Positions 1-64,000 of a stretch of DNA of 64,000 nucleotides are shown here, in pieces. Both the position numbers and the translations under genes were made by a program. The notes beneath the pieces were generated by a model. It had not been told where the DNA came from and made no database searches. It saw only the letters and a list, made by a program, of their open reading frames with translations. Where the stretch lies: contig NZ_PKMC01000001.1 of the NCBI RefSeq assembly GCF_002849225.1, positions 100,504-164,503 on the forward strand. Reading direction: 5' to 3'. Each line of letters starts with the position of its first letter. Within the stretch, counting starts at the first letter, position 1. Source of the DNA: Actinomyces sp. UMB0138 (GTDB lineage: Bacteria > Bacillota > Negativicutes > Veillonellales > Veillonellaceae).

Positions 1-1254
1 AAGAAGCTACTATTCACGGCTTTCATCATGCTGCTGTTTAGGGCTGGTTCATTCATACCTACTCCGGGCGTGTCATTTTCGAACGTCCAGAAGTGTCTAG
101 CCAACAACTCCCAGTCCGGTCTATTGGACTTGGTAAACCTGTTCAGCGGTGGCGCAATGCTGCAGCTGTCGGTATTTGCTCTGGGCATCATGCCGTACAT
201 TACTGCCTCGATTATTACGCAGTTGCTGCGCGTGGTTATCCCGCGTTTCGAGGATCTGCACAAGGAAGGCCAGGCCGGCCAGGCGAAGATGACGCAGTAC
301 ACCCGTTACCTGACCATCGCCCTCGGCGTGCTGCAGTCTACGACAATCATCTCTCTAGCTCGGTCGGGAAGGCTACTGCCTAATTGCTCCGCGGCAGACC
401 CGATCATCCCGAATGATTCGGTTATCAACTACATTCTTATGATCATCACCATGACCGCTGGTACTGGTCTGATCATGTGGCTCGGCGAATTGATCACCGA
501 GCACGGCATCGGCAACGGTATGTCGCTGCTAATCTTTACTTCTATTACCGCGAACCTGCCGGCTCACCTGTGGTCCATCGCTAAGGCCAACGGTGGCGTT
601 GCAAAGGTGCTTGTCGTGATCGCCCTCATCCTGGTTGTCACGCTCGCGATCGTGTTTGTGGAACAGGCGCAACGTCGCGTCCCAGTGCAATATGCAAAGC
701 GGATGGTTGGGCGTCGACTCTTCGGCGGCTCCACCACCTACATTCCAATGAAGATCAACATGTCGGGCGTTATTCCCGTCATCTTCGCCGCCTCGATCCT
801 GGCGATGCCCACAATGATTGCTCAGTTTGGCGATCCGAAGCAGCATTGGGTGCAGTGGATCCAGCGCAACTTCTCGCAGCAGACCCCGTTCTACCTGATC
901 TGCTACGGCATCCTGGTACTGTTCTTCGCCTTCTTCTACACCGCGATCACCTTCAACCCTGAAGAGATCGCCGACAACATGAAGAAGTACGGCGGGTTCA
1001 TCCCCGGCGTGCGCGCCGGGCACCCAACTGCCGACTATTTGCGCTACGTCATCAACCGCATTACCACCGGCGGCGCATTCTATCTACTGATTGTGGCGAT
1101 GGTGCCCACCATCGTAATGATCGCCCTCGGCATTACACAGATGCCGTTCGGCGGTACCACCTTGCTGATTGTTGTGGGCGTCGGCCTGCAGACCGTTCAG
1201 CAAATCAACTCGCAACTACAGAAACACCACTACGAAGGATTCTTGGCATCATGA
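1..1254 (+). CDS. secY: Protein translocase subunit SecY (5' end outside window)
   Basis: SecY is the channel-forming membrane subunit of the Sec translocase, exporting and inserting unfolded proteins with SecE, SecG and SecA. The frame is open from base 1, so the first codons lie upstream; 417 residues are visible against roughly 430-440 for the family, so only the extreme N-terminus is missing. The visible part shows successive hydrophobic segments and the typical plug and first-loop region (IPTPGV), the segment MPYITASIITQLL and the cytoplasmic loop RRVPVQYAKR. It ends with TGA overlapping the adk start (ATGA), so translation is probably coupled. This is the usual secY-adk-map order of the actinobacterial spc operon. 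Confidence 0.97.
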   Translation, partial: KKLLFTAFIMLLFRAGSFIPTPGVSFSNVQKCLANNSQSGLLDLVNLFSGGAMLQLSVFALGIMPYITASIITQLLRVVIPRFEDLHKEGQAGQAKMTQYTRYLTIALGVLQSTTIISLARSGRLLPNCSAADPIIPNDSVINYILMIITMTAGTGLIMWLGELITEHGIGNGMSLLIFTSITANLPAHLWSIAKANGGVAKVLVVIALILVVTLAIVFVEQAQRRVPVQYAKRMVGRRLFGGSTTYIPMKINMSGVIPVIFAASILAMPTMIAQFGDPKQHWVQWIQRNFSQQTPFYLICYGILVLFFAFFYTAITFNPEEIADNMKKYGGFIPGVRAGHPTADYLRYVINRITTGGAFYLLIVAMVPTIVMIALGITQMPFGGTTLLIVVGVGLQTVQQINSQLQKHHYEGFLAS

Positions 1255-1826
1255 CAATGAAACGAGTCGTCATCCTGGGCGCTCCGGGCGCCGGGAAAGG
1301 CACGCAGGCAAAAAAGATTGCCGAATATCTAGGGATCCCGCACATGTCCACGGGCGCTATGCTGCGTTCGCAGATCGATAACGGGACCGAGCTCGGCAAC
1401 AAGGCCAAGGAATACATGGTTGCCGGCAATCTAGTTCCTGACGAGGTCGTGAACGACATTGTGGCCACCTCGCTGAAGGAAGCAGTCCGCGATGGCGGCT
1501 TCTTGCTGGATGGCTACCCGCGCAACCTGGATCAGGTGCACAACCTGGGCTACATTCTGCATGACCTAGGAGTCGAGATCGACGGCGTCCTCGAGCTGAA
1601 GGTCAACTTCGACGAGGTCGTTGAGCGCATCAAGAAGCGTGCCCAGATTGAGGGACGAGCCGACGATTCTGACGAGACGGTACGCAACCGGCTCGAAGTG
1701 TACAAGCGGGAAACCGCCCCGATCACGGCGTTCTACCAGACCGCTGGCAAACTCACGGTAATCGACGGCATGGGCACCGTCGACGAGGTGTGGGAGCGCG
1801 TGAAGGCGGCCGTTGACGCTGCATGA
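1251..1826 (+). CDS. adk: Adenylate kinase
   Basis: Adenylate kinase interconverts ATP + AMP and 2 ADP in the cytoplasm. The 191-residue product begins with the P-loop GAPGAGKGTQ and has the DGYPRN motif of the AMP-binding/core domain. The length and the lack of a Cys-rich LID fit the short-LID form usual in actinobacteria. The ATG at 1251 overlaps the secY stop; a second in-frame ATG at 1257 is possible. The stop overlaps the map start as ATGA, so secY, adk and map form one tightly coupled transcript. Confidence 0.97.
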   Translation: MTMKRVVILGAPGAGKGTQAKKIAEYLGIPHMSTGAMLRSQIDNGTELGNKAKEYMVAGNLVPDEVVNDIVATSLKEAVRDGGFLLDGYPRNLDQVHNLGYILHDLGVEIDGVLELKVNFDEVVERIKKRAQIEGRADDSDETVRNRLEVYKRETAPITAFYQTAGKLTVIDGMGTVDEVWERVKAAVDAA

Positions 1827-2677
1827 GGCGCGGTATTGAACTAAAGAGCATCGACCAGGTTCGGCACATGCGACGTGCGGACCTGGTCGTTGCCGATATT
1901 CACAAGGCTCTTCGGGAGGCAGCTAAGCCCGGCGTCACCACCGAAGAACTAGACACGGTCAGCGCCCTCGTCATAGAGAAGGCCGGAGCGAAACCGAATT
2001 TCCTGGGTTACTACGGGTACCCGGCGACTGCCTGCATGTCTGTAAATGACACGGTTGTTCATGGCATCCCTGACGACTATGTGTTGCAAGAGGGCGACAT
2101 GGTCTCCTTTGATTGCGGCGCCTACGTCGAGGCGGATGGCAAGCAGTGGCACGGCGATTCCTGCTTCACCATGATTGTGGGCGGAGACGACAAGGCTCGC
2201 GGCGATGACCTGACTCTGTCCCGTATTACTGAAGAGGCAATGTGGGCCGGGATTGCTTCGCTGGCGTCGAAGAAGCGGGGACTGACTATCGCCTGCGTAG
2301 GCGACGCAGTTGAACAGGTGGTAGCGGATGCCGCTGACAAGTACGGCTGGGAGGCCGACATTGTCGAAGAGTTCATCGGGCACGGTATTGGGACGCAAAT
2401 GCACCAGGCACCGGATGTGCTGAACTATTCGGTGCGAGGACGCCAGCCGAAGGTTGTTCCTGGAATGGTTGTTTGCGTGGAACCGATTCTGACTCGTGGC
2501 TCTGCCCAAGTGTTCACATTGGATGACGAGTGGACTGTCAAGACTCACGACCATTCACATGCTGCCCACTGGGAGCACTCAGTGGCCATCTTGGAAGACG
2601 GCATCTCGGTACTATCCGCGCCGGACTTTGGTAAAGCCGGTCTGGCAAAGTACGGGATCGAACCCATAGAGCTGTAA
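1823..2677 (+). CDS. map: Type I methionine aminopeptidase
   Basis: This enzyme removes the N-terminal methionine from nascent proteins. The 284-residue protein has the pita-bread fold ligands in order: His in VHGIPD, Asp in FDCGAYV, Asp in the WHGDS segment, His in GHGIGTQMH, Glu in VCVEPIL and Glu in WEHSVAI. These are the substrate-binding His and the two-metal site of the M24A family. The start overlaps the adk stop. A perfect 14-bp hairpin follows 12 bases after the stop, so the secY-adk-map transcript probably ends here and infA has its own promoter. Confidence 0.96.
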   Translation: MRRGIELKSIDQVRHMRRADLVVADIHKALREAAKPGVTTEELDTVSALVIEKAGAKPNFLGYYGYPATACMSVNDTVVHGIPDDYVLQEGDMVSFDCGAYVEADGKQWHGDSCFTMIVGGDDKARGDDLTLSRITEEAMWAGIASLASKKRGLTIACVGDAVEQVVADAADKYGWEADIVEEFIGHGIGTQMHQAPDVLNYSVRGRQPKVVPGMVVCVEPILTRGSAQVFTLDDEWTVKTHDHSHAAHWEHSVAILEDGISVLSAPDFGKAGLAKYGIEPIEL

Positions 2678-2689
2678 GAAACCAATAAG

Positions 2690-2720
2690 GAATCCCCGGA
2701 AGGTATCCTTCCGGGGATTC
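2690..2720. terminator. Perfect hairpin between convergent map and patatin gene
   Basis: Arms at 2690-2703 and 2707-2720 are perfectly complementary (GAATCCCCGGAAGG) around a TAT loop. It lies between convergent genes, so a bidirectional terminator is likely. The T-tract is weak on both sides, so termination efficiency is uncertain. Confidence 0.75.
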
Positions 2721-2749
2721 TCTATGCCTAGATGTTGGGGCCTGGTGGG

Positions 2750-3625
2750 TTACAGGCCCAGCCATGCTTTCAGGTAGGGGAGGGTTTGCTGGCACTGGAA
2801 GTAGCCGGCGTCGTAGTTGGCCTGGAGTTTTTGTACTGACCGCTCCAACCCCGTAACCTGCATGTGCCAGGGGTAGTAGACGTATGCTCTGCCTTGCCGT
2901 TCGAGCTGCAGCAGCCGGCGCCGGGTTGCCTGATATTTTTTGTGGCGTTGCAGTAGGGCCTTGACTAAGTGCGGGTATTTCCTAAAAGCCCGTTTATAGA
3001 GGGCGGGATTCTTAGGTGTTTTCTTCACATAATCTCGGGGCCGGGTAAGGACCACAACGAAGTTCCTGTACCCGTCCATCTCGGCTGCCTCTAACGGAAT
3101 GCCTCCGGACGGGCCTAGAGCACCGTCGGCGTAGAGCTCGCCGTCGATCTGCACGTAGTTCATGAGTCCCGGCATGGTGGAGGCGGCTCGCACCTTTCGC
3201 ATCAGATCGGCCTCATCCCGGATATCAGCGCGGCTCCAGTAGACGGGTTTGCCGTCCCGAACCCTAAACGAGCTGATCCGCAACTGTGCAGGATTATTCC
3301 AAAACGCTTCGAAGTCGAAGGGGAGCGGTGCATCCTGTAGCCCCGCCTCCTCATAAATGTACTTGGCATTGAAGTATCCATCCCCGCGCAGGAAGGAACC
3401 AATGGAACCAATGTTGGGATCGGCAATGAAATCTACGAAGGAACGCTTTGCTCGGTCAGCGTCCCTGGACAAATAGTTGACAGCGTTCGAGGCTCCGGCC
3501 GAAATCCCAGAGACGTGTGGGAAGAAGATTTCGTTCTCAAGTAACGTCACTACAAAAGGCGCGGTACCGGATGCGCGCATCGCGCCGCCCTCGAAAATTA
3601 GGGCTGTGTTTTCCAGTGTTGGCAT
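2750..3625 (-). CDS. Patatin-like phospholipase family protein
   Basis: The 291-residue protein has a patatin-type hydrolase domain: an oxyanion loop near the start (FEGGAMR), the nucleophile elbow GISAG (GxSxG) near residue 42 and the catalytic-dyad Asp in DGALG near residue 168. This is the Ser-Asp dyad of bacterial RssA/YjjU-like proteins, which hydrolyse acyl esters of lipids. There is no signal peptide, so a cytoplasmic role is expected. The C-terminal third is Arg/Lys and aromatic rich and may bind membranes. The gene is convergent with map and interrupts the usual map-infA neighbourhood. The lipid substrate cannot be inferred. Confidence 0.88.
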   Translation of the reverse strand: MPTLENTALIFEGGAMRASGTAPFVVTLLENEIFFPHVSGISAGASNAVNYLSRDADRAKRSFVDFIADPNIGSIGSFLRGDGYFNAKYIYEEAGLQDAPLPFDFEAFWNNPAQLRISSFRVRDGKPVYWSRADIRDEADLMRKVRAASTMPGLMNYVQIDGELYADGALGPSGGIPLEAAEMDGYRNFVVVLTRPRDYVKKTPKNPALYKRAFRKYPHLVKALLQRHKKYQATRRRLLQLERQGRAYVYYPWHMQVTGLERSVQKLQANYDAGYFQCQQTLPYLKAWLGL

Positions 3626-3800
3626 ATCAATCCTTCCGATCCCAGTGTAGGAAACTGGCTACAAAGCTGCACAGCACGCTCAAAGCTACAGCAGGATTGC
3701 AAGTCTGTTTAGGCCGGGTGGGAAAGAAAGTGTAGGCCGGGTACCCTGCGCGTGAGGGCGAGCAAGAGTGCATGTAAGATCCAATTGGATAGGAGCAACA

Positions 3801-4019
3801 GTGGCAAAGTTTCTTTTCTACCCGGGGATTGTAATAGCAGTTATCGCATTCGTGATTTCGTTATGGGAACTCTTTGGCACCCTTCCTTACAAGCTCCAAA
3901 ACGCAACAATCCCCCTTGTAATTCTTGCCTTAGCTATGGTGAAGGGTGCCGAGATGCTGCGGAAGAAGAACAGTCAGGATGACGGCGACACCCAAACAGG
4001 GGAAGCAGCTGACAGATAA
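3801..4019 (+). CDS. Small two-helix membrane protein (paralog 1)
   Basis: I do not recognise a family. The 72-residue product begins at a GTG at 3801 preceded by AGGAG (3791-3795), which fits better than the in-frame ATG 33 bases upstream. It has two hydrophobic helices (about residues 5-24 and 35-50) and an acidic, polar tail. Its organisation and the motif KGAEM followed by an Asp-rich tail resemble the next small gene (CGAEL, then DDSAEGG), so the two look like tandem paralogs. Function unknown. Confidence 0.6.
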   Translation: MAKFLFYPGIVIAVIAFVISLWELFGTLPYKLQNATIPLVILALAMVKGAEMLRKKNSQDDGDTQTGEAADR

Positions 4020-4101
4020 AGCAGACCTCCGTAGGCGCGAGGTGAGCGTTGCACGCGCGAAAGGCTGCTAGTAGCCTGGCATGGGAATAGGGGAGGTCGC
4101 C

Positions 4102-4341
4102 TTGGAAACTCTGTCAGTAATCCTAAAAGTGGGTATTGCAGCGTGCGCAGGAGCACTGGTTTACGCCCTCTTGCAGGACTCGACCCCGTCGTGGTTCTGG
4201 ACTGTGGCCATTGCTATGTTGGTGGTATGTGGTGCTGAACTATTCCTGATCCACCTGATTCACAAAGATGACTCTGCAGAGGGCGGCGAAACGAGACACA
4301 TGCAGGCAGGTGACACGCCTCTTTTCGAGGACGAAAATTAG
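4102..4341 (+). CDS. Small two-helix membrane protein (paralog 2)
   Basis: This is a 79-residue protein of unknown function. A TTG start at 4102 has a good ribosome-binding site GGGAGG (4091-4096) at 5-nt spacing; an in-frame ATG at 4081 would lack one. Two hydrophobic helices (about residues 5-25 and 32-53) are followed by an acidic, Gly/Glu-rich tail. The helix-GAE-helix-acidic-tail pattern matches the preceding small protein. Both sit between the patatin gene and infA and probably belong to a lineage-specific insertion in the ribosomal region. Confidence 0.6.
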   Translation: METLSVILKVGIAACAGALVYALLQDSTPSWFWTVAIAMLVVCGAELFLIHLIHKDDSAEGGETRHMQAGDTPLFEDEN

Positions 4342-4549
4342 GGCTAAGATTCTTTTCGGAGAGCCACAAGGGGCTAGCGAAATTAGTGTCCAACCTCACG
4401 TGAGGTATCAAACAGCCTAACTCCCTTTACCTGCTGGGCAATGTCGCCTATTCTTGATAGTCGGGTGTCCGTGCATACAGCTATGCCCGGATCTTGTCCA
4501 CAAGATCTGTGGGCGCCCAGTAATTTACAGACAAGGTAGACGGAAGGTT

Positions 4550-4771
4550 ATGGCGAAAAAAGAAGGCGTCATTGAAGTAAAGGGAACAGTCGTCGAGGCT
4601 CTTCCTAACGCAATGTTCCGCGTCAAGCTAGAAAATGACCACATCGTGTTGGCTCACATTTCCGGCAAGATGCGTCAGCACTACATCCGCATCCTCCCCG
4701 AGGACACGGTTGTAGTAGAAATGTCCCCTTACGACCTTTCCCGTGGCCGTATCGTTTACCGCTACAAATAA
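4550..4771 (+). CDS. infA: Translation initiation factor IF-1
   Basis: IF-1 binds the ribosomal A site during initiation with IF-2 and IF-3. The ATG at 4550 with GGAAGG upstream (4542-4547) gives 73 residues, the standard size; a longer reading back to 4454 is not supported. The single S1/OB-fold is recognisable from [15 protein letters not shown], the HISGKMR segment and the C-terminal GRIVYRYK. It opens the infA-rpmJ-rpsM-rpsK-rpoA-rplQ transcript. Confidence 0.97.
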
Positions 4772-4804
4772 TCTAGACCGCGGCTTAGCCGCAGAGGTGA
4801 AACC

Positions 4805-4918
4805 ATGAAGGTCAAGCCCAGTGTCAAGAAAATCTGTGACAAGTGCAAGGTGATTCGTCGCCATGGCATTGTCATGGTTATTTGCGACAACCCAAGGCAT
4901 AAGCAGCGTCAAGGCTAA
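4805..4918 (+). CDS. rpmJ: 50S ribosomal protein L36
   Basis: This 37-residue ribosomal protein was found by reading the gap between infA and rpsM. It starts [19 protein letters not shown] and has the zinc-ribbon ligands CDKC, a later Cys in ICDN and the His in NPRHKQRQG, so it is the zinc-binding (C+) form of L36. A GAGG ribosome-binding site precedes the ATG. Order infA-rpmJ-rpsM is the conserved bacterial arrangement. Confidence 0.97.
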
Positions 4919-5051
4919 CTTGGCGTCGGCCTCCTAGGCCGAAAGCGCTCGCTAAACGATCAAAGGATCGACCCCTGGTGACGGAGGCCAGGGCCGCAAA
5001 ACTGGTGCGGAAAGCGAAGCGACGACCTCCGATCAAGATGGAGAAAACCAG

Positions 5052-5429
5052 ATGGCACGTATTGCCGGAGTCGACCTCCCCCGCGAAAAGCGGATGGAAG
5101 TCGCACTAACTTACATTTACGGCGTTGGCCGCACGCTATCGCAGAAGGCTCTAAAAGAGACTGGCGTTAGCCCGGACCTGCGCGTGAAGGACGCCACCGA
5201 GGACGACCTCGTAAAGCTTCGTTCCTTCATTGAGGGTAACTACAAGGTTGAGGGCGATCTGCGCCGCGAGGTGCAGGCCGACATTCGCCGCAAGATTGAA
5301 ATTGGTTCTTACCAGGGTCTGCGCCACCGCTTCGGACTTCCTGTCCATGGCCAGCGCACCAAGACGAACGCTCGTACCCGCAAGGGCCCGAAGCGCACCG
5401 TCGCTGGCAAGAAGAAAGCAACTAAGTAG
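5052..5429 (+). CDS. rpsM: 30S ribosomal protein S13
   Basis: S13 sits in the head of the small subunit and contacts P-site tRNA and the B1 intersubunit bridges. The 125-residue protein begins [14 protein letters not shown], contains the helix-hairpin-helix YIYGVGRT and ends with the basic tail [19 protein letters not shown] typical of the family. It follows rpmJ after a 133-base gap that holds no other gene and precedes rpsK. Confidence 0.98.
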
Positions 5430-5469
5430 CAGCGCTAGTCGCTGACCGACGACCTCAGAAGAAGGAAAA

Positions 5470-5862
5470 ATGGCCGCAAACCGCAGCTTCAAGTCGCGCC
5501 GCAGCGCGCGCAAGAACGTCACTCACGGACACGCGTACATCAAGTCGACGTTCAACAACACCATCGTTTCAATTACCGATCCGACCGGCGCCGTCATTTC
5601 TTGGGCATCTTCCGGTCAGGTTGGATTCAAGGGCTCCCGTAAGTCCACCCCGTTCGCAGCTCAGATGGCCGCCGAGGCCGCTGCTCGCCGCGCACAGGAT
5701 TCCGGCATGAAGAAAGTTGATGTTTTCGTCAAGGGCCCGGGCTCTGGCCGCGAAACCGCGATCCGCTCGCTTCAGGCAACTGGCCTAGAGGTTGGCTCCA
5801 TTCAGGACGTCACCCCGCAGGCACACAACGGCTGCCGTCCCCCGAAGCGTCGCCGCGTCTAA
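5470..5862 (+). CDS. rpsK: 30S ribosomal protein S11
   Basis: S11 is part of the small-subunit platform near the mRNA exit and Shine-Dalgarno cleft. The 130-residue product has the conserved segments [31 protein letters not shown] and the C-terminal [17 protein letters not shown] end (here [13 protein letters not shown]). AAGGA precedes the ATG. The usual next gene rpsD is absent between rpsK and rpoA, as in several actinobacterial lineages where rpsD is elsewhere. Confidence 0.98.
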
Positions 5863-6015
5863 TCCGTCCGGCCTGGTTCTTCGGAACATTGGCCTAACGC
5901 TGAAACAGGGAATAATCCCGCACTCGTTTCACAACAAAAGAAAAGCCGGCCCCCCGGGGTCGGACGGAATCCTGGCTGACGTCATATAGCGGGCGTCGGA
6001 AAGAAAGGACAGATA

Positions 6016-7011
6016 GTGCTTATTGCACAGCGACCGAATTTGACCGAAGAGGTAGTAAGCGAACAGCGTTCGAGGTTCACCCTTGAACCGCTAGAGCCTG
6101 GTTTCGGTTACACGCTGGGCAACTCCCTGCGTCGTACCCTACTTTCGTCCATTCCTGGTGCGGCGGTTACATCCATCCGCATCGATGGAGTGCCGCACGA
6201 GTTCTCAACGATTGCTGGCGTTAAGGAAGATGTTGCCGAAATCATCCTGAACATCAAGCAGATCGTGCTTTCGTCTGAAAATGACGAGCCCGTAGTGATG
6301 TACCTTCGCAAGGCTGGCGAGGGCGTTGTTACCGCCGGTGATATTACGCCTCCTGCCGGTGTGCAGATCCACAACCCGGACCTTCACATCGCCACCCTGA
6401 ACGAGAAGGGCAAGCTAGAGGTCGAGCTGACCGTCGAGCGTGGCCGCGGCTACGTTTCTGCCGATCAGAACAAGGACCCGGATGCAGAAATTTCTCGCAT
6501 TCCGGTGGATTCGATCTACAGCCCCGTCCTGAAGGTCACCTACAAGGTTGAGGCTACTCGTGTTGAGCAGCGTACCGACTTCGACCGCCTGATCGTAGAT
6601 GTCGAGACCAAGCCGGCTATTAGCCCGCGCGATGCTCTGGCTTCTGCTGGTAAGACCCTGGTCGAACTATTCGGGCTTGCCCGTGACCTCAACATTGAGG
6701 CCGAAGGCATTGAGATTGGTCCTACCCAGACCGACGCCGAACTGGCTGCCGATCTGGCAATGACCATCGAGGATCTGGACCTGCAGTCCCGTTCCTACAA
6801 TGCCCTGAAGAGGGAAGGCATTCACACTGTTGGCGAACTGGTTGCTCGCAGTGAAGCCGACCTGCTTGACATCCGTAACTTCGGTGCGAAGTCTATCGAG
6901 GAAATCAAGGCGAAGCTGGCTGAACTGGGCATGGTCCTGAAGGACTCGCCTATGCCTGCCGGCGGTTTTGACGGAGAAAACGCAGGATCCATCCAGTTCA
7001 GTGACGAGTAG
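6016..7011 (+). CDS. rpoA: DNA-directed RNA polymerase subunit alpha
   Basis: The alpha subunit dimerises to start RNA polymerase assembly, and its C-terminal domain contacts activators and UP elements. The GTG at 6016 with AAAGGA upstream gives 331 residues. The N-terminal domain carries the dimer signature [16 protein letters not shown] (near residues 32-47). The C-terminal domain begins after about residue 245 and contains the helix-hairpin-helix segments [13 protein letters not shown] and [11 protein letters not shown]. The final acidic residues are lineage-specific. Confidence 0.98.
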
Positions 7012-7066
7012 ATTCGGCCTAGCCGACAAGCTTTGATCTAAAAATTTATTACCTAGGAGTACTAAG

Positions 7067-7639
7067 ATGCCTAAGCCCACTAAGGGCCCCCGCCTGGGAG
7101 GCAGCCCCGCTCACGAGCGCATCATCATCACCAACCTGTGCCGCGAGCTCATTGTCAACCGTTCCATCGTCACCACCGAGGCCAAGGCCAAGCGTGTTCA
7201 GCCGGTTATCGAAAAGCTGATCACCAAGGCTAAGCAGGGCACCGATCACGCCCGTCGCCAGGTGTACTCGAAGCTGCGCAGCCAGACTGCAAAGCGCAGC
7301 GCCAGCTATGTGGATTACACCTACGAGCTGTTCGACGTAATCGCCAAGGAAATTGATCCGGAGCGCGAGGGCGGCTACACCCGCATCGTGAAGCTGCCGG
7401 CTCGTCGCGGCGACAACACTCCGATGGCCCAGATTTCTATCATCACCGAAAAGGTGCAGAAGAAGGCCGTCGTAAAGGACGCCACCAAGACTGCTGAAAA
7501 CGCAGCCAAGGAAGAAGAAGCAGCCAAGGAAGAGGCAACTGAGGCAAAGGCCGAAGAAGCCACTACCGAGGAAAAGGTTGAGGAAGCTAAGGCCGAGGCC
7601 GAAGCTGGCTCCACCGCTGCTGAGGCTGACGAGAAGTAG
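7067..7639 (+). CDS. rplQ: 50S ribosomal protein L17 with acidic Ala/Glu C-terminal extension
   Basis: L17 lies near the peptide exit tunnel. Residues 1 to about 120 are the conserved domain (start MPKPTKGPRLGG, then the RRQVYSKL region and the GGYTRI segment). Residues 121-190 form an extension of Ala, Glu, Lys and Thr, probably disordered or helical. The total is 190 residues against about 120-127 for minimal L17; such tails are known in actinobacteria. The strong ribosome-binding site TAGGAGT precedes the ATG, and a strong terminator follows 17 bases after the stop. Confidence 0.97.
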   Translation: MPKPTKGPRLGGSPAHERIIITNLCRELIVNRSIVTTEAKAKRVQPVIEKLITKAKQGTDHARRQVYSKLRSQTAKRSASYVDYTYELFDVIAKEIDPEREGGYTRIVKLPARRGDNTPMAQISIITEKVQKKAVVKDATKTAENAAKEEEAAKEEATEAKAEEATTEEKVEEAKAEAEAGSTAAEADEK

Positions 7640-7656
7640 CCTTTAGATTTCCCGTA

Positions 7657-7693
7657 TTAGGGCCGGTACCGAAAGGTGCCGGCCCTAAACGTT
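7657..7693 (+). terminator. Rho-independent terminator after rplQ
   Basis: A 14-bp stem (7657-7670 with 7675-7688, one G-T or mismatch position) is closed by a GAAA tetraloop and followed by a short T-rich tract (GTTTTT). It ends the ribosomal operon. Confidence 0.9.
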
Positions 7694-7734
7694 TTTGGAG
7701 CGGCGTGCCGACCTGGCCGTTATAGGGTAGGCGT

Positions 7735-8505
7735 ATGAGTTTGCGAAATTCTGGGCCGGTTACGCTCACTATCGATTGCGGTGGGGGTGGGATCAAGGCT
7801 ACTGCTCTGGACAGCCGGGGAACGGCTTTAGCTACGCCTGTGCGCACCCCAACCCCTTATCCCTTGCCGCCGGAGTTGATGACCAAGACGGTGGCTGATC
7901 TGGCGGCGGCATTGCCTAAGGCGGACCGGATCACCATGGGTATGCCCGGGATGATCCGGCACGGGGTAGTGGTGGCCACCCCGCATTACGTCTGCAAATC
8001 CGGACCGCGCACGCGCGTACTACCCGAGCTGGTGGAGCAGTGGCACTTCTTCGATATGGCACGGGCACTGCGCGATGCGTTAGATATGCCCGCTCTGGTA
8101 CTAAACGATGCGGAAGTGGCCGGCTATGGGGCTATCACCGGCAAGGGACACGAAGTCATTTTGACGCTGGGCACTGGCCTGGGCAGCGCCATATTTGATG
8201 GCGGAACACTTGCGCCCCACATAGAATTCTCGCAACTGCCGGTCAAATGGGGCCTTACTTATGATGATTACCTTGGCGAGCACGAGCGGCTACGCCTGGG
8301 GGAGGTGCATTGGTCCAGACGGGTACGCAGGGCGGTAGAATCGCTGCGGGCCGCGATTATGTGGGACCGGCTGTATATAGGCGGCGGCAACGGTGCTCAC
8401 ATTACCGACAGGCAGAGGGGGCTAATTGGCTCCGAAGTGGTCATTGTTCCGAACGATGCCGGGGTCTTCGGTGGAGTACGCGCGTGGGAGTTCCAAGATG
8501 AGTAG
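7735..8505 (+). CDS. ROK-family kinase, polyphosphate glucokinase-like
   Basis: The 256-residue protein has the ASKHA/ROK fold: phosphate-1 loop IDCGGGGIKAT at the start, a hexokinase-like segment with the catalytic Asp in LNDAEVAGYG (near residue 124), the phosphate-2 loop LGTGLGSAIF and the adenosine/phosphate segment IGGGNG. The closest family is actinobacterial polyphosphate/ATP glucokinase, which makes glucose 6-phosphate. The first loop reads CGGGG where DIGGT is usual, so substrate and donor are uncertain. The stop overlaps the truA start, so the two are probably co-transcribed. Confidence 0.8.
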   Translation: MSLRNSGPVTLTIDCGGGGIKATALDSRGTALATPVRTPTPYPLPPELMTKTVADLAAALPKADRITMGMPGMIRHGVVVATPHYVCKSGPRTRVLPELVEQWHFFDMARALRDALDMPALVLNDAEVAGYGAITGKGHEVILTLGTGLGSAIFDGGTLAPHIEFSQLPVKWGLTYDDYLGEHERLRLGEVHWSRRVRRAVESLRAAIMWDRLYIGGGNGAHITDRQRGLIGSEVVIVPNDAGVFGGVRAWEFQDE

Positions 8506-9337
8506 ACGACTGCGCTTGGATATTGCCTATGACGGAAGCGATTATTCCGGATGGGCTAAGCAGCCTGGGCTTCGCACGGTACAGGGCGAGGTCGAAGACG
8601 TGCTTGCGATGATCTTTCGCATCCCGTGCCAGCTGACCGTGGCAGGCCGAACAGATAAGGGCGTGCACGCGTTAGGGCAGGTGGCTCATGTAGATGTCCC
8701 CGCCGAGGCTTTTGAGAGGCTGGGTCGAACCGGAATAGAGCGCCTGGCTAACCGGATGAATAAGATTCTGACTTCTAAGTCACCGGATGGAAAACCAGCA
8801 CAGACGGTTATTAAGGGGGTCAGTGCGGTTAGCGATGACTTTGACGCGCGTTTTTCGGCCACTTATCGCCGCTACATTTACCGGATTGCCCCTACGGTGT
8901 CATCTTGGATCCCAACTAGGACGGATCTGTGGCGGCTTGGGGCAGCGTTGGATCTTGCGGCTATGGGCCAGGCAGCTGCTGGGCTACTGGGCGAACATGA
9001 TTTTCTGTCTTTTTGTAAGCCGCGTGAAGGGGCTACAACCATCCGGACGCTTCGAAATATCTACATCAGCCAGGTGGGTCGGATCGTAGAGATTGAGCTA
9101 GTTGCTGATGCCTTCTGTCACTCGATGGTGCGGTCTATCGTGGGGGCTCTGGTGGCTGTTGGCACTGGCAAGCACGGACCAGATTGGCCCGCAGTGCGAC
9201 TGGCTGAAAAATGTCGGGGTTCTGAACCGCAACTCGCCCCCGCCGCGGGCCTTACTTTGGAAGAAGTAGGGTACCCGGACGAGGGCGAATGGGCAGTTCA
9301 GAGCCTAAGGACTAGGCGGGTGCGATCGCTAGACTAG
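8498..9337 (+). CDS. truA: tRNA pseudouridine(38-40) synthase TruA
   Basis: TruA isomerises uridines 38-40 of the tRNA anticodon arm. The start ATG at 8498 overlaps the end of the preceding kinase gene and has GGGAG at 8486-8490; a reading from 8426 lies inside the kinase gene and is not needed. The 279-residue protein shows the family's DIAYDGSDYSGW opening, the catalytic Asp in AGRTDKGVHALGQ (near residue 54) and the SFCKPRE and HSMVRSIVG segments of the second half. truA after rplQ is the common actinobacterial order. Confidence 0.95.
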   Translation: MSRRLRLDIAYDGSDYSGWAKQPGLRTVQGEVEDVLAMIFRIPCQLTVAGRTDKGVHALGQVAHVDVPAEAFERLGRTGIERLANRMNKILTSKSPDGKPAQTVIKGVSAVSDDFDARFSATYRRYIYRIAPTVSSWIPTRTDLWRLGAALDLAAMGQAAAGLLGEHDFLSFCKPREGATTIRTLRNIYISQVGRIVEIELVADAFCHSMVRSIVGALVAVGTGKHGPDWPAVRLAEKCRGSEPQLAPAAGLTLEEVGYPDEGEWAVQSLRTRRVRSLD

Positions 9338-10545
9338 CGACCTTCGTGGCGCTTTTTGCGTTGCTTCAGATACCCCGACAGGCCTAGCTGGGCAAGGGAG
9401 TCCAACACTAGTGCTGTACCAATCCCAGCTCCGGCTTTTAGCCAACCGGATTTGCGACCTTTTGAACGGAAGGCAGTAACTAGTAGTGCGGTACCTGCCG
9501 TTGCCTCTATCCCGGCCCATGCTCTAACAATCCAGGGCTTGTCTAGGGCTGCAGTGTGGTAGGCGCTCCACAGTTTAGAACCGGATTCCTCGGGCTTATC
9601 TAGCATGATGTCTACTGAGCTCCCTAGGGCGGAGCCCCAGGAAGAGGCTTCGAAGACGGCCACGTCGGGAAGGTCGGCAACCTGGACGTCCCCATCTAGG
9701 TAGTCGCCCAAAAAGTCTGGCAGGCCTAGCGCAGCGACCATCTTCTTGAATCCCTCGGTCCCTGAGGTGGCCAGCGCCCGATCCACGTCGTCACGATCTG
9801 CTAGCGGGTTTATCTCTGCTAGGCGGGCGGCCATCTGGTCTTCTCCGAAGTGTGCCCGGACAGCGGCTAGGAGACCGGCGGGGGCCTGGTCGTTCCAGCT
9901 GCCTACAACAAGGGTGGTATTCATTTGCCACGAATGGAGGAGCAGGGATTCTGACGGAATGTGGTCCCGCTGCTCTGTAGGGGCCTCTACTCCTGCTAGC
10001 CGGTGGTCGTCGTTGGAAGCATACAGCGCGATGGCGGGTAGCTCGGAGACCATTACGCCCGAGACCACGTCCTCTTCTGTACCCGCGTAAATAACGGCGC
10101 GCATACCTTCACCAAGCTCGACGCTGCCCACGTCGAGGCCCTCGGCGGCGGCAATGAAGGGTACCGAGGCGGCGGGCATCTTCGTTATTTCGACTACCCG
10201 TACTTCACCTTGCTTGGATTTTTCTGGATCCGGGAAAGAGGTGCCTTCGGGAACCTTGTCGGCGCTGGTGTTTCCGATCCACACCTCGGCGTGGAATTGC
10301 TCTGCCAGCTTTTCCGTGACCTCGGCTAGGTCCATTCCCGCCTGCAGCGAGGTCTGCTGCTCGCCCACGACGGCGACCTTTTCATTTTCATCAATGAGGA
10401 CGGTAAGGCCTAGCAGGTGCGCCGTGTTGGGGTACCAGTCTAGTTCGGCAACAACACCCATATCGGCTAGCGATTTGGCAACGTTTTGCGGATTTAGTGA
10501 AGCGGCAACCAGTGCGCCCTCTTCGGGAATCCAATTAACAGTCAT
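9334..10545 (-). CDS. Conserved hypothetical protein with C-terminal membrane segments
   Basis: I do not recognise a domain. The 403-residue protein starts MTVNWIPEEGALVAAS and is soluble, acidic and Ala/Val/Leu rich over the first 320 residues. Hydrophobic stretches follow near residues 335-355 and 370-395, and a basic tail (KQRKKRHEGR) ends the protein, suggesting a large cytoplasmic or surface domain anchored at the C-terminus. It is convergent with truA (4-base overlap) and divergent from the DUF4032 gene, with about 90 bases between for promoters. Confidence 0.7.
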   Translation of the reverse strand: MTVNWIPEEGALVAASLNPQNVAKSLADMGVVAELDWYPNTAHLLGLTVLIDENEKVAVVGEQQTSLQAGMDLAEVTEKLAEQFHAEVWIGNTSADKVPEGTSFPDPEKSKQGEVRVVEITKMPAASVPFIAAAEGLDVGSVELGEGMRAVIYAGTEEDVVSGVMVSELPAIALYASNDDHRLAGVEAPTEQRDHIPSESLLLHSWQMNTTLVVGSWNDQAPAGLLAAVRAHFGEDQMAARLAEINPLADRDDVDRALATSGTEGFKKMVAALGLPDFLGDYLDGDVQVADLPDVAVFEASSWGSALGSSVDIMLDKPEESGSKLWSAYHTAALDKPWIVRAWAGIEATAGTALLVTAFRSKGRKSGWLKAGAGIGTALVLDSLAQLGLSGYLKQRKKRHEGR

Positions 10546-10635
10546 GGCACTCCTTATGGTTTTGCATACAGTTTAGCGGTTTTCCATCAGCGCGGGGGTT
10601 AGCGGATTCACAGGTGGGGTGGAACAATAGTTTTT

Positions 10636-12003
10636 ATGGCAGAAAGTATCGAGATCACCGCGGCGGCGGTAGACCCCGCCCTTCTTGATTTGCCATGGGA
10701 GATTCCCCTGGCAGAATGGCCCTCTGAAATTCTGGCGGCGTTGCCCAGAGGCATTTCCAGACACGTGGTCCGATTCGTCAATCTGTCCGGGCGCATTATC
10801 GCCGTAAAAGAAATAAACAAGGACATTGCCTATCGCGAATATGGGCTGTTGCGGGATCTGCACCGGATGGGGCAGCCCGCGGTGGCTCCGACAGCAGTGG
10901 TAACGGGTCGTGAAACCATGCGCGGCAAGCCGCTCACCTCGGCGCTAGTCACTGAGCATCTGCAGTACTCGTTGCCTTACCGCGCCCTGTTTAGCCAGAC
11001 CGTCCGCCCTGACACCACCTGGAGACTGATCGATTCGTTGGCGGTGCTGCTGGTTCGCCTGCATCTGGCAGGTTTCTACTGGGGGGACGTGTCACTTTCC
11101 AACACGCTGTTTAGACGCGACGCAGGTGCCTTTGCGGCCTACCTAGTGGACGCCGAGACAGGTGCCTTGCATGGATCTTTGACGGCCGGGCAACGATCCT
11201 ATGACCTAGATCTGGCGCGCACTAACATCATCGGCGAGTTCATGGATTTACAGGCCGGCGCGTATTTCGATGAATCCTTGGATGTGGTGCAGATCGGTGA
11301 ACGGCTGGTAGACCGATACGAATCGCTGTGGACGGAGCTAACTGCCGAGGAATCTTTCGACCGGGAGGAACGCTGGCGCGTGGAAGGGCGCATTTCGCGT
11401 TTGAATGACCTTGGCTTTGACGTTGGGGAACTGTCCATGACTCGAAGCGTGGACGGGCAGAAGCTGACGATCCAACCAAAGGTGGTGGACGCAGGCCACT
11501 ATCACCGCCAAGTTATGCGTCTTACCGGGATGGACGTAGGGGAGCGGCAAGGTCAACGGATCTTGAACGACATGAAGACGTTCCGGGCGATGAATGACAT
11601 GGAGGATCAGCCTCCAGAACTGGTAGCCCACGTATGGATAGACAAGGTGTTCAACCCTGTCATCAACGCTATCCCGCCCGAATACAGGTCGAAGCTGGAA
11701 CCGGCGGAAATATTCCACGAGGTGCTGGAGCACCGGTGGTTCATGTCCGAACGCGTAGGCCATGACGTTCCCATGGACGAGGTCGTGGATTCCTACATTT
11801 CCGAGGTGCTAGCTAATCGCCCGGACGAAAAGGCGGTCATGGGCTTTGTGGTAGATGGCAGCGAAACTCTAGATGAACCGGATGCGGACAGACGCGACGT
11901 GACAGACATCCACGCCCTCGCTAGTGACGAGGACGATTACGAAGAGGAGTTCGTGCCCACCTACCGCCTATTTGGGCCGCCCCCAGAAGAGGAAGAGGAA
12001 TGA
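10636..12003 (+). CDS. DUF4032 / lipopolysaccharide-kinase-like protein
   Basis: The 455-residue protein has an N-terminal protein-kinase-like fold followed by a DUF4032-type C-terminal half. Visible kinase-like features are a Lys in IIAVKEIN (near residue 59), a catalytic-loop analogue GFYWGDVSLSNTLF (near residues 150-163) and a DFG-like position in YLVDAETG (near 175). The family is widespread in actinobacteria; its substrate is not established. The TGA overlaps the next gene's start (ATGATG), so the pair is translated together. The C-terminus is strongly acidic. Confidence 0.82.
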   Translation: MAESIEITAAAVDPALLDLPWEIPLAEWPSEILAALPRGISRHVVRFVNLSGRIIAVKEINKDIAYREYGLLRDLHRMGQPAVAPTAVVTGRETMRGKPLTSALVTEHLQYSLPYRALFSQTVRPDTTWRLIDSLAVLLVRLHLAGFYWGDVSLSNTLFRRDAGAFAAYLVDAETGALHGSLTAGQRSYDLDLARTNIIGEFMDLQAGAYFDESLDVVQIGERLVDRYESLWTELTAEESFDREERWRVEGRISRLNDLGFDVGELSMTRSVDGQKLTIQPKVVDAGHYHRQVMRLTGMDVGERQGQRILNDMKTFRAMNDMEDQPPELVAHVWIDKVFNPVINAIPPEYRSKLEPAEIFHEVLEHRWFMSERVGHDVPMDEVVDSYISEVLANRPDEKAVMGFVVDGSETLDEPDADRRDVTDIHALASDEDDYEEEFVPTYRLFGPPPEEEEE

Positions 12004-12677
12004 TGCGAAAGTTCGCAATGCGGGGAAGGAGCGCTCTGGCTCCCGAGAATACGATTGCAGCCTTTGATGCAGCGGTAACTAGAGGGGAAGGATTCAGCTT
12101 TGATCTGCGCATGCTTGCAGACGGCACCCTGGTTGCCATGGCTGATAACACCTTCGACCGCACTACCAATATTTCCGGACCACTCAGTAGCGGATCCTAC
12201 GCAGACGTGCGCAGGGCGGACGCGGGGGCCTGGTTTGCGCCTACTTTCCGTTTCGAACGCATCCCCGAACTGGCCGACATTATCGCTTTTATGAACAGGT
12301 GCTCTGGGAACGGGCTTGCCTTGGTGCATCCCGATGGGGACAAGATTGTCCCTGCCATTGCCGCCGCAGTTGAAGAATTGAAGGCAGGTCGGCTTGTACT
12401 GTCGAGCTATTCGCCCTCGCTAATTGCCGAAATTGATCGGGCGCATCTTTCCATTCCGCTCGCTCTTTGGGCCGGTCCTGATTGGAAAGAGGGCGTGGCC
12501 GAGTGCGGGGGAGTGCTACAGAGTGGAGGCGCCCTATCTGCCGTGATCTTGCCCGCGGAGGTGCTACGGGAAGAAGACGCCCATGAAATCGAGGCAATGG
12601 GATTAGAGCTGTACCTGGTCGGGGATGACACACAAAAAGCGGAAAAACTTGGCGCAAAGGGAATAGTAAGCGAGTAG
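12000..12677 (+). CDS. GDPD-like protein lacking catalytic histidines
   Basis: The 225-residue protein aligns by eye with glycerophosphodiester phosphodiesterases: PENTIAAFDAAV near residues 15-26, a DGTLVA segment near 41 and DRTTNISG near 53. However, the first catalytic His (HRG) is Met7, the metal-binding Glu is Ser34 and the second His (HD) is Ala48; only Asp36 and the flanking framework remain. Hydrolysis of glycerophosphodiesters is therefore unlikely. It overlaps the DUF4032 gene and may work with it, perhaps as a binding or regulatory protein. A decaying enzyme gene is the alternative, but the frame is intact. Confidence 0.78.
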   Translation: MMRKFAMRGRSALAPENTIAAFDAAVTRGEGFSFDLRMLADGTLVAMADNTFDRTTNISGPLSSGSYADVRRADAGAWFAPTFRFERIPELADIIAFMNRCSGNGLALVHPDGDKIVPAIAAAVEELKAGRLVLSSYSPSLIAEIDRAHLSIPLALWAGPDWKEGVAECGGVLQSGGALSAVILPAEVLREEDAHEIEAMGLELYLVGDDTQKAEKLGAKGIVSE

Positions 12678-12928
12678 AAAAAGCATCTACTAAATAGGAT
12701 AAGGCAGAGTTTTTAAATATCGTTTAGGAACTAAAATCCGCGCATCTGCCACTTAACTTAGGCTTGCATTAGTGAGGAAAACCTATTCAGCCTACAAAAT
12801 AAAAGCCCAGGTCAGAGGCGTAAAAATGGCGATGGATTGCTCCGAAAAGCATTCGCTTGTGCAGAAAAAATAATTGTCGCATTTGTGGGCATACTGAAGG
12901 CGTCAAGAACTTCTGAAAGGAAATTGAA

Positions 12929-13192
12929 ATGTCCGCTCCTACAATTGCTTCCTGCGCCGCCACTGACTGCTCCTTTAACCGCGGTGGTTGCGCTGCCCCT
13001 ATGGTCACCATGGGAACCAAGGCCTGCGTTACTTTCATCGACCTGGACAAGAAGGGTGGGCTTCCCACCATGAGCTCCACAGTCGGTGCATGTAAGCGCG
13101 CCGACTGTGTGCATAACCAGGATCTTGTTTGTGACGCCTCTGGCGTAAAGGTTTCTTCTGATGAAACTTGTCTAACCTTCGAGGCTCGCTAA
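12929..13192 (+). CDS. DUF1540 Cys-rich small protein
   Basis: The 87-residue protein contains two copies of the DUF1540 pattern: a Cys pair, an Asn and two more Cys around residues 9-33 (CAATDCSFN ... GGCAAP ... ACVTF) and again around 55-83 (CKRADCVHN ... LVCDAS ... TCLTF). The spacing suggests metal or disulfide coordination, but no activity is established. AAAGGAAA precedes the ATG. It is a single-gene unit: a 250-base upstream gap without another gene and a strong terminator just downstream. Confidence 0.85.
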   Translation: MSAPTIASCAATDCSFNRGGCAAPMVTMGTKACVTFIDLDKKGGLPTMSSTVGACKRADCVHNQDLVCDASGVKVSSDETCLTFEAR

Positions 13193-13209
13193 AACCTCCC
13201 TCGAATTTC

Positions 13210-13246
13210 CGCCCTCCCTGGCCGGCTGGCTGGGGAGGGCGTTTTT
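13210..13246 (+). terminator. Rho-independent terminator after DUF1540 gene
   Basis: A 9-bp perfect stem (13210-13218, CGCCCTCCC, with 13233-13241) is followed by TTTTT at 13242-13246. Confidence 0.9.
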
Positions 13247-13375
13247 GTGTCCTGACTAGCCATGTTAGCCTCTGGGCAGGATTTGTTGCCGCATAAAAAA
13301 TGCGGATTTAGCGGCGGCAGAGCTGTGAGCAGCGCGAGTGAATCCTTCAGGGTTGGCTAAAGGGTGGCAAATACG

Positions 13376-13394
13376 TTAGGGTTGCCTTGCCTAA
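13376..13394 (+). promoter_or_regulatory. DtxR/IdeR-type iron box
   Basis: TTAGGGTTGCCTTGCCTAA matches the 19-bp DtxR/IdeR consensus at about 16 positions, with intact outer half-sites TTAGG and CCTAA. It lies 21 bases before the start of the siderophore-binding protein gene, where an iron-loaded repressor would block transcription. Iron-repressed expression of the four-gene operon is the inference. Confidence 0.85.
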
Positions 13395-13415
13395 TTGATC
13401 TGAGGAAGGATTGAG

Positions 13416-14393
13416 ATGCGTAAAATCGCAACCGCGGTAGTTGCCTTTGCAGCTGCAGCCGCAATGATGACGGGCTGCTCCAGCAATAACTCCGCAGAAG
13501 AGGCAAAGGACGCCTCGCCTAGTACGCACAGTGCTTTCCCCACCACGGTGAAGCATTCTTCGGGAGAAACAAAGATCGAGAAGCAGCCTGAGCGCATTAT
13601 CGCCCTCGACATGGCTGCCCTGGACACTGTTGACGCTTTGGGAGCGGGGGACAAGGTAGTAGGTACCGTAACCAAGTCTGTGCCTAGCTGGTTGAAGGAT
13701 AAGTACAAGGATGTTGCCTCGGTAGGTTCATTGAAGGAACCAGATGTGGAGGCTATTGCCAAGCTCAAGCCGGATCTGCTGTTGATCGGTGCGCGTACTG
13801 CTTCCATGTACGGCGACTTGTCGAAGAACTTCACCACGGTGAACGCGGATGTGGACTGGGAAAAGCCGAACTACTCGAAGCAGGTTGAGGACCAGGTCCG
13901 CCAGATCGGGCAGGCCGTTGGCAAGACAGATCAGGCCGAAAAACTGGTTCAGCAGATCCAGAAGAAGGTAGATGACTACAAGGACACTGCAAAAGATAAG
14001 GGTACCGCGCTCGTCCTGATGGCTAACGAGGGCGAATTGTCCGTGCACGGGCCACAGTCACGCTGGGCCCCGATCTACGACGTGTTTGGTTTCAAGGAAG
14101 CCACTACTGACTACAAGCCCGACGAAGGGCACAAGTCCAAGAAGATTTCCTTCGAGGCCGTAAAGCAACTCGATCCCGATTACATCTTTGTTGTCGACCG
14201 TGCGAAGGCCATCGGTAAAACCGAAGGATCGACGCCTGCCGAACAGTTGATGGACAACGAACTAATCAACTCGACCAAGGCCGCAAAGAACAAGCACATT
14301 GTCTACTTGACGCCAGAACGCTGGTACATCGTCATGTACGGTGCCACTAACTACCCGGCGGAACTGGACGAGATTGCAGACGTGATCAAATAG
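13416..14393 (+). CDS. Iron-siderophore substrate-binding lipoprotein (YclQ/CeuE-like)
   Basis: The 325-residue protein carries a lipoprotein signal peptide with lipobox MTGCSS (Cys near residue 21), so it is tethered to the outer face of the membrane. It is a class III (cluster A-II) binding protein: ERIIALDMAALDTVDALG, then KLKPDLLLIG, a long linking helix, and the second lobe with GELSVHGPQSRWAPIYDVFGF, a segment typical of the catecholate/petrobactin-type YclQ group. GAGGAAGGA precedes the ATG. The stop overlaps the permease start, and the iron box upstream supports a role in ferric-siderophore capture. Confidence 0.92.
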   Translation: MRKIATAVVAFAAAAAMMTGCSSNNSAEEAKDASPSTHSAFPTTVKHSSGETKIEKQPERIIALDMAALDTVDALGAGDKVVGTVTKSVPSWLKDKYKDVASVGSLKEPDVEAIAKLKPDLLLIGARTASMYGDLSKNFTTVNADVDWEKPNYSKQVEDQVRQIGQAVGKTDQAEKLVQQIQKKVDDYKDTAKDKGTALVLMANEGELSVHGPQSRWAPIYDVFGFKEATTDYKPDEGHKSKKISFEAVKQLDPDYIFVVDRAKAIGKTEGSTPAEQLMDNELINSTKAAKNKHIVYLTPERWYIVMYGATNYPAELDEIADVIK

Positions 14394-15391
14394 TGGCTGT
14401 ATTGCAAGATAGAAACCCCACCGAGCCGCATTACGCATTGTGGCTCGGTGGAGCCGTCTTAGCTGTACTAATACTGACGGGCGTTTCGGTAATTACCGGT
14501 GCTGCGGACATGTCCATAGCAGACGTGCTTACTGGGCAGGCCGACGTTGACGAACTGATGGTCCTTACCGTCTCGCGTCTGCCGCGCACCCTCGCACTGC
14601 TGCTTGCTGGCTCGGCAATGTCTGTTGCCGGCCTGGTGATGCAACTGATGGTGCAAAACCGATACGTTGAACCGGCAACCACAGGGGTTACTGAATCGGC
14701 CGGCCTGGGCATCCTTGTTGCCGTACTGTTCTTCCCCGGACTGCCACTTTGGGCCAGAATGCTGGTAGCCGTTGGGTTCGCTCTACTTGGCACCGTACTA
14801 CTCATGTGGCTCGTATCGTCATTGCGGTACCGCGACCCCATTGTGGTTCCTCTCTTGGGCATCGTCTTGTCGGGGATAATCGGAGCGGCTTCCACCTTCT
14901 TGGCATGGCAATTCGAAATGCAAGGAATGCTGAACCTGTGGTTGACCGGCGACTTCTCTGGAATTATCAAGGGTCGATACGAGCTCTTATGGCTAGTGCT
15001 TGCCATGTGCGCCCTCGCCTATATCTTTGCCGATACCTTTACGGTGGTGGGACTTGGAAAGTACTTTTCGAAATCCCTAGGCGTGAACCACCGCCTAATA
15101 ACCGCCCTCGGACTAGCGATCGTAGCAACCGTTGCAGGCGTGTGTACCGTAGTTTCTGGCACGCTGCCGTTCCTGGGCCTGATAGTGCCCAACCTGACCT
15201 CACTAATACTTGGTGACTACATGCGCCGCTGTCTGCCCCTGGTTGCACTTGGGGGAGCCTTCTTCGTGCTAATTTCCGACATCATCGGCCGCACCCTCAT
15301 TGCCCCAGCAGAGATCCCCGTCGGCGTAGTCATGGGTGTAATAGGGGCCGCGATCTTCATCGCCTTCCTTCTGAAAACGGTGAAACGGTGA
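14393..15391 (+). CDS. Iron-siderophore ABC transporter permease 1 (FecCD family)
   Basis: The 332-residue permease starts at a GTG overlapping the preceding TAG. It has about nine to ten membrane helices and the FecCD features SRLPRTLALLLAGSAM (N-terminal) and the GTLPFLGLIVPNL segment with the coupling-helix Gly region before the last helices. It resembles YclN-like permeases, which pair with a second permease encoded next. It supplies one half of the channel for the siderophore delivered by the upstream lipoprotein. Confidence 0.92.
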   Translation: MAVLQDRNPTEPHYALWLGGAVLAVLILTGVSVITGAADMSIADVLTGQADVDELMVLTVSRLPRTLALLLAGSAMSVAGLVMQLMVQNRYVEPATTGVTESAGLGILVAVLFFPGLPLWARMLVAVGFALLGTVLLMWLVSSLRYRDPIVVPLLGIVLSGIIGAASTFLAWQFEMQGMLNLWLTGDFSGIIKGRYELLWLVLAMCALAYIFADTFTVVGLGKYFSKSLGVNHRLITALGLAIVATVAGVCTVVSGTLPFLGLIVPNLTSLILGDYMRRCLPLVALGGAFFVLISDIIGRTLIAPAEIPVGVVMGVIGAAIFIAFLLKTVKR

Positions 15392-16347
15392 ATAAACGCT
15401 ACGAGAAAACAAAAAAGCGCATCGCGATCTCCTGCGTCGGCGCGGTAGCTGCCTGCATCTTTTTCGCCCTCTACGGGGCCATTGGCTTCTGGAGCATTAT
15501 CGGGCCGCTCCGCCTAGTGCGCCTTGGAGCGCTTCTGACGGTTGCGGTAGCGCTGGCAACCTCTACTGTTGTATTCCAGGCGATCACCCAAAATCGCATT
15601 CTTTCGCCAGGTGTAATGGGCTTTGATTCAATGTACGCACTGACGCTAACTGCGGGGACCCTTGCGCTCGGGGCAGCGACACTAAACCGGATCCCCGCAC
15701 CTGCTTTATTTGTCGGGAACGCCTTCATCATGATGGTGGCAGCAACAGCCATGTTCATGGCACTGATATCGAAACAATCACGGTCACTACACCTACTAGT
15801 TCTTGTGGGCATCGTGATGGGCACCCTGTTCCGCTCCCTGTCAGCCATGATCGGATTCATCATGGACCCGAACGAACTGCTCTCGGTGCAGGTTCGCACC
15901 ACCGCGTCGTTTGCGTTGGTAAACCAAGAATCCTTGGCGCTGGCGGCCCCCATTACCGCCCTCACATGCATATACATCTGGCGCAAGAGCCCCACCTGGG
16001 ATGTGCTTGCCTTGGGCCGCGACATTGCCGTGGAACTAGGCGTGCCCTACCAGGCAGAAATGCGGAAGGCGCTCGCGGCCTCCGCTCTGCTGGTTGCCTG
16101 TGCTACCGCCTTAGTTGGGCCGCTGATGTTCTTTGGACTGCTGGTCGTAAATATCGCCGTGTTCCTGGTGCGCTCGGACAAGATCAAGCACCTGATTATT
16201 GCCTCCTCCGCCCTCGGAATCGTGATTCTGGTGGGTGGGCAGGCACTCCTTGAACACGTGCTCAATTACGGTACAGTGCTGCCGGTGCTCATCGAGCTGG
16301 TTGGCGGCCTAGTCCTGCTAACTCTTATATATAAGGAGAGCCAATGA
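15388..16347 (+). CDS. Iron-siderophore ABC transporter permease 2 (FecCD family)
   Basis: The 319-residue permease overlaps the first by four bases and the ATPase by four bases. Family features are an early PLRLVRLGALLTVA segment, QNRILSPGVMGFDSMYAL and the coupling region ALVGPLMFFGLLVVN near residue 245. Multiple hydrophobic helices span the chain. It is YclO-like and forms the heterodimeric channel with its neighbour. Confidence 0.92.
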   Translation: MNKRYEKTKKRIAISCVGAVAACIFFALYGAIGFWSIIGPLRLVRLGALLTVAVALATSTVVFQAITQNRILSPGVMGFDSMYALTLTAGTLALGAATLNRIPAPALFVGNAFIMMVAATAMFMALISKQSRSLHLLVLVGIVMGTLFRSLSAMIGFIMDPNELLSVQVRTTASFALVNQESLALAAPITALTCIYIWRKSPTWDVLALGRDIAVELGVPYQAEMRKALAASALLVACATALVGPLMFFGLLVVNIAVFLVRSDKIKHLIIASSALGIVILVGGQALLEHVLNYGTVLPVLIELVGGLVLLTLIYKESQ

Positions 16348-17102
16348 TCGAAATCGATTCGCTCACCCTCTCGTACGGGGCCAAACCGGTAGTGGAAGAC
16401 CTAACACTTACGCTTGCCGAGGGCGGCATCACGGCCCTCATAGGCCCAAACGGAGCAGGAAAATCCACTCTGCTAGCGGCCGTTGGACGCCTGCACCCCA
16501 TAGAGAAGGGGACCGTCGCCATTGATGGGCGAGAGCTGGGGCAGTGGCCCACCGGGCAGCTGGCCAAAGTGCTCGCCATATTGCGGCAAGAAAACCATCT
16601 TGCAGTGCGCTTGACCGTGGAAGAGCTGGTCATGCTGGGGCGGCATCCGCACAACGGCGGCAGGCCCCGGCCAGAGGACCACGATAAGGTGGCGCAGGCT
16701 CTGCAAACAGTGCAAATGACCGATTTGGCGAATAGGTTCCTCGACGAACTATCTGGCGGCCAACGCCAGCGATCCTTCGTAGCCATGGCCCTAGCCCAAG
16801 AAACCAAATATCTACTTCTAGATGAGCCCCTATCGGCGCTAGATATGCACTACAGCCGGGAAATGATGCGACACCTGCAACGTGTGTGCAAGGCTCGCGA
16901 CCTGGCCGTTGTTGTCGTAATTCACGACATAAACACGGCCGCTACCTACGCGGACCAAATGGTCGCCCTCAAAGAGGGAAAAGTATGCGCACAGGGGACC
17001 CCAACGCAGGTCATGACCGCCTCAACCCTAGAAGACATCTACGACGTGCAGGTAGAAGTGACAACCATGTCGGGAAGACCCGTGGCAATGCCCATACCAT
17101 AA
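16344..17102 (+). CDS. Iron-siderophore ABC transporter ATP-binding protein
   Basis: The 252-residue ATPase has Walker A GPNGAGKST (near residue 34), the signature LSGGQRQR (near 135), Walker B YLLLDEPLSALD (near 155) and the switch His in VVIHDIN. It belongs to the FepC/FecE group that energises FecCD permeases. A GGAG site inside the preceding gene drives the ATG. It is the last gene of the iron operon. Confidence 0.94.
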   Translation: MIEIDSLTLSYGAKPVVEDLTLTLAEGGITALIGPNGAGKSTLLAAVGRLHPIEKGTVAIDGRELGQWPTGQLAKVLAILRQENHLAVRLTVEELVMLGRHPHNGGRPRPEDHDKVAQALQTVQMTDLANRFLDELSGGQRQRSFVAMALAQETKYLLLDEPLSALDMHYSREMMRHLQRVCKARDLAVVVVIHDINTAATYADQMVALKEGKVCAQGTPTQVMTASTLEDIYDVQVEVTTMSGRPVAMPIP

Positions 17103-17168
17103 GAATTCCTTATTGCATGCTCCTTTCGCTAATATGGCTGGGTAGAAAAAGCAGTAGAAGGAATGGCG

Positions 17169-18560
17169 ATGGCTGAGAGAACCCAACTGGAACGCCGTCT
17201 CACCAGCCCGCAAGTGGCAATGATTGGCCTCTCGGGTGCACTTGGTACCGGCTTATTCCTGGGATCAGGATCCACTATTGCGCTCGCGGGCCCCGCCACT
17301 GTTATCAGCTATGTGATCGCTGGAGCATTGGCGTTAGAGATCGTGTGGGCGCTGGCCGAGATGGTATCTGTCCACCCGGTCCCCGGCGGGCATGGAGCGG
17401 TAGCTGGTGCCTATCTGGGGCGTATGGGTGGGTATATCGCGCGGTGGAACTTCGCCATCCAGTCCTTCATTGCGGTGGGGGCCGAGGTCGTAGCCACCGC
17501 AACGTATCTGCAGCACTGGTTTCCGGGGCTAAACCTAGGGGTAGCTACCGTGTGCTGTTCGGCCTTTGTGGTCGGGTTGAACTTGGCCACCGTGCGATTG
17601 TATGGGGCTAGCGAATACTGGTTCTCGATGATCAAAGTGGTGGCAATCAGCGTATTTATCCTGCTTGGGCTTTCGCTAATCCTATTTGGGTGGCCCTCGC
17701 ACAATCCGCCCACCGGCCTGTCCCACCTAACCCAGCACGGTGGTTTTGCGCCCGCAGGCATTAGTGGCATTCTTCTTGCGGCCTCCACTGCCGTCTTTAG
17801 TTTCGGGGGAATCGAAAACGTATCTACCTCGGCGGCAGAGTCGGAACATCCGGAAAAGGACATTCCTAGAGCAGCTGGGACAATGATATGGCGGTTACTG
17901 CTGTTCTACGTGCTGGCCGTAGGAGTCGTTGTGGCGCTGCAACCGTGGACGGCCACGGCAGCCAGCGACGGCACAGTGGAATCCTCCCCGTTCGTACATG
18001 CTCTGGATAATGCTGGCGTGGCCGCTGCCGGACACATCATGAACGGCGTTCTGATCGTGGCGGCGCTGTCCGCTGCAAACGGGTGCCTGTATGCGTCCTC
18101 GCGCATGTTCCACTCGTTGGCCTTGGATGGGATGGCCCCCGCCTTCGCAAAGAAGACTTCGCCCTCTGGATCGCCGCGCGGAGCCGTATTGCTGGCTTCC
18201 ACCGGCATGGTGCTTGCCTCCTTGCTGGCCATTTTCGCCTCTGCTGAGGCCTTCAACTACCTTATGGGATGCGCAATCCTAGCAATCTTGGTCACCTGGG
18301 TGATTATCCTGGCAACCCACCTCAAGTTCCGCAAGAAGAGGGCGGGGAAGCCGTCCGGTCCGGCGCGGCTGTGGGGCGCGCCGTACACGAATTGGATTGG
18401 CATCGCCACCTGCGTAGCGATCTTCATTGCCTTGCACTGGCAGATGCCGGTGGTGTGGATTGCCGGTATTCCGTATCTGGCCCTGCTGTGCGGGTCCTAC
18501 TTTGTGCTGCGATCTTTCCGCTATATTCCCAAGCCTGCCAAATTGCCGGAGGGACACTAG
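17169..18560 (+). CDS. Amino acid permease (APC superfamily, AAT family)
   Basis: The protein (463 residues from the ATG at 17169) has twelve predicted membrane helices and the AAT features MIGLSGALGTGLFLGSG at the first helix and FSFGGIENVSTSAAESEHPEKDIPRA in the central cytoplasmic loop (written here only in part as FGGIE and EHPEKDIPRA). The start at 17169 has AGAAGGA at 17156-17162; an ATG six bases upstream would be too close. Relatives import amino acids such as GABA, proline or aromatic residues by proton symport; the substrate is not clear here. It is convergent with the hydrolase gene. Confidence 0.88.
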   Translation: MAERTQLERRLTSPQVAMIGLSGALGTGLFLGSGSTIALAGPATVISYVIAGALALEIVWALAEMVSVHPVPGGHGAVAGAYLGRMGGYIARWNFAIQSFIAVGAEVVATATYLQHWFPGLNLGVATVCCSAFVVGLNLATVRLYGASEYWFSMIKVVAISVFILLGLSLILFGWPSHNPPTGLSHLTQHGGFAPAGISGILLAASTAVFSFGGIENVSTSAAESEHPEKDIPRAAGTMIWRLLLFYVLAVGVVVALQPWTATAASDGTVESSPFVHALDNAGVAAAGHIMNGVLIVAALSAANGCLYASSRMFHSLALDGMAPAFAKKTSPSGSPRGAVLLASTGMVLASLLAIFASAEAFNYLMGCAILAILVTWVIILATHLKFRKKRAGKPSGPARLWGAPYTNWIGIATCVAIFIALHWQMPVVWIAGIPYLALLCGSYFVLRSFRYIPKPAKLPEGH

Positions 18561-19345
18561 CGAAGAAGGCGAAGGCTAGCCTGCGCAAATAGGTCGTCCA
18601 GGGCCTGTGGCTGTCCATGGCCCATGCCTTCTACAAGCTGCAGATTCGCGGTGGGAATAAGGTGGTGCAGACGTTTCCCCTCTGCCGGGGAAACCACCAC
18701 GTCGGCAGTGCCGTGAATGATTTCGGTGGGCACCCCAATCTTGGAAAGATCCTGCGCCCAGGGTGCCTGGACTGCCATGGCTTGGCGTTGGCGTTCCATC
18801 CCTTGCCAGCTAACGCCGCGCCGCCAGTTTTCCCTTGTGAGGGCGTCGAGCTCGCCCTCGTCCCACGGATAGGCGCTGCCCGCGATTGCCCGCAGGTTCG
18901 GTTTGTACCAGGCGCGGTAAGTGGCTTCGTCGGAAAAAGGGGCCGGAAGTGGGGCGCCCAAAGGGCGGGGTGAACTGAAAGTGTAGAACAGCCCCAGGCC
19001 GCTAACATCGGCGGGGTAGTGCAGGGCCAGCAGTTGGGAGATGGCTCCCCCCATAGAACGGCCGGTAACTACCGCGGGCGAACCGAAATAGTTGATGAGG
19101 GCGTGCACGTCGCGCACCATATCCATCAGCGGGTAGTTTTTGCTCATCCGAGTAGACCGGCCCACGTCGCGGTTGTCGAATCGCACGACGTGGGTACCCG
19201 CCTTCGCGAGCCTTGCGCAGTAGCTGGCTGGGGTAGAGATGAGCTGGGCTCCATGGCCCTCAATATTTACTATGAGCGGATCCCCGGGAGTTCCGAAGCT
19301 ATCCACGCATAGGGTGACCTCACCCAGCGGCAGCAACTGCTCCAT
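18557..19345 (-). CDS. Alpha/beta hydrolase
   Basis: The 262-residue protein has the full alpha/beta-hydrolase triad: nucleophile Ser in GRSMGG (near residue 95), acid in HGTADVVV (near 213) and His in GMGHG (near 242). The oxyanion region is IEGHGAQ, and the FDNRDVGRST segment is typical of the esterase/lactonase group. No signal peptide is visible. It overlaps the end of the permease gene on the other strand and lies directly downstream of pfkA with no gap, so the two are likely co-transcribed. The substrate is unknown. Confidence 0.87.
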   Translation of the reverse strand: MEQLLPLGEVTLCVDSFGTPGDPLIVNIEGHGAQLISTPASYCARLAKAGTHVVRFDNRDVGRSTRMSKNYPLMDMVRDVHALINYFGSPAVVTGRSMGGAISQLLALHYPADVSGLGLFYTFSSPRPLGAPLPAPFSDEATYRAWYKPNLRAIAGSAYPWDEGELDALTRENWRRGVSWQGMERQRQAMAVQAPWAQDLSKIGVPTEIIHGTADVVVSPAEGKRLHHLIPTANLQLVEGMGHGQPQALDDLFAQASLRLLR

Positions 19346-20473
19346 TTAGTCACCTAGGCAGGTGCCGACGTGCCTTGCGGCACTAACCCACGGGTGATCC
19401 TTTGGAACTGTCTTCAGATTTCCGGCCACGTCCTTCAGCGGCACCGCCTTGGCAGACTGACCCTTCGCGGCAACGGTAATGCCGTACTTGCCCTCAGCCA
19501 CAAAGTCAGCGCCAGCGCCACCCAGAAGTGTGCCCAGCAGCCGATCCTCTGCATTTGGCGTACCGCCGCGCTGTACGTAGCCGAGGACGGTGACTCGAGC
19601 TTCCAAGCCGGTAGCTGCCTCCAGCTGCTCGGCGAGCTTCAGCGCATTGCCGCGGTGGGCCGCCTCCAACATCGAGCGGTGCTTCTTGGCAGCCGCCTTA
19701 GCATCCGCATTGGAGGCGCCGTCGATCAGTGCTTGCGCTGCAGCGTAGTCCGCCGCATCGGAAATTTCGCGGGCGCCCTCGGCAATGGCTACTACCGAGA
19801 ACGGGTGTCCGCCCTTTGCGCGCTTCGAGATGGAAGCTGCCACGGAGTCAATGGAGTAGGGAATCTCGGGCAACAAAATAATATCGGCTCCGCCCGCAAT
19901 ACCCGATCCGAGTGCAAGCCAGCCTGCCTTGTGACCCATAATCTCGACAACAATGATGCGGTGGTGGCTGTGCGCGGTGGAGTGCAGTCGGTCGATGGCG
20001 TCAGTGGCAATGCCCAGCGCGGTAGAAAAACCAAACGACGTGTCTGTGTGAGCGATGTCGTTATCAATAGTCTTGGGCAGGTGAATTACGTTTAGACCCG
20101 CCTTCGACAGGCGGTTGGCGTTCTTCGCTGTGCCGCCGCCGCCAATCATGACCACACCATCGAGTCCGTTCGCCTCGCAGTTTTTCAAAATGGTGGGAAT
20201 CATGTCCTCTTTGCCGTTGCCCACGTCCATCTTGTGCGGCTTGTCCCTAGAGGTGCCGAGGATTGTGCCTCCGACAGTCAAAATTCCAGAAAGTGTTGCC
20301 GAATCGATTGGAACCGTCTGATTCAGCGCCATGCCGCGAATGCCTTCGCGAAAGCCCACCAGTTCCATGTTGTGGTGCCCGATGGCTGCTTTGCCAAAAC
20401 CGCGGATTGCCGCGTTTAGTCCCGGCGAGTCCCCACCGGCAGTAAGAATTCCGATGCGCTTTTTCTTGGACAT
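19346..20473 (-). CDS. pfkA: 6-phosphofructokinase (group III-like)
   Basis: PFK phosphorylates fructose 6-phosphate in glycolysis. The 375-residue protein begins with the nucleotide loop TAGGDSPGLNAAIRG and has the substrate segments PKTIDND (133-139) and MGHKAGW. The donor-determining loop is GGGGT (111-115). The Gly at the discriminating second position favours ATP over pyrophosphate, whereas PKTIDND is shared by group III ATP- and PPi-dependent enzymes; the donor is therefore not settled. It is divergent from the antiporter gene. Confidence 0.93.
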   Translation of the reverse strand: MSKKKRIGILTAGGDSPGLNAAIRGFGKAAIGHHNMELVGFREGIRGMALNQTVPIDSATLSGILTVGGTILGTSRDKPHKMDVGNGKEDMIPTILKNCEANGLDGVVMIGGGGTAKNANRLSKAGLNVIHLPKTIDNDIAHTDTSFGFSTALGIATDAIDRLHSTAHSHHRIIVVEIMGHKAGWLALGSGIAGGADIILLPEIPYSIDSVAASISKRAKGGHPFSVVAIAEGAREISDAADYAAAQALIDGASNADAKAAAKKHRSMLEAAHRGNALKLAEQLEAATGLEARVTVLGYVQRGGTPNAEDRLLGTLLGGAGADFVAEGKYGITVAAKGQSAKAVPLKDVAGNLKTVPKDHPWVSAARHVGTCLGD

Positions 20474-20654
20474 GCTCTTCCCCTTCGATGGACCAGGTTA
20501 ACCCTACCGTACGGAAAAGATTGGTGGTGGGCGCAAAAGTGGCCCGAGAAAGCAAAGTTGCGTCCTTCTCAGGCAGGAAAATACGGTCTTGTTCTGCCCA
20601 AATGGTACTCAAGATTCGCTCCTGACTGAAGGTAAGGTTTAGAGTGCAAGAGTG

Positions 20655-22076
20655 ATGACTAATACTGTTCCCGCATGGATGCTCATCCCCTTCGTGGCGA
20701 TGCTGCTATCCATCGCTATATTGCCCCTTATCCCAGCTACAGCAAAACTCTGGGAAGACTGGCGGTTCCAGCTAGCCATCGCCCTAGTACTAGGTGTTCC
20801 AGTTGCGATCTACATGGCCATCCACTTTGGCATGGTGGCGGTCGCCGACACTGCTTTCGAGTACTTCCAATTTATTGCGCTGCTGTTCGCCCTCTTCGTG
20901 GTGTCCGGCAGTATCTTCTTGGAGGGCGATATTCGTGCTACGCCAAAGAACAACTCCATCTTCTTAGCTGTTGGCGGCGTGATCGCTTCCTTCATTGGCA
21001 CTACCGGTGCAGCAATGCTGCTGATTCGGCCGTTGCTGAACGTGAACTCGGAGCGCAAGCACAAAGCACAAACCGTAATTTTTACAATTCTGATCGTTGC
21101 GAACAACGGTGGGTTACTGACCCCACTCGGTGATCCGCCACTATTCTTGGGATTCCTGCGTGGGGTGCCCTTTACTTGGACCTTCCACCTGATTCCCGAA
21201 TGGTTCTGCATCAACGCACTGCTGCTGATCACCTACTTTGCGCTAGACACCCGGGCTTACGCTAAAGAATCCCCCGAAGACCTGCGGATGGACGATACGA
21301 ACATCACGCCTATTAGGCTTCGTGGTGCCATCAACTTCATTTTCTTTGCCATGATCATTGTGGCCGTTGCGGTTGTGCCTTCCATGAATCTGGAAGCTAT
21401 CCAGGACGGAAGCGCCGCCTGGCACGAATATCTGCCGCTCCGAGAAATCGTCTTCTTGATAGCGGTTATTGGTTCGTTTGTATTCGGCACTAAAGAGATC
21501 CGGTACAAGCTCAACGAATTCACATGGGCCCCGATTGTCGAGGTCGCAGTCCTGTTCATTGGCATCTTCCTAACCATGATGCCGGCACTAAAGTACCTGG
21601 CACAGATTGCACCTAAGCTACCGTTGAACGAGATCACCTTCTACGTATTTACCGGCGGGCTGTCCTCGTTCCTAGACAATGCTCCTACCTACCTAACCTT
21701 CTTCGAGATGGCATCCCAGCTCGATGGAGGAGCCAAGGTAGCGGGCGTACCAGAGGCTTACTTGGTTGCTATTTCACTAGGCGCCGTAACTTGTGGGGCT
21801 ATGACCTACATTGGCAACGGGCCGAACTTTATGGTCAAGTCCGTGGCTGAAGAGCAGGGCGTGAAGATGCCTTCCTTCGGCGGCTACATCGGTTGGTCAC
21901 TGCGCTACCTGGCACCGGTCCTGGCAGCAATGGTGCTCGTGTCCATTGCCGAGGGAGTCGTAACTACAATCATCGGCTTGCTATTAGTTATAGCCGTGCT
22001 AGGAGAAGCCACGTGGATTATTGCCCACTCGCGCAAGAGTGAAAATCACCAGTTGCTGCGTGAAGGCAAATTGTAA
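20655..22076 (+). CDS. NhaD-type sodium/proton antiporter
   Basis: The protein of about 473 residues has some twelve hydrophobic segments and the NhaD/citrate-transporter-superfamily core segment NNGGLLTPLGDPPLFLGF near residue 155, with a second TPLG-like inverted repeat region around SSFLDNAPTYL and GNGPNFM. Such proteins exchange Na+ or Li+ for H+. An ATG at 20655 is chosen; a GTG directly before it is possible, and neither has a strong ribosome-binding site. A long perfect terminator follows. Confidence 0.87.
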   Translation: MTNTVPAWMLIPFVAMLLSIAILPLIPATAKLWEDWRFQLAIALVLGVPVAIYMAIHFGMVAVADTAFEYFQFIALLFALFVVSGSIFLEGDIRATPKNNSIFLAVGGVIASFIGTTGAAMLLIRPLLNVNSERKHKAQTVIFTILIVANNGGLLTPLGDPPLFLGFLRGVPFTWTFHLIPEWFCINALLLITYFALDTRAYAKESPEDLRMDDTNITPIRLRGAINFIFFAMIIVAVAVVPSMNLEAIQDGSAAWHEYLPLREIVFLIAVIGSFVFGTKEIRYKLNEFTWAPIVEVAVLFIGIFLTMMPALKYLAQIAPKLPLNEITFYVFTGGLSSFLDNAPTYLTFFEMASQLDGGAKVAGVPEAYLVAISLGAVTCGAMTYIGNGPNFMVKSVAEEQGVKMPSFGGYIGWSLRYLAPVLAAMVLVSIAEGVVTTIIGLLLVIAVLGEATWIIAHSRKSENHQLLREGKL

Positions 22077-22085
22077 ACAGAAAAT

Positions 22086-22127
22086 AATAGTTGTGGGATC
22101 TGCCCTCCGGCAGATCCCACAACTATT
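22086..22127. terminator. Bidirectional terminator, 19-bp perfect stem
   Basis: Arms 22086-22104 and 22109-22127 are perfectly complementary around a CTCC loop, with A-rich and T-rich flanks on both sides. It separates two convergent genes. Confidence 0.92.
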
Positions 22128-22140
22128 TAAAGGTGCGCAG

Positions 22141-24984
22141 TTAGCTGTCCTTGCGTCGCCGCAAAGCGAAGCCGGCGCCTATCGACACCAATGCGCCCGT
22201 CACCAGGGCGGCGGGGGCCACGCCTGTACGAGCTAGAACTCCCGGTTGGCTCACCAGGGCATGCCGTGCTGGAGTAGCAGAAGCGGAGGAAACAGCTTTT
22301 GTCTTGGCAGTTGCCTTTACCGTGGCACGCTTCCCGCTCTTGTCAATGGCCTTGCTCTTACTCGGGGTAGTGACGATGTTGCCACCGGTCTTGCCCGGGT
22401 TGGTGCCGGCTTTGTATCCAGCGGAGTGACGGGGCCTCTCAGACTTCTTCGTATTGCCTTCAGGTGCCTTGGGGAAGTTCTTCCCGTTTTCTTCGTCCTG
22501 CGGAGCTGAGGGCGCGGGTGCAGGCGTGGGCGTGGTTGAGGAAGCCAGTTGAAACCGTAGTTTCAGATACTGCAGGTGGGCCTGGGCTCTTTCAATCTTT
22601 GCCGGCAGCTCTTCTTTGATGGAGGCCAGTGAGGCTACCTTCTCTTGGATCACTGTAAGCGCCTCTTCAGCTGCTTTCAGCTTGGCCTGAGCTGCCTGTG
22701 GGGTGTTGGCTGCCAGGCCCGTCAGCTTCTGTTTGGCGGAGACTACTGCCAGGAGAGTCTTTTCCAGCTTGGTTTGGGCTTCCTTTAGCTTCTGGGTGTT
22801 TTGCGCCAGATCTACTGCCGCCTTGTTTGCTTCTCCGATTGCTGCTTCGGCGACCGAACTGGCCTGGGCCAACGCTGCCTCAGCTCGCCCCTTGGCTTCG
22901 CTGGCTCGCGCAAAAGCTTCTTGCGCGCGGGCAAGTTCTGCCTGGGCCTGCTCGTAGTCTTTCAGTGCTTGGAGGCTTTCAGCTAGCTTTGCTTTGGCAT
23001 CCTGGAGCTCTTGTTGGGCGCTATCGACCCCTTGGGAGGCAAATGCTGCAGCTTGGTCCTTCTGCGCCTTGCCGGCTTTAGCTGTTTCGAGCTTTTCCTG
23101 CGCGGCAGTTGCTGCAGTAGCTGCTCCAGTCTGGGTTGCGCGTGTGTCGGCTAGATCTGCTTCCTTCTTTTGCAGGTCAATGGCTGCCTCTTTGGCTCGC
23201 ACATCCGCTTCAGTTGCCGCATGAGTCAGGGCCTCGACCTCCTTGGCCTTTGCGGCGAACGCATCCTGACTGGTCTTTAGTGCCTCTGCAGCCTTTAGAG
23301 CTTCCTGATGTGCGGACTCGTAGAGCGATTCAGCTTCTGTGGGGGTGTTCGCCCTGTCTGCCTCGGCCTGGGCCTGCTCGACCTCTGCGGCGGCATCGTT
23401 GAAGTCCTTGCAGTCCTTCTTATACTTCTGGTCTGCCTGTTCCGCGCTTTGTACAGCTTTAGTGTGGGCGGCAGAAGCAGCACTATCGGCAGCCTGCAGC
23501 CTGGCCAAAGACTCGGTCGCCTTCCCATAGGCAGGCTGAAGGGCAGCAAGGCGTGCTGCTAGAGCATCTGCCGCCTTCGCAGCTTCGATTTGGGTAGCGG
23601 CAGCGGCTTCGACCTCGCGGTGTTTAGCATCGGCTGCGGCTGCTGCCTCATTGAACTTGCGCTGTGCGTCAGCTAGCGCTTCTTTGTCGGTCGGGTTAGT
23701 CGCGTCCAAGCGTGCCTTTGCGTCGGCCTGTTTGGCGTTTAGCTCATTCGCTTCGTCTTCGAGTGCGCTAACGTGAGAGAGTTGCGTTGCCGCATTCTGC
23801 TTCGCCTGCTCGTGCTGGGACTTTAGCGAGTCGTGACTGGCAATAGTATCCTGTATTTCTGCCAGAGCCTGCGCCGCGGACTCCTTTTGCGCGCTAGTAG
23901 ATGTAAGCTCTTTGCGGGCTTCTTCGAGGCGGCTGCGGGAGGCCATTTCAGCCTGGCGTGCTGCTTCTAGGTTCTGCTGCTTTTCCTTCAAATTTGCGGT
24001 AGCTAGCTCCACCGCCTTCTCGCGGGCTTTGCGAGCTGCGTCGGCCCCAGCGCTTGCCGCCTCTTCCTTCTGCTTGGCTTCCTTGGCTGTCTTCTCTAGC
24101 TGCGCAGTCTTACCTTCTTCTGTCTGCGCTTCAGCCTTGCCCTGCGCTAGAGCTGCCTCTTTTTCAGCCTTATCGGCCTTGGCTGCCTTATCCTCGGCGG
24201 CGGCTGCCGTCTTGCGGGCTTCGGCACGGGCTAGTTCTTCGTTCTGCTTTTCCAACTCGGCTTTCGTCGTGGAAACGGCCGCTTCTGCATCTTTGAGGGC
24301 GGTTGCCGCCTTGTCTGCCTCAGCTTTGGCACGATCATTTGCCTTGGTAGCTTCAGCGAGGGCATTGTCCTTCTTGGCTACTTCGCTGCTGGCCGCTGCC
24401 TTGTCGCCTTCGAACTTTGCCAAGTCCTTGTCCGCGAGCTTCCCTTCTGCCTGCTTTAGCGAGTCGGAAGCCTGCGACTGCGCGCGGTCGGCTTCGTCTC
24501 GGTCGTTCACAGCTTTGGCAACGTTAGTGGCCGCCGCAGCTACCTTCTTCTGGCTATCGGCTGCCGCATCCTTATAGGCCTTGGCTGCCTGTTTGAGGGC
24601 CTCTACTTGCAAGTTGGCCTGGTGAGCCTCTTGCATTGCCTGCTGTAGGGCTGCCTGCGCCTGCTGCAGGTCCTTTTCGGTGGCAGCGGGCTTATCTAGT
24701 TCTTGCTTTGCGAGGGCGACCGCCTGGTTGCGCTGTTCGAGTTCTTTCTGTGCATCCTTTAGCTGGGCTTCGTTGTCTTCCTGAGCTTTGCGCAAGGAGG
24801 CCAGGTTTGCTTCGGCCTTTTCAACTTGTTCGCGCAGTTCTGTTGCGGTGTTTGCGTCCTCGGATGCAGTATCTGCCTTTGGTGGGGCCGGCTGCGGTGA
24901 GGGATCCGCCAGGGCAGTGGGGCTAAGGAGCGATAAAGATGCTCCCACTGCCAGGGCGGGCACCACGAGTTTCGAGGGGTTCAT
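22141..24984 (-). CDS. Large coiled-coil surface protein with LAXTG sorting signal
   Basis: The 947-residue protein has an N-terminal signal peptide (hydrophobic run ending near TALA, residue 26) and about 700 residues of Ala/Glu/Lys/Gln-rich heptad-like coiled coil with many AEA and KAE repeats. A Pro-rich linker (TPTPAPAPSAPQ) and a basic Ser/Thr/Lys region follow, then a sorting signal: LARTG at 917-921, a hydrophobic helix and RRRKDS. LAXTG is the motif of class E sortases in actinobacteria. A fibrous wall protein or adhesin is the inference; no catalytic domain is visible. It stands alone between two terminators. Confidence 0.85.
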   Translation of the reverse strand: MNPSKLVVPALAVGASLSLLSPTALADPSPQPAPPKADTASEDANTATELREQVEKAEANLASLRKAQEDNEAQLKDAQKELEQRNQAVALAKQELDKPAATEKDLQQAQAALQQAMQEAHQANLQVEALKQAAKAYKDAAADSQKKVAAAATNVAKAVNDRDEADRAQSQASDSLKQAEGKLADKDLAKFEGDKAAASSEVAKKDNALAEATKANDRAKAEADKAATALKDAEAAVSTTKAELEKQNEELARAEARKTAAAAEDKAAKADKAEKEAALAQGKAEAQTEEGKTAQLEKTAKEAKQKEEAASAGADAARKAREKAVELATANLKEKQQNLEAARQAEMASRSRLEEARKELTSTSAQKESAAQALAEIQDTIASHDSLKSQHEQAKQNAATQLSHVSALEDEANELNAKQADAKARLDATNPTDKEALADAQRKFNEAAAAADAKHREVEAAAATQIEAAKAADALAARLAALQPAYGKATESLARLQAADSAASAAHTKAVQSAEQADQKYKKDCKDFNDAAAEVEQAQAEADRANTPTEAESLYESAHQEALKAAEALKTSQDAFAAKAKEVEALTHAATEADVRAKEAAIDLQKKEADLADTRATQTGAATAATAAQEKLETAKAGKAQKDQAAAFASQGVDSAQQELQDAKAKLAESLQALKDYEQAQAELARAQEAFARASEAKGRAEAALAQASSVAEAAIGEANKAAVDLAQNTQKLKEAQTKLEKTLLAVVSAKQKLTGLAANTPQAAQAKLKAAEEALTVIQEKVASLASIKEELPAKIERAQAHLQYLKLRFQLASSTTPTPAPAPSAPQDEENGKNFPKAPEGNTKKSERPRHSAGYKAGTNPGKTGGNIVTTPSKSKAIDKSGKRATVKATAKTKAVSSASATPARHALVSQPGVLARTGVAPAALVTGALVSIGAGFALRRRKDS

Positions 24985-25160
24985 TATGAGCCTTCCGGTT
25001 AAAACCTGCTATTACAAGATAAAAAGATTACAAGGATCGCGTTTGACAGGTAACCCCTTTTAGCTGCAAATACAGTTTTCATGGAAAAGTCATAGGAAAC
25101 TGACCTGCAACTGACGAAAAGCCGTTAAAACAGCTGTGACCAGCAATAATAGAAGAAAAG

Positions 25161-25203
25161 AAAAATACGCGCAAAATTCACATAAGAATGATGCGCGTAT
25201 TTT
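25161..25203 (-). terminator. Rho-independent terminator after gntP
   Basis: On the minus strand an 11-bp perfect stem (25193-25203 with 25161-25172) is followed by TTTTTCTTTTC. It lies about 50 bases after the gluconate permease stop. The rest of 24985-25251 shows no gene. Confidence 0.85.
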
Positions 25204-25251
25204 CTATATTTGGCCACTATTTTTCATGCATTGCCAAATGTTGTCTAGGGG

Positions 25252-26646
25252 TTATATTCCCAGCGGTATTGCTATTAGGAGTACGCATAGCAAACCGACC
25301 ACTGACAAGATGGTCTCCATAAGCGACCAGGTCTTGAAGGTTTCACCCACGGTCATCCCGAAGTATTCCTTTACCAACCAGAAGCCCGCATCGTTTACGT
25401 GCGAGAGGAAGACCGAGCCTGCACCGATAGCCAACACTAGGAGGGCGGTGCCGGCGGGGGAGAGGTGGGCGGCCATCGGGGCCATGATTCCGCTGGCGGT
25501 AATGGTGGCAACCGTTGCCGACCCGGTAGCGAGTCGGACTGCAACCGCCACGATCCACCCGGCGACCAGCACGGGCATGCCGATGTTTTGGATCCACTGG
25601 GCAATCACTTCGGCGATGCCGGATTCAACCAGGGTCTCCTTGAAACCGCCGCCTGCACCCACGATCAATAGGATCGATGCGATGGGGGCCAGGGACGAGC
25701 CGACGATGGAATTGACCTGACCAGCGCTGCGCCCGGTAGCTCTGCCCAGCACGAGCATTGCATATAGAACGGTCACTAGCAGGGCAACCACGGGTTCGCC
25801 CAAGAATTCGAACACTTTGTAGAAAATAGAGCCATCGGCGTTGGGCATTACCATTTCCACTACGGTCCTTGCCAGCATCAACACGACTGGCAGTAGCACG
25901 ACTGAGAGGGCGACCCCGAAGGAGGGACGGTCGTGCTCAGTTTCCGTTTTCTGCCCGTCGCCTAAGAGCGCGCCAGCCTGCCGGGGTACCCAGCGAACCA
26001 TGAGCCGGGCGGCTAGCGGACCCGAGATGATGACGGTAGGAACTGCCACTAGCAGTCCCAAGCCCAGTGTCAGGCCGATGTTTGCTTTGAAAGCGTCGAT
26101 CGCAATTAGCGGCCCGGGGTGTGGGGGAACCAGGCCGTGCAGGGCGGATAGGCCTGCCAGTGCGGGGATGCCTACGGCGATCACAGGCATCCTCGCCCTG
26201 CGCGCCACCAGCATGACTACCGGGATCAGCAGTACGATACCGACCTCGAAGAAGAGAGGGATACCGATCACGAATGCCACAAAAGCCATCGCCCACGGCA
26301 AGGCATTAGTGGACGTGCGGTCCAATACCGTGTCGACGATCTGGTCAGCGCCGCCGGAATCTATCAGTAGCTTCCCAATAATTGCGCCGAACGCAATCAG
26401 TACGCCCACCCCGCCCACAGTAGAGCCAAGCCCCTTAGTGAAGGCAGTAAACGTATCAGTGAGCGGAATCGCTGCGATCAGCGCAAGAACAACGCTTCCG
26501 AGCGTCAGTGCCAGGAAGGGGTGCATCTTCCGCCAAACAATCAACACTACGATCGTGGCGATACCCGCCAATGCCGCGATGATCAGCTGGGGAACATTGC
26601 TAGTATGTGCAACCGTGTCGCCAGCGGCAAAGAGTAACGTATTCAT
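25252..26646 (-). CDS. gntP: Gluconate:H+ symporter, GntP family
   Basis: The 464-residue protein has twelve or more hydrophobic helices. GntP features include HPFLALTLGS, the TVGGVGVLIAFGAIIGKLL segment and LHGLVPPHPGPL in the middle loop. The family imports gluconate or related sugar acids by proton symport. It begins 21 bases after the gluconate kinase gene, which makes gluconate the most likely substrate. A terminator follows. Confidence 0.93.
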   Translation of the reverse strand: MNTLLFAAGDTVAHTSNVPQLIIAALAGIATIVVLIVWRKMHPFLALTLGSVVLALIAAIPLTDTFTAFTKGLGSTVGGVGVLIAFGAIIGKLLIDSGGADQIVDTVLDRTSTNALPWAMAFVAFVIGIPLFFEVGIVLLIPVVMLVARRARMPVIAVGIPALAGLSALHGLVPPHPGPLIAIDAFKANIGLTLGLGLLVAVPTVIISGPLAARLMVRWVPRQAGALLGDGQKTETEHDRPSFGVALSVVLLPVVLMLARTVVEMVMPNADGSIFYKVFEFLGEPVVALLVTVLYAMLVLGRATGRSAGQVNSIVGSSLAPIASILLIVGAGGGFKETLVESGIAEVIAQWIQNIGMPVLVAGWIVAVAVRLATGSATVATITASGIMAPMAAHLSPAGTALLVLAIGAGSVFLSHVNDAGFWLVKEYFGMTVGETFKTWSLMETILSVVGLLCVLLIAIPLGI

Positions 26647-26667
26647 TTGTAAAACTTTCTAATTCAG

Positions 26668-27180
26668 CTAGATTAAGCCGCGCTCGCTTAGCCCGTCTTC
26701 AACGGCCTGCAAGGTTTCTTCTTTTGTACCGAGGGCGGACACGGTAAAGCCATCTTCGCCCTCTTCAAGGTCTTCAAGCGTGTCGAACTGGGAGCCGAGC
26801 ATGCCCGGCCTCATGAAGTGGTCCCGCTTTGCCATGCGTTCTTCGATGACCTCCGCCGGGGCCTGCATGTGCACAAAGCAGACCCTTCCGGGGCCATTGC
26901 GGAGTAGATCGCGGTAGGAGCGCTTCAACGCGGAGCAAGTAACGATGGTGGAAGAATTCTGCTCAGAATTCTTGTCCATCCAGGCGCGCAGCTTACGCAA
27001 CCACGGCCACCTATCCTCGTCAGTGAGTGGATGACCAGAGCTCATCTTCTCGATATTTGCGGCTGGGTGAAAATCGTCGGCCTCAGCCTCGGGCCACCCC
27101 AGTTTTGCCGCAAGGCCTTCGGCGGCAGTTGTTTTCCCAGAGCCTGCTACGCCCATAAAAACTAGATGGATAGGATCCAT
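26668..27180 (-). CDS. gntK: Gluconokinase
   Basis: Gluconokinase phosphorylates gluconate to 6-phosphogluconate for the pentose phosphate pathway. The 170-residue protein has Walker A GVAGSGKTT (residues 10-18), the substrate-binding ADDFHPAANIEKMSSGHPLTD region (read as DDFH and KM.SG.PL.D motifs) and the TCSALKRSYRDLLR segment. Its length is typical of the GntK/IdnK family. The start has GGAGGAA upstream. It precedes gntP in a two-gene operon. Confidence 0.95.
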   Translation of the reverse strand: MDPIHLVFMGVAGSGKTTAAEGLAAKLGWPEAEADDFHPAANIEKMSSGHPLTDEDRWPWLRKLRAWMDKNSEQNSSTIVTCSALKRSYRDLLRNGPGRVCFVHMQAPAEVIEERMAKRDHFMRPGMLGSQFDTLEDLEEGEDGFTVSALGTKEETLQAVEDGLSERGLI

Positions 27181-27238
27181 GTATTCCTCCTCGAATAGTT
27201 AGCCCTGCAGCACAATTTACTATCTTCTGCCCAAAAGA

Positions 27239-28396
27239 TTAAAAAAGCGTGGCTTCTACCGCGGTATCAATCCGGGCAATAACGCTCTCTGCCGCAGCCG
27301 CCATCACCTCTGGCTGCAGCAAAAGCGAAATGCTTAAAAACCCGGCCGTGGGCATGTCAAAGAAATACCCCGGTTGGGCACTAATAGCCGCGTCCCTAAT
27401 CAAAGAAGTGACTAGTTCGTCCTCGTCAATCCACGCTGGGAAACGCAACAGCGCACTCCAGCCTCCCTCCGGCTCATAAAGATCCATAACCCCAGTACGC
27501 GAAGCCGCAACACAACTGCGCAACCGCTGCAAATTCTTGCGAAGACGATCCCGCACCGTCTCAATCTGGGAGCCGATAGCATCCAACAAACTAGGCAGCT
27601 GAGCCGTAATCAGGTCACTCATAGGCAGATAGGCGTCGGCTATCTGATCCAACTTCTCCTGCGCCTGCCGAACCAGCTCATCCGGGCCAGATACCTCCAG
27701 CCAAGCAACCTTCGCATGGGGTGCCGCAAGATTCTTCGACAACCCGTCGAGGGCGAAAGTGAGCACGCGCTCTTCGCCGGCCAAACGCTCGCGGAAAACA
27801 TTCGAGAGGGCGTAGTCAAAAAAGACCTCGTCGGCAATTAGCGGCACGGAGAAGTCGTGGCACAGTTGGACCATGCCCGCCCGTTCGTCGGGGCGAAGAT
27901 AGGAGCCAGTAGGGTTATTCGGATTGATCACTACCAGTGCGCTTGGGGTGCTGGTCTGGAGGTGTTGGCGCAGTTGCCCCACGTCAGTCAGCCAGGCGCC
28001 GTCCCAAGACAAAAAGTAGTTGTCCACTTCGACCGCTTCTAACATAGCCAATTGGTCGACCATGGGGTAGCCGGGGCGAGGCGTCAGCACGTAGTCGCCC
28101 GGATCGCAGAAGAGCTTGAGCAGCCACGCGTAGCCCTGGGAGGTGGAACTGAGCAGGTAGAGGCGATCGGGATCGACCTCGCGACCGTCGCGTTTGGACA
28201 AAAAATCGGCAAGCTGTTGGCGCGCCTGCGCGCTTCCGCGCGGATCTGCTTGGTAGGTGGTTGGCAGAAGCGCGGGAGCTAGCCCGTGGCGGGTGGGGTT
28301 GGAGTCAGAGAGGTTAGTGACGGGTCCGGTTGCCGCTCGCAGTGCCAAGGTGATCAAATTCGGTTGCGATGCGCCTACCCGCGTGGAAAACTTCAT
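27239..28396 (-). CDS. Class I/II PLP-dependent aminotransferase
   Basis: The 385-residue protein has a fold-type I aminotransferase core: the NPNNPTGSYL segment (near residue 180), the PLP-contacting Asp in IADEVFFDYA (near 215) and the Schiff-base Lys in DGLSKNLAAP (near 240). The final Arg region is less clear. The amino acid substrate is unknown. It lies upstream of gntK with a 58-base gap that contains no obvious terminator. Confidence 0.87.
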   Translation of the reverse strand: MKFSTRVGASQPNLITLALRAATGPVTNLSDSNPTRHGLAPALLPTTYQADPRGSAQARQQLADFLSKRDGREVDPDRLYLLSSTSQGYAWLLKLFCDPGDYVLTPRPGYPMVDQLAMLEAVEVDNYFLSWDGAWLTDVGQLRQHLQTSTPSALVVINPNNPTGSYLRPDERAGMVQLCHDFSVPLIADEVFFDYALSNVFRERLAGEERVLTFALDGLSKNLAAPHAKVAWLEVSGPDELVRQAQEKLDQIADAYLPMSDLITAQLPSLLDAIGSQIETVRDRLRKNLQRLRSCVAASRTGVMDLYEPEGGWSALLRFPAWIDEDELVTSLIRDAAISAQPGYFFDMPTAGFLSISLLLQPEVMAAAAESVIARIDTAVEATLF

Positions 28397-28416
28397 GAGC
28401 CAATATTAGACGCGAC

Positions 28417-28764
28417 TTAGATACAATCCTGAATCGCCTTGGCTAGGACATGCGCGTGAGAGGTCGCCACGTTCCGAGTTGCAACCAGCAGTGTAAGGGC
28501 GCCGCGGGAGGCTTTCTGCGCGAGCTCCGCAAGCTTTGGGTTGCCATCTAATTCGGCGTGGTAATTGGCGGCAAAGCCGGTGTCAGTGATGCGGCCCGAA
28601 TGCCAATCCTTGCGCAGGGAGGACGTGGGCGTTACATCCTTAGCCCACTCATCCATTTTGAGAGCGTCTTTGCGTACCCCGCGCGGCCAAAGCCTATCTA
28701 CTAAGACTCGGTATCCGTCCTCGGGGGAGGCGTCTTCGTAGACGCGTTTTATCCGAATACTCAC
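28417..28764 (-). CDS. DUF488 family protein (YeaO-like)
   Basis: The 115-residue product starts at a GTG at 28764 with AGGAAGA upstream; the ATG at 28803 lies inside the previous gene and would add unrelated residues. Family features are RIKRVYE near the start, RVLVDRLWPRGV (near 22-33), the W-rich EWAKDVTPTSSLRKDW and the final TLLVATRN. Function of DUF488 is not established. It follows the acetyltransferase gene by 11 bases. Confidence 0.88.
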   Translation of the reverse strand: MSIRIKRVYEDASPEDGYRVLVDRLWPRGVRKDALKMDEWAKDVTPTSSLRKDWHSGRITDTGFAANYHAELDGNPKLAELAQKASRGALTLLVATRNVATSHAHVLAKAIQDCI

Positions 28765-28775
28765 CGATTTTCTTC

Positions 28776-29255
28776 CTAACTGGTTTGCTTGCCCTCGCCG
28801 CAATACCTCATATACAGCAGTGGGAATGGGCGGCCGTCCTCGTCTAATTCGCTACGCTTGTAAACGCGAAATCCGTGGTGGCAGTAGAATCTGCTCGCAT
28901 CTGGGTTCTGCTCATTCACCGTCAACTCGGTGACGCCAAAGTCCGCCATTGCCAGTTTCAGTAGCCTCGTGCCTATTCCCTTGCCGCGCGCAGGAGCCGC
29001 AAGGAAAAGCATCTCCAGGCGGTTGCCCTGTACGCCCATGAAGCCGACTACTCTTCCGTCAAGGGAAGTAGCAAGCACTAAGTGTTCTAGAGCAGTAAAC
29101 GCCTGCGGCAGAACAAGCCTGATTTGGGTGATGTCGGCCTCGGTAAGGAACAGGTGGCTAGCGCGAACAGAGGATTCCCACACCTCGGTTAGCTCGGCGA
29201 TAAGTTCCTCGGTTCTTTCTGCCGCTGGCACTTGGACCACTGCTACTTCTTCCAT
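28776..29255 (-). CDS. GNAT family N-acetyltransferase
   Basis: The 159-residue protein has a GNAT fold: LVLATSLDGRVVGFMGV (beta strands 2-4), the acetyl-CoA loop APARGKGIGTRLL (near residues 85-97) and the NEQNPDASRFYCHHGFRV segment (near 115-132). It resembles YjaB-like enzymes. The acetyl acceptor is unknown. It is the first gene of a probable pair with the DUF488 gene. Confidence 0.88.
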   Translation of the reverse strand: MEEVAVVQVPAAERTEELIAELTEVWESSVRASHLFLTEADITQIRLVLPQAFTALEHLVLATSLDGRVVGFMGVQGNRLEMLFLAAPARGKGIGTRLLKLAMADFGVTELTVNEQNPDASRFYCHHGFRVYKRSELDEDGRPFPLLYMRYCGEGKQTS

Positions 29256-29346
29256 GCCCTCAGCGTAGTGGGGCAGGTCCGGTGGGACAATTGCGGCAGC
29301 TGCCCTATAGAGAGGGCGAGCAAGGTCCGGAAATGGCTGGCGCGGA

Positions 29347-31416
29347 TTAGCCTCTCTTTCTTTGGAGGAGCACTAGGCCACCTGTGCTGAGAGCGGTTGC
29401 CAACGTAGCAGCTGCGAACAGGGAGATGCCTGTACCAGCGAGTTCTTTTGCGCCTGCATCCCTCTTCTTAGCTTTCCTATGCTGGGTCGGCCTACTGGAG
29501 ACAGATGCAGGTTGATCGGCGTGGTCGGCGGGGGAAGGCGGCGTTGGCTTCGAAGCTGCCTGCACGTAGAGAGGGTAGGTGACTTTATTGACACCAAATT
29601 GCAGCTCCAGCGGGTAGTAGCCGCTCTTTTTCACCTGGGGCACAGTGAAGCTCACCCGCGAGCGCCCTGTTTCGTCCAGGCTTTGCACAACCCGGTTGTC
29701 GATCGGGGCAGCGGCCACCTGCTTGCCCTGAAATTGGACAGTAACCGTGTCCGCGTTTGGTTCGTCAGTAGTCCACGAGAGCGAGGAGAGGCCCAGCGTA
29801 ACTTTCTGGCCGGCTTTGAGGTTGCGCGGCCCAGTAATGCCAACCGAGCCTTGCGACTGGGAGACGGCGTAACCGGGGTGGGCAGCCAGGAAGTGATTGA
29901 AAGCGCCCAGGTCATTGATGCCGGGCAATTGGGCGAAGTTAGTGCCTTCTTTCATGACCGTGTAGCCGTCCCCGCCGTTGAGCAGGAACGTTCCACCTGC
30001 TACCCGCAGCTTCGAGGTGGTGTCGCCTCGGTCAAGTTTCTTCTTGTCTATATAAATATCGATTACTTTGGACCCTAAGTTTGGGCTTGGGTCGTAGGTG
30101 TAGAAGAAGTTGTTAGAGAAGGCCAGTTTCAGCATTGGGCGGGAGGCGCCCTCGGGCTTCCACTGCTGTTCTACGAGCTTGTAGACTTGTGCTGGAGTTA
30201 GGTCGATGGTGCCCATGTCCCCGTTGAATGGCTGTACGTTGTAGGACTCTTCGACCGTTACGATGCCGTCGGAATTCGCATCTAATGAGGGCGTGCGTAG
30301 GCCGCCCGCATTCATGATCGCGAACGAGGGAGTGGCGCCCTCGCCTTTGGCGTACTGATAGAAACCCTCTGCGATTAGATTGCCCAGGGTGGACTCGGCG
30401 CCGCGATTTTCAGTTCCTTCCGGATCACCTTGGACACCACGTTTCGCGGCGTTGGCTATGGTTCCAACCTTTTCTTTGCCTAGTTCTTTTGCCTGCGCGG
30501 TGGCCTGCTGCACCATGGGCAGAATTGTCGCGTCGGAAGGGACAGAGGGATCCTTCGTGGCATCTTTGATGGTGCGCATCTTTGAATTGGCAGCGATGAC
30601 CTTCCTGGTGCTGGCATCTACAGACAGCTCAATGTCTGCAAGGAGTCGTCCGAAGCAATCGGGCTGCACAACGGGGGCCCCGGAGGCTGTTTGCGTGGTC
30701 TTATTGGTGTGAGTATGTCCTGCTACCGCTGCGTCCACGTTGGCGCCCAATCGGGCTGCAGCGGTGTAGTCCTCGTGTAGTAGTGCAACTACAACGTCTG
30801 CCTCGCCATTGGCATCATCGCCATCCTTCAAGGCCGCAGCGGAATTGTTGAGGGCGGTGACCGGGTCGCTAATTGCAAGCCCCTCTAGTCCTGCTGGGTT
30901 AACCAGGTTCGGCAGATCGGCGGTGGTCGCGCCGATGAAGCCTACTCGGATGCCTTCCTTGGTTGTTTTGATCTTGTAGGGGAGGACCTTTGAGGTATCG
31001 ACCCCGGAAATATTGGAGCCAACGAAGTCCCAGCCCACCTGACCTAACTGCCGACTTACTATGTCTGAATACCCGGCATCGAATTCGTGGTTGCCGAGCG
31101 CAGAAACTTCCAATCCCAGCTTCGTCAGGATTTTCATGGTCGGTTCGTCCTTAGCAATAGAGGAAACGTAGGTAGATCCTCCAACTGAGTCGCCGGTGGA
31201 GACAAGGAACGTGTTGGGGTTCTGAGCGCGCATACGTGTGACCTGCTCGGACAGGTTAGGAGCCATCTCGATGTGACCGTGAAAATCGGTGATAGCTGCA
31301 ATGCTAATTTCTACTTGGGCTGCCGCACGAGCCTGCGGGGCAGAGAGTGTAAACAGCGAGACCGCCATTGCGAACAGTATTGGTAGGTAGGATGCCCTGT
31401 GCTTTGGCCGAAGCAT
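29347..31416 (-). CDS. Cell-wall-anchored 5'-nucleotidase/UshA-type metallophosphoesterase
   Basis: The 689-residue protein has a signal peptide ending near QARA (about residue 32), a metallophosphoesterase domain with ligands in DFHGH (near 43), GDSVGG and GNHEFD, and a C-terminal nucleotidase substrate domain (near 330-520) with the FNG-D segment FNGDMG. An Ig-like region follows. It ends with LAGTG (659-663), a hydrophobic helix and QRKRG, a sortase signal of the LAXTG class. It would hydrolyse extracellular nucleotides to nucleosides at the wall. It is a single gene. Confidence 0.93.
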   Translation of the reverse strand: MLRPKHRASYLPILFAMAVSLFTLSAPQARAAAQVEISIAAITDFHGHIEMAPNLSEQVTRMRAQNPNTFLVSTGDSVGGSTYVSSIAKDEPTMKILTKLGLEVSALGNHEFDAGYSDIVSRQLGQVGWDFVGSNISGVDTSKVLPYKIKTTKEGIRVGFIGATTADLPNLVNPAGLEGLAISDPVTALNNSAAALKDGDDANGEADVVVALLHEDYTAAARLGANVDAAVAGHTHTNKTTQTASGAPVVQPDCFGRLLADIELSVDASTRKVIAANSKMRTIKDATKDPSVPSDATILPMVQQATAQAKELGKEKVGTIANAAKRGVQGDPEGTENRGAESTLGNLIAEGFYQYAKGEGATPSFAIMNAGGLRTPSLDANSDGIVTVEESYNVQPFNGDMGTIDLTPAQVYKLVEQQWKPEGASRPMLKLAFSNNFFYTYDPSPNLGSKVIDIYIDKKKLDRGDTTSKLRVAGGTFLLNGGDGYTVMKEGTNFAQLPGINDLGAFNHFLAAHPGYAVSQSQGSVGITGPRNLKAGQKVTLGLSSLSWTTDEPNADTVTVQFQGKQVAAAPIDNRVVQSLDETGRSRVSFTVPQVKKSGYYPLELQFGVNKVTYPLYVQAASKPTPPSPADHADQPASVSSRPTQHRKAKKRDAGAKELAGTGISLFAAATLATALSTGGLVLLQRKRG

Positions 31417-31709
31417 AGCCCTCTCCTATGACGTTGATGGAAGCAATAAAGACTGCTGCCAATGTAATGAGAGAACGTAAATAGGCGGTGAAGTAAGGTT
31501 TATCTGTGGGCTAAGCAGGCACAAATTTTTGCATTGCTGCAGACCGCATTGTTGGATGAAAACTGCATCAAGTGGGCCAACCTGAAAGCCGCCTAGCGAT
31601 TTTGTCAGAGGAAGCCGCAGCCCAGTTTTCCCGTGCTGCGCAACCCGCCACCAAGGACGGTGGCACGACCAAAGGAGTAGAAACACCGAAGTTTCAAAAG
31701 ATTGTAAAA

Positions 31710-32363
31710 ATGACGACTGCCAGCTTATGTGTGCTATGCGTACCACTGTCGGCAGCAGGGGTGGCGTGCGCAGAAGATCTTAGCGACTTGCGTTCAGCAT
31801 CAGCCGCTCCCTCACAGTTAACTCTCCGCACTTCTAATTTCAATACCACAAGGCGGGACGATTCACTTACGGAAGCTGAAATTGAGGAATTCGCCGGTGC
31901 CGCAGCGGATAGTTTTGTGGTTCTATTTCGTGATGTCATCAAACATGATGGAGCGAAGTTCGTTGTAGATGAAAGACTGGCTGCTGAATATGGTTTCGGA
32001 GGAAGTTCTGAGCAGCTTGCTCTTATCGTTAACTCACTAAATGGAGCTGCCGACAATCCGTATGTTGATGCGCAGTCGGATCGTAGCTGGGGCTCTTTCG
32101 GGTCATGCGTAGTGACGGGAGTCCTTGGTTTTTCGCCCTTCCAAATCGACTACAACCTATTGGGAAAATACATTTACGAAAAGTCTTGGAAAAAAGTTGC
32201 TGATTTACTTAAGCGGTACGCCAAGAAAGAAATCGCCAAAAAGAGTGGCAATATTGTTCTTAAACAAATCATTAAGTCAACTCCAGCGGGGTTTGCTGCA
32301 TGGTTAGGTGTTTACGCTGTTGGATGCGCCGCAAAAGAGGCGTGGAATTGGTGGGAAGTATAA
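31710..32363 (+). CDS. Secreted protein of unknown function
   Basis: The frame is open from 31572, but a signal-peptide-like run (hydrophobic, ending VACA before EDL) lies next to the ATG at 31710. The residues just upstream (KFQKIVK) would make a better positive n-region, and AAAGGAG lies at 31670-31676, so the true start is uncertain. The mature part has an acidic N-terminus and a C-terminal half with GSCVVTGVLGF, a Lys-rich helix and a hydrophobic stretch with Cys and Trp. I do not recognise a family. The stop overlaps the next start (TAATG). A secreted bacteriocin-like or toxin-like protein is a speculation from size and pairing only. Confidence 0.6.
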   Translation: MTTASLCVLCVPLSAAGVACAEDLSDLRSASAAPSQLTLRTSNFNTTRRDDSLTEAEIEEFAGAAADSFVVLFRDVIKHDGAKFVVDERLAAEYGFGGSSEQLALIVNSLNGAADNPYVDAQSDRSWGSFGSCVVTGVLGFSPFQIDYNLLGKYIYEKSWKKVADLLKRYAKKEIAKKSGNIVLKQIIKSTPAGFAAWLGVYAVGCAAKEAWNWWEV

Positions 32364-32554
32364 TGCCGCGTACTATGCGCGAACTGGGGGTCAGCTTACT
32401 AATTTTTACGCTGGTGGTTTGCCTATTTTCTTTGTCGATGCTAATGTTTTTCCCTTTACGTACGGTACTGAGTATAGTTGTTCCATCACTGTTGCTTGGT
32501 GTGTCAGTTTTAGGTGTTGGGTATTTTCGTCGGAAAAAAGGAATTGATGAATAA
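32363..32554 (+). CDS. Small two-helix membrane protein paired with the secreted protein
   Basis: The 63-residue product begins at an ATG that overlaps the preceding stop (TAATG), with GGGAAG upstream. Two hydrophobic helices (about residues 9-29 and 35-53) are followed by RRKKGIDE. Tight coupling to a secreted-protein gene suggests a partner, for example immunity or secretion aid, but no motif shows this. Confidence 0.6.
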   Translation: MPRTMRELGVSLLIFTLVVCLFSLSMLMFFPLRTVLSIVVPSLLLGVSVLGVGYFRRKKGIDE

Positions 32555-33017
32555 CTCCATTTCGGAGCGGCTCAGCCGTGACTAAGATCGGAAACGCTGC
32601 AAGTTTCGGCAGGTGACGCAACTCCTGTAATAAACATCCCTTCACCGTCTTCTACATACGCGGCAGAAGGTTAAATCCTTAGTGCTCTAGGGGGCGCGAT
32701 GCCGAATGAGCCTAGATTTGCCTGGGCGCAGTAATTAGAATTCTAACACATAAGCCGGTATGTGAGGTGGCGGAGGCATTTTTATAACACCACGTTCCCA
32801 AATTGTTTGAAACTTAAGCGCAGGAAAGCTGGAAAGGGGTGGCTTTTAACTAGATCAACGACATTACTGCTATAGCTGGAGAGGCTGAGGAGTTTATATC
32901 CTCTGGTCGTTTTGTAGATAGAATTACTGAAATAATTGAGGATGATCCATGGTCACAACCCACGCTGGATAGACGCGAATCTTTTTCCTTAAACACGTCA
33001 ATGATTTTGACGATCAG
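32555..33017. other. Non-coding or decayed stretch
   Basis: No intact gene is visible. A short open stretch without a start on the plus strand (about 32870-33022, containing EAEEFISSGRFVDRI) may be a gene remnant. The region is A+T-rich and marks the beginning of the disordered island. Confidence 0.5.
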
Positions 33018-33518
33018 TTAAAGTTTGAGTACGTACTGTTTATAGGTGACGGCTTGCATCGTTGTTTTAATAGGTAGTGGAAGCCACAAACGTTTCCTAC
33101 AGGCGGTAGCAGCCCCCGTAGTCGGATGTTTACCGAGCAGCTCGAATTTGGAGATGGCTTGCTCGCACTGCACATAACGAGCGAAGGCCTGCGCATAAGC
33201 CTCAATCAGCCGTTTGGAGACAAAGCGGGTGCAACCGCGTTTATCAAGCCACCGCCAGGTCTCCCGGTAAACGATGTCCGCACCCAGCGGTTTACCATCA
33301 CGCTGAACCGCAGATAGATACTCAGAAGGTTCCGGCATGACCTCGCCGGCAAGTACCGCACCCTCACCGATATCAGAGCCGTCGAAATCAAAAGGAGTCG
33401 CTAGTTGGTGCTCCGGGCGCGTGGCAGGCAGGCCTTTCGCCAGTTTTTCGTTGAGTGGGTCGGGTTTCGCGCCAGCCCGCACCCGGCGGCCACCGCGATT
33501 GGTGCCATCTTTCGCCAT
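33018..33518 (-). pseudogene. Truncated phage terminase small-subunit copy (P27-like)
   Basis: The first ~140 residues are clearly homologous to the intact terminase small subunit at 60777-61349 (same MAKDGTNRGG opening, GAKPDPLNEKLAKGLPATR, AQAFARYVQCEQAISKF and LGKHPTTGAA). After that the sequence diverges into an unrelated tail, and the C-terminal ~45 residues of the intact copy are missing. An AGGAG site precedes the ATG. It is a remnant of a related but not identical phage, in opposite orientation to the intact copy. It abuts the next gene, so a rearrangement junction is likely here. Confidence 0.88.
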
Positions 33519-33531
33519 GCTTTACTCCTGA

Positions 33532-34038
33532 TTGTTGTGGCCAAATAGGAATGTGGAACGGGCGAAATTATTGCTGCAAGAGGCCTTAACTTCGCTGGAG
33601 AGGTGTTTGTCTCCTAGCGGCTTCCAGTTGCTGAAACTTGGGCTACTTTTCTCCACGCTGGCGACTATAAACGCGTGGATAAACGCAAACCATCAAGAGA
33701 TTTTTATTGAGTCTGGCAACGACATTGGGGCATTGAGAACATATATGTGGTTCTTCCTAGTCCTGCTATCCCTTGCGGGAGTGTTTAATTTGGTGGACTA
33801 GGCCGTACTTGCGAACCTCAAGTTTTTCACCACACTTAAATTGCCCGTCGTCCTGTTCTTGACTGTGCTAACTACAGGGGCAAGCACAGGTCCTGTCTTG
33901 GATGGTCGTATCATGTATTACCTTCATGAAGGCAGCATCATTTACTTGCTGTATCCCATTGTCGTGTCAGTCGCAGCTGTCCTCTTGAGATATTTCTTGC
34001 TAAGGAGGAAGGGGCAGTTGGATGTGGCAGAAGAATAG
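33532..34038 (+). pseudogene. Four-helix membrane protein broken by an in-frame TAG
   Basis: Two adjacent open stretches lie in the same frame: 33532-33801 and 33841-34038, separated by a TAG at 33799-33801 and 39 bases that read through in frame. Together they give about 168 residues with four hydrophobic helices (two on each side of the stop) and a basic end (LRRKGQLDVAEE). The start is a weak TTG abutting the terminase fragment, so the N-terminus may also be lost. No family is recognised. Nonsense mutation in a former membrane protein is the simplest reading. Confidence 0.6.
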
Positions 34039-34069
34039 CTCCTCGACCACACCCGACTATGCCTTGTGC

Positions 34070-34537
34070 TTAGCGCGAGTGAGCCAGTAGGTAGCCTGCC
34101 AAGGCATTGCAACAGGCTCGGCGATCTTCATCGCTCGAATCCCCAGCAAGTTCGGCTAATCCAACGCACCACAGGCCTGTGCCGATGCTGTTCATGGTAT
34201 TCCAAATGCTTGCCGCTAACGCCTTTTGGGAGGAGTAATCCAAGCCATCTGCTTCAAAGGCTGTATAGCGATTCTGAACAATAATCTCGGCGTAAAGCGA
34301 GTTCATCGTGGCAGAAAGGGCATGCAGATTATTTGGTGGATTATCCTGCAGTATCTTACTTAGCAAGATTGCGTCAGCATCATCACACATATCTGTGAGG
34401 TTGCATCTTACCTGCAATTTCTTCGCGTTAACTCCGTGGCTCGTGAGGTACTTATCGACAACACTTAGCTCAGACCCGATCAGCGCATTAGCAGTATGTT
34501 GATGCTTTCCTGTTCCAGCGCTGGTAGAACGACTCAT
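34070..34537 (-). CDS. Hypothetical protein fragment
   Basis: This 155-residue open frame begins inside the truncated ClbS-like gene without its own ribosome-binding site, so its first ~20 codons are probably not authentic. From about residue 20 it reads like a helical protein (KILQDNPPNNLHALSATMN, LDYSSQKALAASIWNTMNS). No family is recognised. It may be the C-terminal part of a gene joined to clbS-like DNA by a deletion. Confidence 0.4.
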   Translation of the reverse strand: MSRSTSAGTGKHQHTANALIGSELSVVDKYLTSHGVNAKKLQVRCNLTDMCDDADAILLSKILQDNPPNNLHALSATMNSLYAEIIVQNRYTAFEADGLDYSSQKALAASIWNTMNSIGTGLWCVGLAELAGDSSDEDRRACCNALAGYLLAHSR

Positions 34538-34799
34538 ACAACCCGCCCAGCTGATTCCACTTAAAACCAGGTGCCGGAGTAATTACTTCTTTGTCTGCTT
34601 GCTCGTCTTTTTCCCAGCCGAGCAGTAGCTCCATCCAGCCCACCTGGTAGGCGATCATCTGCCGGGGTGTGCGGTCAACACCATCAATCAGCCGATCCCA
34701 CCCATCGTCGGGAACATCAGTGAACTCGCCAATAAACAGACTCCCACGTTTAGTGATCTCTGCCTGAAACTCGGTGCCAGATTCATACGATCTCATCAC
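34488..34799 (-). pseudogene. Truncated ClbS/DfsB family four-helix protein
   Basis: The 103-residue product has the N-terminal two thirds of the ClbS/DfsB (DUF1706) family: a short helix, PDDGWD, the conserved MIAYQVGWMELLLGWE (helix 2) and PAPGFKWNQLGGLYESFY. It then stops at TYC, about 60-70 residues before the family's usual end. An AGGAGGT-like site lies upstream (34800-34806 on the minus strand). Members protect against colibactin-type toxins or act as hydrolases; this copy is probably non-functional. Confidence 0.8.
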
Positions 34800-34833
34800 A
34801 CACCTCCTTGTGTAACGGCCTTGAAATTATTGT

Positions 34834-34958
34834 CCGTTAGCGGGTTCAATGAAAAAACAGCATTTTACAAGGGGAAACACGATACGCGCTAACGCAAAAT
34901 CCCAACCCGCTAACGCAGCCGAAAATTCACGCCCCTTTGGGGGATACTCGCTAACGCA
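34834..34958. repeat. CGCTAACGCA repeats (three direct, one inverted)
   Basis: CGCTAACGCA occurs at 34887-34896, 34908-34917 and 34949-34958, with start spacings of 21 and 41 bases (two and about four helical turns). An inverted copy of CCCGCTAACG lies at 34834-34844. The copy at 34942-34958 belongs to a 17-bp stretch that reappears inverted in the prophage at 59852-59868. Helically phased repeats suggest an operator array or iteron-like sites upstream of the clipped ClbS gene. Confidence 0.6.
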
Positions 34959-34966
34959 AACGCCTA

Positions 34967-35016
34967 CTTATCAAATCCAGCGTCTATGTGGATATTAAGA
35001 CGTCGGATTTGATAAG
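34967..35016. repeat. Long imperfect inverted repeat
   Basis: CTTATCAAATCC at 34967-34978 is perfectly repeated inverted at 35005-35016. An inner 5-bp pair (34981-34985 with 34998-35002) extends the stem after a 2-nt mismatch. No T-tract follows, so it is not a typical terminator. It could be a recombination, replication or regulator-binding site. Confidence 0.65.
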
Positions 35017-35474
35017 CGTTGCGGTTGTTTGATCAGGGATTTTAAGTAGAAGGCAGGCTATCGACGTGCTGAACCTGCACCCGCGAGGCACGCTATCCTG
35101 TAACCATCACAAATGATGTCTGCGAAATAGTAACGTACCCGCGTTTAGGGGGGTCTCCATCAAAGTTCCGTTGGCGTGTTCAAAACTAAATGACGCCGTG
35201 TACATAAACCCTGATCTATGCCCGCGGCTAGCTCTCTCTGGTTGTGTCAGCTTAGCTATTTGGACGTGTTAAAGAAAGATAAGAGACGCTTACAAATCCG
35301 TTTTACCGAAAGACCATAGTCGGAATACCGGCGCTAAAATGGTGAGGCACACTATCACCTAATATAGTTCACCAAAAACGAATCCTAGCGATCTGGCAAT
35401 CTGGCGCTTTTTGCTGTAGGCAAGCTACTTGATCGGTTTTTCACGCTTCTACAAGACCCACTATATGGTGCTAT
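35017..35474. other. Non-coding stretch downstream of the lanthipeptide operon
   Basis: I see no supported gene or RNA. The minus-strand lanthipeptide operon ends at its right border; no clear intrinsic terminator is visible. Some sequence here could be a decayed mobile-element end, but nothing is diagnostic. Confidence 0.5.
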
Positions 35475-36152
35475 TCAGGATAGCATTAATCGTTCAGATC
35501 CGAGGTTATATGCCCTCCGTGTCCAATCTGGGAAGCTATCAAATAAATTCTGGAACTCGGCAAGCGCATGATTGGCAGCTGCGGGCGGTACAAGCAGAAG
35601 TGAAGAATAAAATCTCGCAAGCATACTGTTCTTCGACAGCCTTCCCGTAAGCGAGTCTTTCAACAGGAGTTGCTCTGCGAATGAAAGATCGTTGCTTGCA
35701 GGGAGATTTGATTCAATAAGAGGACTGTTATAGCCTTCCACAATTTTCAAAAGGTGCAGAGAATCTGTTTTCGCCGACATGTAAATATCACTGTATCCTA
35801 GTGGGAAACGTTCTTGAAATTTTGCTAGGCTCAAGACCTCATTGTCGGTCTTGTCATTCTCGTTCTCTGACATCTCAATCGATTCACGGAGCCACGACTT
35901 TAGACTTACCCAGGACGGGCCGATCCGCAAAAGTGTCGAAAAAAGAAAGCCTCTAATTCGCAATTCCGCTTCTATACAAACTAATACATTGTCAAGTTGG
36001 CGGGCTTGCTCCGATTGCATTTCTGTCAAGCGAGCGAGACAAAACTCAAGCCACTCAACAGACGCTGCAAGTTGGAGGGCTTTACCCCGTTTTGTGTCTA
36101 CTGAAATATGCCGTTGTTTGAGAAACTCTTCTACAGTGCGGGCCGATAGCAT
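35475..36152 (-). CDS. Unknown protein at the end of the lanthipeptide operon
   Basis: The 225-residue protein is not recognised. It is predicted soluble and mostly helical, with no signal peptide or membrane helix (LQLAASVEWLEFCLARLTEMQSE is amphipathic; shown in pieces as EWLEFCLARL and SFAEQLLLKDSL). It follows the exporter gene by 9 bases and shares its composition, so it is probably part of the operon. A role in maturation, export or immunity is possible, but nothing in the sequence decides it. Confidence 0.65.
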   Translation of the reverse strand: MLSARTVEEFLKQRHISVDTKRGKALQLAASVEWLEFCLARLTEMQSEQARQLDNVLVCIEAELRIRGFLFSTLLRIGPSWVSLKSWLRESIEMSENENDKTDNEVLSLAKFQERFPLGYSDIYMSAKTDSLHLLKIVEGYNSPLIESNLPASNDLSFAEQLLLKDSLTGRLSKNSMLARFYSSLLLVPPAAANHALAEFQNLFDSFPDWTRRAYNLGSERLMLS

Positions 36153-36161
36153 TTGTCTAGC

Positions 36162-37946
36162 TCAAATCTGTAAATAAGTTCGGTATTCCGGACAACTATC
36201 TATCAGTTCCGCATGTGTGCCGGTCGCAACGACACAGCCATCGCCGAATACGACTATGCTGTCCATCTGTTTTGCTACAGTAAGTCGATGTGTAACGAGA
36301 AGGATTGTTGTTCTGGGGCAACGGTCTCTTAGATGTCTGATGATCTTCAATTCTGTGGCTTCATCTATTTGTGATGTAGCCTCATCTAGAAGAAGAATCG
36401 GGCCACTTCTAAGGAGCACCCGCGCGAGCGCCACTCGCTGTCGTTCCCCACCTGATACATTCATACCATGTTCTTTAAGATCTACATCCAAGCCTCCACG
36501 CGACTCGACTTCGTTAGCAAGTGAAACTACGTCAAGCGCTTGCCACAATTTTGCGTCGGGCACTGCGGAGGATCCGAATTCCAGATTATATCGTACGGTT
36601 CCCGGAAAGACTGGCGAGTCCTGTTCTTGGTAACGAAGTAACTGCCGTGTCTCGTCAATGGAAAGATCCTTTATAGCCGATCCACCTATATAAACCTCGC
36701 CGGAGTCAGGTGTGTAAAAGCGCTCCAAAATGCCAAGACATGACGTCTTCCCACACCCTGATGGCCCCACTAGTGCCACGGCATTACCACCGGGTACTGA
36801 AAACGAGACGTTGTTTAGGACTTCACGCTCATCAATTGTTAGAGACACGTTGACAAATCTAACAGACAGGGACTCCTCGTAAGCGTTTGTGTTGTATGCG
36901 ATACACTTTGGCGACGCATAAGCACTGGAATCTAAACGTCTCTCGCATTCCTCTTCAACGTTGGATATTACCTCTTCAAGGCGGACAAGGGCTCCTGCTC
37001 CGGTGCGTAACGCAAGCAGAACAGAGGTGAGGGTACTCAAAGGCGTTGCCACGATGAATACTAGCATTGCGAAAGATACTAGTGCGCCGATCGAAATCTC
37101 ATGAATGCTCACTCGGTACGCCCCGAAGAGTAGCACTGTCATGAAGGCAGCATACACAAGGACGCGACTCAGTGGAGCTAGCACTGCCACGACCTTACCA
37201 ATTTTGATTGCAGTCTTTTTAACTTCTTGTGCTGAAGCCACTGTTGCTGCTATCGCTTGGCTTTCGGCGCGTAAAGCTTTTACAGTTTTAATGCCACTAA
37301 GGGAGTTCTCGAAACTGCTACACAATATGCCCACACTTCTTTGGGCCTGCTCGGTAAGGGACTCCACTCTCGCTGATGCGTAAAAAAGAGCAATGCAAAC
37401 AAGGGTAAGAATGATCATTACAATCGCCAACATGGTGAAATCGATAACCGCCATCATTGCAATGGCTCCGATCAGTAACGTAACGGTACCGGCAAAATCA
37501 AGAATTCCGGATGAGAATACGGATTGAATTTTTCCGACATCTGCAGTGACTCTTGATATCAGGTCTCCGCGAGACATTTTTGCGATATCTACTATAGGTG
37601 CAGACATGACTTTCGATATCACGCGTGAACGAAGCAGAAATGCATTATGTTCAGAGACTCTCGTTACTACGTACTGCTTAATCGAGTCAACGATTCCACC
37701 GAGTATCACGGAAATGACAATAAGCAAGATCCAGAATGTGCAAATCTGACCACTAGACATTGACTCCACGAGTTTTTCTGTGAGCCACGGAAGTAATAAC
37801 GCAAGGAAAGACGAAATTACTGCTAATAGACTTGTGGCTACTATTGGCGCCTTTTTATCGAGTACTAGTCGAGCTAATCGCTGTATCGAGTCTTGCCTAT
37901 AATCCGCATCTTCTTTGGGAAAGCTCGATTCGAGTTTATTTTCCAT
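36162..37946 (-). CDS. lanT: LanT-type ABC exporter (fused membrane and ATP-binding domains)
   Basis: The 594-residue protein is an ABC exporter half-transporter. Six helices fill residues ~35-320. The nucleotide-binding domain has Walker A GPSGCGKTS (near 393), the signature NVSGGERQRVALA (near 494), Walker B ILLLDEATSQ (near 515) and the switch His in LVTHRLTV. There is no N-terminal C39 peptidase domain, so, as in class I clusters, it probably exports the modified peptide without removing the leader. The start overlaps the lipoprotein gene by 11 bases. Confidence 0.88.
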   Translation of the reverse strand: MENKLESSFPKEDADYRQDSIQRLARLVLDKKAPIVATSLLAVISSFLALLLPWLTEKLVESMSSGQICTFWILLIVISVILGGIVDSIKQYVVTRVSEHNAFLLRSRVISKVMSAPIVDIAKMSRGDLISRVTADVGKIQSVFSSGILDFAGTVTLLIGAIAMMAVIDFTMLAIVMIILTLVCIALFYASARVESLTEQAQRSVGILCSSFENSLSGIKTVKALRAESQAIAATVASAQEVKKTAIKIGKVVAVLAPLSRVLVYAAFMTVLLFGAYRVSIHEISIGALVSFAMLVFIVATPLSTLTSVLLALRTGAGALVRLEEVISNVEEECERRLDSSAYASPKCIAYNTNAYEESLSVRFVNVSLTIDEREVLNNVSFSVPGGNAVALVGPSGCGKTSCLGILERFYTPDSGEVYIGGSAIKDLSIDETRQLLRYQEQDSPVFPGTVRYNLEFGSSAVPDAKLWQALDVVSLANEVESRGGLDVDLKEHGMNVSGGERQRVALARVLLRSGPILLLDEATSQIDEATELKIIRHLRDRCPRTTILLVTHRLTVAKQMDSIVVFGDGCVVATGTHAELIDSCPEYRTYLQI

Positions 37947-38313
37947 CTATATCGCAAGTGTCAAACGCGACCGCTCTTAATGTTCCTACACTTTCATTTG
38001 CTCGATCTTCTATAGGGGTTAGGTCAGTGTTCCCCTCAACACTGTTGAGTGCGTACTCTTTTCCGTCAGGCAACGTCGCTCTCAAAATAACGTCGTCACC
38101 GTCCTTCTTACAGGAAACAGTAACCTCTGCAACATCGTCAAACGGCCAAGAATGTCCAAGGTCTTGTTTAGTCACTTTCATTGGGTTTGCGGTTGCCTTG
38201 AAAGAGGGGCCATCTTTCGGAAAGTCCTTCTGATGGAATGCACCACAAGCTGAAAGTGTGAGGACGACCGTGCCGCACAGGCACGTCACTAGGAGGTTCC
38301 GTAACGGTTTCAT
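37936..38313 (-). CDS. DUF2511-like lipoprotein, probable lantibiotic immunity protein
   Basis: The 125-residue protein has a lipobox (TLSACG, Cys near residue 23). The mature part holds the DUF2511-like pattern: QDLGHSWPF, then EVTVSC, and DGKEYALNS near residues 82-90. A second Cys late in the chain could form a disulfide with the first. Small lipoproteins in this position act as LanI-type or PspQ/MibQ-like immunity factors that shield lipid II on the outer face; that role is inferred from context. It overlaps both neighbours. Confidence 0.75.
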   Translation of the reverse strand: MKPLRNLLVTCLCGTVVLTLSACGAFHQKDFPKDGPSFKATANPMKVTKQDLGHSWPFDDVAEVTVSCKKDGDDVILRATLPDGKEYALNSVEGNTDLTPIEDRANESVGTLRAVAFDTCDIDGK

Positions 38314-39218
38314 GATATGTTTCCCTTCATTTTGAGCAGATATGCATCGTCCAAGCTCGGTTCGACCTCAATGAAACCAGGCGCGGGTCTGTGTGTACTG
38401 ACTACGCGGTAGCGAGTCCCATCAACACCAGGCTCCTCCGCTACGATCTCAAAGTCTGAGTCGATACCCGCCAACGATACCATAGGTGGACTGACCCAAA
38501 CATGTCCCGTTGCCGATTTTACCACGTCTGAGAGTGTTCCGCTGTGTATAATTGACCCAGAACGCATGAAAAGAATGTAGTTACAGGTACTAGATACGTC
38601 ATCCAGTATATGGGTTGATAATAGGACGGTACGATCCTTGGCAAACCTGGATAGTAGACGACGGAATCGCATCCGTTCTTCTGGATCCAATCCTGCCGTT
38701 GGTTCATCTACGATCAAGAATTCTGGGTCGCCGATCAGGGCTTGGGCGATGCCAAGCCTTCGCGTCATGCCGCCGGAGAGGGAACCTGCCCGTTGATTCT
38801 TTGATTCGAGTAGCGAGACCTCCTCCAGAAGAGACTCGAGGTAGGACTTTGACGTAGCAAGATCGTTGCGCTTCTTCAGATAGCAAATATACTTTAAAGC
38901 TTCGAGAACCGTCAATTGCCGGCTGAATCCTATGTTTTGAGGGAGGTATCCCAATTTGGATTTGAAACGAGCACTCCCTCGTCTGTCATCGATACGCTCA
39001 TTTCCGTGTGTGATATAGCCTGAGGTGGGCTTATAAATACCACATAGCAACCGCATGAGCGTAGTTTTTCCTGCGCCGTTGGGTCCAAGGAGACCGACTA
39101 TCCCGTGGGGAATTGCCTCGCTGATATTGCAAATAACTTCTCCGCGCCCCGGAAAACTTTTCGATACTTCGTGGAGGGTGACCGAGGTATTCGTCTGCTT
39201 GTTATCTTCTTCGCTCAT
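38310..39218 (-). CDS. Lantibiotic immunity ABC transporter ATP-binding protein (LanF-like)
   Basis: The 302-residue ATPase has Walker A GPNGAGKTT (near residue 46), Q-loop YLPQNIG, signature SLSGGMTRRLGIA (near 142), Walker B EFLIVDEPTAGLDP (near 165) and switch STHILDD. The C-terminal ~80 residues are an accessory domain. With the two ABC-2 permeases encoded just upstream it should form a LanFEG-type exporter that expels the lantibiotic from the membrane. The start overlaps the upstream permease by four bases. Confidence 0.85.
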   Translation of the reverse strand: MSEEDNKQTNTSVTLHEVSKSFPGRGEVICNISEAIPHGIVGLLGPNGAGKTTLMRLLCGIYKPTSGYITHGNERIDDRRGSARFKSKLGYLPQNIGFSRQLTVLEALKYICYLKKRNDLATSKSYLESLLEEVSLLESKNQRAGSLSGGMTRRLGIAQALIGDPEFLIVDEPTAGLDPEERMRFRRLLSRFAKDRTVLLSTHILDDVSSTCNYILFMRSGSIIHSGTLSDVVKSATGHVWVSPPMVSLAGIDSDFEIVAEEPGVDGTRYRVVSTHRPAPGFIEVEPSLDDAYLLKMKGNIS

Positions 39219-39973
39219 TTCAAAATCCTTCTTTTCATGTGTGCTGTGCTGATTCCAAATAGCAAAAAATGAACTATTGCGGTAACCACTACTATTAACG
39301 AGGTAACCGATAGTGAGCCATTTGAATGCGCGACTTCAAATATGGGTGTTGCTCCAAATAGGTACTCACAATACTGGTCACCCAATAGGCTAAAGTAAGT
39401 TCCATTGAGCGTCGGAAGTGGAACCGAGCCAGGCGTGAATACCATAATTCCCCACAGTGCAATGCTTGCAACGATGCCAAGAGTGCCGGTTACAAAAGAG
39501 GTTAGAAAAAACGCCACTAACACAGCTGAAATCAAGCCAGATCCGCCAATTAGAAAAATGGATCCGACAGTGACACTGACTTCCGCGCTTCCTTCGAAAA
39601 TCTGCCAGGTTGTTATCACCAATGAAATAATAAACGGCCAAAAAATAACGCTAATTACGGTAGAAGCTACTCGGGTAGCTACGGTCAAATAATACGATAG
39701 GGGTGAAGCAAGCTCAATTTCTGAAGAGCTGACTTCTGAGCCTAATTTCGATAAGGATGAGCCGCTAACGATGGCTAAGAACCCACCTAGCATAACGTAG
39801 GCTTGAAAAAAACGTAAGATGAATCTCGCGTCGGTGATCGGATACGAGCGCGGGGAGACCAGCGCAACTGCGAAAGCGATAATAGCAGCGACCAAGAAGC
39901 AGGTAATGAGTATTCTTTGGCGGCTATTTTTCTTTAGCTCAATTAAGAGGAGCATGCTGAAACTGCGCATCAT
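39215..39973 (-). CDS. ABC-2 type permease (LanE/LanG-like) 1
   Basis: The 252-residue protein has six hydrophobic helices and no catalytic motif. Its N-terminus (LIELKKNSRQRILI) is typical of ABC-2 permeases. Position directly before the ATPase and after a second permease supports a LanEFG immunity transporter. Sequence is too divergent to assign E or G. Confidence 0.8.
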   Translation of the reverse strand: MMRSFSMLLLIELKKNSRQRILITCFLVAAIIAFAVALVSPRSYPITDARFILRFFQAYVMLGGFLAIVSGSSLSKLGSEVSSSEIELASPLSYYLTVATRVASTVISVIFWPFIISLVITTWQIFEGSAEVSVTVGSIFLIGGSGLISAVLVAFFLTSFVTGTLGIVASIALWGIMVFTPGSVPLPTLNGTYFSLLGDQYCEYLFGATPIFEVAHSNGSLSVTSLIVVVTAIVHFLLFGISTAHMKRRILK

Positions 39974-40591
39974 TTACTCCTGCCCTTCCATCGCCATTAG
40001 TATCTTCCCGTCCTCCACGCGTCTGAACGCAGCTATAGATAGACAAAGTAGTATCGATAGTGGGATTAGGCGGGCGATTAGGAAAGATTGAAAGTAGGGA
40101 TCAATTAGAAATGTCAACCCTATCCACACTATAACAACCGTAAGAATTGCTACTTTTGGAGTGGACCCTAAAAGCATGGTGAACATCCCGCTAAGAGCAA
40201 CTATAACCACGCCTGACGAGAACTGAATCAGTGTATCGATCCCCCGGTCTCGTGGCCATCCGCTCGATAAAGACAATGAGAAATACAGAACGACTACGAA
40301 GACAATGGAGTTCGCAAGAAGAATGATAAAACGCTTTATCAACTCGTCTTTCAAGCCCATTACACTAGCTGCCACTATCTCAGGCGTATCCAGATTGGCG
40401 GTACCGGACACTGCAAGTACGCCCAGAGTAAGCGGAAGAAAAGATACGAGCGCGAGCGTTATCATGAATGCAATGGTTCGCGGGGCTGTATAGTAGGCTA
40501 AGACGGACAGAAGACCGCATGACATAACTACAGCGATTTCTATAGCCAATGTACTCCGAATGGAATTTACATGTTGCAGAATTGCGATCAT
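39974..40591 (-). CDS. ABC-2 type permease (LanE/LanG-like) 2
   Basis: The 205-residue protein has six hydrophobic helices with short loops and a Glu/Lys-containing cytoplasmic loop (GLKDELIKRFI). It ends exactly one base before the next permease start and overlaps the preceding gene by four bases. It is shorter than its partner. The two presumably form the heterodimeric membrane part of the immunity exporter. Confidence 0.75.
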   Translation of the reverse strand: MIAILQHVNSIRSTLAIEIAVVMSCGLLSVLAYYTAPRTIAFMITLALVSFLPLTLGVLAVSGTANLDTPEIVAASVMGLKDELIKRFIILLANSIVFVVVLYFSLSLSSGWPRDRGIDTLIQFSSGVVIVALSGMFTMLLGSTPKVAILTVVIVWIGLTFLIDPYFQSFLIARLIPLSILLCLSIAAFRRVEDGKILMAMEGQE

Positions 40592-41457
40592 TTGACCCCT
40601 TTCATTTTTCTGTCAGATGCAATGCGAAGTAGTTCCCTGGACAACAATACAGCAGCAAGACACTGATGGTATATGTTTGGGTCAAGATCGTTATCTGAAT
40701 CCTGCCGAGCTCGTTGACATTTCTCTTCGTTAAGTTTTAATGAAGCCAAGTTATGAACCCGAGTGTCGTTTAATTTCGGACTCCCAATGGTATTTGCTAA
40801 ATATAGATAACTCGCCAACAATTCCAAAAGTAAATCCAGTGAGGCATCAAGCTCCCGAGCATCAATACAACGGCAGATAAAATCAAATAACTCTTCGCAC
40901 GAATGCTGCGACAATCTAGCATTGCTACTGAAAAATCTCGTGCTATATAGAACGACATGCGTGGCAGTATATCCCGATAGGTCAGACTTGATCGATTTAC
41001 TTATGAGCTGATCAACTACTTTATTGTAGCCCGCGATTGCCATTTTCGTGTCTAACTCCTGAACGAAAAATAATCTATCCAGGGTTGGGCTCGGCAGTTT
41101 GAATGACATAAGTTTTTGTTGTAGCGCATGTTTCTCCCCGGTCTTCTCAGAGAGATAAATATGAGCGAGCGTTGAGTATGGTTGTGTTGTTAGATAGTTT
41201 GGGGTAGCACAGTGGAGCTCGGTCAACCCGGATAGTAGCTTCCTGTATGTCGGCTCAAATGCCATCTCCGACCGCAGCCCTGCAAGGACATATGAGGCCT
41301 CATTGAGAGGACCGTCAGGAAATGCTGCTCGTGTCGAACCGTTTTTCCACACTCGTGGAGAGAATAAATAAACATGCTTGTTCATCCACTCGATACGCTC
41401 GACGAGATTTGCTTCGCGCTGAGGTATACGCTCAACTACTTCAACATTGATCAACAT
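40588..41457 (-). CDS. Unknown lanthipeptide-operon protein
   Basis: The 289-residue soluble protein has no motif I can name with confidence. It is helical, with WMNKHVYLFSPRVW near residue 25 and an ELDTKMAIAGY segment near residue 135 that faintly recalls DUF6895-type proteins of other peptide clusters. It overlaps lanD by 17 bases and the permease by four, so it is certainly co-expressed. Its place between modifying enzymes and transporters is where NAI-107 and planosporicin clusters carry extra proteins of unclear function. Confidence 0.6.
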   Translation of the reverse strand: MLINVEVVERIPQREANLVERIEWMNKHVYLFSPRVWKNGSTRAAFPDGPLNEASYVLAGLRSEMAFEPTYRKLLSGLTELHCATPNYLTTQPYSTLAHIYLSEKTGEKHALQQKLMSFKLPSPTLDRLFFVQELDTKMAIAGYNKVVDQLISKSIKSDLSGYTATHVVLYSTRFFSSNARLSQHSCEELFDFICRCIDARELDASLDLLLELLASYLYLANTIGSPKLNDTRVHNLASLKLNEEKCQRARQDSDNDLDPNIYHQCLAAVLLSRELLRIASDRKMKGVK

Positions 41458-42049
41458 CAGCCTCTCCTTTGAATGACAAATAAAGAGACGTTAATATATC
41501 GGTCGTTGTTGCCATTGATATTTCTTGTTTGATCTTGCGACTGGCGCCTTCGTACGCCTTGCTGCGATGGGGCTGAACCACTATGTGACCATCGGTAATT
41601 AGTGTCGACACATTTCGCTGCACCGGTGGAGCAGACCACATCCTCGAGTTCATTGCGGGTGCGATAATGACAGGTGGCGTCATAGCCAGGTGAAGTAATT
41701 CAAGACTGTTTCCAGCAGCGCCTATCGCTGCCTGGGATAAGAAGTGTGCCGTTGCAGGCGCCACCACAAGACGATCGTAGTCACGCACAATTTGCACATG
41801 GTTCCGATCAGGTGTTATCTGATTTATCACCTCATCTGCAACACATGATAGAGAATACTCTGATGTCATCTTCGCAGCGGTTGGAGTCAGTGCAACCCCG
41901 ATCTTGGCGACACCAATTTCTTTAAATGCGAATATCAAATCCGGTAACGAAAGACACTGCAGAGCCCCTGATGCGCCCAGTAGGAGACGTTTGCCACGAA
42001 TTATTTCAAGATCAGTCTGTTCCAAAGCAGCTCCTCCATATTCCCTCAC
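41441..42049 (-). CDS. lanD: LanD flavoprotein, peptidyl-cysteine decarboxylase
   Basis: LanD oxidatively decarboxylates the C-terminal Cys to an enethiol used for the S-aminovinyl-cysteine ring. The 202-residue protein is an HFCD flavoprotein: phosphate loop LLLGASGAL near residue 22, APATAHFLSQ near 103 and the substrate-recognition motif PAMNSRMW near residue 131. The matching substrate feature, two terminal Cys after Ser-Trp, is present in the precursor. The gene overlaps lanC by 38 bases; a later start is possible, since the first ~18 residues precede the fold. Confidence 0.92.
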   Translation of the reverse strand: MREYGGAALEQTDLEIIRGKRLLLGASGALQCLSLPDLIFAFKEIGVAKIGVALTPTAAKMTSEYSLSCVADEVINQITPDRNHVQIVRDYDRLVVAPATAHFLSQAAIGAAGNSLELLHLAMTPPVIIAPAMNSRMWSAPPVQRNVSTLITDGHIVVQPHRSKAYEGASRKIKQEISMATTTDILTSLYLSFKGEADVDQC

Positions 42050-43367
42050 TGATAGAGCCAGTTACGGATTCGTAAAGGAGCGCTATTCCCGAACTTCCTT
42101 CTAGCAAACCGACAGAGTTAATTTTCCGGTAGCTCTGGGCGTCTCTCCAACCATTTTTGCTATCTGGCATCCAATGTCGGAATCCAAAAGGCGAATCCGT
42201 TTCATAAAATTGTTCCCATAAAATGTTGATAGCCTTGTCACGTTGTGACCTAAAGACATTGTTATTAGTCCACTTCCAAAATCGGTCTAGAACCATAGCG
42301 AGTCCACCATAACCGTGACATAAAGTTGGTCCGTCTAGATTGTAAGCGTCTCGTGGTGCGCTTAGATGGGATAGCAGGAGCGTTTCCGCACTGGCCGATA
42401 AATCCATTCGGTTAACGACCCTGCCTACTTGGTAGATTGCGCAAGATACCCCCGGAGTCCCGTAGCACCAGGCTGCTCTGGTGTCTTTTGATTTTTCAAG
42501 CTGGATCGCGTTGTCGTCGCCTATGTATAACCTAGCGGGAAACGCTCTATAGGTATCCCTGGGGGTAGCAGACTCTATCGTTATTTCGTAAGACCTGAGC
42601 ATGTCGGCCACGCGGAGCATGTGATCTATAAACTCTGAGCCTGATCTGAGCTCGTTGAACTCCACGTAGTGAGCCAAATAAGCCAAGACGCCAGCAATTC
42701 CATGCGCCATGCCAAGATTTGCATCTCCATAGGGATACATTTGTTTATCTAGCTCGGTTGGCTCATTCTCGGGTGGAATTGACCAACTAGGTCGAGCTAA
42801 TAAATCCTTGCTTGGGACACACACACGGGAAGTTAAGTACCGAGCTATAGCCTGGGCAACTTTTGCTGCTTCCTGGTCACGGCATTTAAGCAGTTGCATA
42901 GCTACGCTGCTAAGTCCGTTCATTATATCGTAAGACTCCCAAGACAAAGAGCTAGGATCTCTTTCACATAACTGAAGTAGTCTAAAGCTGTCAGAAACCA
43001 GCTTAGTTATGATGTTCTCTCTTAAAGTTTTATATCCTCTGACGCCCGCGCCCTGAGCCACATTTAGAACGTATAGGACACCACTGAGCCCGCTCATCGT
43101 GCCGATTCCAGCAAAACTCTTTGCTTCGATCGCCTCAACGAGATACTTGTGAGCGTAGTTGATTAGAGATTTGTCCTGATGAGAAAGAGCAAACAAAACT
43201 GTCGAAGCCCCGAGCAGTCCATTAGCCAAAGAAGACGGTTGCCACATGGAATATTCGAACACCGGATCCCTATTTGCACTGTCTGCACACAATCTCTTAG
43301 TGTTCGCGATATCAGTTAGAGATGTGAGGTACCTGTCTAGATATGTGTCAAAATTCGGAAAAGTCAT
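42012..43367 (-). CDS. lanC: LanC lanthionine cyclase
   Basis: LanC adds Cys thiols to dehydrated Ser and Thr residues. The 451-residue protein has the seven-fold GxxG barrel repeats and the zinc site: Cys in AWCYGTPG (near residue 299) and Cys-His in LCHGYGG (near 350), plus the proton-relay His in GMAHGIAG (near 222). Length is typical. The start overlaps the lanB stop as ATGA. Confidence 0.95.
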   Translation of the reverse strand: MTFPNFDTYLDRYLTSLTDIANTKRLCADSANRDPVFEYSMWQPSSLANGLLGASTVLFALSHQDKSLINYAHKYLVEAIEAKSFAGIGTMSGLSGVLYVLNVAQGAGVRGYKTLRENIITKLVSDSFRLLQLCERDPSSLSWESYDIMNGLSSVAMQLLKCRDQEAAKVAQAIARYLTSRVCVPSKDLLARPSWSIPPENEPTELDKQMYPYGDANLGMAHGIAGVLAYLAHYVEFNELRSGSEFIDHMLRVADMLRSYEITIESATPRDTYRAFPARLYIGDDNAIQLEKSKDTRAAWCYGTPGVSCAIYQVGRVVNRMDLSASAETLLLSHLSAPRDAYNLDGPTLCHGYGGLAMVLDRFWKWTNNNVFRSQRDKAINILWEQFYETDSPFGFRHWMPDSKNGWRDAQSYRKINSVGLLEGSSGIALLYESVTGSISEGIWRSCFGTD

Positions 43368-46300
43368 GATTTCTGCCTTTCGAAGGCAAGCTGACGTCCT
43401 ACTGCTGCTTTCAACGATGAAACTAGATCTGCAAGACTTCTCGATTCATCATCTGGAGATATCCCGATAATCCTGTTGTGGCACATGTGAAGGTAGCTCG
43501 CGACTATGCGCGTCAGTGGGACATTTGATGTCATAGTCGTTGCTAAGTGATGACCGGCAGTGACGTAAGCTGTCGTCTTTTGAGCACTAAAACTTACAAA
43601 TGTTGTATCCGCCAACGCTAATGCTCTAGATGTCCATTCTTTACGATCTTCACGATAGTGGGCGGAATTTGGACCTCCGATTTTAATGGCTTCAAGCAGT
43701 TCAAGACTTGACTTACACAACTCAAGTTCCGTGGGAAAGCCACCTCGCAGCCCCCAAAGGAGACCGAACAAGCAATTTAGGTATTCTTCATGAAGAAATT
43801 CGAAGCGACGCTTTAAAGGCACTAGTGCCGCTTCGAGGGCGATGCGTGATTGTCGGTCAAAACAATCGTGAAGTAGGTCCTCTCTCGCGACGCAACCGTA
43901 CCGTTCGAGTTCTGGTCGATATGGGGCTAATACATACTCTTTTATCTTTCCCTGTTCAATTAAGTCCCGCATAAAGTCAGTGGCAAGCCCTTCCAGCATG
44001 TGCTCGCGTCCGGCCGTAGCGTGCATCCGTAATCTAAGATGAGATCCCTTTATATCCGAATATCGCGTAAAGAATGAGTACTTCAGTAATCCGTCGTTGC
44101 TTAACTTGCTGATAAAGCGTGCGATATCTTTGCTAAGCAACGAATCCATAACTTGCTTTTCACAATATATGTGAAAAGTCTGCCATTCTTCGCCGGGTAA
44201 ATACTCCTTCACGCTGCCGGTAGCGGTCTCGTTTACCGCTGTGATTTTCGGTTTTGCTACCGTTGATGCCGACGCTTCGAACACAATTTCATTTGTGAAG
44301 AAATTAGAATCATCATCACGCAGCCAACCGAAGCATTCTACAGGATCATGCGCTCCGTTAGGGAGTTCCTGCAGAACTAAGGATGGATCTCGGTCGATTT
44401 CCCGAGCTAGTATCTCGAGCCAGGTATCAATTTCGGTATCTATAAGAAATCGCATGTCCCGCGATACGGCGAAACAAAACCGGGGAACATTCCACTCTTG
44501 AATCCAGCTGCGTAAGTCTTCAATTTTGAGTTTCGACGACAGGTCTCTTAGCCTATCGAGCTCCCAAGTCATGGGCGAGAAGATTATACGCCCCAACCTA
44601 ACACGCGGATATCTACAAAATCCCTCAATTCCACTCCAATTCCAAGGCTCCCAAAGTCTGGAATGCTCAAGCGATAGCTCCAAAAGAAACCGGGCTATAT
44701 TAGATCCTTGATAGGCGAGGTTCACCGAATTAAATGACGTAAAGGACAGGGGTTCCTTAGTCCGTCTATGAAGGGCGTAGAAACCTGTCATGTCAGCGCC
44801 AATCAAGATGTCATTCACGGAGATAGTGTCGTTATCAGATTCATCCACCTTATCAAGATGGAGAGTTAGTGGATACGGTGATGGGCTATTTGTCAGGTTT
44901 CGTGCAGAGTTTGACCGAACTAAATGCCTGACGTCCACCAAACTGCCCTTAAAGTCGGAGTTGCACATCTCATGAACGCGTGTCTTGATGTCGTCAGGCA
45001 TCTGTGAGAAAAAGCGCCCTACGGAGGAGAAACGCATATGGTTACCCGGATTAAATCCACAGCTTAATGTGAAATGTCCTTCACAAATGTCGTCCATCGT
45101 TTCGGCGTTCAACGACATAAATAATTCAGCGCCAATTTGGCAGGCGGGAGCGCCTTTGCCAAAGTTGGATCCATCAAGGACCGTTCCACTCAGTTCCACT
45201 TCATCATCCTGGTTTCGCCACGCCGCTTCCAAAAGTTGAACGATATGCTTGTGATTCTCACTCTTTGGAGCATCCGTCTGTTTACTATCCGCAACCATAG
45301 TGCTAGGAGGACAAAGGTAGTGTTCAGGAGCACCAATTCCTAAGTTTGAGTCAAGCATCTCCTTTACAGGAATGAGGCGGTCTACACCGTATTTTTCGAG
45401 AAATGCCAAATGCAATTTCCGCAGGGATCTCATTCCTGTCGACGCTGTTCTCCAGCTCTGCATTACTCTTAGAGCAGTCTCGGCTTCTTTCCGTATAGAG
45501 TCCGGTAGCCGGTATGACGTCTCATCTACATATTGAACGTTAAGTACCGGATCTGTTATTTTTTCAGCCTCGACAAAATCACAGAGCTTATCTAACGATT
45601 TGACATCAAGGTTATCAAAACCTGTGATATCACGAGCGACGTCGCTGATAGTCTTGAGCGCATCAACATAACGTAACGCCTTTTTACTCTTAGGGGTGCC
45701 AAGCTTGTCAATAACGTAACGTGCTGGGTCTTGTCCGCCCGCATCGCAATCAAGATCGGTGCGCAATAGCGTGACATTTAAAAGTTGCTCAATATACCTT
45801 TCGGCTTCGGCAGTGGAACACTTCGCCTCTCTCACACATAGGCACACTAAATCGGATAAGGTTTGACGCCCACCAGAGATGAAATCATTACAGATCGAAG
45901 AGAGTAGTGGGGTTAGCGTTATAGATATTCGTTCTACAGCACCGCTAGACGAATTCGTCTTAACGATATGTATTGTACGGTTCAAAATAATTGCTTCAGG
46001 GTTTATGCTCACTCCGAGACCGGGAAAGTGTCGAACTAACTCTGCATTAGTAGGCATCATATTTTCAAGGCATCTGTAGTCGGTTTGCGCAACAATGCGC
46101 GCCCGACCGATCGACGGGTTAAACGTAGCGCCTTCACAGAAAACACCGGTGCCTACAAGACCGAAGGCTCCGTAAGGCGTAGGTCGAGAGCAATAACGTG
46201 AATAATAGCGCAGAAGAGCATGCACAAGCTTCTTTGTGGACCTCAAGCTAGCACCATGTAAGACGGTGTCATTTGCATTTTTCCAAGCTTGAGGAGCCGC

Positions 46301-46471
46301 ATGTTTCAACGCAGCTTCAAACTGTCGATCCTCAAGAAGGTCACTAATCAACTGTCTATGTGCATCCAGGTCTAAACCAAGATGCTGCAACCGTTGGCGA
46401 CGAAATTCTGTTAGGCTGCCGGAAGACCGACGTATGAAGAAGAATGGCGCAACAGTGAGTGAAGACTTCAT
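43364..46471 (-). CDS. lanB: LanB lanthipeptide dehydratase (full length)
   Basis: LanB dehydrates Ser and Thr in the precursor using glutamyl-tRNA. The 1035-residue single-chain protein has the N-terminal glutamylation domain (opening APFFFIRRSSGS, then RYYSRYCSRPTPYGAFGLVGTG) and, from about residue 760, the C-terminal elimination domain (WQTFHIYCEK, YSFFTRYSDIKGSHLRLRMH). It is therefore a full-length class I enzyme, not the split thiopeptide type. The ATG at 46471 has only a weak GGA upstream. It is separated from the precursor gene by an 83-base interval holding a strong hairpin. Confidence 0.94.
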   Translation of the reverse strand: MKSSLTVAPFFFIRRSSGSLTEFRRQRLQHLGLDLDAHRQLISDLLEDRQFEAALKHAAPQAWKNANDTVLHGASLRSTKKLVHALLRYYSRYCSRPTPYGAFGLVGTGVFCEGATFNPSIGRARIVAQTDYRCLENMMPTNAELVRHFPGLGVSINPEAIILNRTIHIVKTNSSSGAVERISITLTPLLSSICNDFISGGRQTLSDLVCLCVREAKCSTAEAERYIEQLLNVTLLRTDLDCDAGGQDPARYVIDKLGTPKSKKALRYVDALKTISDVARDITGFDNLDVKSLDKLCDFVEAEKITDPVLNVQYVDETSYRLPDSIRKEAETALRVMQSWRTASTGMRSLRKLHLAFLEKYGVDRLIPVKEMLDSNLGIGAPEHYLCPPSTMVADSKQTDAPKSENHKHIVQLLEAAWRNQDDEVELSGTVLDGSNFGKGAPACQIGAELFMSLNAETMDDICEGHFTLSCGFNPGNHMRFSSVGRFFSQMPDDIKTRVHEMCNSDFKGSLVDVRHLVRSNSARNLTNSPSPYPLTLHLDKVDESDNDTISVNDILIGADMTGFYALHRRTKEPLSFTSFNSVNLAYQGSNIARFLLELSLEHSRLWEPWNWSGIEGFCRYPRVRLGRIIFSPMTWELDRLRDLSSKLKIEDLRSWIQEWNVPRFCFAVSRDMRFLIDTEIDTWLEILAREIDRDPSLVLQELPNGAHDPVECFGWLRDDDSNFFTNEIVFEASASTVAKPKITAVNETATGSVKEYLPGEEWQTFHIYCEKQVMDSLLSKDIARFISKLSNDGLLKYSFFTRYSDIKGSHLRLRMHATAGREHMLEGLATDFMRDLIEQGKIKEYVLAPYRPELERYGCVAREDLLHDCFDRQSRIALEAALVPLKRRFEFLHEEYLNCLFGLLWGLRGGFPTELELCKSSLELLEAIKIGGPNSAHYREDRKEWTSRALALADTTFVSFSAQKTTAYVTAGHHLATTMTSNVPLTRIVASYLHMCHNRIIGISPDDESRSLADLVSSLKAAVGRQLAFERQKS

Positions 46472-46490
46472 GAGAGAATCCGGAAACTTA

Positions 46491-46538
46491 CTGCGGCACC
46501 CCTAGGAACAGCCAATCAACTACCCAAGGGCGCCGCAG
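46491..46538 (-). promoter_or_regulatory. Stem-loop between precursor gene and lanB
   Basis: An 11-bp stem with one G-T pair (46528-46538 with 46491-46501; arms CTGCGGCGCCC and GGGTGCCGCAG) encloses a 26-nt loop. No T-tract follows. Such a structure can act as a partial terminator or mRNA-stabilising element giving more precursor than enzyme, which is common in lantibiotic operons. Confidence 0.8.
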
Positions 46539-46554
46539 CAAGTTGCAACCAATG

Positions 46555-46701
46555 CTAACAGCACCAGCTGCAGAGGCTTCCGCCACCTTTGCTGGTACAA
46601 CCTGCGGTGCAGAGAATAAAGCTTGTGATAAGAGCCTCATCATCCGCTGTGACCAGGTCGTCAGTAGAGATATCAATGTCAAGTTCAAGTGCGGTCTCCA
46701 T
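46555..46701 (-). CDS. lanA: Lanthipeptide precursor, NAI-107/planosporicin-like
   Basis: This 48-codon gene was found by translating the interval upstream of lanB. It has an excellent site AAAGGAG 8 bases before the ATG. The 24-residue leader is acidic and contains ELDIDIS, comparable to the LDLDLS and LDLEIG boxes recognised by LanB. The 24-residue core begins Ile-Thr-Ser-Phe and ends Ser-Trp-Cys-Cys. Counting the core from Ile1, Ser3-Cys7, Thr8-Cys11, Ser13-Cys20, Ser18-Cys23 and Ser21-Cys24 occupy exactly the ring positions of microbisporicin and planosporicin, including the GGGS central loop (15-18). Differences from microbisporicin: Phe4, Ile5 (no Dha5), Ala9, Lys14, Leu19, Trp22. Cleavage before Ile1 follows from the alignment; one residue earlier is possible. 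Confidence 0.93.
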   Translation of the reverse strand: METALELDIDISTDDLVTADDEALITSFILCTAGCTSKGGGSLCSWCC

Positions 46702-46776
46702 TGTCCTTCTCCTTTCAGTACTGAAGATGTAGGGTCTACCCTCCCTTGTGGAGGTTAGTGATTCTCCCCCGATTTC

Positions 46777-46805
46777 AGGGTAGTTCAGCGCGATACGGGA
46801 GTCAA
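46777..46805 (-). promoter_or_regulatory. Candidate housekeeping promoter of the lanthipeptide operon
   Basis: On the minus strand a perfect-spaced promoter is visible: -35 TTGACT at 46800-46805, 17-bp spacer, -10 TACCCT at 46777-46782. It lies about 75 bases upstream of the precursor ATG. Between the two, CCTCC-ACAAG-GGAGG (46742-46756) is a short inverted repeat that could be an operator or leader hairpin. Confidence 0.7.
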
Positions 46806-47650
46806 GGGTTACATGTTGGGCAGATCACTCCGTGAGCGAGGTGCCAGATTCTGCATGACCATCCGTTTAGCTTGTAGCTCTGTTGCCAACATCAGGATTG
46901 CTGCTGGCGAAATAGTGGCAGTGACAATCTCCATTGTCCCTGCACCTTGACCTGCACAACGTATGCATTCGATAGCCTTACGGTGGGCTGACATTCTTTA
47001 CTATGCTGTACATGTACATGCCGCGTGTGCGACACCTTCCCGGGATAAGCAACACTCTCAGACCGGTCGTCGAACCCTAACCCCTGATCCAAGACGAGAC
47101 GCGTAACCAGCATATTCCCATCCAAGGCTAGAACATCAGGTAGCTCGGCAGGTCTTTGTTGATTGCTATGACCTCAGATTAGCACCAAAACATTGAAGCC
47201 GACTCCTAACTACTATAGCGAAAATCCAAAAGATCGTGTCAACAAATATTCGTTACGAGATGAGTCTAAAACCTAACCGCCAGTAGTCCACTACGTTTAG
47301 CGATCCCGCGCTCAACCGCCTCGGATTCAATGAGCTTCGCGGCGGTCAAGCCCCATAAAAGCATCAGTAGATCAACTTTTTTATAAACCTGCTGCTTAAC
47401 AAGTGCTCTCCTTCTCTGCTTGAGAAAAGCTAGGCCAGTTATACAGCCCAACATCAACTGCAACTTATTTTAACTAGGTTCGTGCAGAAGCAAAGCATGG
47501 GAGAACGCCTTTGGTTGTGTTGTCGCGCTTTCGTATGGCGTAGGTGACGTGACAAGATGCTCGTGATGCCTATGGCCGGGTAACTGGTCGATTATTGCTC
47601 AAGTAGATAATTGAATATTGGTTTTATTGGTTCGATCCGCAGAACCGCTA
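46806..47650. other. Gene-poor stretch between lanthipeptide operon and prophage
   Basis: No gene is supported. Short minus-strand frames at 46809-46994, 46892-47125 and 47266-47463 overlap each other or lack ribosome-binding sites; the last (ending ERGIAKRSGLLAVRF) may be the tail of a lost gene. No regulator, integrase or tRNA is visible. Confidence 0.55.
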
Positions 47651-47708
47651 GACGGGCATGGATCACGTATTACCTCTTTTTGTGGTGCGTGATCCTGCCC
47701 GTCTTTTT
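47651..47708 (+). terminator. Strong hairpin with T-tract before the prophage operon
   Basis: Arms at 47651-47667 and 47688-47703 pair over 16 bp with one bulged T, followed by TTTTT at 47704-47708. It ends about 55 bases before the first prophage gene. It could insulate the phage operon or act as an attenuator in its leader. Confidence 0.8.
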
Positions 47709-47762
47709 GTTTCTACGGACGGGCGGACTCTTGCGGATCCCTATTCCGACAGGAGAACGCCA

Positions 47763-48497
47763 ATGCGAAATCGCAAGACAGGGCAAAGCCCACACAATTC
47801 AAGCCCATCACTGACCATCCGCTTCAAGCATGAATCCGACCGTGGTGGTAACAAGTCCGAAACTGAAACCTACATCCTCAACCCGGACGACTTCGCGCTC
47901 ATGATCGAAAATGATCGCCGCGAACGCGCCCAGCAGGCTGGGAAATCTATCGAGGACATCAAGCCGCGCGATCCACAGGAAATCGTTGATGAACTGTGGA
48001 ATGCCGAAGAGAAGGTGAATCACGAGTTCCATCGCGGCGACCGAGGACCTGGTGCGAACAAATGCACCTGTGGCGCGGGCTGCGGTGAGCGTCGTGGATG
48101 CCGTCTTCCCTCAACTCACCCTTGGTCGCTGGATCAGATGCTCGAAATCGATAGTGATCCTACCACCTCAGGGCACACTCCAGAAGACGCCCTGATTGCC
48201 GCAGAGGAGTCTCGCAACCGTGCAGCTGATCTGGCGGCCATGTGGGCAGCTATCGCACAGCTAGGTGACCGGCATCAGCTTGTCGCTGAACTGATGGTTG
48301 AGCAGGGCATGAGCCAAGCCGATGTGGCCAGGCATCTGAATCTGTCGCGGGCTCGGGTTTCGCAATTGTTTCGCGAGGTAAAGACCGCAGTGATCGAGGC
48401 AGTTGAACAGTCGCGGCTTAACACTCCTGCGGTTCTCGGCAGTGGAGTGAGAGGGCCAGCCGATGAGGCAGGTCCCCAACCCAAGAAAGGCAGGTAA
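47763..48497 (+). CDS. Sigma-70 region 4-like phage regulator
   Basis: The 244-residue protein starts at ATG 47763 with AGGAG upstream; a reading from 47658 would run through the hairpin. The C-terminal half has a sigma region 4 helix-turn-helix (ELMVEQGMSQADVARHLNLSRARVSQLF, key part MSQADVARHL near residue 180). A Cys-rich stretch, CTCGAGCGERRGC, lies near residue 95. It is the first gene of the element and probably controls its early transcription; autonomous sigma activity is not certain. Confidence 0.7.
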   Translation: MRNRKTGQSPHNSSPSLTIRFKHESDRGGNKSETETYILNPDDFALMIENDRRERAQQAGKSIEDIKPRDPQEIVDELWNAEEKVNHEFHRGDRGPGANKCTCGAGCGERRGCRLPSTHPWSLDQMLEIDSDPTTSGHTPEDALIAAEESRNRAADLAAMWAAIAQLGDRHQLVAELMVEQGMSQADVARHLNLSRARVSQLFREVKTAVIEAVEQSRLNTPAVLGSGVRGPADEAGPQPKKGR

Positions 48498-48502
48498 CGG
48501 AG

Positions 48503-48748
48503 ATGACCCAGCACAGGCTCAAGCTCCACATCGCCAAAGATATCCCGACCGATCCGGGAATCGTTGGCACCAAAATCGTAAAAATACGCGAACGAATAGC
48601 ACGAGTTTTATTTGGCGCTCCGCGCAGGATGATGATCATCGTCCCTGGCGACAGTGTTGACGAGATTAATATTAGTGAAAAACCCGATGACTCTTTGATG
48701 GCGTTAGCTGAAGCTGTCGGTGTGGTTAAAGGCGGTGAAGCGAAGTGA
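48503..48748 (+). CDS. Small phage protein of unknown function
   Basis: The 81-residue protein is not recognised. It begins MTQHRLKLHIAKDIP and is basic in the middle (RRMMIIVPGDSVDEI). It follows the regulator by 5 bases and its TGA overlaps the next GTG start, so it belongs to the phage early operon. Confidence 0.65.
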   Translation: MTQHRLKLHIAKDIPTDPGIVGTKIVKIRERIARVLFGAPRRMMIIVPGDSVDEINISEKPDDSLMALAEAVGVVKGGEAK

Positions 48749-49155
48749 ACATCACGCAAGCAAACAACGTTATTGCTGGCCTTAATCGTGTTGCCGAGCT
48801 GGTTACTAGCCTAGCGGCTGATGTGGAATCGGCTGCCTGGAAAGGCATCGAAGATCATGCCGGCATGCCAGGTGCGCGCCCTATTGCTGCTGCCCAGCTC
48901 GCTCAGCCATCCCTTGAGGCTGCAGCAGCTGAACATAACCAGGCGCAAGCAGAAGATTCGGCTCAGGTTAAAACTCCAGATTTAGCGCTTTCACTTGCGG
49001 ATGTACGCGCGGTTCTTTCTGATCTTTCCAGTCAAGGACTGACCAAGCAGGTACGTCAGCTGATTGTGGATGCGGGGGCTGATCGTCTCTCGGATGTAGA
49101 TCCAGCTAATTATGGATGGTTGCTTACGCGGGCGAAGGGACTTGCTGATGCCTGA
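48745..49155 (+). CDS. Phage protein of unknown function
   Basis: The 136-residue product starts at a GTG overlapping the previous stop. It is Ala-rich and helical, with an Ala/Gln-rich central linker and a C-terminal helical domain (LADVRAVLSDLSSQGLTKQ). No family is recognised. It overlaps the DUF2800 gene by 8 bases. Confidence 0.65.
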   Translation: MNITQANNVIAGLNRVAELVTSLAADVESAAWKGIEDHAGMPGARPIAAAQLAQPSLEAAAAEHNQAQAEDSAQVKTPDLALSLADVRAVLSDLSSQGLTKQVRQLIVDAGADRLSDVDPANYGWLLTRAKGLADA

Positions 49156-50275
49156 TCAACATGCCCTCTTATCGGCTTCTGGTGCGCACCGGTGGCTGAA
49201 TTGCCCGCCATCAGCCCTAGTGGAGGCCAGCTTGCCGGATTCTACTTCGGCTGCTGCCGAACAAGGCACCATCGCTCACGCGCTGGCGGAGTGGAAGTTA
49301 CGTCGCGCCTTACACCTTTCACCAACCATGAAACCAGAGTCCACCTGGATTGATAGCGAGATGGAGGCTCTCACCGACGATTATCTTGCTTTTGTCCAAG
49401 AGCGCCTGCGTGAGGCGCGCAAGACGTGCAAGGATCCCGTGACGCTCATCGAGCAACGTCTTGATTACTCGCATCTCGTTCCTGGCGGGTTTGGCACCGG
49501 GGACTGCGTGATTATTGCCGAACCTTTGTTGCAGATTATTGATTTCAAGTACGGGCAAGGCGTACTGGTTGAGGCCGAGAAAAATCCGCAATTGATGTTG
49601 TATGCTCTCGGCGCGCTTCATGCTTTCGATACTCTTTACGAGATTAGCGAGGTTGCGGTGACGATTTTCCAGCCCAGACGATCCAACGTAGCGACCTGGC
49701 ATGTCAGCGTGACAGATCTTCAAACCTGGGCTGAAGAGGTTGTTCGACCAACAGCGAAGCTGGCCGGGAAAGGCGAAGGCTCTTTTGCCGCAGGTAGCTG
49801 GTGTCGTTTCTGCAAAATAGCCCCTACCTGCCGCACCAGAGCCGAAAAGAATCTGGAGCTAGCCAAACGCGAGTTCGCTCCCCCACCCCAACTCTCCGAT
49901 GCAGAGATTGCCCAGGTGCTCACGAAACTACCTGAGCTAAAGAGATGGGCATCCGATGTAGAGTCCTACGCACTGTCCCTTGCGGTCAATCAAGGCAAGA
50001 CCTGGGCCGGTTTCAAACTCGTCGAAGGCAGAAGTATCCGCAAATATGCCGACGAAACCAAAGTCGTGGAGACAGCCCAGGCTGCCGGGATTAACGACAT
50101 TTTCGAGCGCAAGCTCAAGACGATTACGGCGTTAGAGAAACAGCTGGGTAAGCGGCGCTTTGGCGAACTCCTTGGAGATTTGGTTATCAAGCCGCCCGGT
50201 AAACCTGCACTGGTACCTGAAACCGATAAACGACCCGCGATAGCACTCAGCGCGGCTGAAGAATTTAAAAAATAA
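49148..50275 (+). CDS. DUF2800 phage nuclease-like protein (PD-(D/E)XK)
   Basis: The 375-residue protein starts MPDQHALLSASGAHRWLNCPPS, typical of DUF2800 and Cas4/RecB-like nucleases. Active-site-like residues are the Asp in FGTGDCVI, DFKYGQG (near residue 142) and Gln in NPQLMLYALG. Three Cys in WCRFCKIAPTC with an early Cys may bind an Fe-S cluster. In phages this gene precedes the ssDNA-binding protein and DNA polymerase and probably acts in replication or recombination. Confidence 0.85.
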   Translation: MPDQHALLSASGAHRWLNCPPSALVEASLPDSTSAAAEQGTIAHALAEWKLRRALHLSPTMKPESTWIDSEMEALTDDYLAFVQERLREARKTCKDPVTLIEQRLDYSHLVPGGFGTGDCVIIAEPLLQIIDFKYGQGVLVEAEKNPQLMLYALGALHAFDTLYEISEVAVTIFQPRRSNVATWHVSVTDLQTWAEEVVRPTAKLAGKGEGSFAAGSWCRFCKIAPTCRTRAEKNLELAKREFAPPPQLSDAEIAQVLTKLPELKRWASDVESYALSLAVNQGKTWAGFKLVEGRSIRKYADETKVVETAQAAGINDIFERKLKTITALEKQLGKRRFGELLGDLVIKPPGKPALVPETDKRPAIALSAAEEFKK

Positions 50276-50309
50276 AACCAAGAAAAATACAGAAAGTAGG
50301 TAAATAACC

Positions 50310-50864
50310 ATGTCAGTAAAGAATCCAACTCGAGTCATCACCGGCGAAGTACGTCTTTCGTACGCGAATCTTTTCGAGGCAAAATCCATCCAAGGATCAA
50401 AACCGAAATACTCCGTAAGCCTGATCATCCCGAAGTCTGACAAAGTGACGCTAGCGAAGATTGAGGCCGCTATCGACGCAGCCATTGAAGCAGGCACAGC
50501 CAAGTTCGGCGGTAAGCGACCTAACAAGGCTGCACTGAAGTTACCGTTGCGCGACGGGGATACAGAACGCGATGACGAAGCCTACGCGAACTCGATGTTT
50601 GTCAACGCTAACTCCACTACCCCACCTCAAGTGGTAGACGAGTCGCTCGCCCCAATCTTGGATCGCTCCCAGGTCTACTCAGGGTGCTACGCCCGCGCGA
50701 GCATTACCTTCTATGCCTTCAACACCAATGGCAATAAGGGAATCGCCTGCGGACTGGGCAACATCCAAAAAATTCGGGATGGTGAACCGCTCGGTGGCGG
50801 ACACGTCAGCGCTGAGGAAGACTTCGCTGCGTTTTCCACTGCTAACGAGGACTTCCTTAACTAG
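50310..50864 (+). CDS. DUF2815 phage single-strand DNA-binding-like protein
   Basis: The 184-residue protein opens with NPTRVITGEVRLSYANLFE and contains KYSVSLIIPKSD and the YARASITFYAFNTNGNKGIACGLGNIQKI region (read in pieces), which mark DUF2815. Family members are OB-fold ssDNA-binding proteins of phage replication modules. It lies between DUF2800 and the DNA polymerase. Confidence 0.88.
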   Translation: MSVKNPTRVITGEVRLSYANLFEAKSIQGSKPKYSVSLIIPKSDKVTLAKIEAAIDAAIEAGTAKFGGKRPNKAALKLPLRDGDTERDDEAYANSMFVNANSTTPPQVVDESLAPILDRSQVYSGCYARASITFYAFNTNGNKGIACGLGNIQKIRDGEPLGGGHVSAEEDFAAFSTANEDFLN

Positions 50865-50940
50865 CAGGTAAGTACATATTAGTGGTGGGCAGTAGCTGCA
50901 TGGTTGCTGCCCACCACACCTAATTTTGAAGGATAAAACC

Positions 50941-52911
50941 TTGAAATATCTAAGTATTGATCTGGAAACTTACAGCCCCCTCAATCTCTCCAAGACCGGG
51001 GTCTACCCCTACGCTGCCCACCCAGACTTCCAGATCCTCCTGTTCGGCTACGCCATAGACGAGCAGCCAGTGCAGGTGGTTGACCTGGCGAGCGGAGAAA
51101 AACTACCCAACGAAATACTTGCGGCTCTGGTGAACCCCGGGGTGGTTAAGTGGGCGTTCAACGCGTCCTTCGAACGCATCTGCCTCTCATCTTGGTTACA
51201 CCACTACCACCCAGAACTATTACCTCAAGAAAGTTTCCTGGATCCTGCTCAGTGGCGCTGCTCCATGATCTGGGCTGCATATCTTGGGATGCCAATGAGC
51301 CTAGACCAAGTAGCAAAAGTACTGAATTTACCAGTAAAGAAAGATGCAGCTGGTAAGAAACTGATCCGCCAGTTTTGCACCCCAGCGACCCCAAACCTGA
51401 TTAACAAGGGCGCGCGCCGCAATCTCCCTACCTTGGATCCGGAAGGCTGGCGGGCGTTTATCGAATACAACCGCCGTGATGTGGAGGTTGAACAAGCCAT
51501 CCACACCCGCCTGGCAAAGTTTCCCGTACCAGAGGCCGAATGGGAAGCCTATGCCTTGGATCAGCGCATTAACGATGCTGGGATCAAGCTCGATGCGACC
51601 CTGGTCGATGCCGCTGTAACTCTTGACGATAAACATCGCGAGGCTACTCTTGCTCGTGCCCGAGAGTTGACTGGTTTGGAGAATCCCAACTCGCCGATCC
51701 AGCTGAAAGAATGGCTCTCCACCCGTGGCTGCCATTTGGAGTCACTCGCAAAGGCTGAAGTCGAGACTGCCTTGGAGACCGCTACAGGGGTGGTGAAAGA
51801 AGTACTCGAGCTTCGCGGAGACCTAGCCAGGTCTTCGGTGAAGAAATATCAGGCGATGCAAAACGTAGCCGGCAACGATGGGCGGGCACGTGGGCTACTC
51901 CAGTTCTATGGTGCAGGACGAACCGGACGCTTCGCAGGACGACTCGTCCAAGTGCAGAATTTGCCACGCAATTATCTACCTGACCTCGATGAAGCTCGCG
52001 TTCTCGTGAGGTCCGGGAACCTGGAAGCGCTCGAGCTGCTCTACGAATCAGTACCCGACACGCTTTCCCAGCTGATCCGCACCGCCTTCATACCCAGCCC
52101 CGGCCACCGATTCATAGTGGCTGATTACAGCGCTATCGAAGCTCGCGTGATCGCCTGGCTCGCAGGTGAAGAATCCACCCTCGACGCGTTCCGTGAAGGT
52201 AAAGATCTATATTGCGAGACTGCTAGCCGAATGTTCGGGGTGCCGGTCGAAAAACACGGGATTAATGCTGGGCTGCGGCAGAAAGGGAAGATCGCAGTTT
52301 TGGCTTGCGGTTACGGTGGCTCTGTCGGCGCGCTCAAAGCAATGGGCGCGTTGCGCATGGGGCTAGCCGAGGACGAGCTCAAACCCATCGTGGACGCGTG
52401 GCGGGCAGCCAACCCGAACATTGTGTGGCTGTGGCAGGAAGTAGAAGAAGCAGCACTCGAAGCCCTTACCACTCGCAGACCAGTGCGGCTGCGCAACCTC
52501 ACCTTTACTCTTGAGTCTGGGATCTTGTTCATCACCTTGCCGTCTGGGCGCAGACTGGCGTATGTGAAACCGGGTCTTGGCGAGAATCGTTTTGGTGGCA
52601 CCTCGATCACCTACTGGGGTATCACCACGGGGCGCAGGTGGGGACGCCTGGAAACCTACGGTGGCAAACTCGTCGAGAATATCGTCCAGGCAGTCGCCCG
52701 CGACCTGCTTGTCAACGGTATGCAAATTATCGCCGGCCAGGGGCATCAGATCGTGATGCATGTCCACGACGAGGTCATCATCGACGAACCACTAAATTCC
52801 GGCTTCACCATCGAAGATGCCTGCCGACTCATGTCTAAGCTGCCGGTCTGGGCTGGCGGTTTGCCGCTCACGGCTGATGGATATGAATGCGACTACTACC
52901 GCAAAGATTAA
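50941..52911 (+). CDS. Phage family A DNA polymerase with 3'-5' exonuclease
   Basis: The 656-residue enzyme starts at a TTG at 50941 with AAGGA just upstream; an earlier TTG at 50926 lacks one. The exonuclease begins SIDLETYSP (Asp-x-Glu). The polymerase motifs are A (VADYSAIEARV, near 394), B (GLRQKGKIAVLACGYG, near 445) and C (MHVHDEVIIDE, near 606). It replicates the phage genome. A GC-rich hairpin lies at 50882-50917 just before the gene. Confidence 0.94.
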   Translation: MKYLSIDLETYSPLNLSKTGVYPYAAHPDFQILLFGYAIDEQPVQVVDLASGEKLPNEILAALVNPGVVKWAFNASFERICLSSWLHHYHPELLPQESFLDPAQWRCSMIWAAYLGMPMSLDQVAKVLNLPVKKDAAGKKLIRQFCTPATPNLINKGARRNLPTLDPEGWRAFIEYNRRDVEVEQAIHTRLAKFPVPEAEWEAYALDQRINDAGIKLDATLVDAAVTLDDKHREATLARARELTGLENPNSPIQLKEWLSTRGCHLESLAKAEVETALETATGVVKEVLELRGDLARSSVKKYQAMQNVAGNDGRARGLLQFYGAGRTGRFAGRLVQVQNLPRNYLPDLDEARVLVRSGNLEALELLYESVPDTLSQLIRTAFIPSPGHRFIVADYSAIEARVIAWLAGEESTLDAFREGKDLYCETASRMFGVPVEKHGINAGLRQKGKIAVLACGYGGSVGALKAMGALRMGLAEDELKPIVDAWRAANPNIVWLWQEVEEAALEALTTRRPVRLRNLTFTLESGILFITLPSGRRLAYVKPGLGENRFGGTSITYWGITTGRRWGRLETYGGKLVENIVQAVARDLLVNGMQIIAGQGHQIVMHVHDEVIIDEPLNSGFTIEDACRLMSKLPVWAGGLPLTADGYECDYYRKD

Positions 52912-53885
52912 ACGTCCGGGTTATTCCATAAAGACAACTGCTGCCAGCCCCCAGGCATGCCCATTTCTACTGTTGATCGAGATTCAAGGGGAAGGTATTC
53001 GGCCTCGATGAGATGACGGATTTTGTTCGGCCAACTGGTTCCCGGAGAAATCTGGCGCAACAGGAAAGACATGACCAGGATTGCACCGAAAAGACGGTCG
53101 CTTTGGCCTTTAGGAAGAGAGAAAAGATCGGTGATTGTACGCAACGCGTTCGTTGATGCAGGAGTGAGATACCTGTTCCATAACCTGCCATGGTGGGCAC
53201 ATATATTACGTAGCACCGTAAGCTGTTCACACCAGCGAGCCAAAGGATCTTGCCTATAGTAGCTGCCCTTCTGCTTAGCGGTGAGCCTATCTGGATCCAC
53301 GACCAGCCCTAGCGATTCAGAGATGGCGCGTTGATCGTCAAGCACCATCCCGTCAAAGAGCTGCGAAATATCCGAAAAATCGAGTGCTTCGACTAAAACC
53401 CAAATCGGATATTCACCATACTTGCTGGCATAGTGTTTTATCGCGGTATCACGTTTCTTTGCTCTTTCGACTCGGGCAAGCGCCGTATTACACCATGCGC
53501 TGTGTTCAAATTCCGGGCGGAAAACTGCAGGATCAAGGTAAGACAGCGCCCCTATGGAAGCTAACCGGTCACTGATTCTGGCGCGTAACGCCACTTCGAT
53601 GCGCTCCATACCATCGTGAATGAGGGTTCGAAGTTTGCGATCAAACTCATACAATCTCGCAATGTCACTAAACGATGTTTGCTGCTGGAATTTATCAAGA
53701 CGGTGAGGGTTCTTCGGATCAGCATCTGCGGGTAGCACACGGTAGGCATACCAGTAGCCAGAGAGCCGATAATACGACACGCTCGCCAGCCACTGGCGGG
53801 CAAGCGGCTCATCAACACTCATCCCGCGCTCACGCAAAATCTCAATCTGCTGATCAATGCTCGTTGCCGGTTTCAGAGCGCTCAC
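52908..53885 (-). CDS. Abi_2-type abortive infection protein (HEPN)
   Basis: The 325-residue protein matches AbiD/AbiF-like Abi_2 proteins: QQIEILRERGM near residue 13, SYYRLSGYWYAY near 40, LYEFDRKLRTLIHDGMERIE near 85 and the HEPN RNase motif RNICAHH near residues 223-230. Family members abort infection, probably by RNA cleavage. It lies on the opposite strand inside the replication module and overlaps the polymerase end, as expected for a cargo gene with its own promoter protecting the lysogen against other phages. Confidence 0.9.
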   Translation of the reverse strand: MSALKPATSIDQQIEILRERGMSVDEPLARQWLASVSYYRLSGYWYAYRVLPADADPKNPHRLDKFQQQTSFSDIARLYEFDRKLRTLIHDGMERIEVALRARISDRLASIGALSYLDPAVFRPEFEHSAWCNTALARVERAKKRDTAIKHYASKYGEYPIWVLVEALDFSDISQLFDGMVLDDQRAISESLGLVVDPDRLTAKQKGSYYRQDPLARWCEQLTVLRNICAHHGRLWNRYLTPASTNALRTITDLFSLPKGQSDRLFGAILVMSFLLRQISPGTSWPNKIRHLIEAEYLPLESRSTVEMGMPGGWQQLSLWNNPDV

Positions 53886-54140
53886 CTGCAGCCTCCTTTA
53901 GCAAAAAGAAATCCAGCCCGTCTGCGACCAAAAGTCACAGCGGGCTGAACGATTGATATCAGCGTACCACACGAACCCTGCGGGCGCCTAGCCGCTGAAA
54001 GACCGTTCCTTTGGGCTACCAGCGAAGCTGACAGAATTTAACACTTTTGGGTTCGTCGGCAGTCGTGTAGGAGCCCTTACTCTACTGCGCCGCCGGCGCA
54101 CCACTTTTCCTCTACCTGGGGCTCTCAGGAAGGAAGCCCT

Positions 54141-54913
54141 ATGGGTAACCAACTACAGGTATTCACCAACGAGACATTCGGCACGATCCGCACTATCCAA
54201 GAGGAAGAACGAATCCTGTTCTGCGGACGCGATATCGCGGCGGCACTTGGGTATGAGAATCCTGGTAAAGCGGTGCGGGATCATACTCGCCAGGATGGGG
54301 GTCCAAAACGTTACCCCATCATCGACGCCCTCGGACGCAGGCAAGAAGCCGTATTCATCACCGAAGGTGACGTCTACAGGCTTATCGTTTCCTCGAAACT
54401 GCCCGCAGCCCAACAGTTCGAGAGGTGGGTGTTCGATGAGGTGCTGCCTACTATTCGCCGCCACGGGGTTTACGCCATTGACCAGCTGTTAGATGACGAC
54501 GAGTTTCTTGAGCAGGCACTGGCGCATTTGCGTGCTGAGCGCACTAAACGCCTGATCGCCGAACAGCGGCTAGCCGAGGCAACACCGAAGATCTCCTACT
54601 ACGACATTGTGCTGCAATCCGAATCACTATTGAGTACTACGGAGATCGCGAAAGACTACGGGCTGTCAGCCAAGTGTCTCAACCAAATCCTGCGTGATGA
54701 AAAGATCCAGTTCCACCGCTCAGGCCGCTGGTTCCTCTACGCAGGCTACGCCCAGCGTGGCTATGCCCAATCCAAGACCCATGAATACGCGCCGGGCAAA
54801 ACCCGCACACACACATGTACTGGACCCAAACCGGGCGCCTGTTCATCTACGACCTGCTGAAAAACCGCTTCGGGATCCTGCCGGTCATCGAACGCGAAGA
54901 CCGGGAGAACTAG
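54141..54913 (+). pseudogene. Phage antirepressor (BRO-N plus KilAC) with frameshift at a CA repeat
   Basis: The N-terminal BRO domain (LFCGRDIAAALGYENPGKAVRDH, key part near residues 27-45, and ERWVFDEVLPTIRRHG) is intact, and KilAC begins near SLLSTTEIAKDYG. At (CA)5, 54806-54815, the frame shifts: the original frame stops at 54858-54860. The family's C-terminal WTQTGRLFIYDLL segment continues in another frame to a TAG at 54911-54913. Deleting one CA restores a contiguous product. Two-base slippage, phase variation or a sequencing error could explain it. Confidence 0.82.
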
Positions 54914-54915
54914 CG

Positions 54916-55356
54916 ATGTCGGCTACTACAGATCAAGTCTTAGGTCTTTCGCGCAGAAACGCTCGCGGCTATGCCGACCCCACCAGCTACAAGGTTTTAA
55001 AGCAACTGCAGCAGACTGAGAATATGGCACGCCCGCTGACATATATCTGCTCACCCTATTCAGGCGACGTGAAAGCAAATATGGCATTAACGCGCCAGTT
55101 TTGTGGCTTCGCGGTCTCTGCCGGGCAGATACCACTTGCACCGCATTTACTTTTTTCGCAGTTCATGAATGATCACGACCTCGATGAGCGCGAACTGGCG
55201 ATGTGCTTCAACAAGGTGCTGCTTTCTCGCTGCGATGAGGTGTGGGTCTACACCGGCCGAGTCAGTAGGGGTATGCGTGCGGAGATCGAGTGGGCCCGCG
55301 AACTAGAACTACCAATCCGCTATTTCAACGCTGGCTTCCAGGAGGTTACCTACTGA
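54916..55356 (+). CDS. DUF4406/DUF7768-like phage protein
   Basis: The 146-residue protein starts at ATG 54916, three bases after the antirepressor's restored stop. Its core TYICSPYSGDVKANM, IPLAPHLLFSQFM and CDEVWVYTGRVSRGMRAEIEWA identifies a nucleoside 2-deoxyribosyltransferase-like fold common in phages. Enzymatic role is unproven. The stop overlaps the primase start (TGATG). Confidence 0.82.
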   Translation: MSATTDQVLGLSRRNARGYADPTSYKVLKQLQQTENMARPLTYICSPYSGDVKANMALTRQFCGFAVSAGQIPLAPHLLFSQFMNDHDLDERELAMCFNKVLLSRCDEVWVYTGRVSRGMRAEIEWARELELPIRYFNAGFQEVTY

Positions 55357-57614
55357 TGCGCGCCTTCACGCTTCACACCGCCGACGTTATTGGCCGGCAA
55401 ACAAACAGCCTCTACCCAAACCGCCGCGATATCACCAGCAACGAGGATTTGGTAACATCCGCTGCGTTCGATCATGTAGCGGCCACCTATAAGAACAATC
55501 ATCGCTCGAACGAGAATTTCCTGGTTTCGGATTGTGTGGTGATGGATATCGACAACGACCACACCGAAAACCCCGAAGAATGGATCACGCCCGATTCGTT
55601 GTCTGAGCTGATGGCGGGTGTGGCGTTCATGACCGCCACAAGCCGTAACCACATGAAAACCAAAGGTACGGAGTCTGCACGGCCGCGTTTCCACGTCTAC
55701 TACCCGATAACCAAGATCAGCGATGCTAGCGAGTACGCAGGGCTCAAGAAGCGTTTGGCTGCACGCTTCAGCTTTTTTGATGCGAATGCTTTGGATGCTG
55801 GCCGGTTCATCTACGGAAATCCGGCTCCAGAGGTCGCCGTATTCGAAGGTGTGCAGTTGTTGGATGAGTGGCTTGCGTCGTCGGATGAGCAGGATATGTT
55901 CGCAGTCTTCGATGCCTCCACCCAGGCAATTGGTGAGGGCTCCCGAAATGCGACATTGTCTAGGTTCGCGGGTCGGGTGTTGATCCGTTACGGAAACACC
56001 ACGCAGGCCCGAGAGTTGTTCGACCGTAAAGCAGCCCTTTGTGATCCGCCGCTACCAGCCGGTGAGCTTGCCCTGATTTGGGATAGTGCTGGTAAGTTCG
56101 CTGCCAAGGTTGCCGCCCAGCCGGATTATGTGTCGCCGGAGGTTTATCGGGTGTTGTCGGGTTTGCGGCCTGGAGATTTTTCCGATGTCGGCCAAGCGGA
56201 CCTGCTTGCGGCCGAGTACGCGAATAAAATCCGGTACTCGCCGTCAACGAAATGGCTGGTCTACAACGGTAGATTCTGGGAAGAAAACGAGCTCACCGCT
56301 CGCGGTGTGGCCCAAGAGCTAACAACCCGCCAGCTCGAAGAAGCCAAAACCCTACTATCTAAAGCCGGACAGCAGATGAGCGATAGCGGTGCCGAAGATG
56401 TTATGGCTGAGGCAACATCGAAAAAGAAAGGCCTAGCCCAATTAGAGGCCAGCCAGCTGGATGCCCTGGATCAGTTGGAGGCTGCACAGGCCTACCGAAA
56501 TTTCGTGACCACTAGGCGAACATCGAAAAACATTAGTGCCACATTGAAAGAAGCAGCACCTATATTGCAGGTCGCGGTTAGCGAGCTGGATGCTGATGCG
56601 TACCTGCTCAACACCCCCGATGGCAGCTACGACCTAAGAACAGGCGCGAGAAAAAACCACGATCCAGCTGATTTGCTGACAAAGCAAACCACACTCGCCC
56701 CAACCCAGGAAGATGCCCGGATCTGGTTGGAGGCGCTGGATGTATTTTTCCAGGCCAACCCAGAACTGATCGGGTACGTGCAGCGTATTTGTGGCCTGGC
56801 GGTGATCGGGCGGGTGATGGTTGAGGCCCTCGTGATCGCTTACGGGGATGGCCGTAACGGCAAATCCACGTTTTGGAATACCATAGCCCGCGTGCTCGGC
56901 ACCTACGCGGGCACTATCTCCGCCGATGCACTCACCGTTGGGGTGCGCCGCAACGTTAAACCCGAACTAGCCGAAGCCAGAGGCAAACGCCTACTGATCG
57001 CAGCCGAAACAGAAGAAGGCATGCGCCTTTCAACCTCGAACGTCAAACAGCTCGCTTCTACCGACCAGATCACTGCGGAGAAAAAATATAAGGATCCGTT
57101 CGCATTCACGCCCTCCCACACTCTGGTGTTGTATACGAATCACCTGCCCAGGGTTGGGGCGATGGATACAGGTATTTGGCGTCGCCTGATCGTGATCCCT
57201 TTCGAAGCAAAAATCGAAGGAAACGCAGATATCAAAAACTATGCCGACTATCTCTACGAGCATGCCGGTGGTGCGGTGCTGGCGTGGGTGATGGAAGGCG
57301 CGCGAGCGATCCACGCCGATGACTACCACCTGGACCCACCCCGCCAAGTCATCGAAGCATCGAACGCTTACCGCGACGATAATGACTGGTTTTCCCAATT
57401 CCTCGAAGACCAATGCGAAACCGGCGAGGGCCTATCTGAGCGGGCAGGTGACCTCTACCAGACATATCGGGCGTGGGCGCAAGCCACCAGCGGGTGGGCT
57501 CGACCCATGATCGACTTCAACGCCGCCACCGAACAAGCCGGCTACGTGCGTAAGAAAACTAAAACCGGGATCCGCGTCTTCGGATTAGCCATCAAAAACG
57601 AATTCTGTGCCTAA
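55356..57614 (+). CDS. Phage primase-helicase (AEP primase plus D5/P4-type helicase)
   Basis: The 752-residue protein starts at ATG 55356 with AGGAGG at 55340-55345. The N-terminal third is an archaeo-eukaryotic primase-like domain (catalytic MDIDND near residue 66, RFHVYYPI, and DAGRFIYGNP). The C-terminal half is a D5_N/SF3-type helicase with Walker A GDGRNGKST near residue 496 and the AAETEEGMR/ LYTNHLPR segments. It primes and unwinds phage DNA with the polymerase encoded upstream. Confidence 0.92.
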   Translation: MRAFTLHTADVIGRQTNSLYPNRRDITSNEDLVTSAAFDHVAATYKNNHRSNENFLVSDCVVMDIDNDHTENPEEWITPDSLSELMAGVAFMTATSRNHMKTKGTESARPRFHVYYPITKISDASEYAGLKKRLAARFSFFDANALDAGRFIYGNPAPEVAVFEGVQLLDEWLASSDEQDMFAVFDASTQAIGEGSRNATLSRFAGRVLIRYGNTTQARELFDRKAALCDPPLPAGELALIWDSAGKFAAKVAAQPDYVSPEVYRVLSGLRPGDFSDVGQADLLAAEYANKIRYSPSTKWLVYNGRFWEENELTARGVAQELTTRQLEEAKTLLSKAGQQMSDSGAEDVMAEATSKKKGLAQLEASQLDALDQLEAAQAYRNFVTTRRTSKNISATLKEAAPILQVAVSELDADAYLLNTPDGSYDLRTGARKNHDPADLLTKQTTLAPTQEDARIWLEALDVFFQANPELIGYVQRICGLAVIGRVMVEALVIAYGDGRNGKSTFWNTIARVLGTYAGTISADALTVGVRRNVKPELAEARGKRLLIAAETEEGMRLSTSNVKQLASTDQITAEKKYKDPFAFTPSHTLVLYTNHLPRVGAMDTGIWRRLIVIPFEAKIEGNADIKNYADYLYEHAGGAVLAWVMEGARAIHADDYHLDPPRQVIEASNAYRDDNDWFSQFLEDQCETGEGLSERAGDLYQTYRAWAQATSGWARPMIDFNAATEQAGYVRKKTKTGIRVFGLAIKNEFCA

Positions 57615-57625
57615 AACCAGCCGAG

Positions 57626-57729
57626 GGTGCAGACCGGTGCAGACCGTATAGCAACTTTCTCTATAGGGAAAAATTTTAATAAAAATAGCTATAGGGAAAG
57701 TATGGATTGACCCTGCACCGGTCTGCACC
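57626..57729. repeat. Inverted and direct repeats between primase and VRR-NUC
   Basis: GGTGCAGACCGGTGCA at 57626-57641 has a perfect inverted copy at 57714-57729. GGTGCAGACC is tandemly repeated at 57626-57645. The A+T-rich middle contains CTATAGGGAAA twice (57661-57671 and 57689-57699, 28 bases apart). This architecture, next to the primase gene, fits a phage replication origin or a regulatory node. Confidence 0.75.
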
Positions 57730-57753
57730 TCCAACCACAAGAGGTGAAGACCA

Positions 57754-58032
57754 ATGAGAGAAAAATACCTAGAACAAGCCCTCAAAACCGCCATTGAAAA
57801 CCTGGGCGGGATCTGCTGGAAACTCGTATCCCCAGGAACAACTGGCGTACCGGATCGTATCTGCCTCAAAGCCGGACGAGTTGTTTTCGTCGAAGTAAAA
57901 GCACAAGGAGCCAAACCTAGGCCAATCCAGAACCGTCGGATGGCTCAACTGCGTGATCAAGGCTTCCAAGTCTTTGTGGTAGACAGCCCAGGTGATATTG
58001 CGGAGGTGAGTGATGCGCTACAAGCCGCATAA
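57754..58032 (+). CDS. VRR-NUC domain phage nuclease
   Basis: The 92-residue protein is a stand-alone VRR-NUC nuclease: GVPDRICL with catalytic Asp34, and VEVKA with Glu47 and Lys49, the PD-ExK core. It precedes the SNF2 helicase and overlaps its start, the standard pair in phages of this type, probably acting on branched DNA. Confidence 0.92.
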   Translation: MREKYLEQALKTAIENLGGICWKLVSPGTTGVPDRICLKAGRVVFVEVKAQGAKPRPIQNRRMAQLRDQGFQVFVVDSPGDIAEVSDALQAA

Positions 58033-59389
58033 CTACCAACGCCTAGCAACCGACTTCATTACCTGCCATGACCAGGCCGCAATATTCCTGGGAATGGGCC
58101 TAGGCAAGAGCGTCATCGCACTATCGGCTATCTGGCAGCTCGTCCTCGACTACTTCCTCGTAACCCGAGTCCTCATCATCGCGCCACTGCGCGTAGCCCG
58201 CGATACCTGGCCAGCCGAAGCAGTCAAGTGGGATCACCTTGAAGGCATGTCGCTGGCGGTAGCCGTAGGCAGCAAAGCCGAGCGCCTCGACGCCCTGGCG
58301 AAGAACTCGATGGTGACGGTGATCAACCGCGAAAATATCCCGTGGCTGGTCGCCCACTACGGTAAGGCTTGGCCGTTCGACATGGTCGTCATTGACGAAC
58401 TGTCCAGTTTTAAGAATCACCGGGCCAAGCGGTTTAGCGCACTGGTGAAGATGCGGCCCTTTGTGTCCCGCTGGGTTGGGCTGACTGGAACACCAGCCTC
58501 CAACGGGCTGATGGATTTATGGGCGCAGTTCCGGCTGCTAGATGGCGGCACCAGACTGGGACGCTATATCACTAGGTTTCGGGATCGCTGGTTCGTCCCC
58601 GATAAACGGGGTGGCATGCAGGTGTTTACATATAAGCCGCGCGCTGGTGCTGAGGACGAGATCTATGAGGCAATCTCAGACATCACCTTGTCCATGAAAA
58701 CCACCGACCACCTGAAGCTGCCGGAACTGACGGTAACAACCAAGCAAGTGAAACTCGCTAGCAAGGAACGGGCGGTATATGAGCGACTCAAGCAAGACCT
58801 TGTCATCGAGCTAGATGGACAAACTGTGGATGCAGCGAACGCGGCCGCGCTTTCGGGCAAACTCTTGCAGCTGGCCTCCGGAGCCATCTACAACGAGCAA
58901 AGCCAGGCAATTGCTGTTCATAGCGCAAAACTAGATGCTCTCGAGGATCTCCTCGAGGCCGCCAACGGGCAGAACCTTTTGGTGGCCTACTGGTACAAAC
59001 ACGACCTGAAAAGAATCACCGAACGCTTTCCACAAGCCCGAGTCCTAAAGACTGCCGAGGATATTACAGCGTGGAACACGGGCGAGATACCTCTCGGCCT
59101 GATCCATCCAGCCTCCGCAGGCCACGGCCTCAACCTGCAGGCCGGTGGGCACCTGCTCATCTGGTTCTCGCTGACCTGGAGCCTGGAGTTATATCAACAA
59201 ACCAACGCAAGGCTTTACCGGCAAGGACAAACCGAGCCAGTAACCATCACCCACCTGGCGGCTGAAGGCACTCTCGACGAAGCCGTCCTCAAAGCACTCG
59301 AAGCTAAGAACACGACGCAGACCGCACTGATCGAAGCGGTCAAAACCCAACTAACAACCACTAACAGGAAGGAGCCGTCATGCATGTGA
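58013..59389 (+). CDS. SNF2-type DEAD/DEAH-like helicase
   Basis: The 458-residue SF2 ATPase starts at ATG 58013 with GGAGG at 58002-58006. Motifs: I GMGLGKSV (near 25), II VVIDELSSFKN (near 128), III LTGTPASNG, and the helicase C domain with the arginine-rich QTNARLYRQGQ (motif VI near 402). It pairs with the VRR-NUC nuclease. Confidence 0.93.
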   Translation: MRYKPHNYQRLATDFITCHDQAAIFLGMGLGKSVIALSAIWQLVLDYFLVTRVLIIAPLRVARDTWPAEAVKWDHLEGMSLAVAVGSKAERLDALAKNSMVTVINRENIPWLVAHYGKAWPFDMVVIDELSSFKNHRAKRFSALVKMRPFVSRWVGLTGTPASNGLMDLWAQFRLLDGGTRLGRYITRFRDRWFVPDKRGGMQVFTYKPRAGAEDEIYEAISDITLSMKTTDHLKLPELTVTTKQVKLASKERAVYERLKQDLVIELDGQTVDAANAAALSGKLLQLASGAIYNEQSQAIAVHSAKLDALEDLLEAANGQNLLVAYWYKHDLKRITERFPQARVLKTAEDITAWNTGEIPLGLIHPASAGHGLNLQAGGHLLIWFSLTWSLELYQQTNARLYRQGQTEPVTITHLAAEGTLDEAVLKALEAKNTTQTALIEAVKTQLTTTNRKEPSCM

Positions 59390-59841
59390 TGACGAAATAC
59401 CTAGATACCCGCAAAGCCGCGATCTGCGCACTAGAGGATTACCCGCTGATGGAACAAGCAGCTGGTCAAGACACCAGCGCTGAGGCCAACCAACTAAGAG
59501 CCGACCTGACCAGCCCTTCGAGCGTAAAGCTAACTGGCCTACCGCACGCGAAGGACCCACATGCAGGTGAACGCCGCATCGCCGCAACCCTCGACAAGAT
59601 CGACCTGCTGGCCGCCCGCAAACAAGAAGCCCAAGACTACCTCGACTGGTTCCTACCAGCCTGGGGATCTTTAGCTGAGGATGACAGGTTCGTGTTGGAG
59701 AACTTCTTCTTGGGTGTAGGTGGTCAGGAAGATCGCGTGGCGATGATTGGCGACCACTTCTACATTCAACGCGACAGCGTATACCGACGTAAAAACCGGG
59801 CCCTCGACCGCCTCGCAGTAGCTTTGTATGGCAGGCACTAA
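59380..59841 (+). CDS. RinA/DUF1492-like late transcription regulator
   Basis: The 153-residue protein has a C-terminal helix-turn-helix-like segment (VAMIGDHFYIQRDSVYRRKNRALDRLAVALYG, key part RDSVYRRKNRALDRL near 130) typical of phage late regulators of the RinA/ArpU group. Position before HNH and terminase genes supports control of late genes. It has AGGAAGGAG upstream of the ATG. Confidence 0.75.
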   Translation: MHVMTKYLDTRKAAICALEDYPLMEQAAGQDTSAEANQLRADLTSPSSVKLTGLPHAKDPHAGERRIAATLDKIDLLAARKQEAQDYLDWFLPAWGSLAEDDRFVLENFFLGVGGQEDRVAMIGDHFYIQRDSVYRRKNRALDRLAVALYGRH

Positions 59842-59851
59842 CTTGCACCCA

Positions 59852-59868
59852 TGCGTTAGCGAGTATCC
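59852..59868. repeat. 17-bp repeat shared with 34942-34958
   Basis: TGCGTTAGCGAGTATCC is the exact reverse complement of 34942-34958, which contains the CGCTAACGCA unit. The pair links prophage DNA with the island left of the lanthipeptide operon. Confidence 0.85.
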
Positions 59869-59930
59869 GAACCCTGCTATGGAAAACGCGGTTAAAGCCT
59901 GAAATACTGTAAGTGGATAAAAATAAAGAA

Positions 59931-59985
59931 AGACGAAACCCTCCGGAACAAACAGCACTGAACTGCTGGCCGGAGGGTTTCGTCT
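59931..59985 (-). terminator. 16-bp hairpin terminator, minus-strand polarity
   Basis: AGACGAAACCCTCCGG at 59931-59946 pairs perfectly with 59970-59985; the minus-strand side runs into TTCTTTATTTTTA. It would stop minus-strand transcription coming from the small membrane gene at 60385-60510. An inner CAGCA/TGCTG pair extends it. Confidence 0.75.
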
Positions 59986-60001
59986 TGGCCAGCAAAGGAC
60001 G

Positions 60002-60388
60002 GTGAGGCTGGTGCCAAGCAAACCAAAACGTCCCTGCTCGGCACCCGGCTGTCCCGAACTAACCCGCGAAAGATTCTGCCAGCTCCACGCCAAAAAGGCA
60101 GACAAGAACTACCGTAAGTTTCAACGTGACCCGAGAATCAACAAGCGTTACGGTGCGCGCTGGCGCCGCATCCGTGCCGCATACATTTCCCAGCATCCTT
60201 TGTGCGAAGACTGCCTGGACAAAGGAGTGACCACCCCAGTTCAGGAAGTCCACCACGTCCTACCCTTAGACCATGGCGGCAGTCACGACTTTTCTAACCT
60301 GCGCAGCCTGTGCAAACCCTGCCACTCCAGGCAGAGCGCGTTAGACGGTGACAGATGGAGGCAAGGCCCGCGTGTGTATTCGTATTAG
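60002..60388 (+). CDS. Phage HNH endonuclease
   Basis: The 128-residue protein (GTG start at 60002, or 60011) has N-terminal zinc-like Cys residues (CSAPGC, CQLHAKK) and the HNH core EVHHVLPLDHGG ... DFSNLRSLCKPCHSRQS, with Cys pair CEDCLDKG. HNH nucleases beside terminase genes assist phage DNA packaging. Spacing of catalytic His and Asn is intact. Confidence 0.92.
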   Translation: MRLVPSKPKRPCSAPGCPELTRERFCQLHAKKADKNYRKFQRDPRINKRYGARWRRIRAAYISQHPLCEDCLDKGVTTPVQEVHHVLPLDHGGSHDFSNLRSLCKPCHSRQSALDGDRWRQGPRVYSY

Positions 60389-60510
60389 CCCAGCCAGTCT
60401 TGGGTGTAGGCCAGCAAGCCAAGAACGGCTCCGATACCAGCACCAATAAACACCCAAAGATTGCTGGACGCCCAAGAGCGGGGCTTGTCGAGGTCTTGAT
60501 TGTCTTCCAT
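60385..60510 (-). CDS. Tiny membrane protein antisense to the packaging operon
   Basis: The 41-residue product MEDNQDLDKPRSWASS followed by one helix (LWVFIGAGIGAVLGLLAY, Gly-zipper-like) was found by reading the minus strand after the HNH gene. There is no clear ribosome-binding site. Opposite orientation to the operon and a minus-strand terminator at 59931-59985 suggest expression from its own promoter, as lysogenic-conversion genes. Function unknown. Confidence 0.55.
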   Translation of the reverse strand: MEDNQDLDKPRSWASSNLWVFIGAGIGAVLGLLAYTQDWLG

Positions 60511-60776
60511 GACGTAATTATTGCAGAAAACCCCGCTCCTGCGCCACAGCTTACGTCGACCTCAAAGATGCTGGGCTGGCTCTTGTTCGTTGCTTGCGGT
60601 GCGACGTCGCGTGTCTGGTTTGGGGTTGGGGGCCTCGAATCTCTACAGCCTTGGCGAAGGTCAGCGGGCGGGGCCAACCGTACGCAAAAAGACCGAATCA
60701 AACAGGGTATTAACCTAGCGCATATTTGAAGGCCGTTTTTTCTGGCCACCGCAGGTCAGATAGGAGGCCGATAGCC

Positions 60777-61349
60777 GTGGCAAAAGACGGAACTAATCGC
60801 GGTGGGCACCGTGTGAGGGCTGGCGCGAAACCCGACCCGCTCAATGAGAAACTCGCTAAGGGTCTGCCTGCCACTCGCTTGGAAGATCCGCTAGCGACCC
60901 CTTTCGATTTCGAGGGCGCAGATGTTGGCGCGGGCGCGGTGCTTGCTGGTGAAGTGATGCCGGAGCCGTCTGAGTATCTGTCGGAGGTTCAGCGGGACGG
61001 TAAACCGCTGGGTGCTGATTTGGTGTATCGGGAGACGTGGCGCTGGTTGGATGAGCGTGGTTGCACGAGGTTTGTTTCTAAGCGTCTGATCGAGGCCTAC
61101 GCCCAGGCTTTCGCCCGGTATGTGCAGTGTGAGCAGGCGATCTCCAAGTTCGGTTTGCTCGGCAAGCACCCGACCACGGGGGCTGCTATCGCTTCCCCGT
61201 TTGTTGCGATGAGCCAGTCTTTTGGTAAGCAAGCAAACGTGTATTGGTATGAGATTTTTGAGATTGTGCGGGCGAACTGCACTAGTGACTATTCGGGTGC
61301 GGCCCCGGGTGATGAGGTTATGGAGCAGTTGTTGAAAGCACGCTCGTAG
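60777..61349 (+). CDS. Phage terminase small subunit (P27-like)
   Basis: The 190-residue product starts at GTG 60777 with AGGAGG at 60762-60767. It has GAKPDPLNEKLAKGLPATR, a VYRETWRWLDERGCTRF helix region and ends with the helical KQANVYWYEIFEIVRANC. It recognises phage DNA for packaging. It is the intact homolog of the fragment at 33018-33518. The large subunit is expected beyond the window. Confidence 0.85.
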   Translation: MAKDGTNRGGHRVRAGAKPDPLNEKLAKGLPATRLEDPLATPFDFEGADVGAGAVLAGEVMPEPSEYLSEVQRDGKPLGADLVYRETWRWLDERGCTRFVSKRLIEAYAQAFARYVQCEQAISKFGLLGKHPTTGAAIASPFVAMSQSFGKQANVYWYEIFEIVRANCTSDYSGAAPGDEVMEQLLKARS

Positions 61350-61371
61350 ATGCGTCCTAGTGTTTTTGAGT

Positions 61372-61590
61372 TTATTTGGGGCGTTTTCTTGCGGTCAAGC
61401 CTACCCCTAGCGCGATTCCAACTCCTGTGCCAATAGTTATCGCTAAGGCATTATCGTCCATAATGAACCGAAAGATTATGGCGGTCATTATCCCGGCAAT
61501 CATTCCATAAGCCACGGCTTTACCATTGCCGCCGGAAGGTTCTGACGGATTAGGTTTACTCGTTTCGTCTTGCACGTATTCCAGTATCAC
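61372..61590 (-). CDS. Small membrane protein antisense to the packaging operon
   Basis: The 72-residue product has a polar N-terminus rich in Pro/Ser/Asn and two Gly-rich helices (AVAYGMIAGIMTAIIFRFIM and ITIGTGVGIALGVGL), ending ARKRPK. It is convergent with terminase and on the opposite strand from the phage operon, like the 41-residue protein before terminase. Function unknown; lysogenic conversion is one possibility. Confidence 0.6.
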   Translation of the reverse strand: MILEYVQDETSKPNPSEPSGGNGKAVAYGMIAGIMTAIIFRFIMDDNALAITIGTGVGIALGVGLTARKRPK

Positions 61591-61690
61591 ACATGATTCG
61601 GGTTCGCCTGTCTATCTTTGCTCCCCACTCTTGGCTGTCATGGTGGGGAGTTTTTGTTTCTTTTGATTTTTCTACTGAAAGGGCATTCCT

Positions 61691-62881
61691 ATGACTACGG
61701 TTCTAAGCGCTGAAGCAGTGTGTATCGGTCACCCCGATAAACTGTGCGATTTAATTGCTGATCAGATTCTCGACGAAATTCTCTACACTGATCGCAACGC
61801 CCGCGTCGCGGTAGAGGTCATGGCTACTGGGCGACGCATTATTGTCACTGGTGAAATCAGCACTAATGCTCGTGTGGACTTGCGTGATTGCGTACGCACA
61901 GCACTTACTGCAGCTGGCTATAAGCCGTGGAGATTTTTGGTATACGTGTGGGTGAGGCGTCAATCTAACGATATTAACGACGGCGTGAGCACATCTTTAG
62001 AGGCTCGCCATGGCGATGAGTCCGCTTATTGTCTTCAGGGTGCTGGTGATCAAGGCACGGTCTACGGCTATGCCTGCACTGATACACCACAGCGCTTACC
62101 ATTGCCTCTTGTTTTAGCCCACGAGATTTGTAAGCGGCTAGATGACGCGCGCAAGCAAGGAACCATCACAGGGATCTTCTCAGATGGTAAAGCACAAGTT
62201 TCGGTGCGCTACAACGACGCAGGAAAACCGCTATCTATCGAAACCGTTGTGGTTTCCGTCCAGCACGATGAATCCAAGGATTTCGAGGTGTTGCGCCGTG
62301 AAATAACTTCGCTGATTGTTGGCCCAGCATGTCAGAGGTATCTACCGGTAGATGAGGACACGGTTGTGTTGATCAACCCGTCCGGGCGGTTCGTGGAGGG
62401 CGGCCCTAAAGCCGACACCGGACTCACCGGTAGGAAGTTGATGGTTGATACCTATGGCGGGCTGGCCGGACATGGTGGTGGAGCTTTCTGTGGTAAAGAT
62501 CCTTCTAAGGTTGACCGCTCGGGTGCTTATATGGCACGGCTGATCGCGAAAACCGTGGTAGATGCGGATCTTGCATCCCGGTGCCAGGTGGCGATTAGTT
62601 ACGCGATTGGCAAAGCCGACCCGGTTGCTTTCAGTGTTGACACGCTCGGCACCGGCCAATACAGCGACCAGATTCTCACGGCTGCGGCTCGAGATGTGTT
62701 CAATCTTCGGCCAGCAGCAATCATCGACCAGTTTGGGCTGCGAGCACCCGGCTATGTGCGCTATTCGACGTATGGGCATTTCGGGGATTACACACGCAAG
62801 TGGGAAGACACCTGGACTACTAGCCGCGAGCTTGTCAAGGCGGTGAAAAACCATGCGCATCAAGCAAATAGCGCTAACTGA
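61691..62881 (+). CDS. metK: Phage-borne S-adenosylmethionine synthetase
   Basis: The 396-residue enzyme makes S-adenosylmethionine from ATP and methionine. It has the motifs GHPDKLCDLIADQILDE (start; key GHPDK), GAGDQG (near residue 116), and GGGAFCGKDPSKVDRS (near 256). Usual length. Its position between phage genes and the overlap with the methyltransferase gene show it is phage cargo that supplies the cofactor for DNA methylation, not the housekeeping copy. Confidence 0.93.
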   Translation: MTTVLSAEAVCIGHPDKLCDLIADQILDEILYTDRNARVAVEVMATGRRIIVTGEISTNARVDLRDCVRTALTAAGYKPWRFLVYVWVRRQSNDINDGVSTSLEARHGDESAYCLQGAGDQGTVYGYACTDTPQRLPLPLVLAHEICKRLDDARKQGTITGIFSDGKAQVSVRYNDAGKPLSIETVVVSVQHDESKDFEVLRREITSLIVGPACQRYLPVDEDTVVLINPSGRFVEGGPKADTGLTGRKLMVDTYGGLAGHGGGAFCGKDPSKVDRSGAYMARLIAKTVVDADLASRCQVAISYAIGKADPVAFSVDTLGTGQYSDQILTAAARDVFNLRPAAIIDQFGLRAPGYVRYSTYGHFGDYTRKWEDTWTTSRELVKAVKNHAHQANSAN

Positions 62882-64000
62882 TCTCACCCCAGCTGACTAC
62901 AACCCCCGCAAAGACCTACAACCCGGCGACGCGGACTACGACAAACTCAAACGCTCCCTGACGGAGTTTGGGTATGTGGAGCCAGTCATCTGGAACAAAA
63001 CCACCGGAAATATTGTGGGTGGGCATCAGCGTCTGAAAGTACTCGCCAATCTGGGCTATAAAACCGTGGACTGCGTGGTCGTTGAGCTAGACGAAACCCG
63101 CGAAAAAGCGCTCAACGTTGCTCTAAACAAGATCAGTGGCGATTGGGATGATTCCAAACTCGCCCTACTCATAGCCGACCTGGATGCTTCCGATTTCGAC
63201 GTTGAACTCACCGGTTTCGACGAATCCGAAATACAACAGTTAATAGGTTCTCTTGACGGCGACAGTATCGAGGACGATAACTTCGACCTGAACGCCGCTC
63301 TAGAAGCGGCAGCCTTTGTCGAAAAAGGCGATATCTGGAGGATTGGTAGGCATCGCCTAATGTGCGCGGACGCCACGAACCCGGCCGATGTCGAAACCTT
63401 GATGGATGGCAAACAGGCTAACCTGGTGGTCACAGACCCGCCTTACAACGTGGACTTCAAATCGAACAGCGGCCTGAAAATCGCAGGCGACAAACAAGAC
63501 GCCAACACCTTCTACCAGTTCCTACTGGCTGCATTCACCAACATGGCGGCATCCCTAGCTAAGGGAGGGTCAGCCTATGTTTTCCACGCCGACACCGAAG
63601 GCCTCAACTTCCGTCGCGCTTTTCAAGACGCTGGCTTCTATCTATCGGGCTGTTGTATTTGGGTCAAAGACTCCCTCGTACTTGGTCGCTCCCCATATCA
63701 GTGGCAGCACGAACCAGTGCTGTATGGGTGGAAGAAAGACGGCTCTCACGCTTGGTATGCCGACCGCAAACAAACCACGGTGTGGAATTTTGCCAAACCC
63801 CGCAAAAACAGTGACCATCCCACTTCCAAGCCACTAGACCTGTTGGCTTATCCGATTCGTAACTCCACCCAAGCAGGCGCGATAGTGCTAGATACGTTTG
63901 CTGGCTCTGGTTCCACGCTAATGGCTGCACAAGCCACAGACCGCACTTGCTATTGCATGGAGCTAGATGAGAAATACGCTTCCGTGATTGTGCGCCGCTA
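62853..64000 (+). CDS. ParB-like/DNA methyltransferase fusion (cut by window end)
   Basis: The frame is open from ATG 62853 to the window end (382 codons), overlapping metK by 29 bases. Residues 1 to ~100 form a ParB/Srx-like domain (ALTDLTPADYNPRKD, GGHQRLKVLANLG). The rest is a beta-class amino-methyltransferase with the catalytic DPPYNVDF (near 195) preceding FAGSGST (near 349). DPPY suggests N6-adenine (or N4-cytosine) modification. Methylation of the phage genome against host restriction is the likely role. Confidence 0.92.
   Translation, partial: MRIKQIALTDLTPADYNPRKDLQPGDADYDKLKRSLTEFGYVEPVIWNKTTGNIVGGHQRLKVLANLGYKTVDCVVVELDETREKALNVALNKISGDWDDSKLALLIADLDASDFDVELTGFDESEIQQLIGSLDGDSIEDDNFDLNAALEAAAFVEKGDIWRIGRHRLMCADATNPADVETLMDGKQANLVVTDPPYNVDFKSNSGLKIAGDKQDANTFYQFLLAAFTNMAASLAKGGSAYVFHADTEGLNFRRAFQDAGFYLSGCCIWVKDSLVLGRSPYQWQHEPVLYGWKKDGSHAWYADRKQTTVWNFAKPRKNSDHPTSKPLDLLAYPIRNSTQAGAIVLDTFAGSGSTLMAAQATDRTCYCMELDEKYASVIVRR

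Follow-up and report, generated by a model that had tools for sequence, protein, structure and literature searches.

The window, by which we mean the whole 64-kb stretch of DNA analyzed here, contains a lantibiotic operon on the minus strand. The operon consists of lanA and ten further genes, running from LanB to a 225-aa protein of no known family. All eleven frames are open, and nine of the ten gene junctions overlap, abut, or are 9 bases apart. The features are as follows.

46555..46701, minus strand: LanA precursor with a 24-aa leader and a 24-aa core (PF02052 and family comparisons)
46475..46556, minus strand: long hairpin between lanA and lanB, a likely attenuator or processing hairpin (-46 kcal/mol, z -6.6)
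43364..46471, minus strand: LanB dehydratase, 1035 aa, with both domains (PF04738, 302 bits; PF14028, 126 bits)
42012..43367, minus strand: LanC cyclase with WCYG and CHG motifs (PF05147; matches to 8byk and NisC)
41441..42049, minus strand: LanD flavoprotein, the predicted Cys decarboxylase for a C-terminal aminovinyl-cysteine (PF02441)
40588..41457, minus strand: DUF6895 protein (PF21836)
39974..40591, minus strand: ABC permease 1 of a likely immunity transporter (six hydrophobic segments; no Pfam match)
39215..39973, minus strand: ABC permease 2 (six hydrophobic segments; 23-25% identity to counterparts; no Pfam match)
38310..39218, minus strand: ABC ATPase of the likely immunity transporter (PF00005)
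37936..38313, minus strand: likely immunity lipoprotein of the MlbQ type with lipobox LSAC (2mvo match; similar to counterparts)
36162..37946, minus strand: ABC exporter, likely LanT, with no peptidase domain matched (PF00664 and PF00005)
35475..36152, minus strand: last operon gene, 225 aa (no Pfam or PHROG match)

The lanA product, 48 aa long, is a class I lantibiotic precursor made up of the leader METALELDIDISTDDLVTADDEAL and the core ITSFILCTAGCTSKGGGSLCSWCC, followed by a stop. It is preceded by AAAGGAGAAGGACAATG, in which a GGAG motif lies 7 nt 5' of the ATG, and LanB starts 83 bases downstream. The Pfam Gallidermin model (PF02052) matched LanA, queried without its start Met, at 25 bits against a cut-off of 21. 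A previous sequence-only reading had called a 48-codon gene upstream of LanB; its coordinates were exact, and the gene, on the minus strand, is a real precursor. The LanA of the window belongs to a public cluster of 2 sequences found on 16 contigs, which argues against an assembly artifact; we found no LanA match in plasmids. The core carries Ser or Thr and Cys at the ten ring positions of NAI-107/planosporicin class I cores, the GGGS stretch, and the Ser-x-Cys-Cys end. The ten core residues listed by that reading all occupy their positions in the translation.

We scanned reference-genome contigs (genome_contigs) with a degenerate core pattern and obtained 24 stretches (L105-L128). All 24 were NAI-107/planosporicin-type precursors with a stop directly after the core (L121 with one extra Cys), so the core pattern is not a chance one. 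Fourteen came from Streptomyces and two from Actinomycetaceae (Actinomyces ruminis and Actinobaculum sp. oral taxon 183). Together with G040, from the same genus as the Actinobaculum genome (G064), they make up 25 reference-genome relatives with 16 distinct cores. Of the ten ring positions, eight (two loosely) were built into the scan pattern and so forced on these relatives, as were Gly10, Gly15, and Gly17; Ser3, Thr12, Ser13, and Gly16 were not built in and never varied. In viral contigs (viral_contigs), the core pattern gave a single stretch, L129, which on translation was low-complexity Cys/Gly repeats and not a precursor.

Compared with the 25 relatives, the window core is the sole carrier of Phe4, Ile5, Lys14, and Leu19. 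Position 5 is Ile in the window versus Ser in 25 of 25, and with Ile in place of Ser, the Dha5 of NAI-107 cannot form. The 22 planosporicin-type precursors among the scanned loci (from Streptomyces, Nocardia, Saccharopolyspora, and others) share the thioether pattern and the GGGS stretch with the window. However, all 22 have Pro9 and Ser5, and most have His22. The precursors of A. ruminis, Actinobaculum sp. oral taxon 183, and G040 have Ala or Gly at position 9 and Trp or Phe at position 22, but, unlike the window, they have Ser5. Of the variant residues singled out in the sequence-only reading, Ile5 and Lys14 depart from the 25 relatives, whereas Ala9 and Trp22 are common to relatives such as A. 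ruminis. We also compared the core with what we take to be the NAI-107 (microbisporicin; Microbispora) core. The two share their architecture, and the window has Ala9 for Pro, Ile5 for Ser (and hence no Dha5), Lys14, Leu19, and Trp22.

A profile search of 5.8 billion proteins returned 22 proteins, including the window's own. Nineteen of the other 21 had the full core; P0026 and P0027 did not. We had considered the loss of Ser5 to be peculiar to the window, but this was rejected, because 8 of the 19 full-core proteins, as read by eye, also lack Ser5 (P0009, P0011, P0012, P0017, P0020, P0021, P0024, and P0025, of which P0009 and P0011 share one core). Judging from these proteins, P0021 among them, the position-5 dehydroalanine has been lost repeatedly in this branch. 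P0021, a 48-aa precursor on a 10-kb public contig, is the closest over the full length (64%) and has the same leader type, with Phe5 rather than Ser. It differs from the window core by Val1, Tyr4, Gly9, Glu14, and Met19. In nisin, replacement of Dha5 by Ala or Ser is reported to keep activity (PMC6899958); thus, loss of Dha5 need not abolish function.

A separate search of 5.8 billion proteins found no entry but the window's own, which agrees with the earlier proposal of a new natural NAI-107/planosporicin member. Among the matches listed in the open literature (subscription papers and patents being outside its reach), we found no report of the window peptide, and the genome-mining papers that we searched inside named no NAI-107-type peptide. 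These results support, at the level of sequence, the assignment of the gene as the precursor of an NAI-107/planosporicin-type class I lantibiotic and as a natural variant not previously described.

The modification enzymes appear complete for a class I product: LanB and LanC are separate and full length, and the LanD gene and its motifs are present. The best solved relative of LanB is 5ehk (239 bits, versus 87 bits for NisB), which we take to be MibB, the NAI-107 dehydratase. The WCYG and CHG motifs of LanC are presumably its zinc ligands. The best solved relative of LanD is MrsD, and EpiD is among the 12 matched; its motifs HV.I, PATA, and MN..MW presumably form the catalytic site. The DUF6895 protein has a weak counterpart after LanD in A. 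ruminis (22% identity, E 0.004). We found no halogenase or P450 family among the 30 window proteins scanned with Pfam (those outside chromosomal 1-31 kb). NAI-107 proper uses a halogenase and a P450 for its chloro-Trp and hydroxy-Pro, and neither was matched in the scanned proteins. To our knowledge, planosporicin is also without both. The suggestion that the product would be a non-chlorinated analogue is consistent with an operon in which no halogenase was matched.

The operon also appears to encode the immunity functions usual for the family, an MlbQ-type lipoprotein and an ABC transporter. ABC permease 1 is 33% identical to its Actinobaculum counterpart. The ABC ATPase is 43% identical to the A. 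ruminis and G040 counterparts and scored 134 bits with the galliderm_ABC model, which is under the cut-off of that model. The lipoprotein is 43-52% identical to its counterparts in three related clusters (A. ruminis, Actinobaculum, and G040). It matched 2mvo, presumably MlbQ, at E 0.012 alone and at E 4e-19 as a profile of 7 sequences (itself and six relatives). Its AlphaFold model has a mean pLDDT of 73. MlbQ is reported to confer NAI-107 resistance, and its structure was solved by NMR (PMC4828448).

NAI-107 and the window share LanB, LanC, LanD, the MlbQ-type lipoprotein, and a hairpin after lanA. None of 200 shuffles was as stable as the window hairpin, and the loop downstream of mibA is termed a putative attenuator in PMC4973701. 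Unlike NAI-107, the window has no matched halogenase or P450 and no ECF sigma pair, and phage genes adjoin the operon. An ECF sigma/anti-sigma pair is usual, though not defining, in the NAI-107/planosporicin family. Our tblastn queries for it found no match in the window at E <= 1e-3, whereas the same queries matched three of three related clusters. No promoter was called 5' of lanA, and the promoter scan gave 6 sites versus 17.3 expected in shuffles. The MibX-type promoter GAACC-N13..17-GCTAC had no exact match in 33,000-48,500 and one loose match far from lanA. A TTGACT-N17-TACCCT sequence upstream of lanA, read by eye, is weak.

We built a LanB tree of 16 rows (11 of the 24 scan loci, the window, G040, and 3 plasmid LanBs). 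In it, the window LanB and those of A. ruminis, Actinobaculum sp. oral taxon 183, and G040 form a group supported at 100/100, but the window branch is long and its LanB is very divergent, at 27-29% identity to the nearest kin. These three clusters hold the closest LanBs to the window; unlike it, they own an ECF sigma/anti-sigma pair, and we noticed no phage genes in their ORF lists of 35-40 kb, read by eye. Against 394 genomes of the class, LanB gave 68 matches, the best at 136 bits, versus 344-368 bits for the Actinomycetaceae LanBs. A strict-pattern LanB search of genome_contigs and viral_contigs returned no relative; because relatives exist, we judged the patterns too strict. Among the 50,697 phage records of INPHARED, the window LanB, like its LanC, matched only two, Staphylococcus phage UPMK_1 and Streptococcus phage phi-SsuZKB4_rum, with LanB at only 20-27%. 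By our reading of the annotations, UPMK_1 holds a leukotoxin/lantibiotic island and phi-SsuZKB4_rum a Tn5252-type relaxase, and neither is a clear phage-cargo case.

The lipoprotein has closer kin in Corynebacterium belfantii (80%) and Corynebacterium sp. CCM 9204 (72%), the proteins P0004 and P0005, which suggests that its gene was transferred between families. It had no match in plasmids, phages, or viral_contigs. Separately, we found MlbQ-type lipoproteins in 14 of 396 Actinomycetales genomes. In 12 of these regions (L167-L178, from 12 Actinomycetales genomes), the lipoprotein lies beside an ABC ATPase in every case, with an ECF sigma gene nearby. An anti-sigma was matched in 10 of the 12, and LanA, LanB, and LanC were matched in none. 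The A. ruminis LanB had no match anywhere in 13 of the 14 lipoprotein-bearing genomes. On sequence, these loci look like stand-alone immunity modules in non-producers. Such modules in LanB-less genomes suggest that encounters with NAI-107-type antibiotics are frequent enough for protection to be selected.

The operon lies beyond a breakpoint with a near-identical chromosome and is followed by phage genes.

34967..35016, no strand: left junction of the insertion, near-palindromic; G001 identity ends at 34992
47658..48497, plus strand: phage early gene, sigma-70 region 4 (PF04545)
48745..61349, plus strand: phage replication module up to the small terminase, colinear with IMG/VR L025
52908-53885, minus strand: Abi_2-like gene (Pfam) inside the replication module, opposite to its neighbors
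61691..63998, plus strand: SAM synthetase, then an open-ended ParB/DNA-methylase-like ORF at the window edge

By blastn, window positions 1-34992 align with genome G001 as two contiguous pieces (99.97% identity). We take the host family, Actinomycetaceae, from G001, which is of the same family as the Actinobaculum genome G064. The match breaks off at 34992/34993, a point that in G001 lies four bases inside the 3' end of the tRNA-Thr(TGT) gene (L013:14989-15064), and past this point the G001 chromosome continues with ordinary genes. Region 34993-47657 had no DNA match in G001 or in the same-genus genomes G028 and G057; comparable DNA queries matched in other searches. Consequently, no host-genome (G001) DNA was matched between the insertion point and the phage genes. 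LanB is absent from G001, as is the MlbQ-type lipoprotein, for which the eight genomes searched held no positive control and the query matched 14 of 396 elsewhere. The junction forms a perfect inverted repeat of 12 bp, one half of which belongs to the chromosome and the other to the insertion; none of 300 single-letter shuffles reached it. We rejected the idea of a general repeat: the exact junction 13-mer ACTTATCAAATCC has a single copy in each of G001 and G028 and none in G057. With up to 3 mismatches, similar half-sites occur in a few loci, one of them just after the tRNA-Gly gene of G001, and the repeat may be a tRNA-flank repeat. The insertion, relative to a near-identical chromosome, lies at a site with a recombination signature. 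Within the 64-kb window the left end alone is seen, and no tRNA was found there; the right end, the intact tRNA-Thr gene, and the integrase would lie beyond it. The sequence-only reading was right about the lantibiotic precursor gene but had overlooked the tRNA-Thr insertion and the adjoining phage genes.

The phage replication and packaging genes are colinear with recognized prophages. Region 48680-60368 is colinear with IMG/VR prophage L025 at 92% DNA identity, and the window phage genes are more distantly colinear with many others, including G001's own prophage at about 70%. Twelve of the 25 related records have a gene similar to the sigma-70 region 4 gene ahead of the exonuclease gene. The SAM synthetase gene (61691-62881) is next to the terminase, and the SAM synthetase/ParB region has similar DNA (71%) in G001's prophage; the ParB/DNA-methylase-like name of the open-ended ORF was read by eye without a family scan. 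Perhaps the SAM synthetase feeds phage DNA methylation. By eye, the Abi_2-like gene has a possible counterpart in G001's prophage.

In related prophages, the position upstream of the early genes is a slot for variable cargo. We tested one protein per locus at 20 related prophage loci and found PADLOC defense proteins in 13 (E <= 1e-25), with no match in the other seven; the 20 include several near-duplicates, and the 13 therefore do not count as independent events. Five of the 25 related records (L034, L038, L040, L042, and L043) were omitted from this test, having at most 1.4 kb upstream, and the pooled cargo scan took 66 of the 79 upstream ORFs. The slot contents include Lamassu, type I and type III restriction-modification, and other systems. 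At the left ends of L025-L048 and L092, we also observed that a single slot is occupied by differing genes of the Lamassu, restriction-modification, and ABC-3C kinds. In G001's prophage, the same slot holds an ORF that is divergent from the phage genes and whose beginning resembles that of the L033 type III methylase ORF. Serine recombinases scored over the cut-off in 17 of the 25 related records. In 16 of these 17 (coordinates by eye), the recombinase is on the late-gene side; G226 is the exception, and G215 has a pair on either side. G001's prophage has two adjacent frames at its late-gene end that we read by eye as recombinases.

The sequence thus establishes the precursor, its operon, the insertion point, and phage genes on the same non-chromosomal stretch, and from their position we infer prophage-cargo status. 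We consider it probable, judging from gene content and arrangement, that the precursor gene heads a biosynthesis, export, and immunity operon carried as prophage cargo inserted at the tRNA-Thr gene. We lean, with less assurance, toward a fuller picture: a temperate phage carrying an entire NAI-107-class operon in the slot where its sister phages keep anti-phage systems, a lysogen that is a producer dependent on prophage immunity, and a peptide that is an NAI-107 redesign without Dha5 and Pro9. The divergence of LanB, the Ile5 departure, the absent ECF pair, and the lack of a called lanA promoter count against the probable reading as a whole, that of an NAI-107-type operon carried as prophage cargo. 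Among the matches listed in the open literature, again short of subscription papers and patents, we found no report of an NAI-107-type cluster on a prophage.

It is unlikely, in our estimation, that the operon is a separate genomic island at the tRNA-Thr site, with the phage genes belonging to another prophage inserted alongside. The GC content of the operon (47.0%) is unlike that of the phage genes (54.6%; chromosome, 56.3%), and the last operon gene matches no phage family. Because the right end, the intact tRNA-Thr gene, and the integrase lie beyond the window, there is room for two adjacent insertions. The operon proteins also had no tblastn match (E <= 1e-3) in 80 related IMG/VR loci, each of at most 22 kb and not whole prophages; on the cargo reading, this means that the cargo is rare or recent. 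However, family scans of the eleven operon proteins gave no match to an integrase, relaxase, or transposase; the window has no tRNA, and 34993-47657 contains no matched piece of G001. Moreover, the corresponding slot of related prophages is filled with unrelated cargo that frequently runs divergent from the early genes, and their serine recombinases are mostly at the late-gene end.

Two further explanations concern what the operon does. A cluster that is silent or decayed and retained solely as an immunity module would fit the missing regulator pair, the uncalled promoter, and the stand-alone immunity modules of other genera. We consider this improbable, since the eleven frames are open, the genes are tightly packed, the enzyme motifs are intact, and the lanA-lanB hairpin is strong. 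The occupation of the slot by defense proteins in 13 of 20 tested relatives, and reports of anti-phage class I lanthipeptides from defense islands of Actinomycetota (PMC12360287 and PMC12715929), raise the idea that the peptide acts inside the cell against other phages, as a "lanthiphage" type. According to PMC12360287, the reported anti-phage lanthipeptides are intracellular, whereas the genes here for an ABC exporter and an MlbQ-type lipoprotein suggest a toxic product that is secreted, and the core is of the NAI-107 antibiotic type. An intracellular anti-phage role therefore seems very improbable.

With the operon read as prophage cargo, we propose the following route to the product. LanB would dehydrate Thr2, Ser3, Thr8, Ser13, Ser18, and Ser21, leaving Thr12 unmodified (six dehydrations). 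LanC would close five thioether rings (3-7, 8-11, 13-20, 18-23, and 21-24), and oxidative decarboxylation of the C-terminal Cys by LanD would turn ring 21-24 into an aminovinyl-cysteine. The ABC exporter would secrete the peptide, and a host protease encoded elsewhere would cut the leader after Leu24. The mature product has a predicted monoisotopic mass of 2242.961 ([M+2H]2+ of 1122.49; 1113.48 if seven residues were dehydrated) and, from what is known of the family, would block lipid II. The lipoprotein and the ABC transporter would protect the lysogen, and because the immunity genes are on the prophage, a cell losing the prophage would lose protection. Sublancin 168 of SPbeta is a comparable case, with an antimicrobial peptide and an immunity gene on a prophage, for which selection for keeping the prophage has been argued (PMC6391423). 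It is, however, a glycocin and not a lanthipeptide, and it is from Bacillus.

Microbisporicin (NAI-107) has been described as the most potent antibacterial among known lantibiotics (PMC4539421). An Actinomycetaceae version without Dha5, Pro9, and an operon halogenase gene is a natural test of the need for those features. If the operon is phage cargo, antibiotic warfare would be linked to lysogeny, and phages of one group would exchange both defense systems and an antibiotic factory at a single slot. A weapon would then replace a shield, and a dormant virus would likely arm its host with a predicted cell-wall-blocking antibiotic.

Left of the junction, in DNA common to G001, we also observed a piece of a phage small terminase (phrog_83; 33018-33518, minus strand). 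It is 80% DNA-identical to part of the window's own terminase gene and is likely left over from an earlier prophage close to the tRNA-Thr gene.
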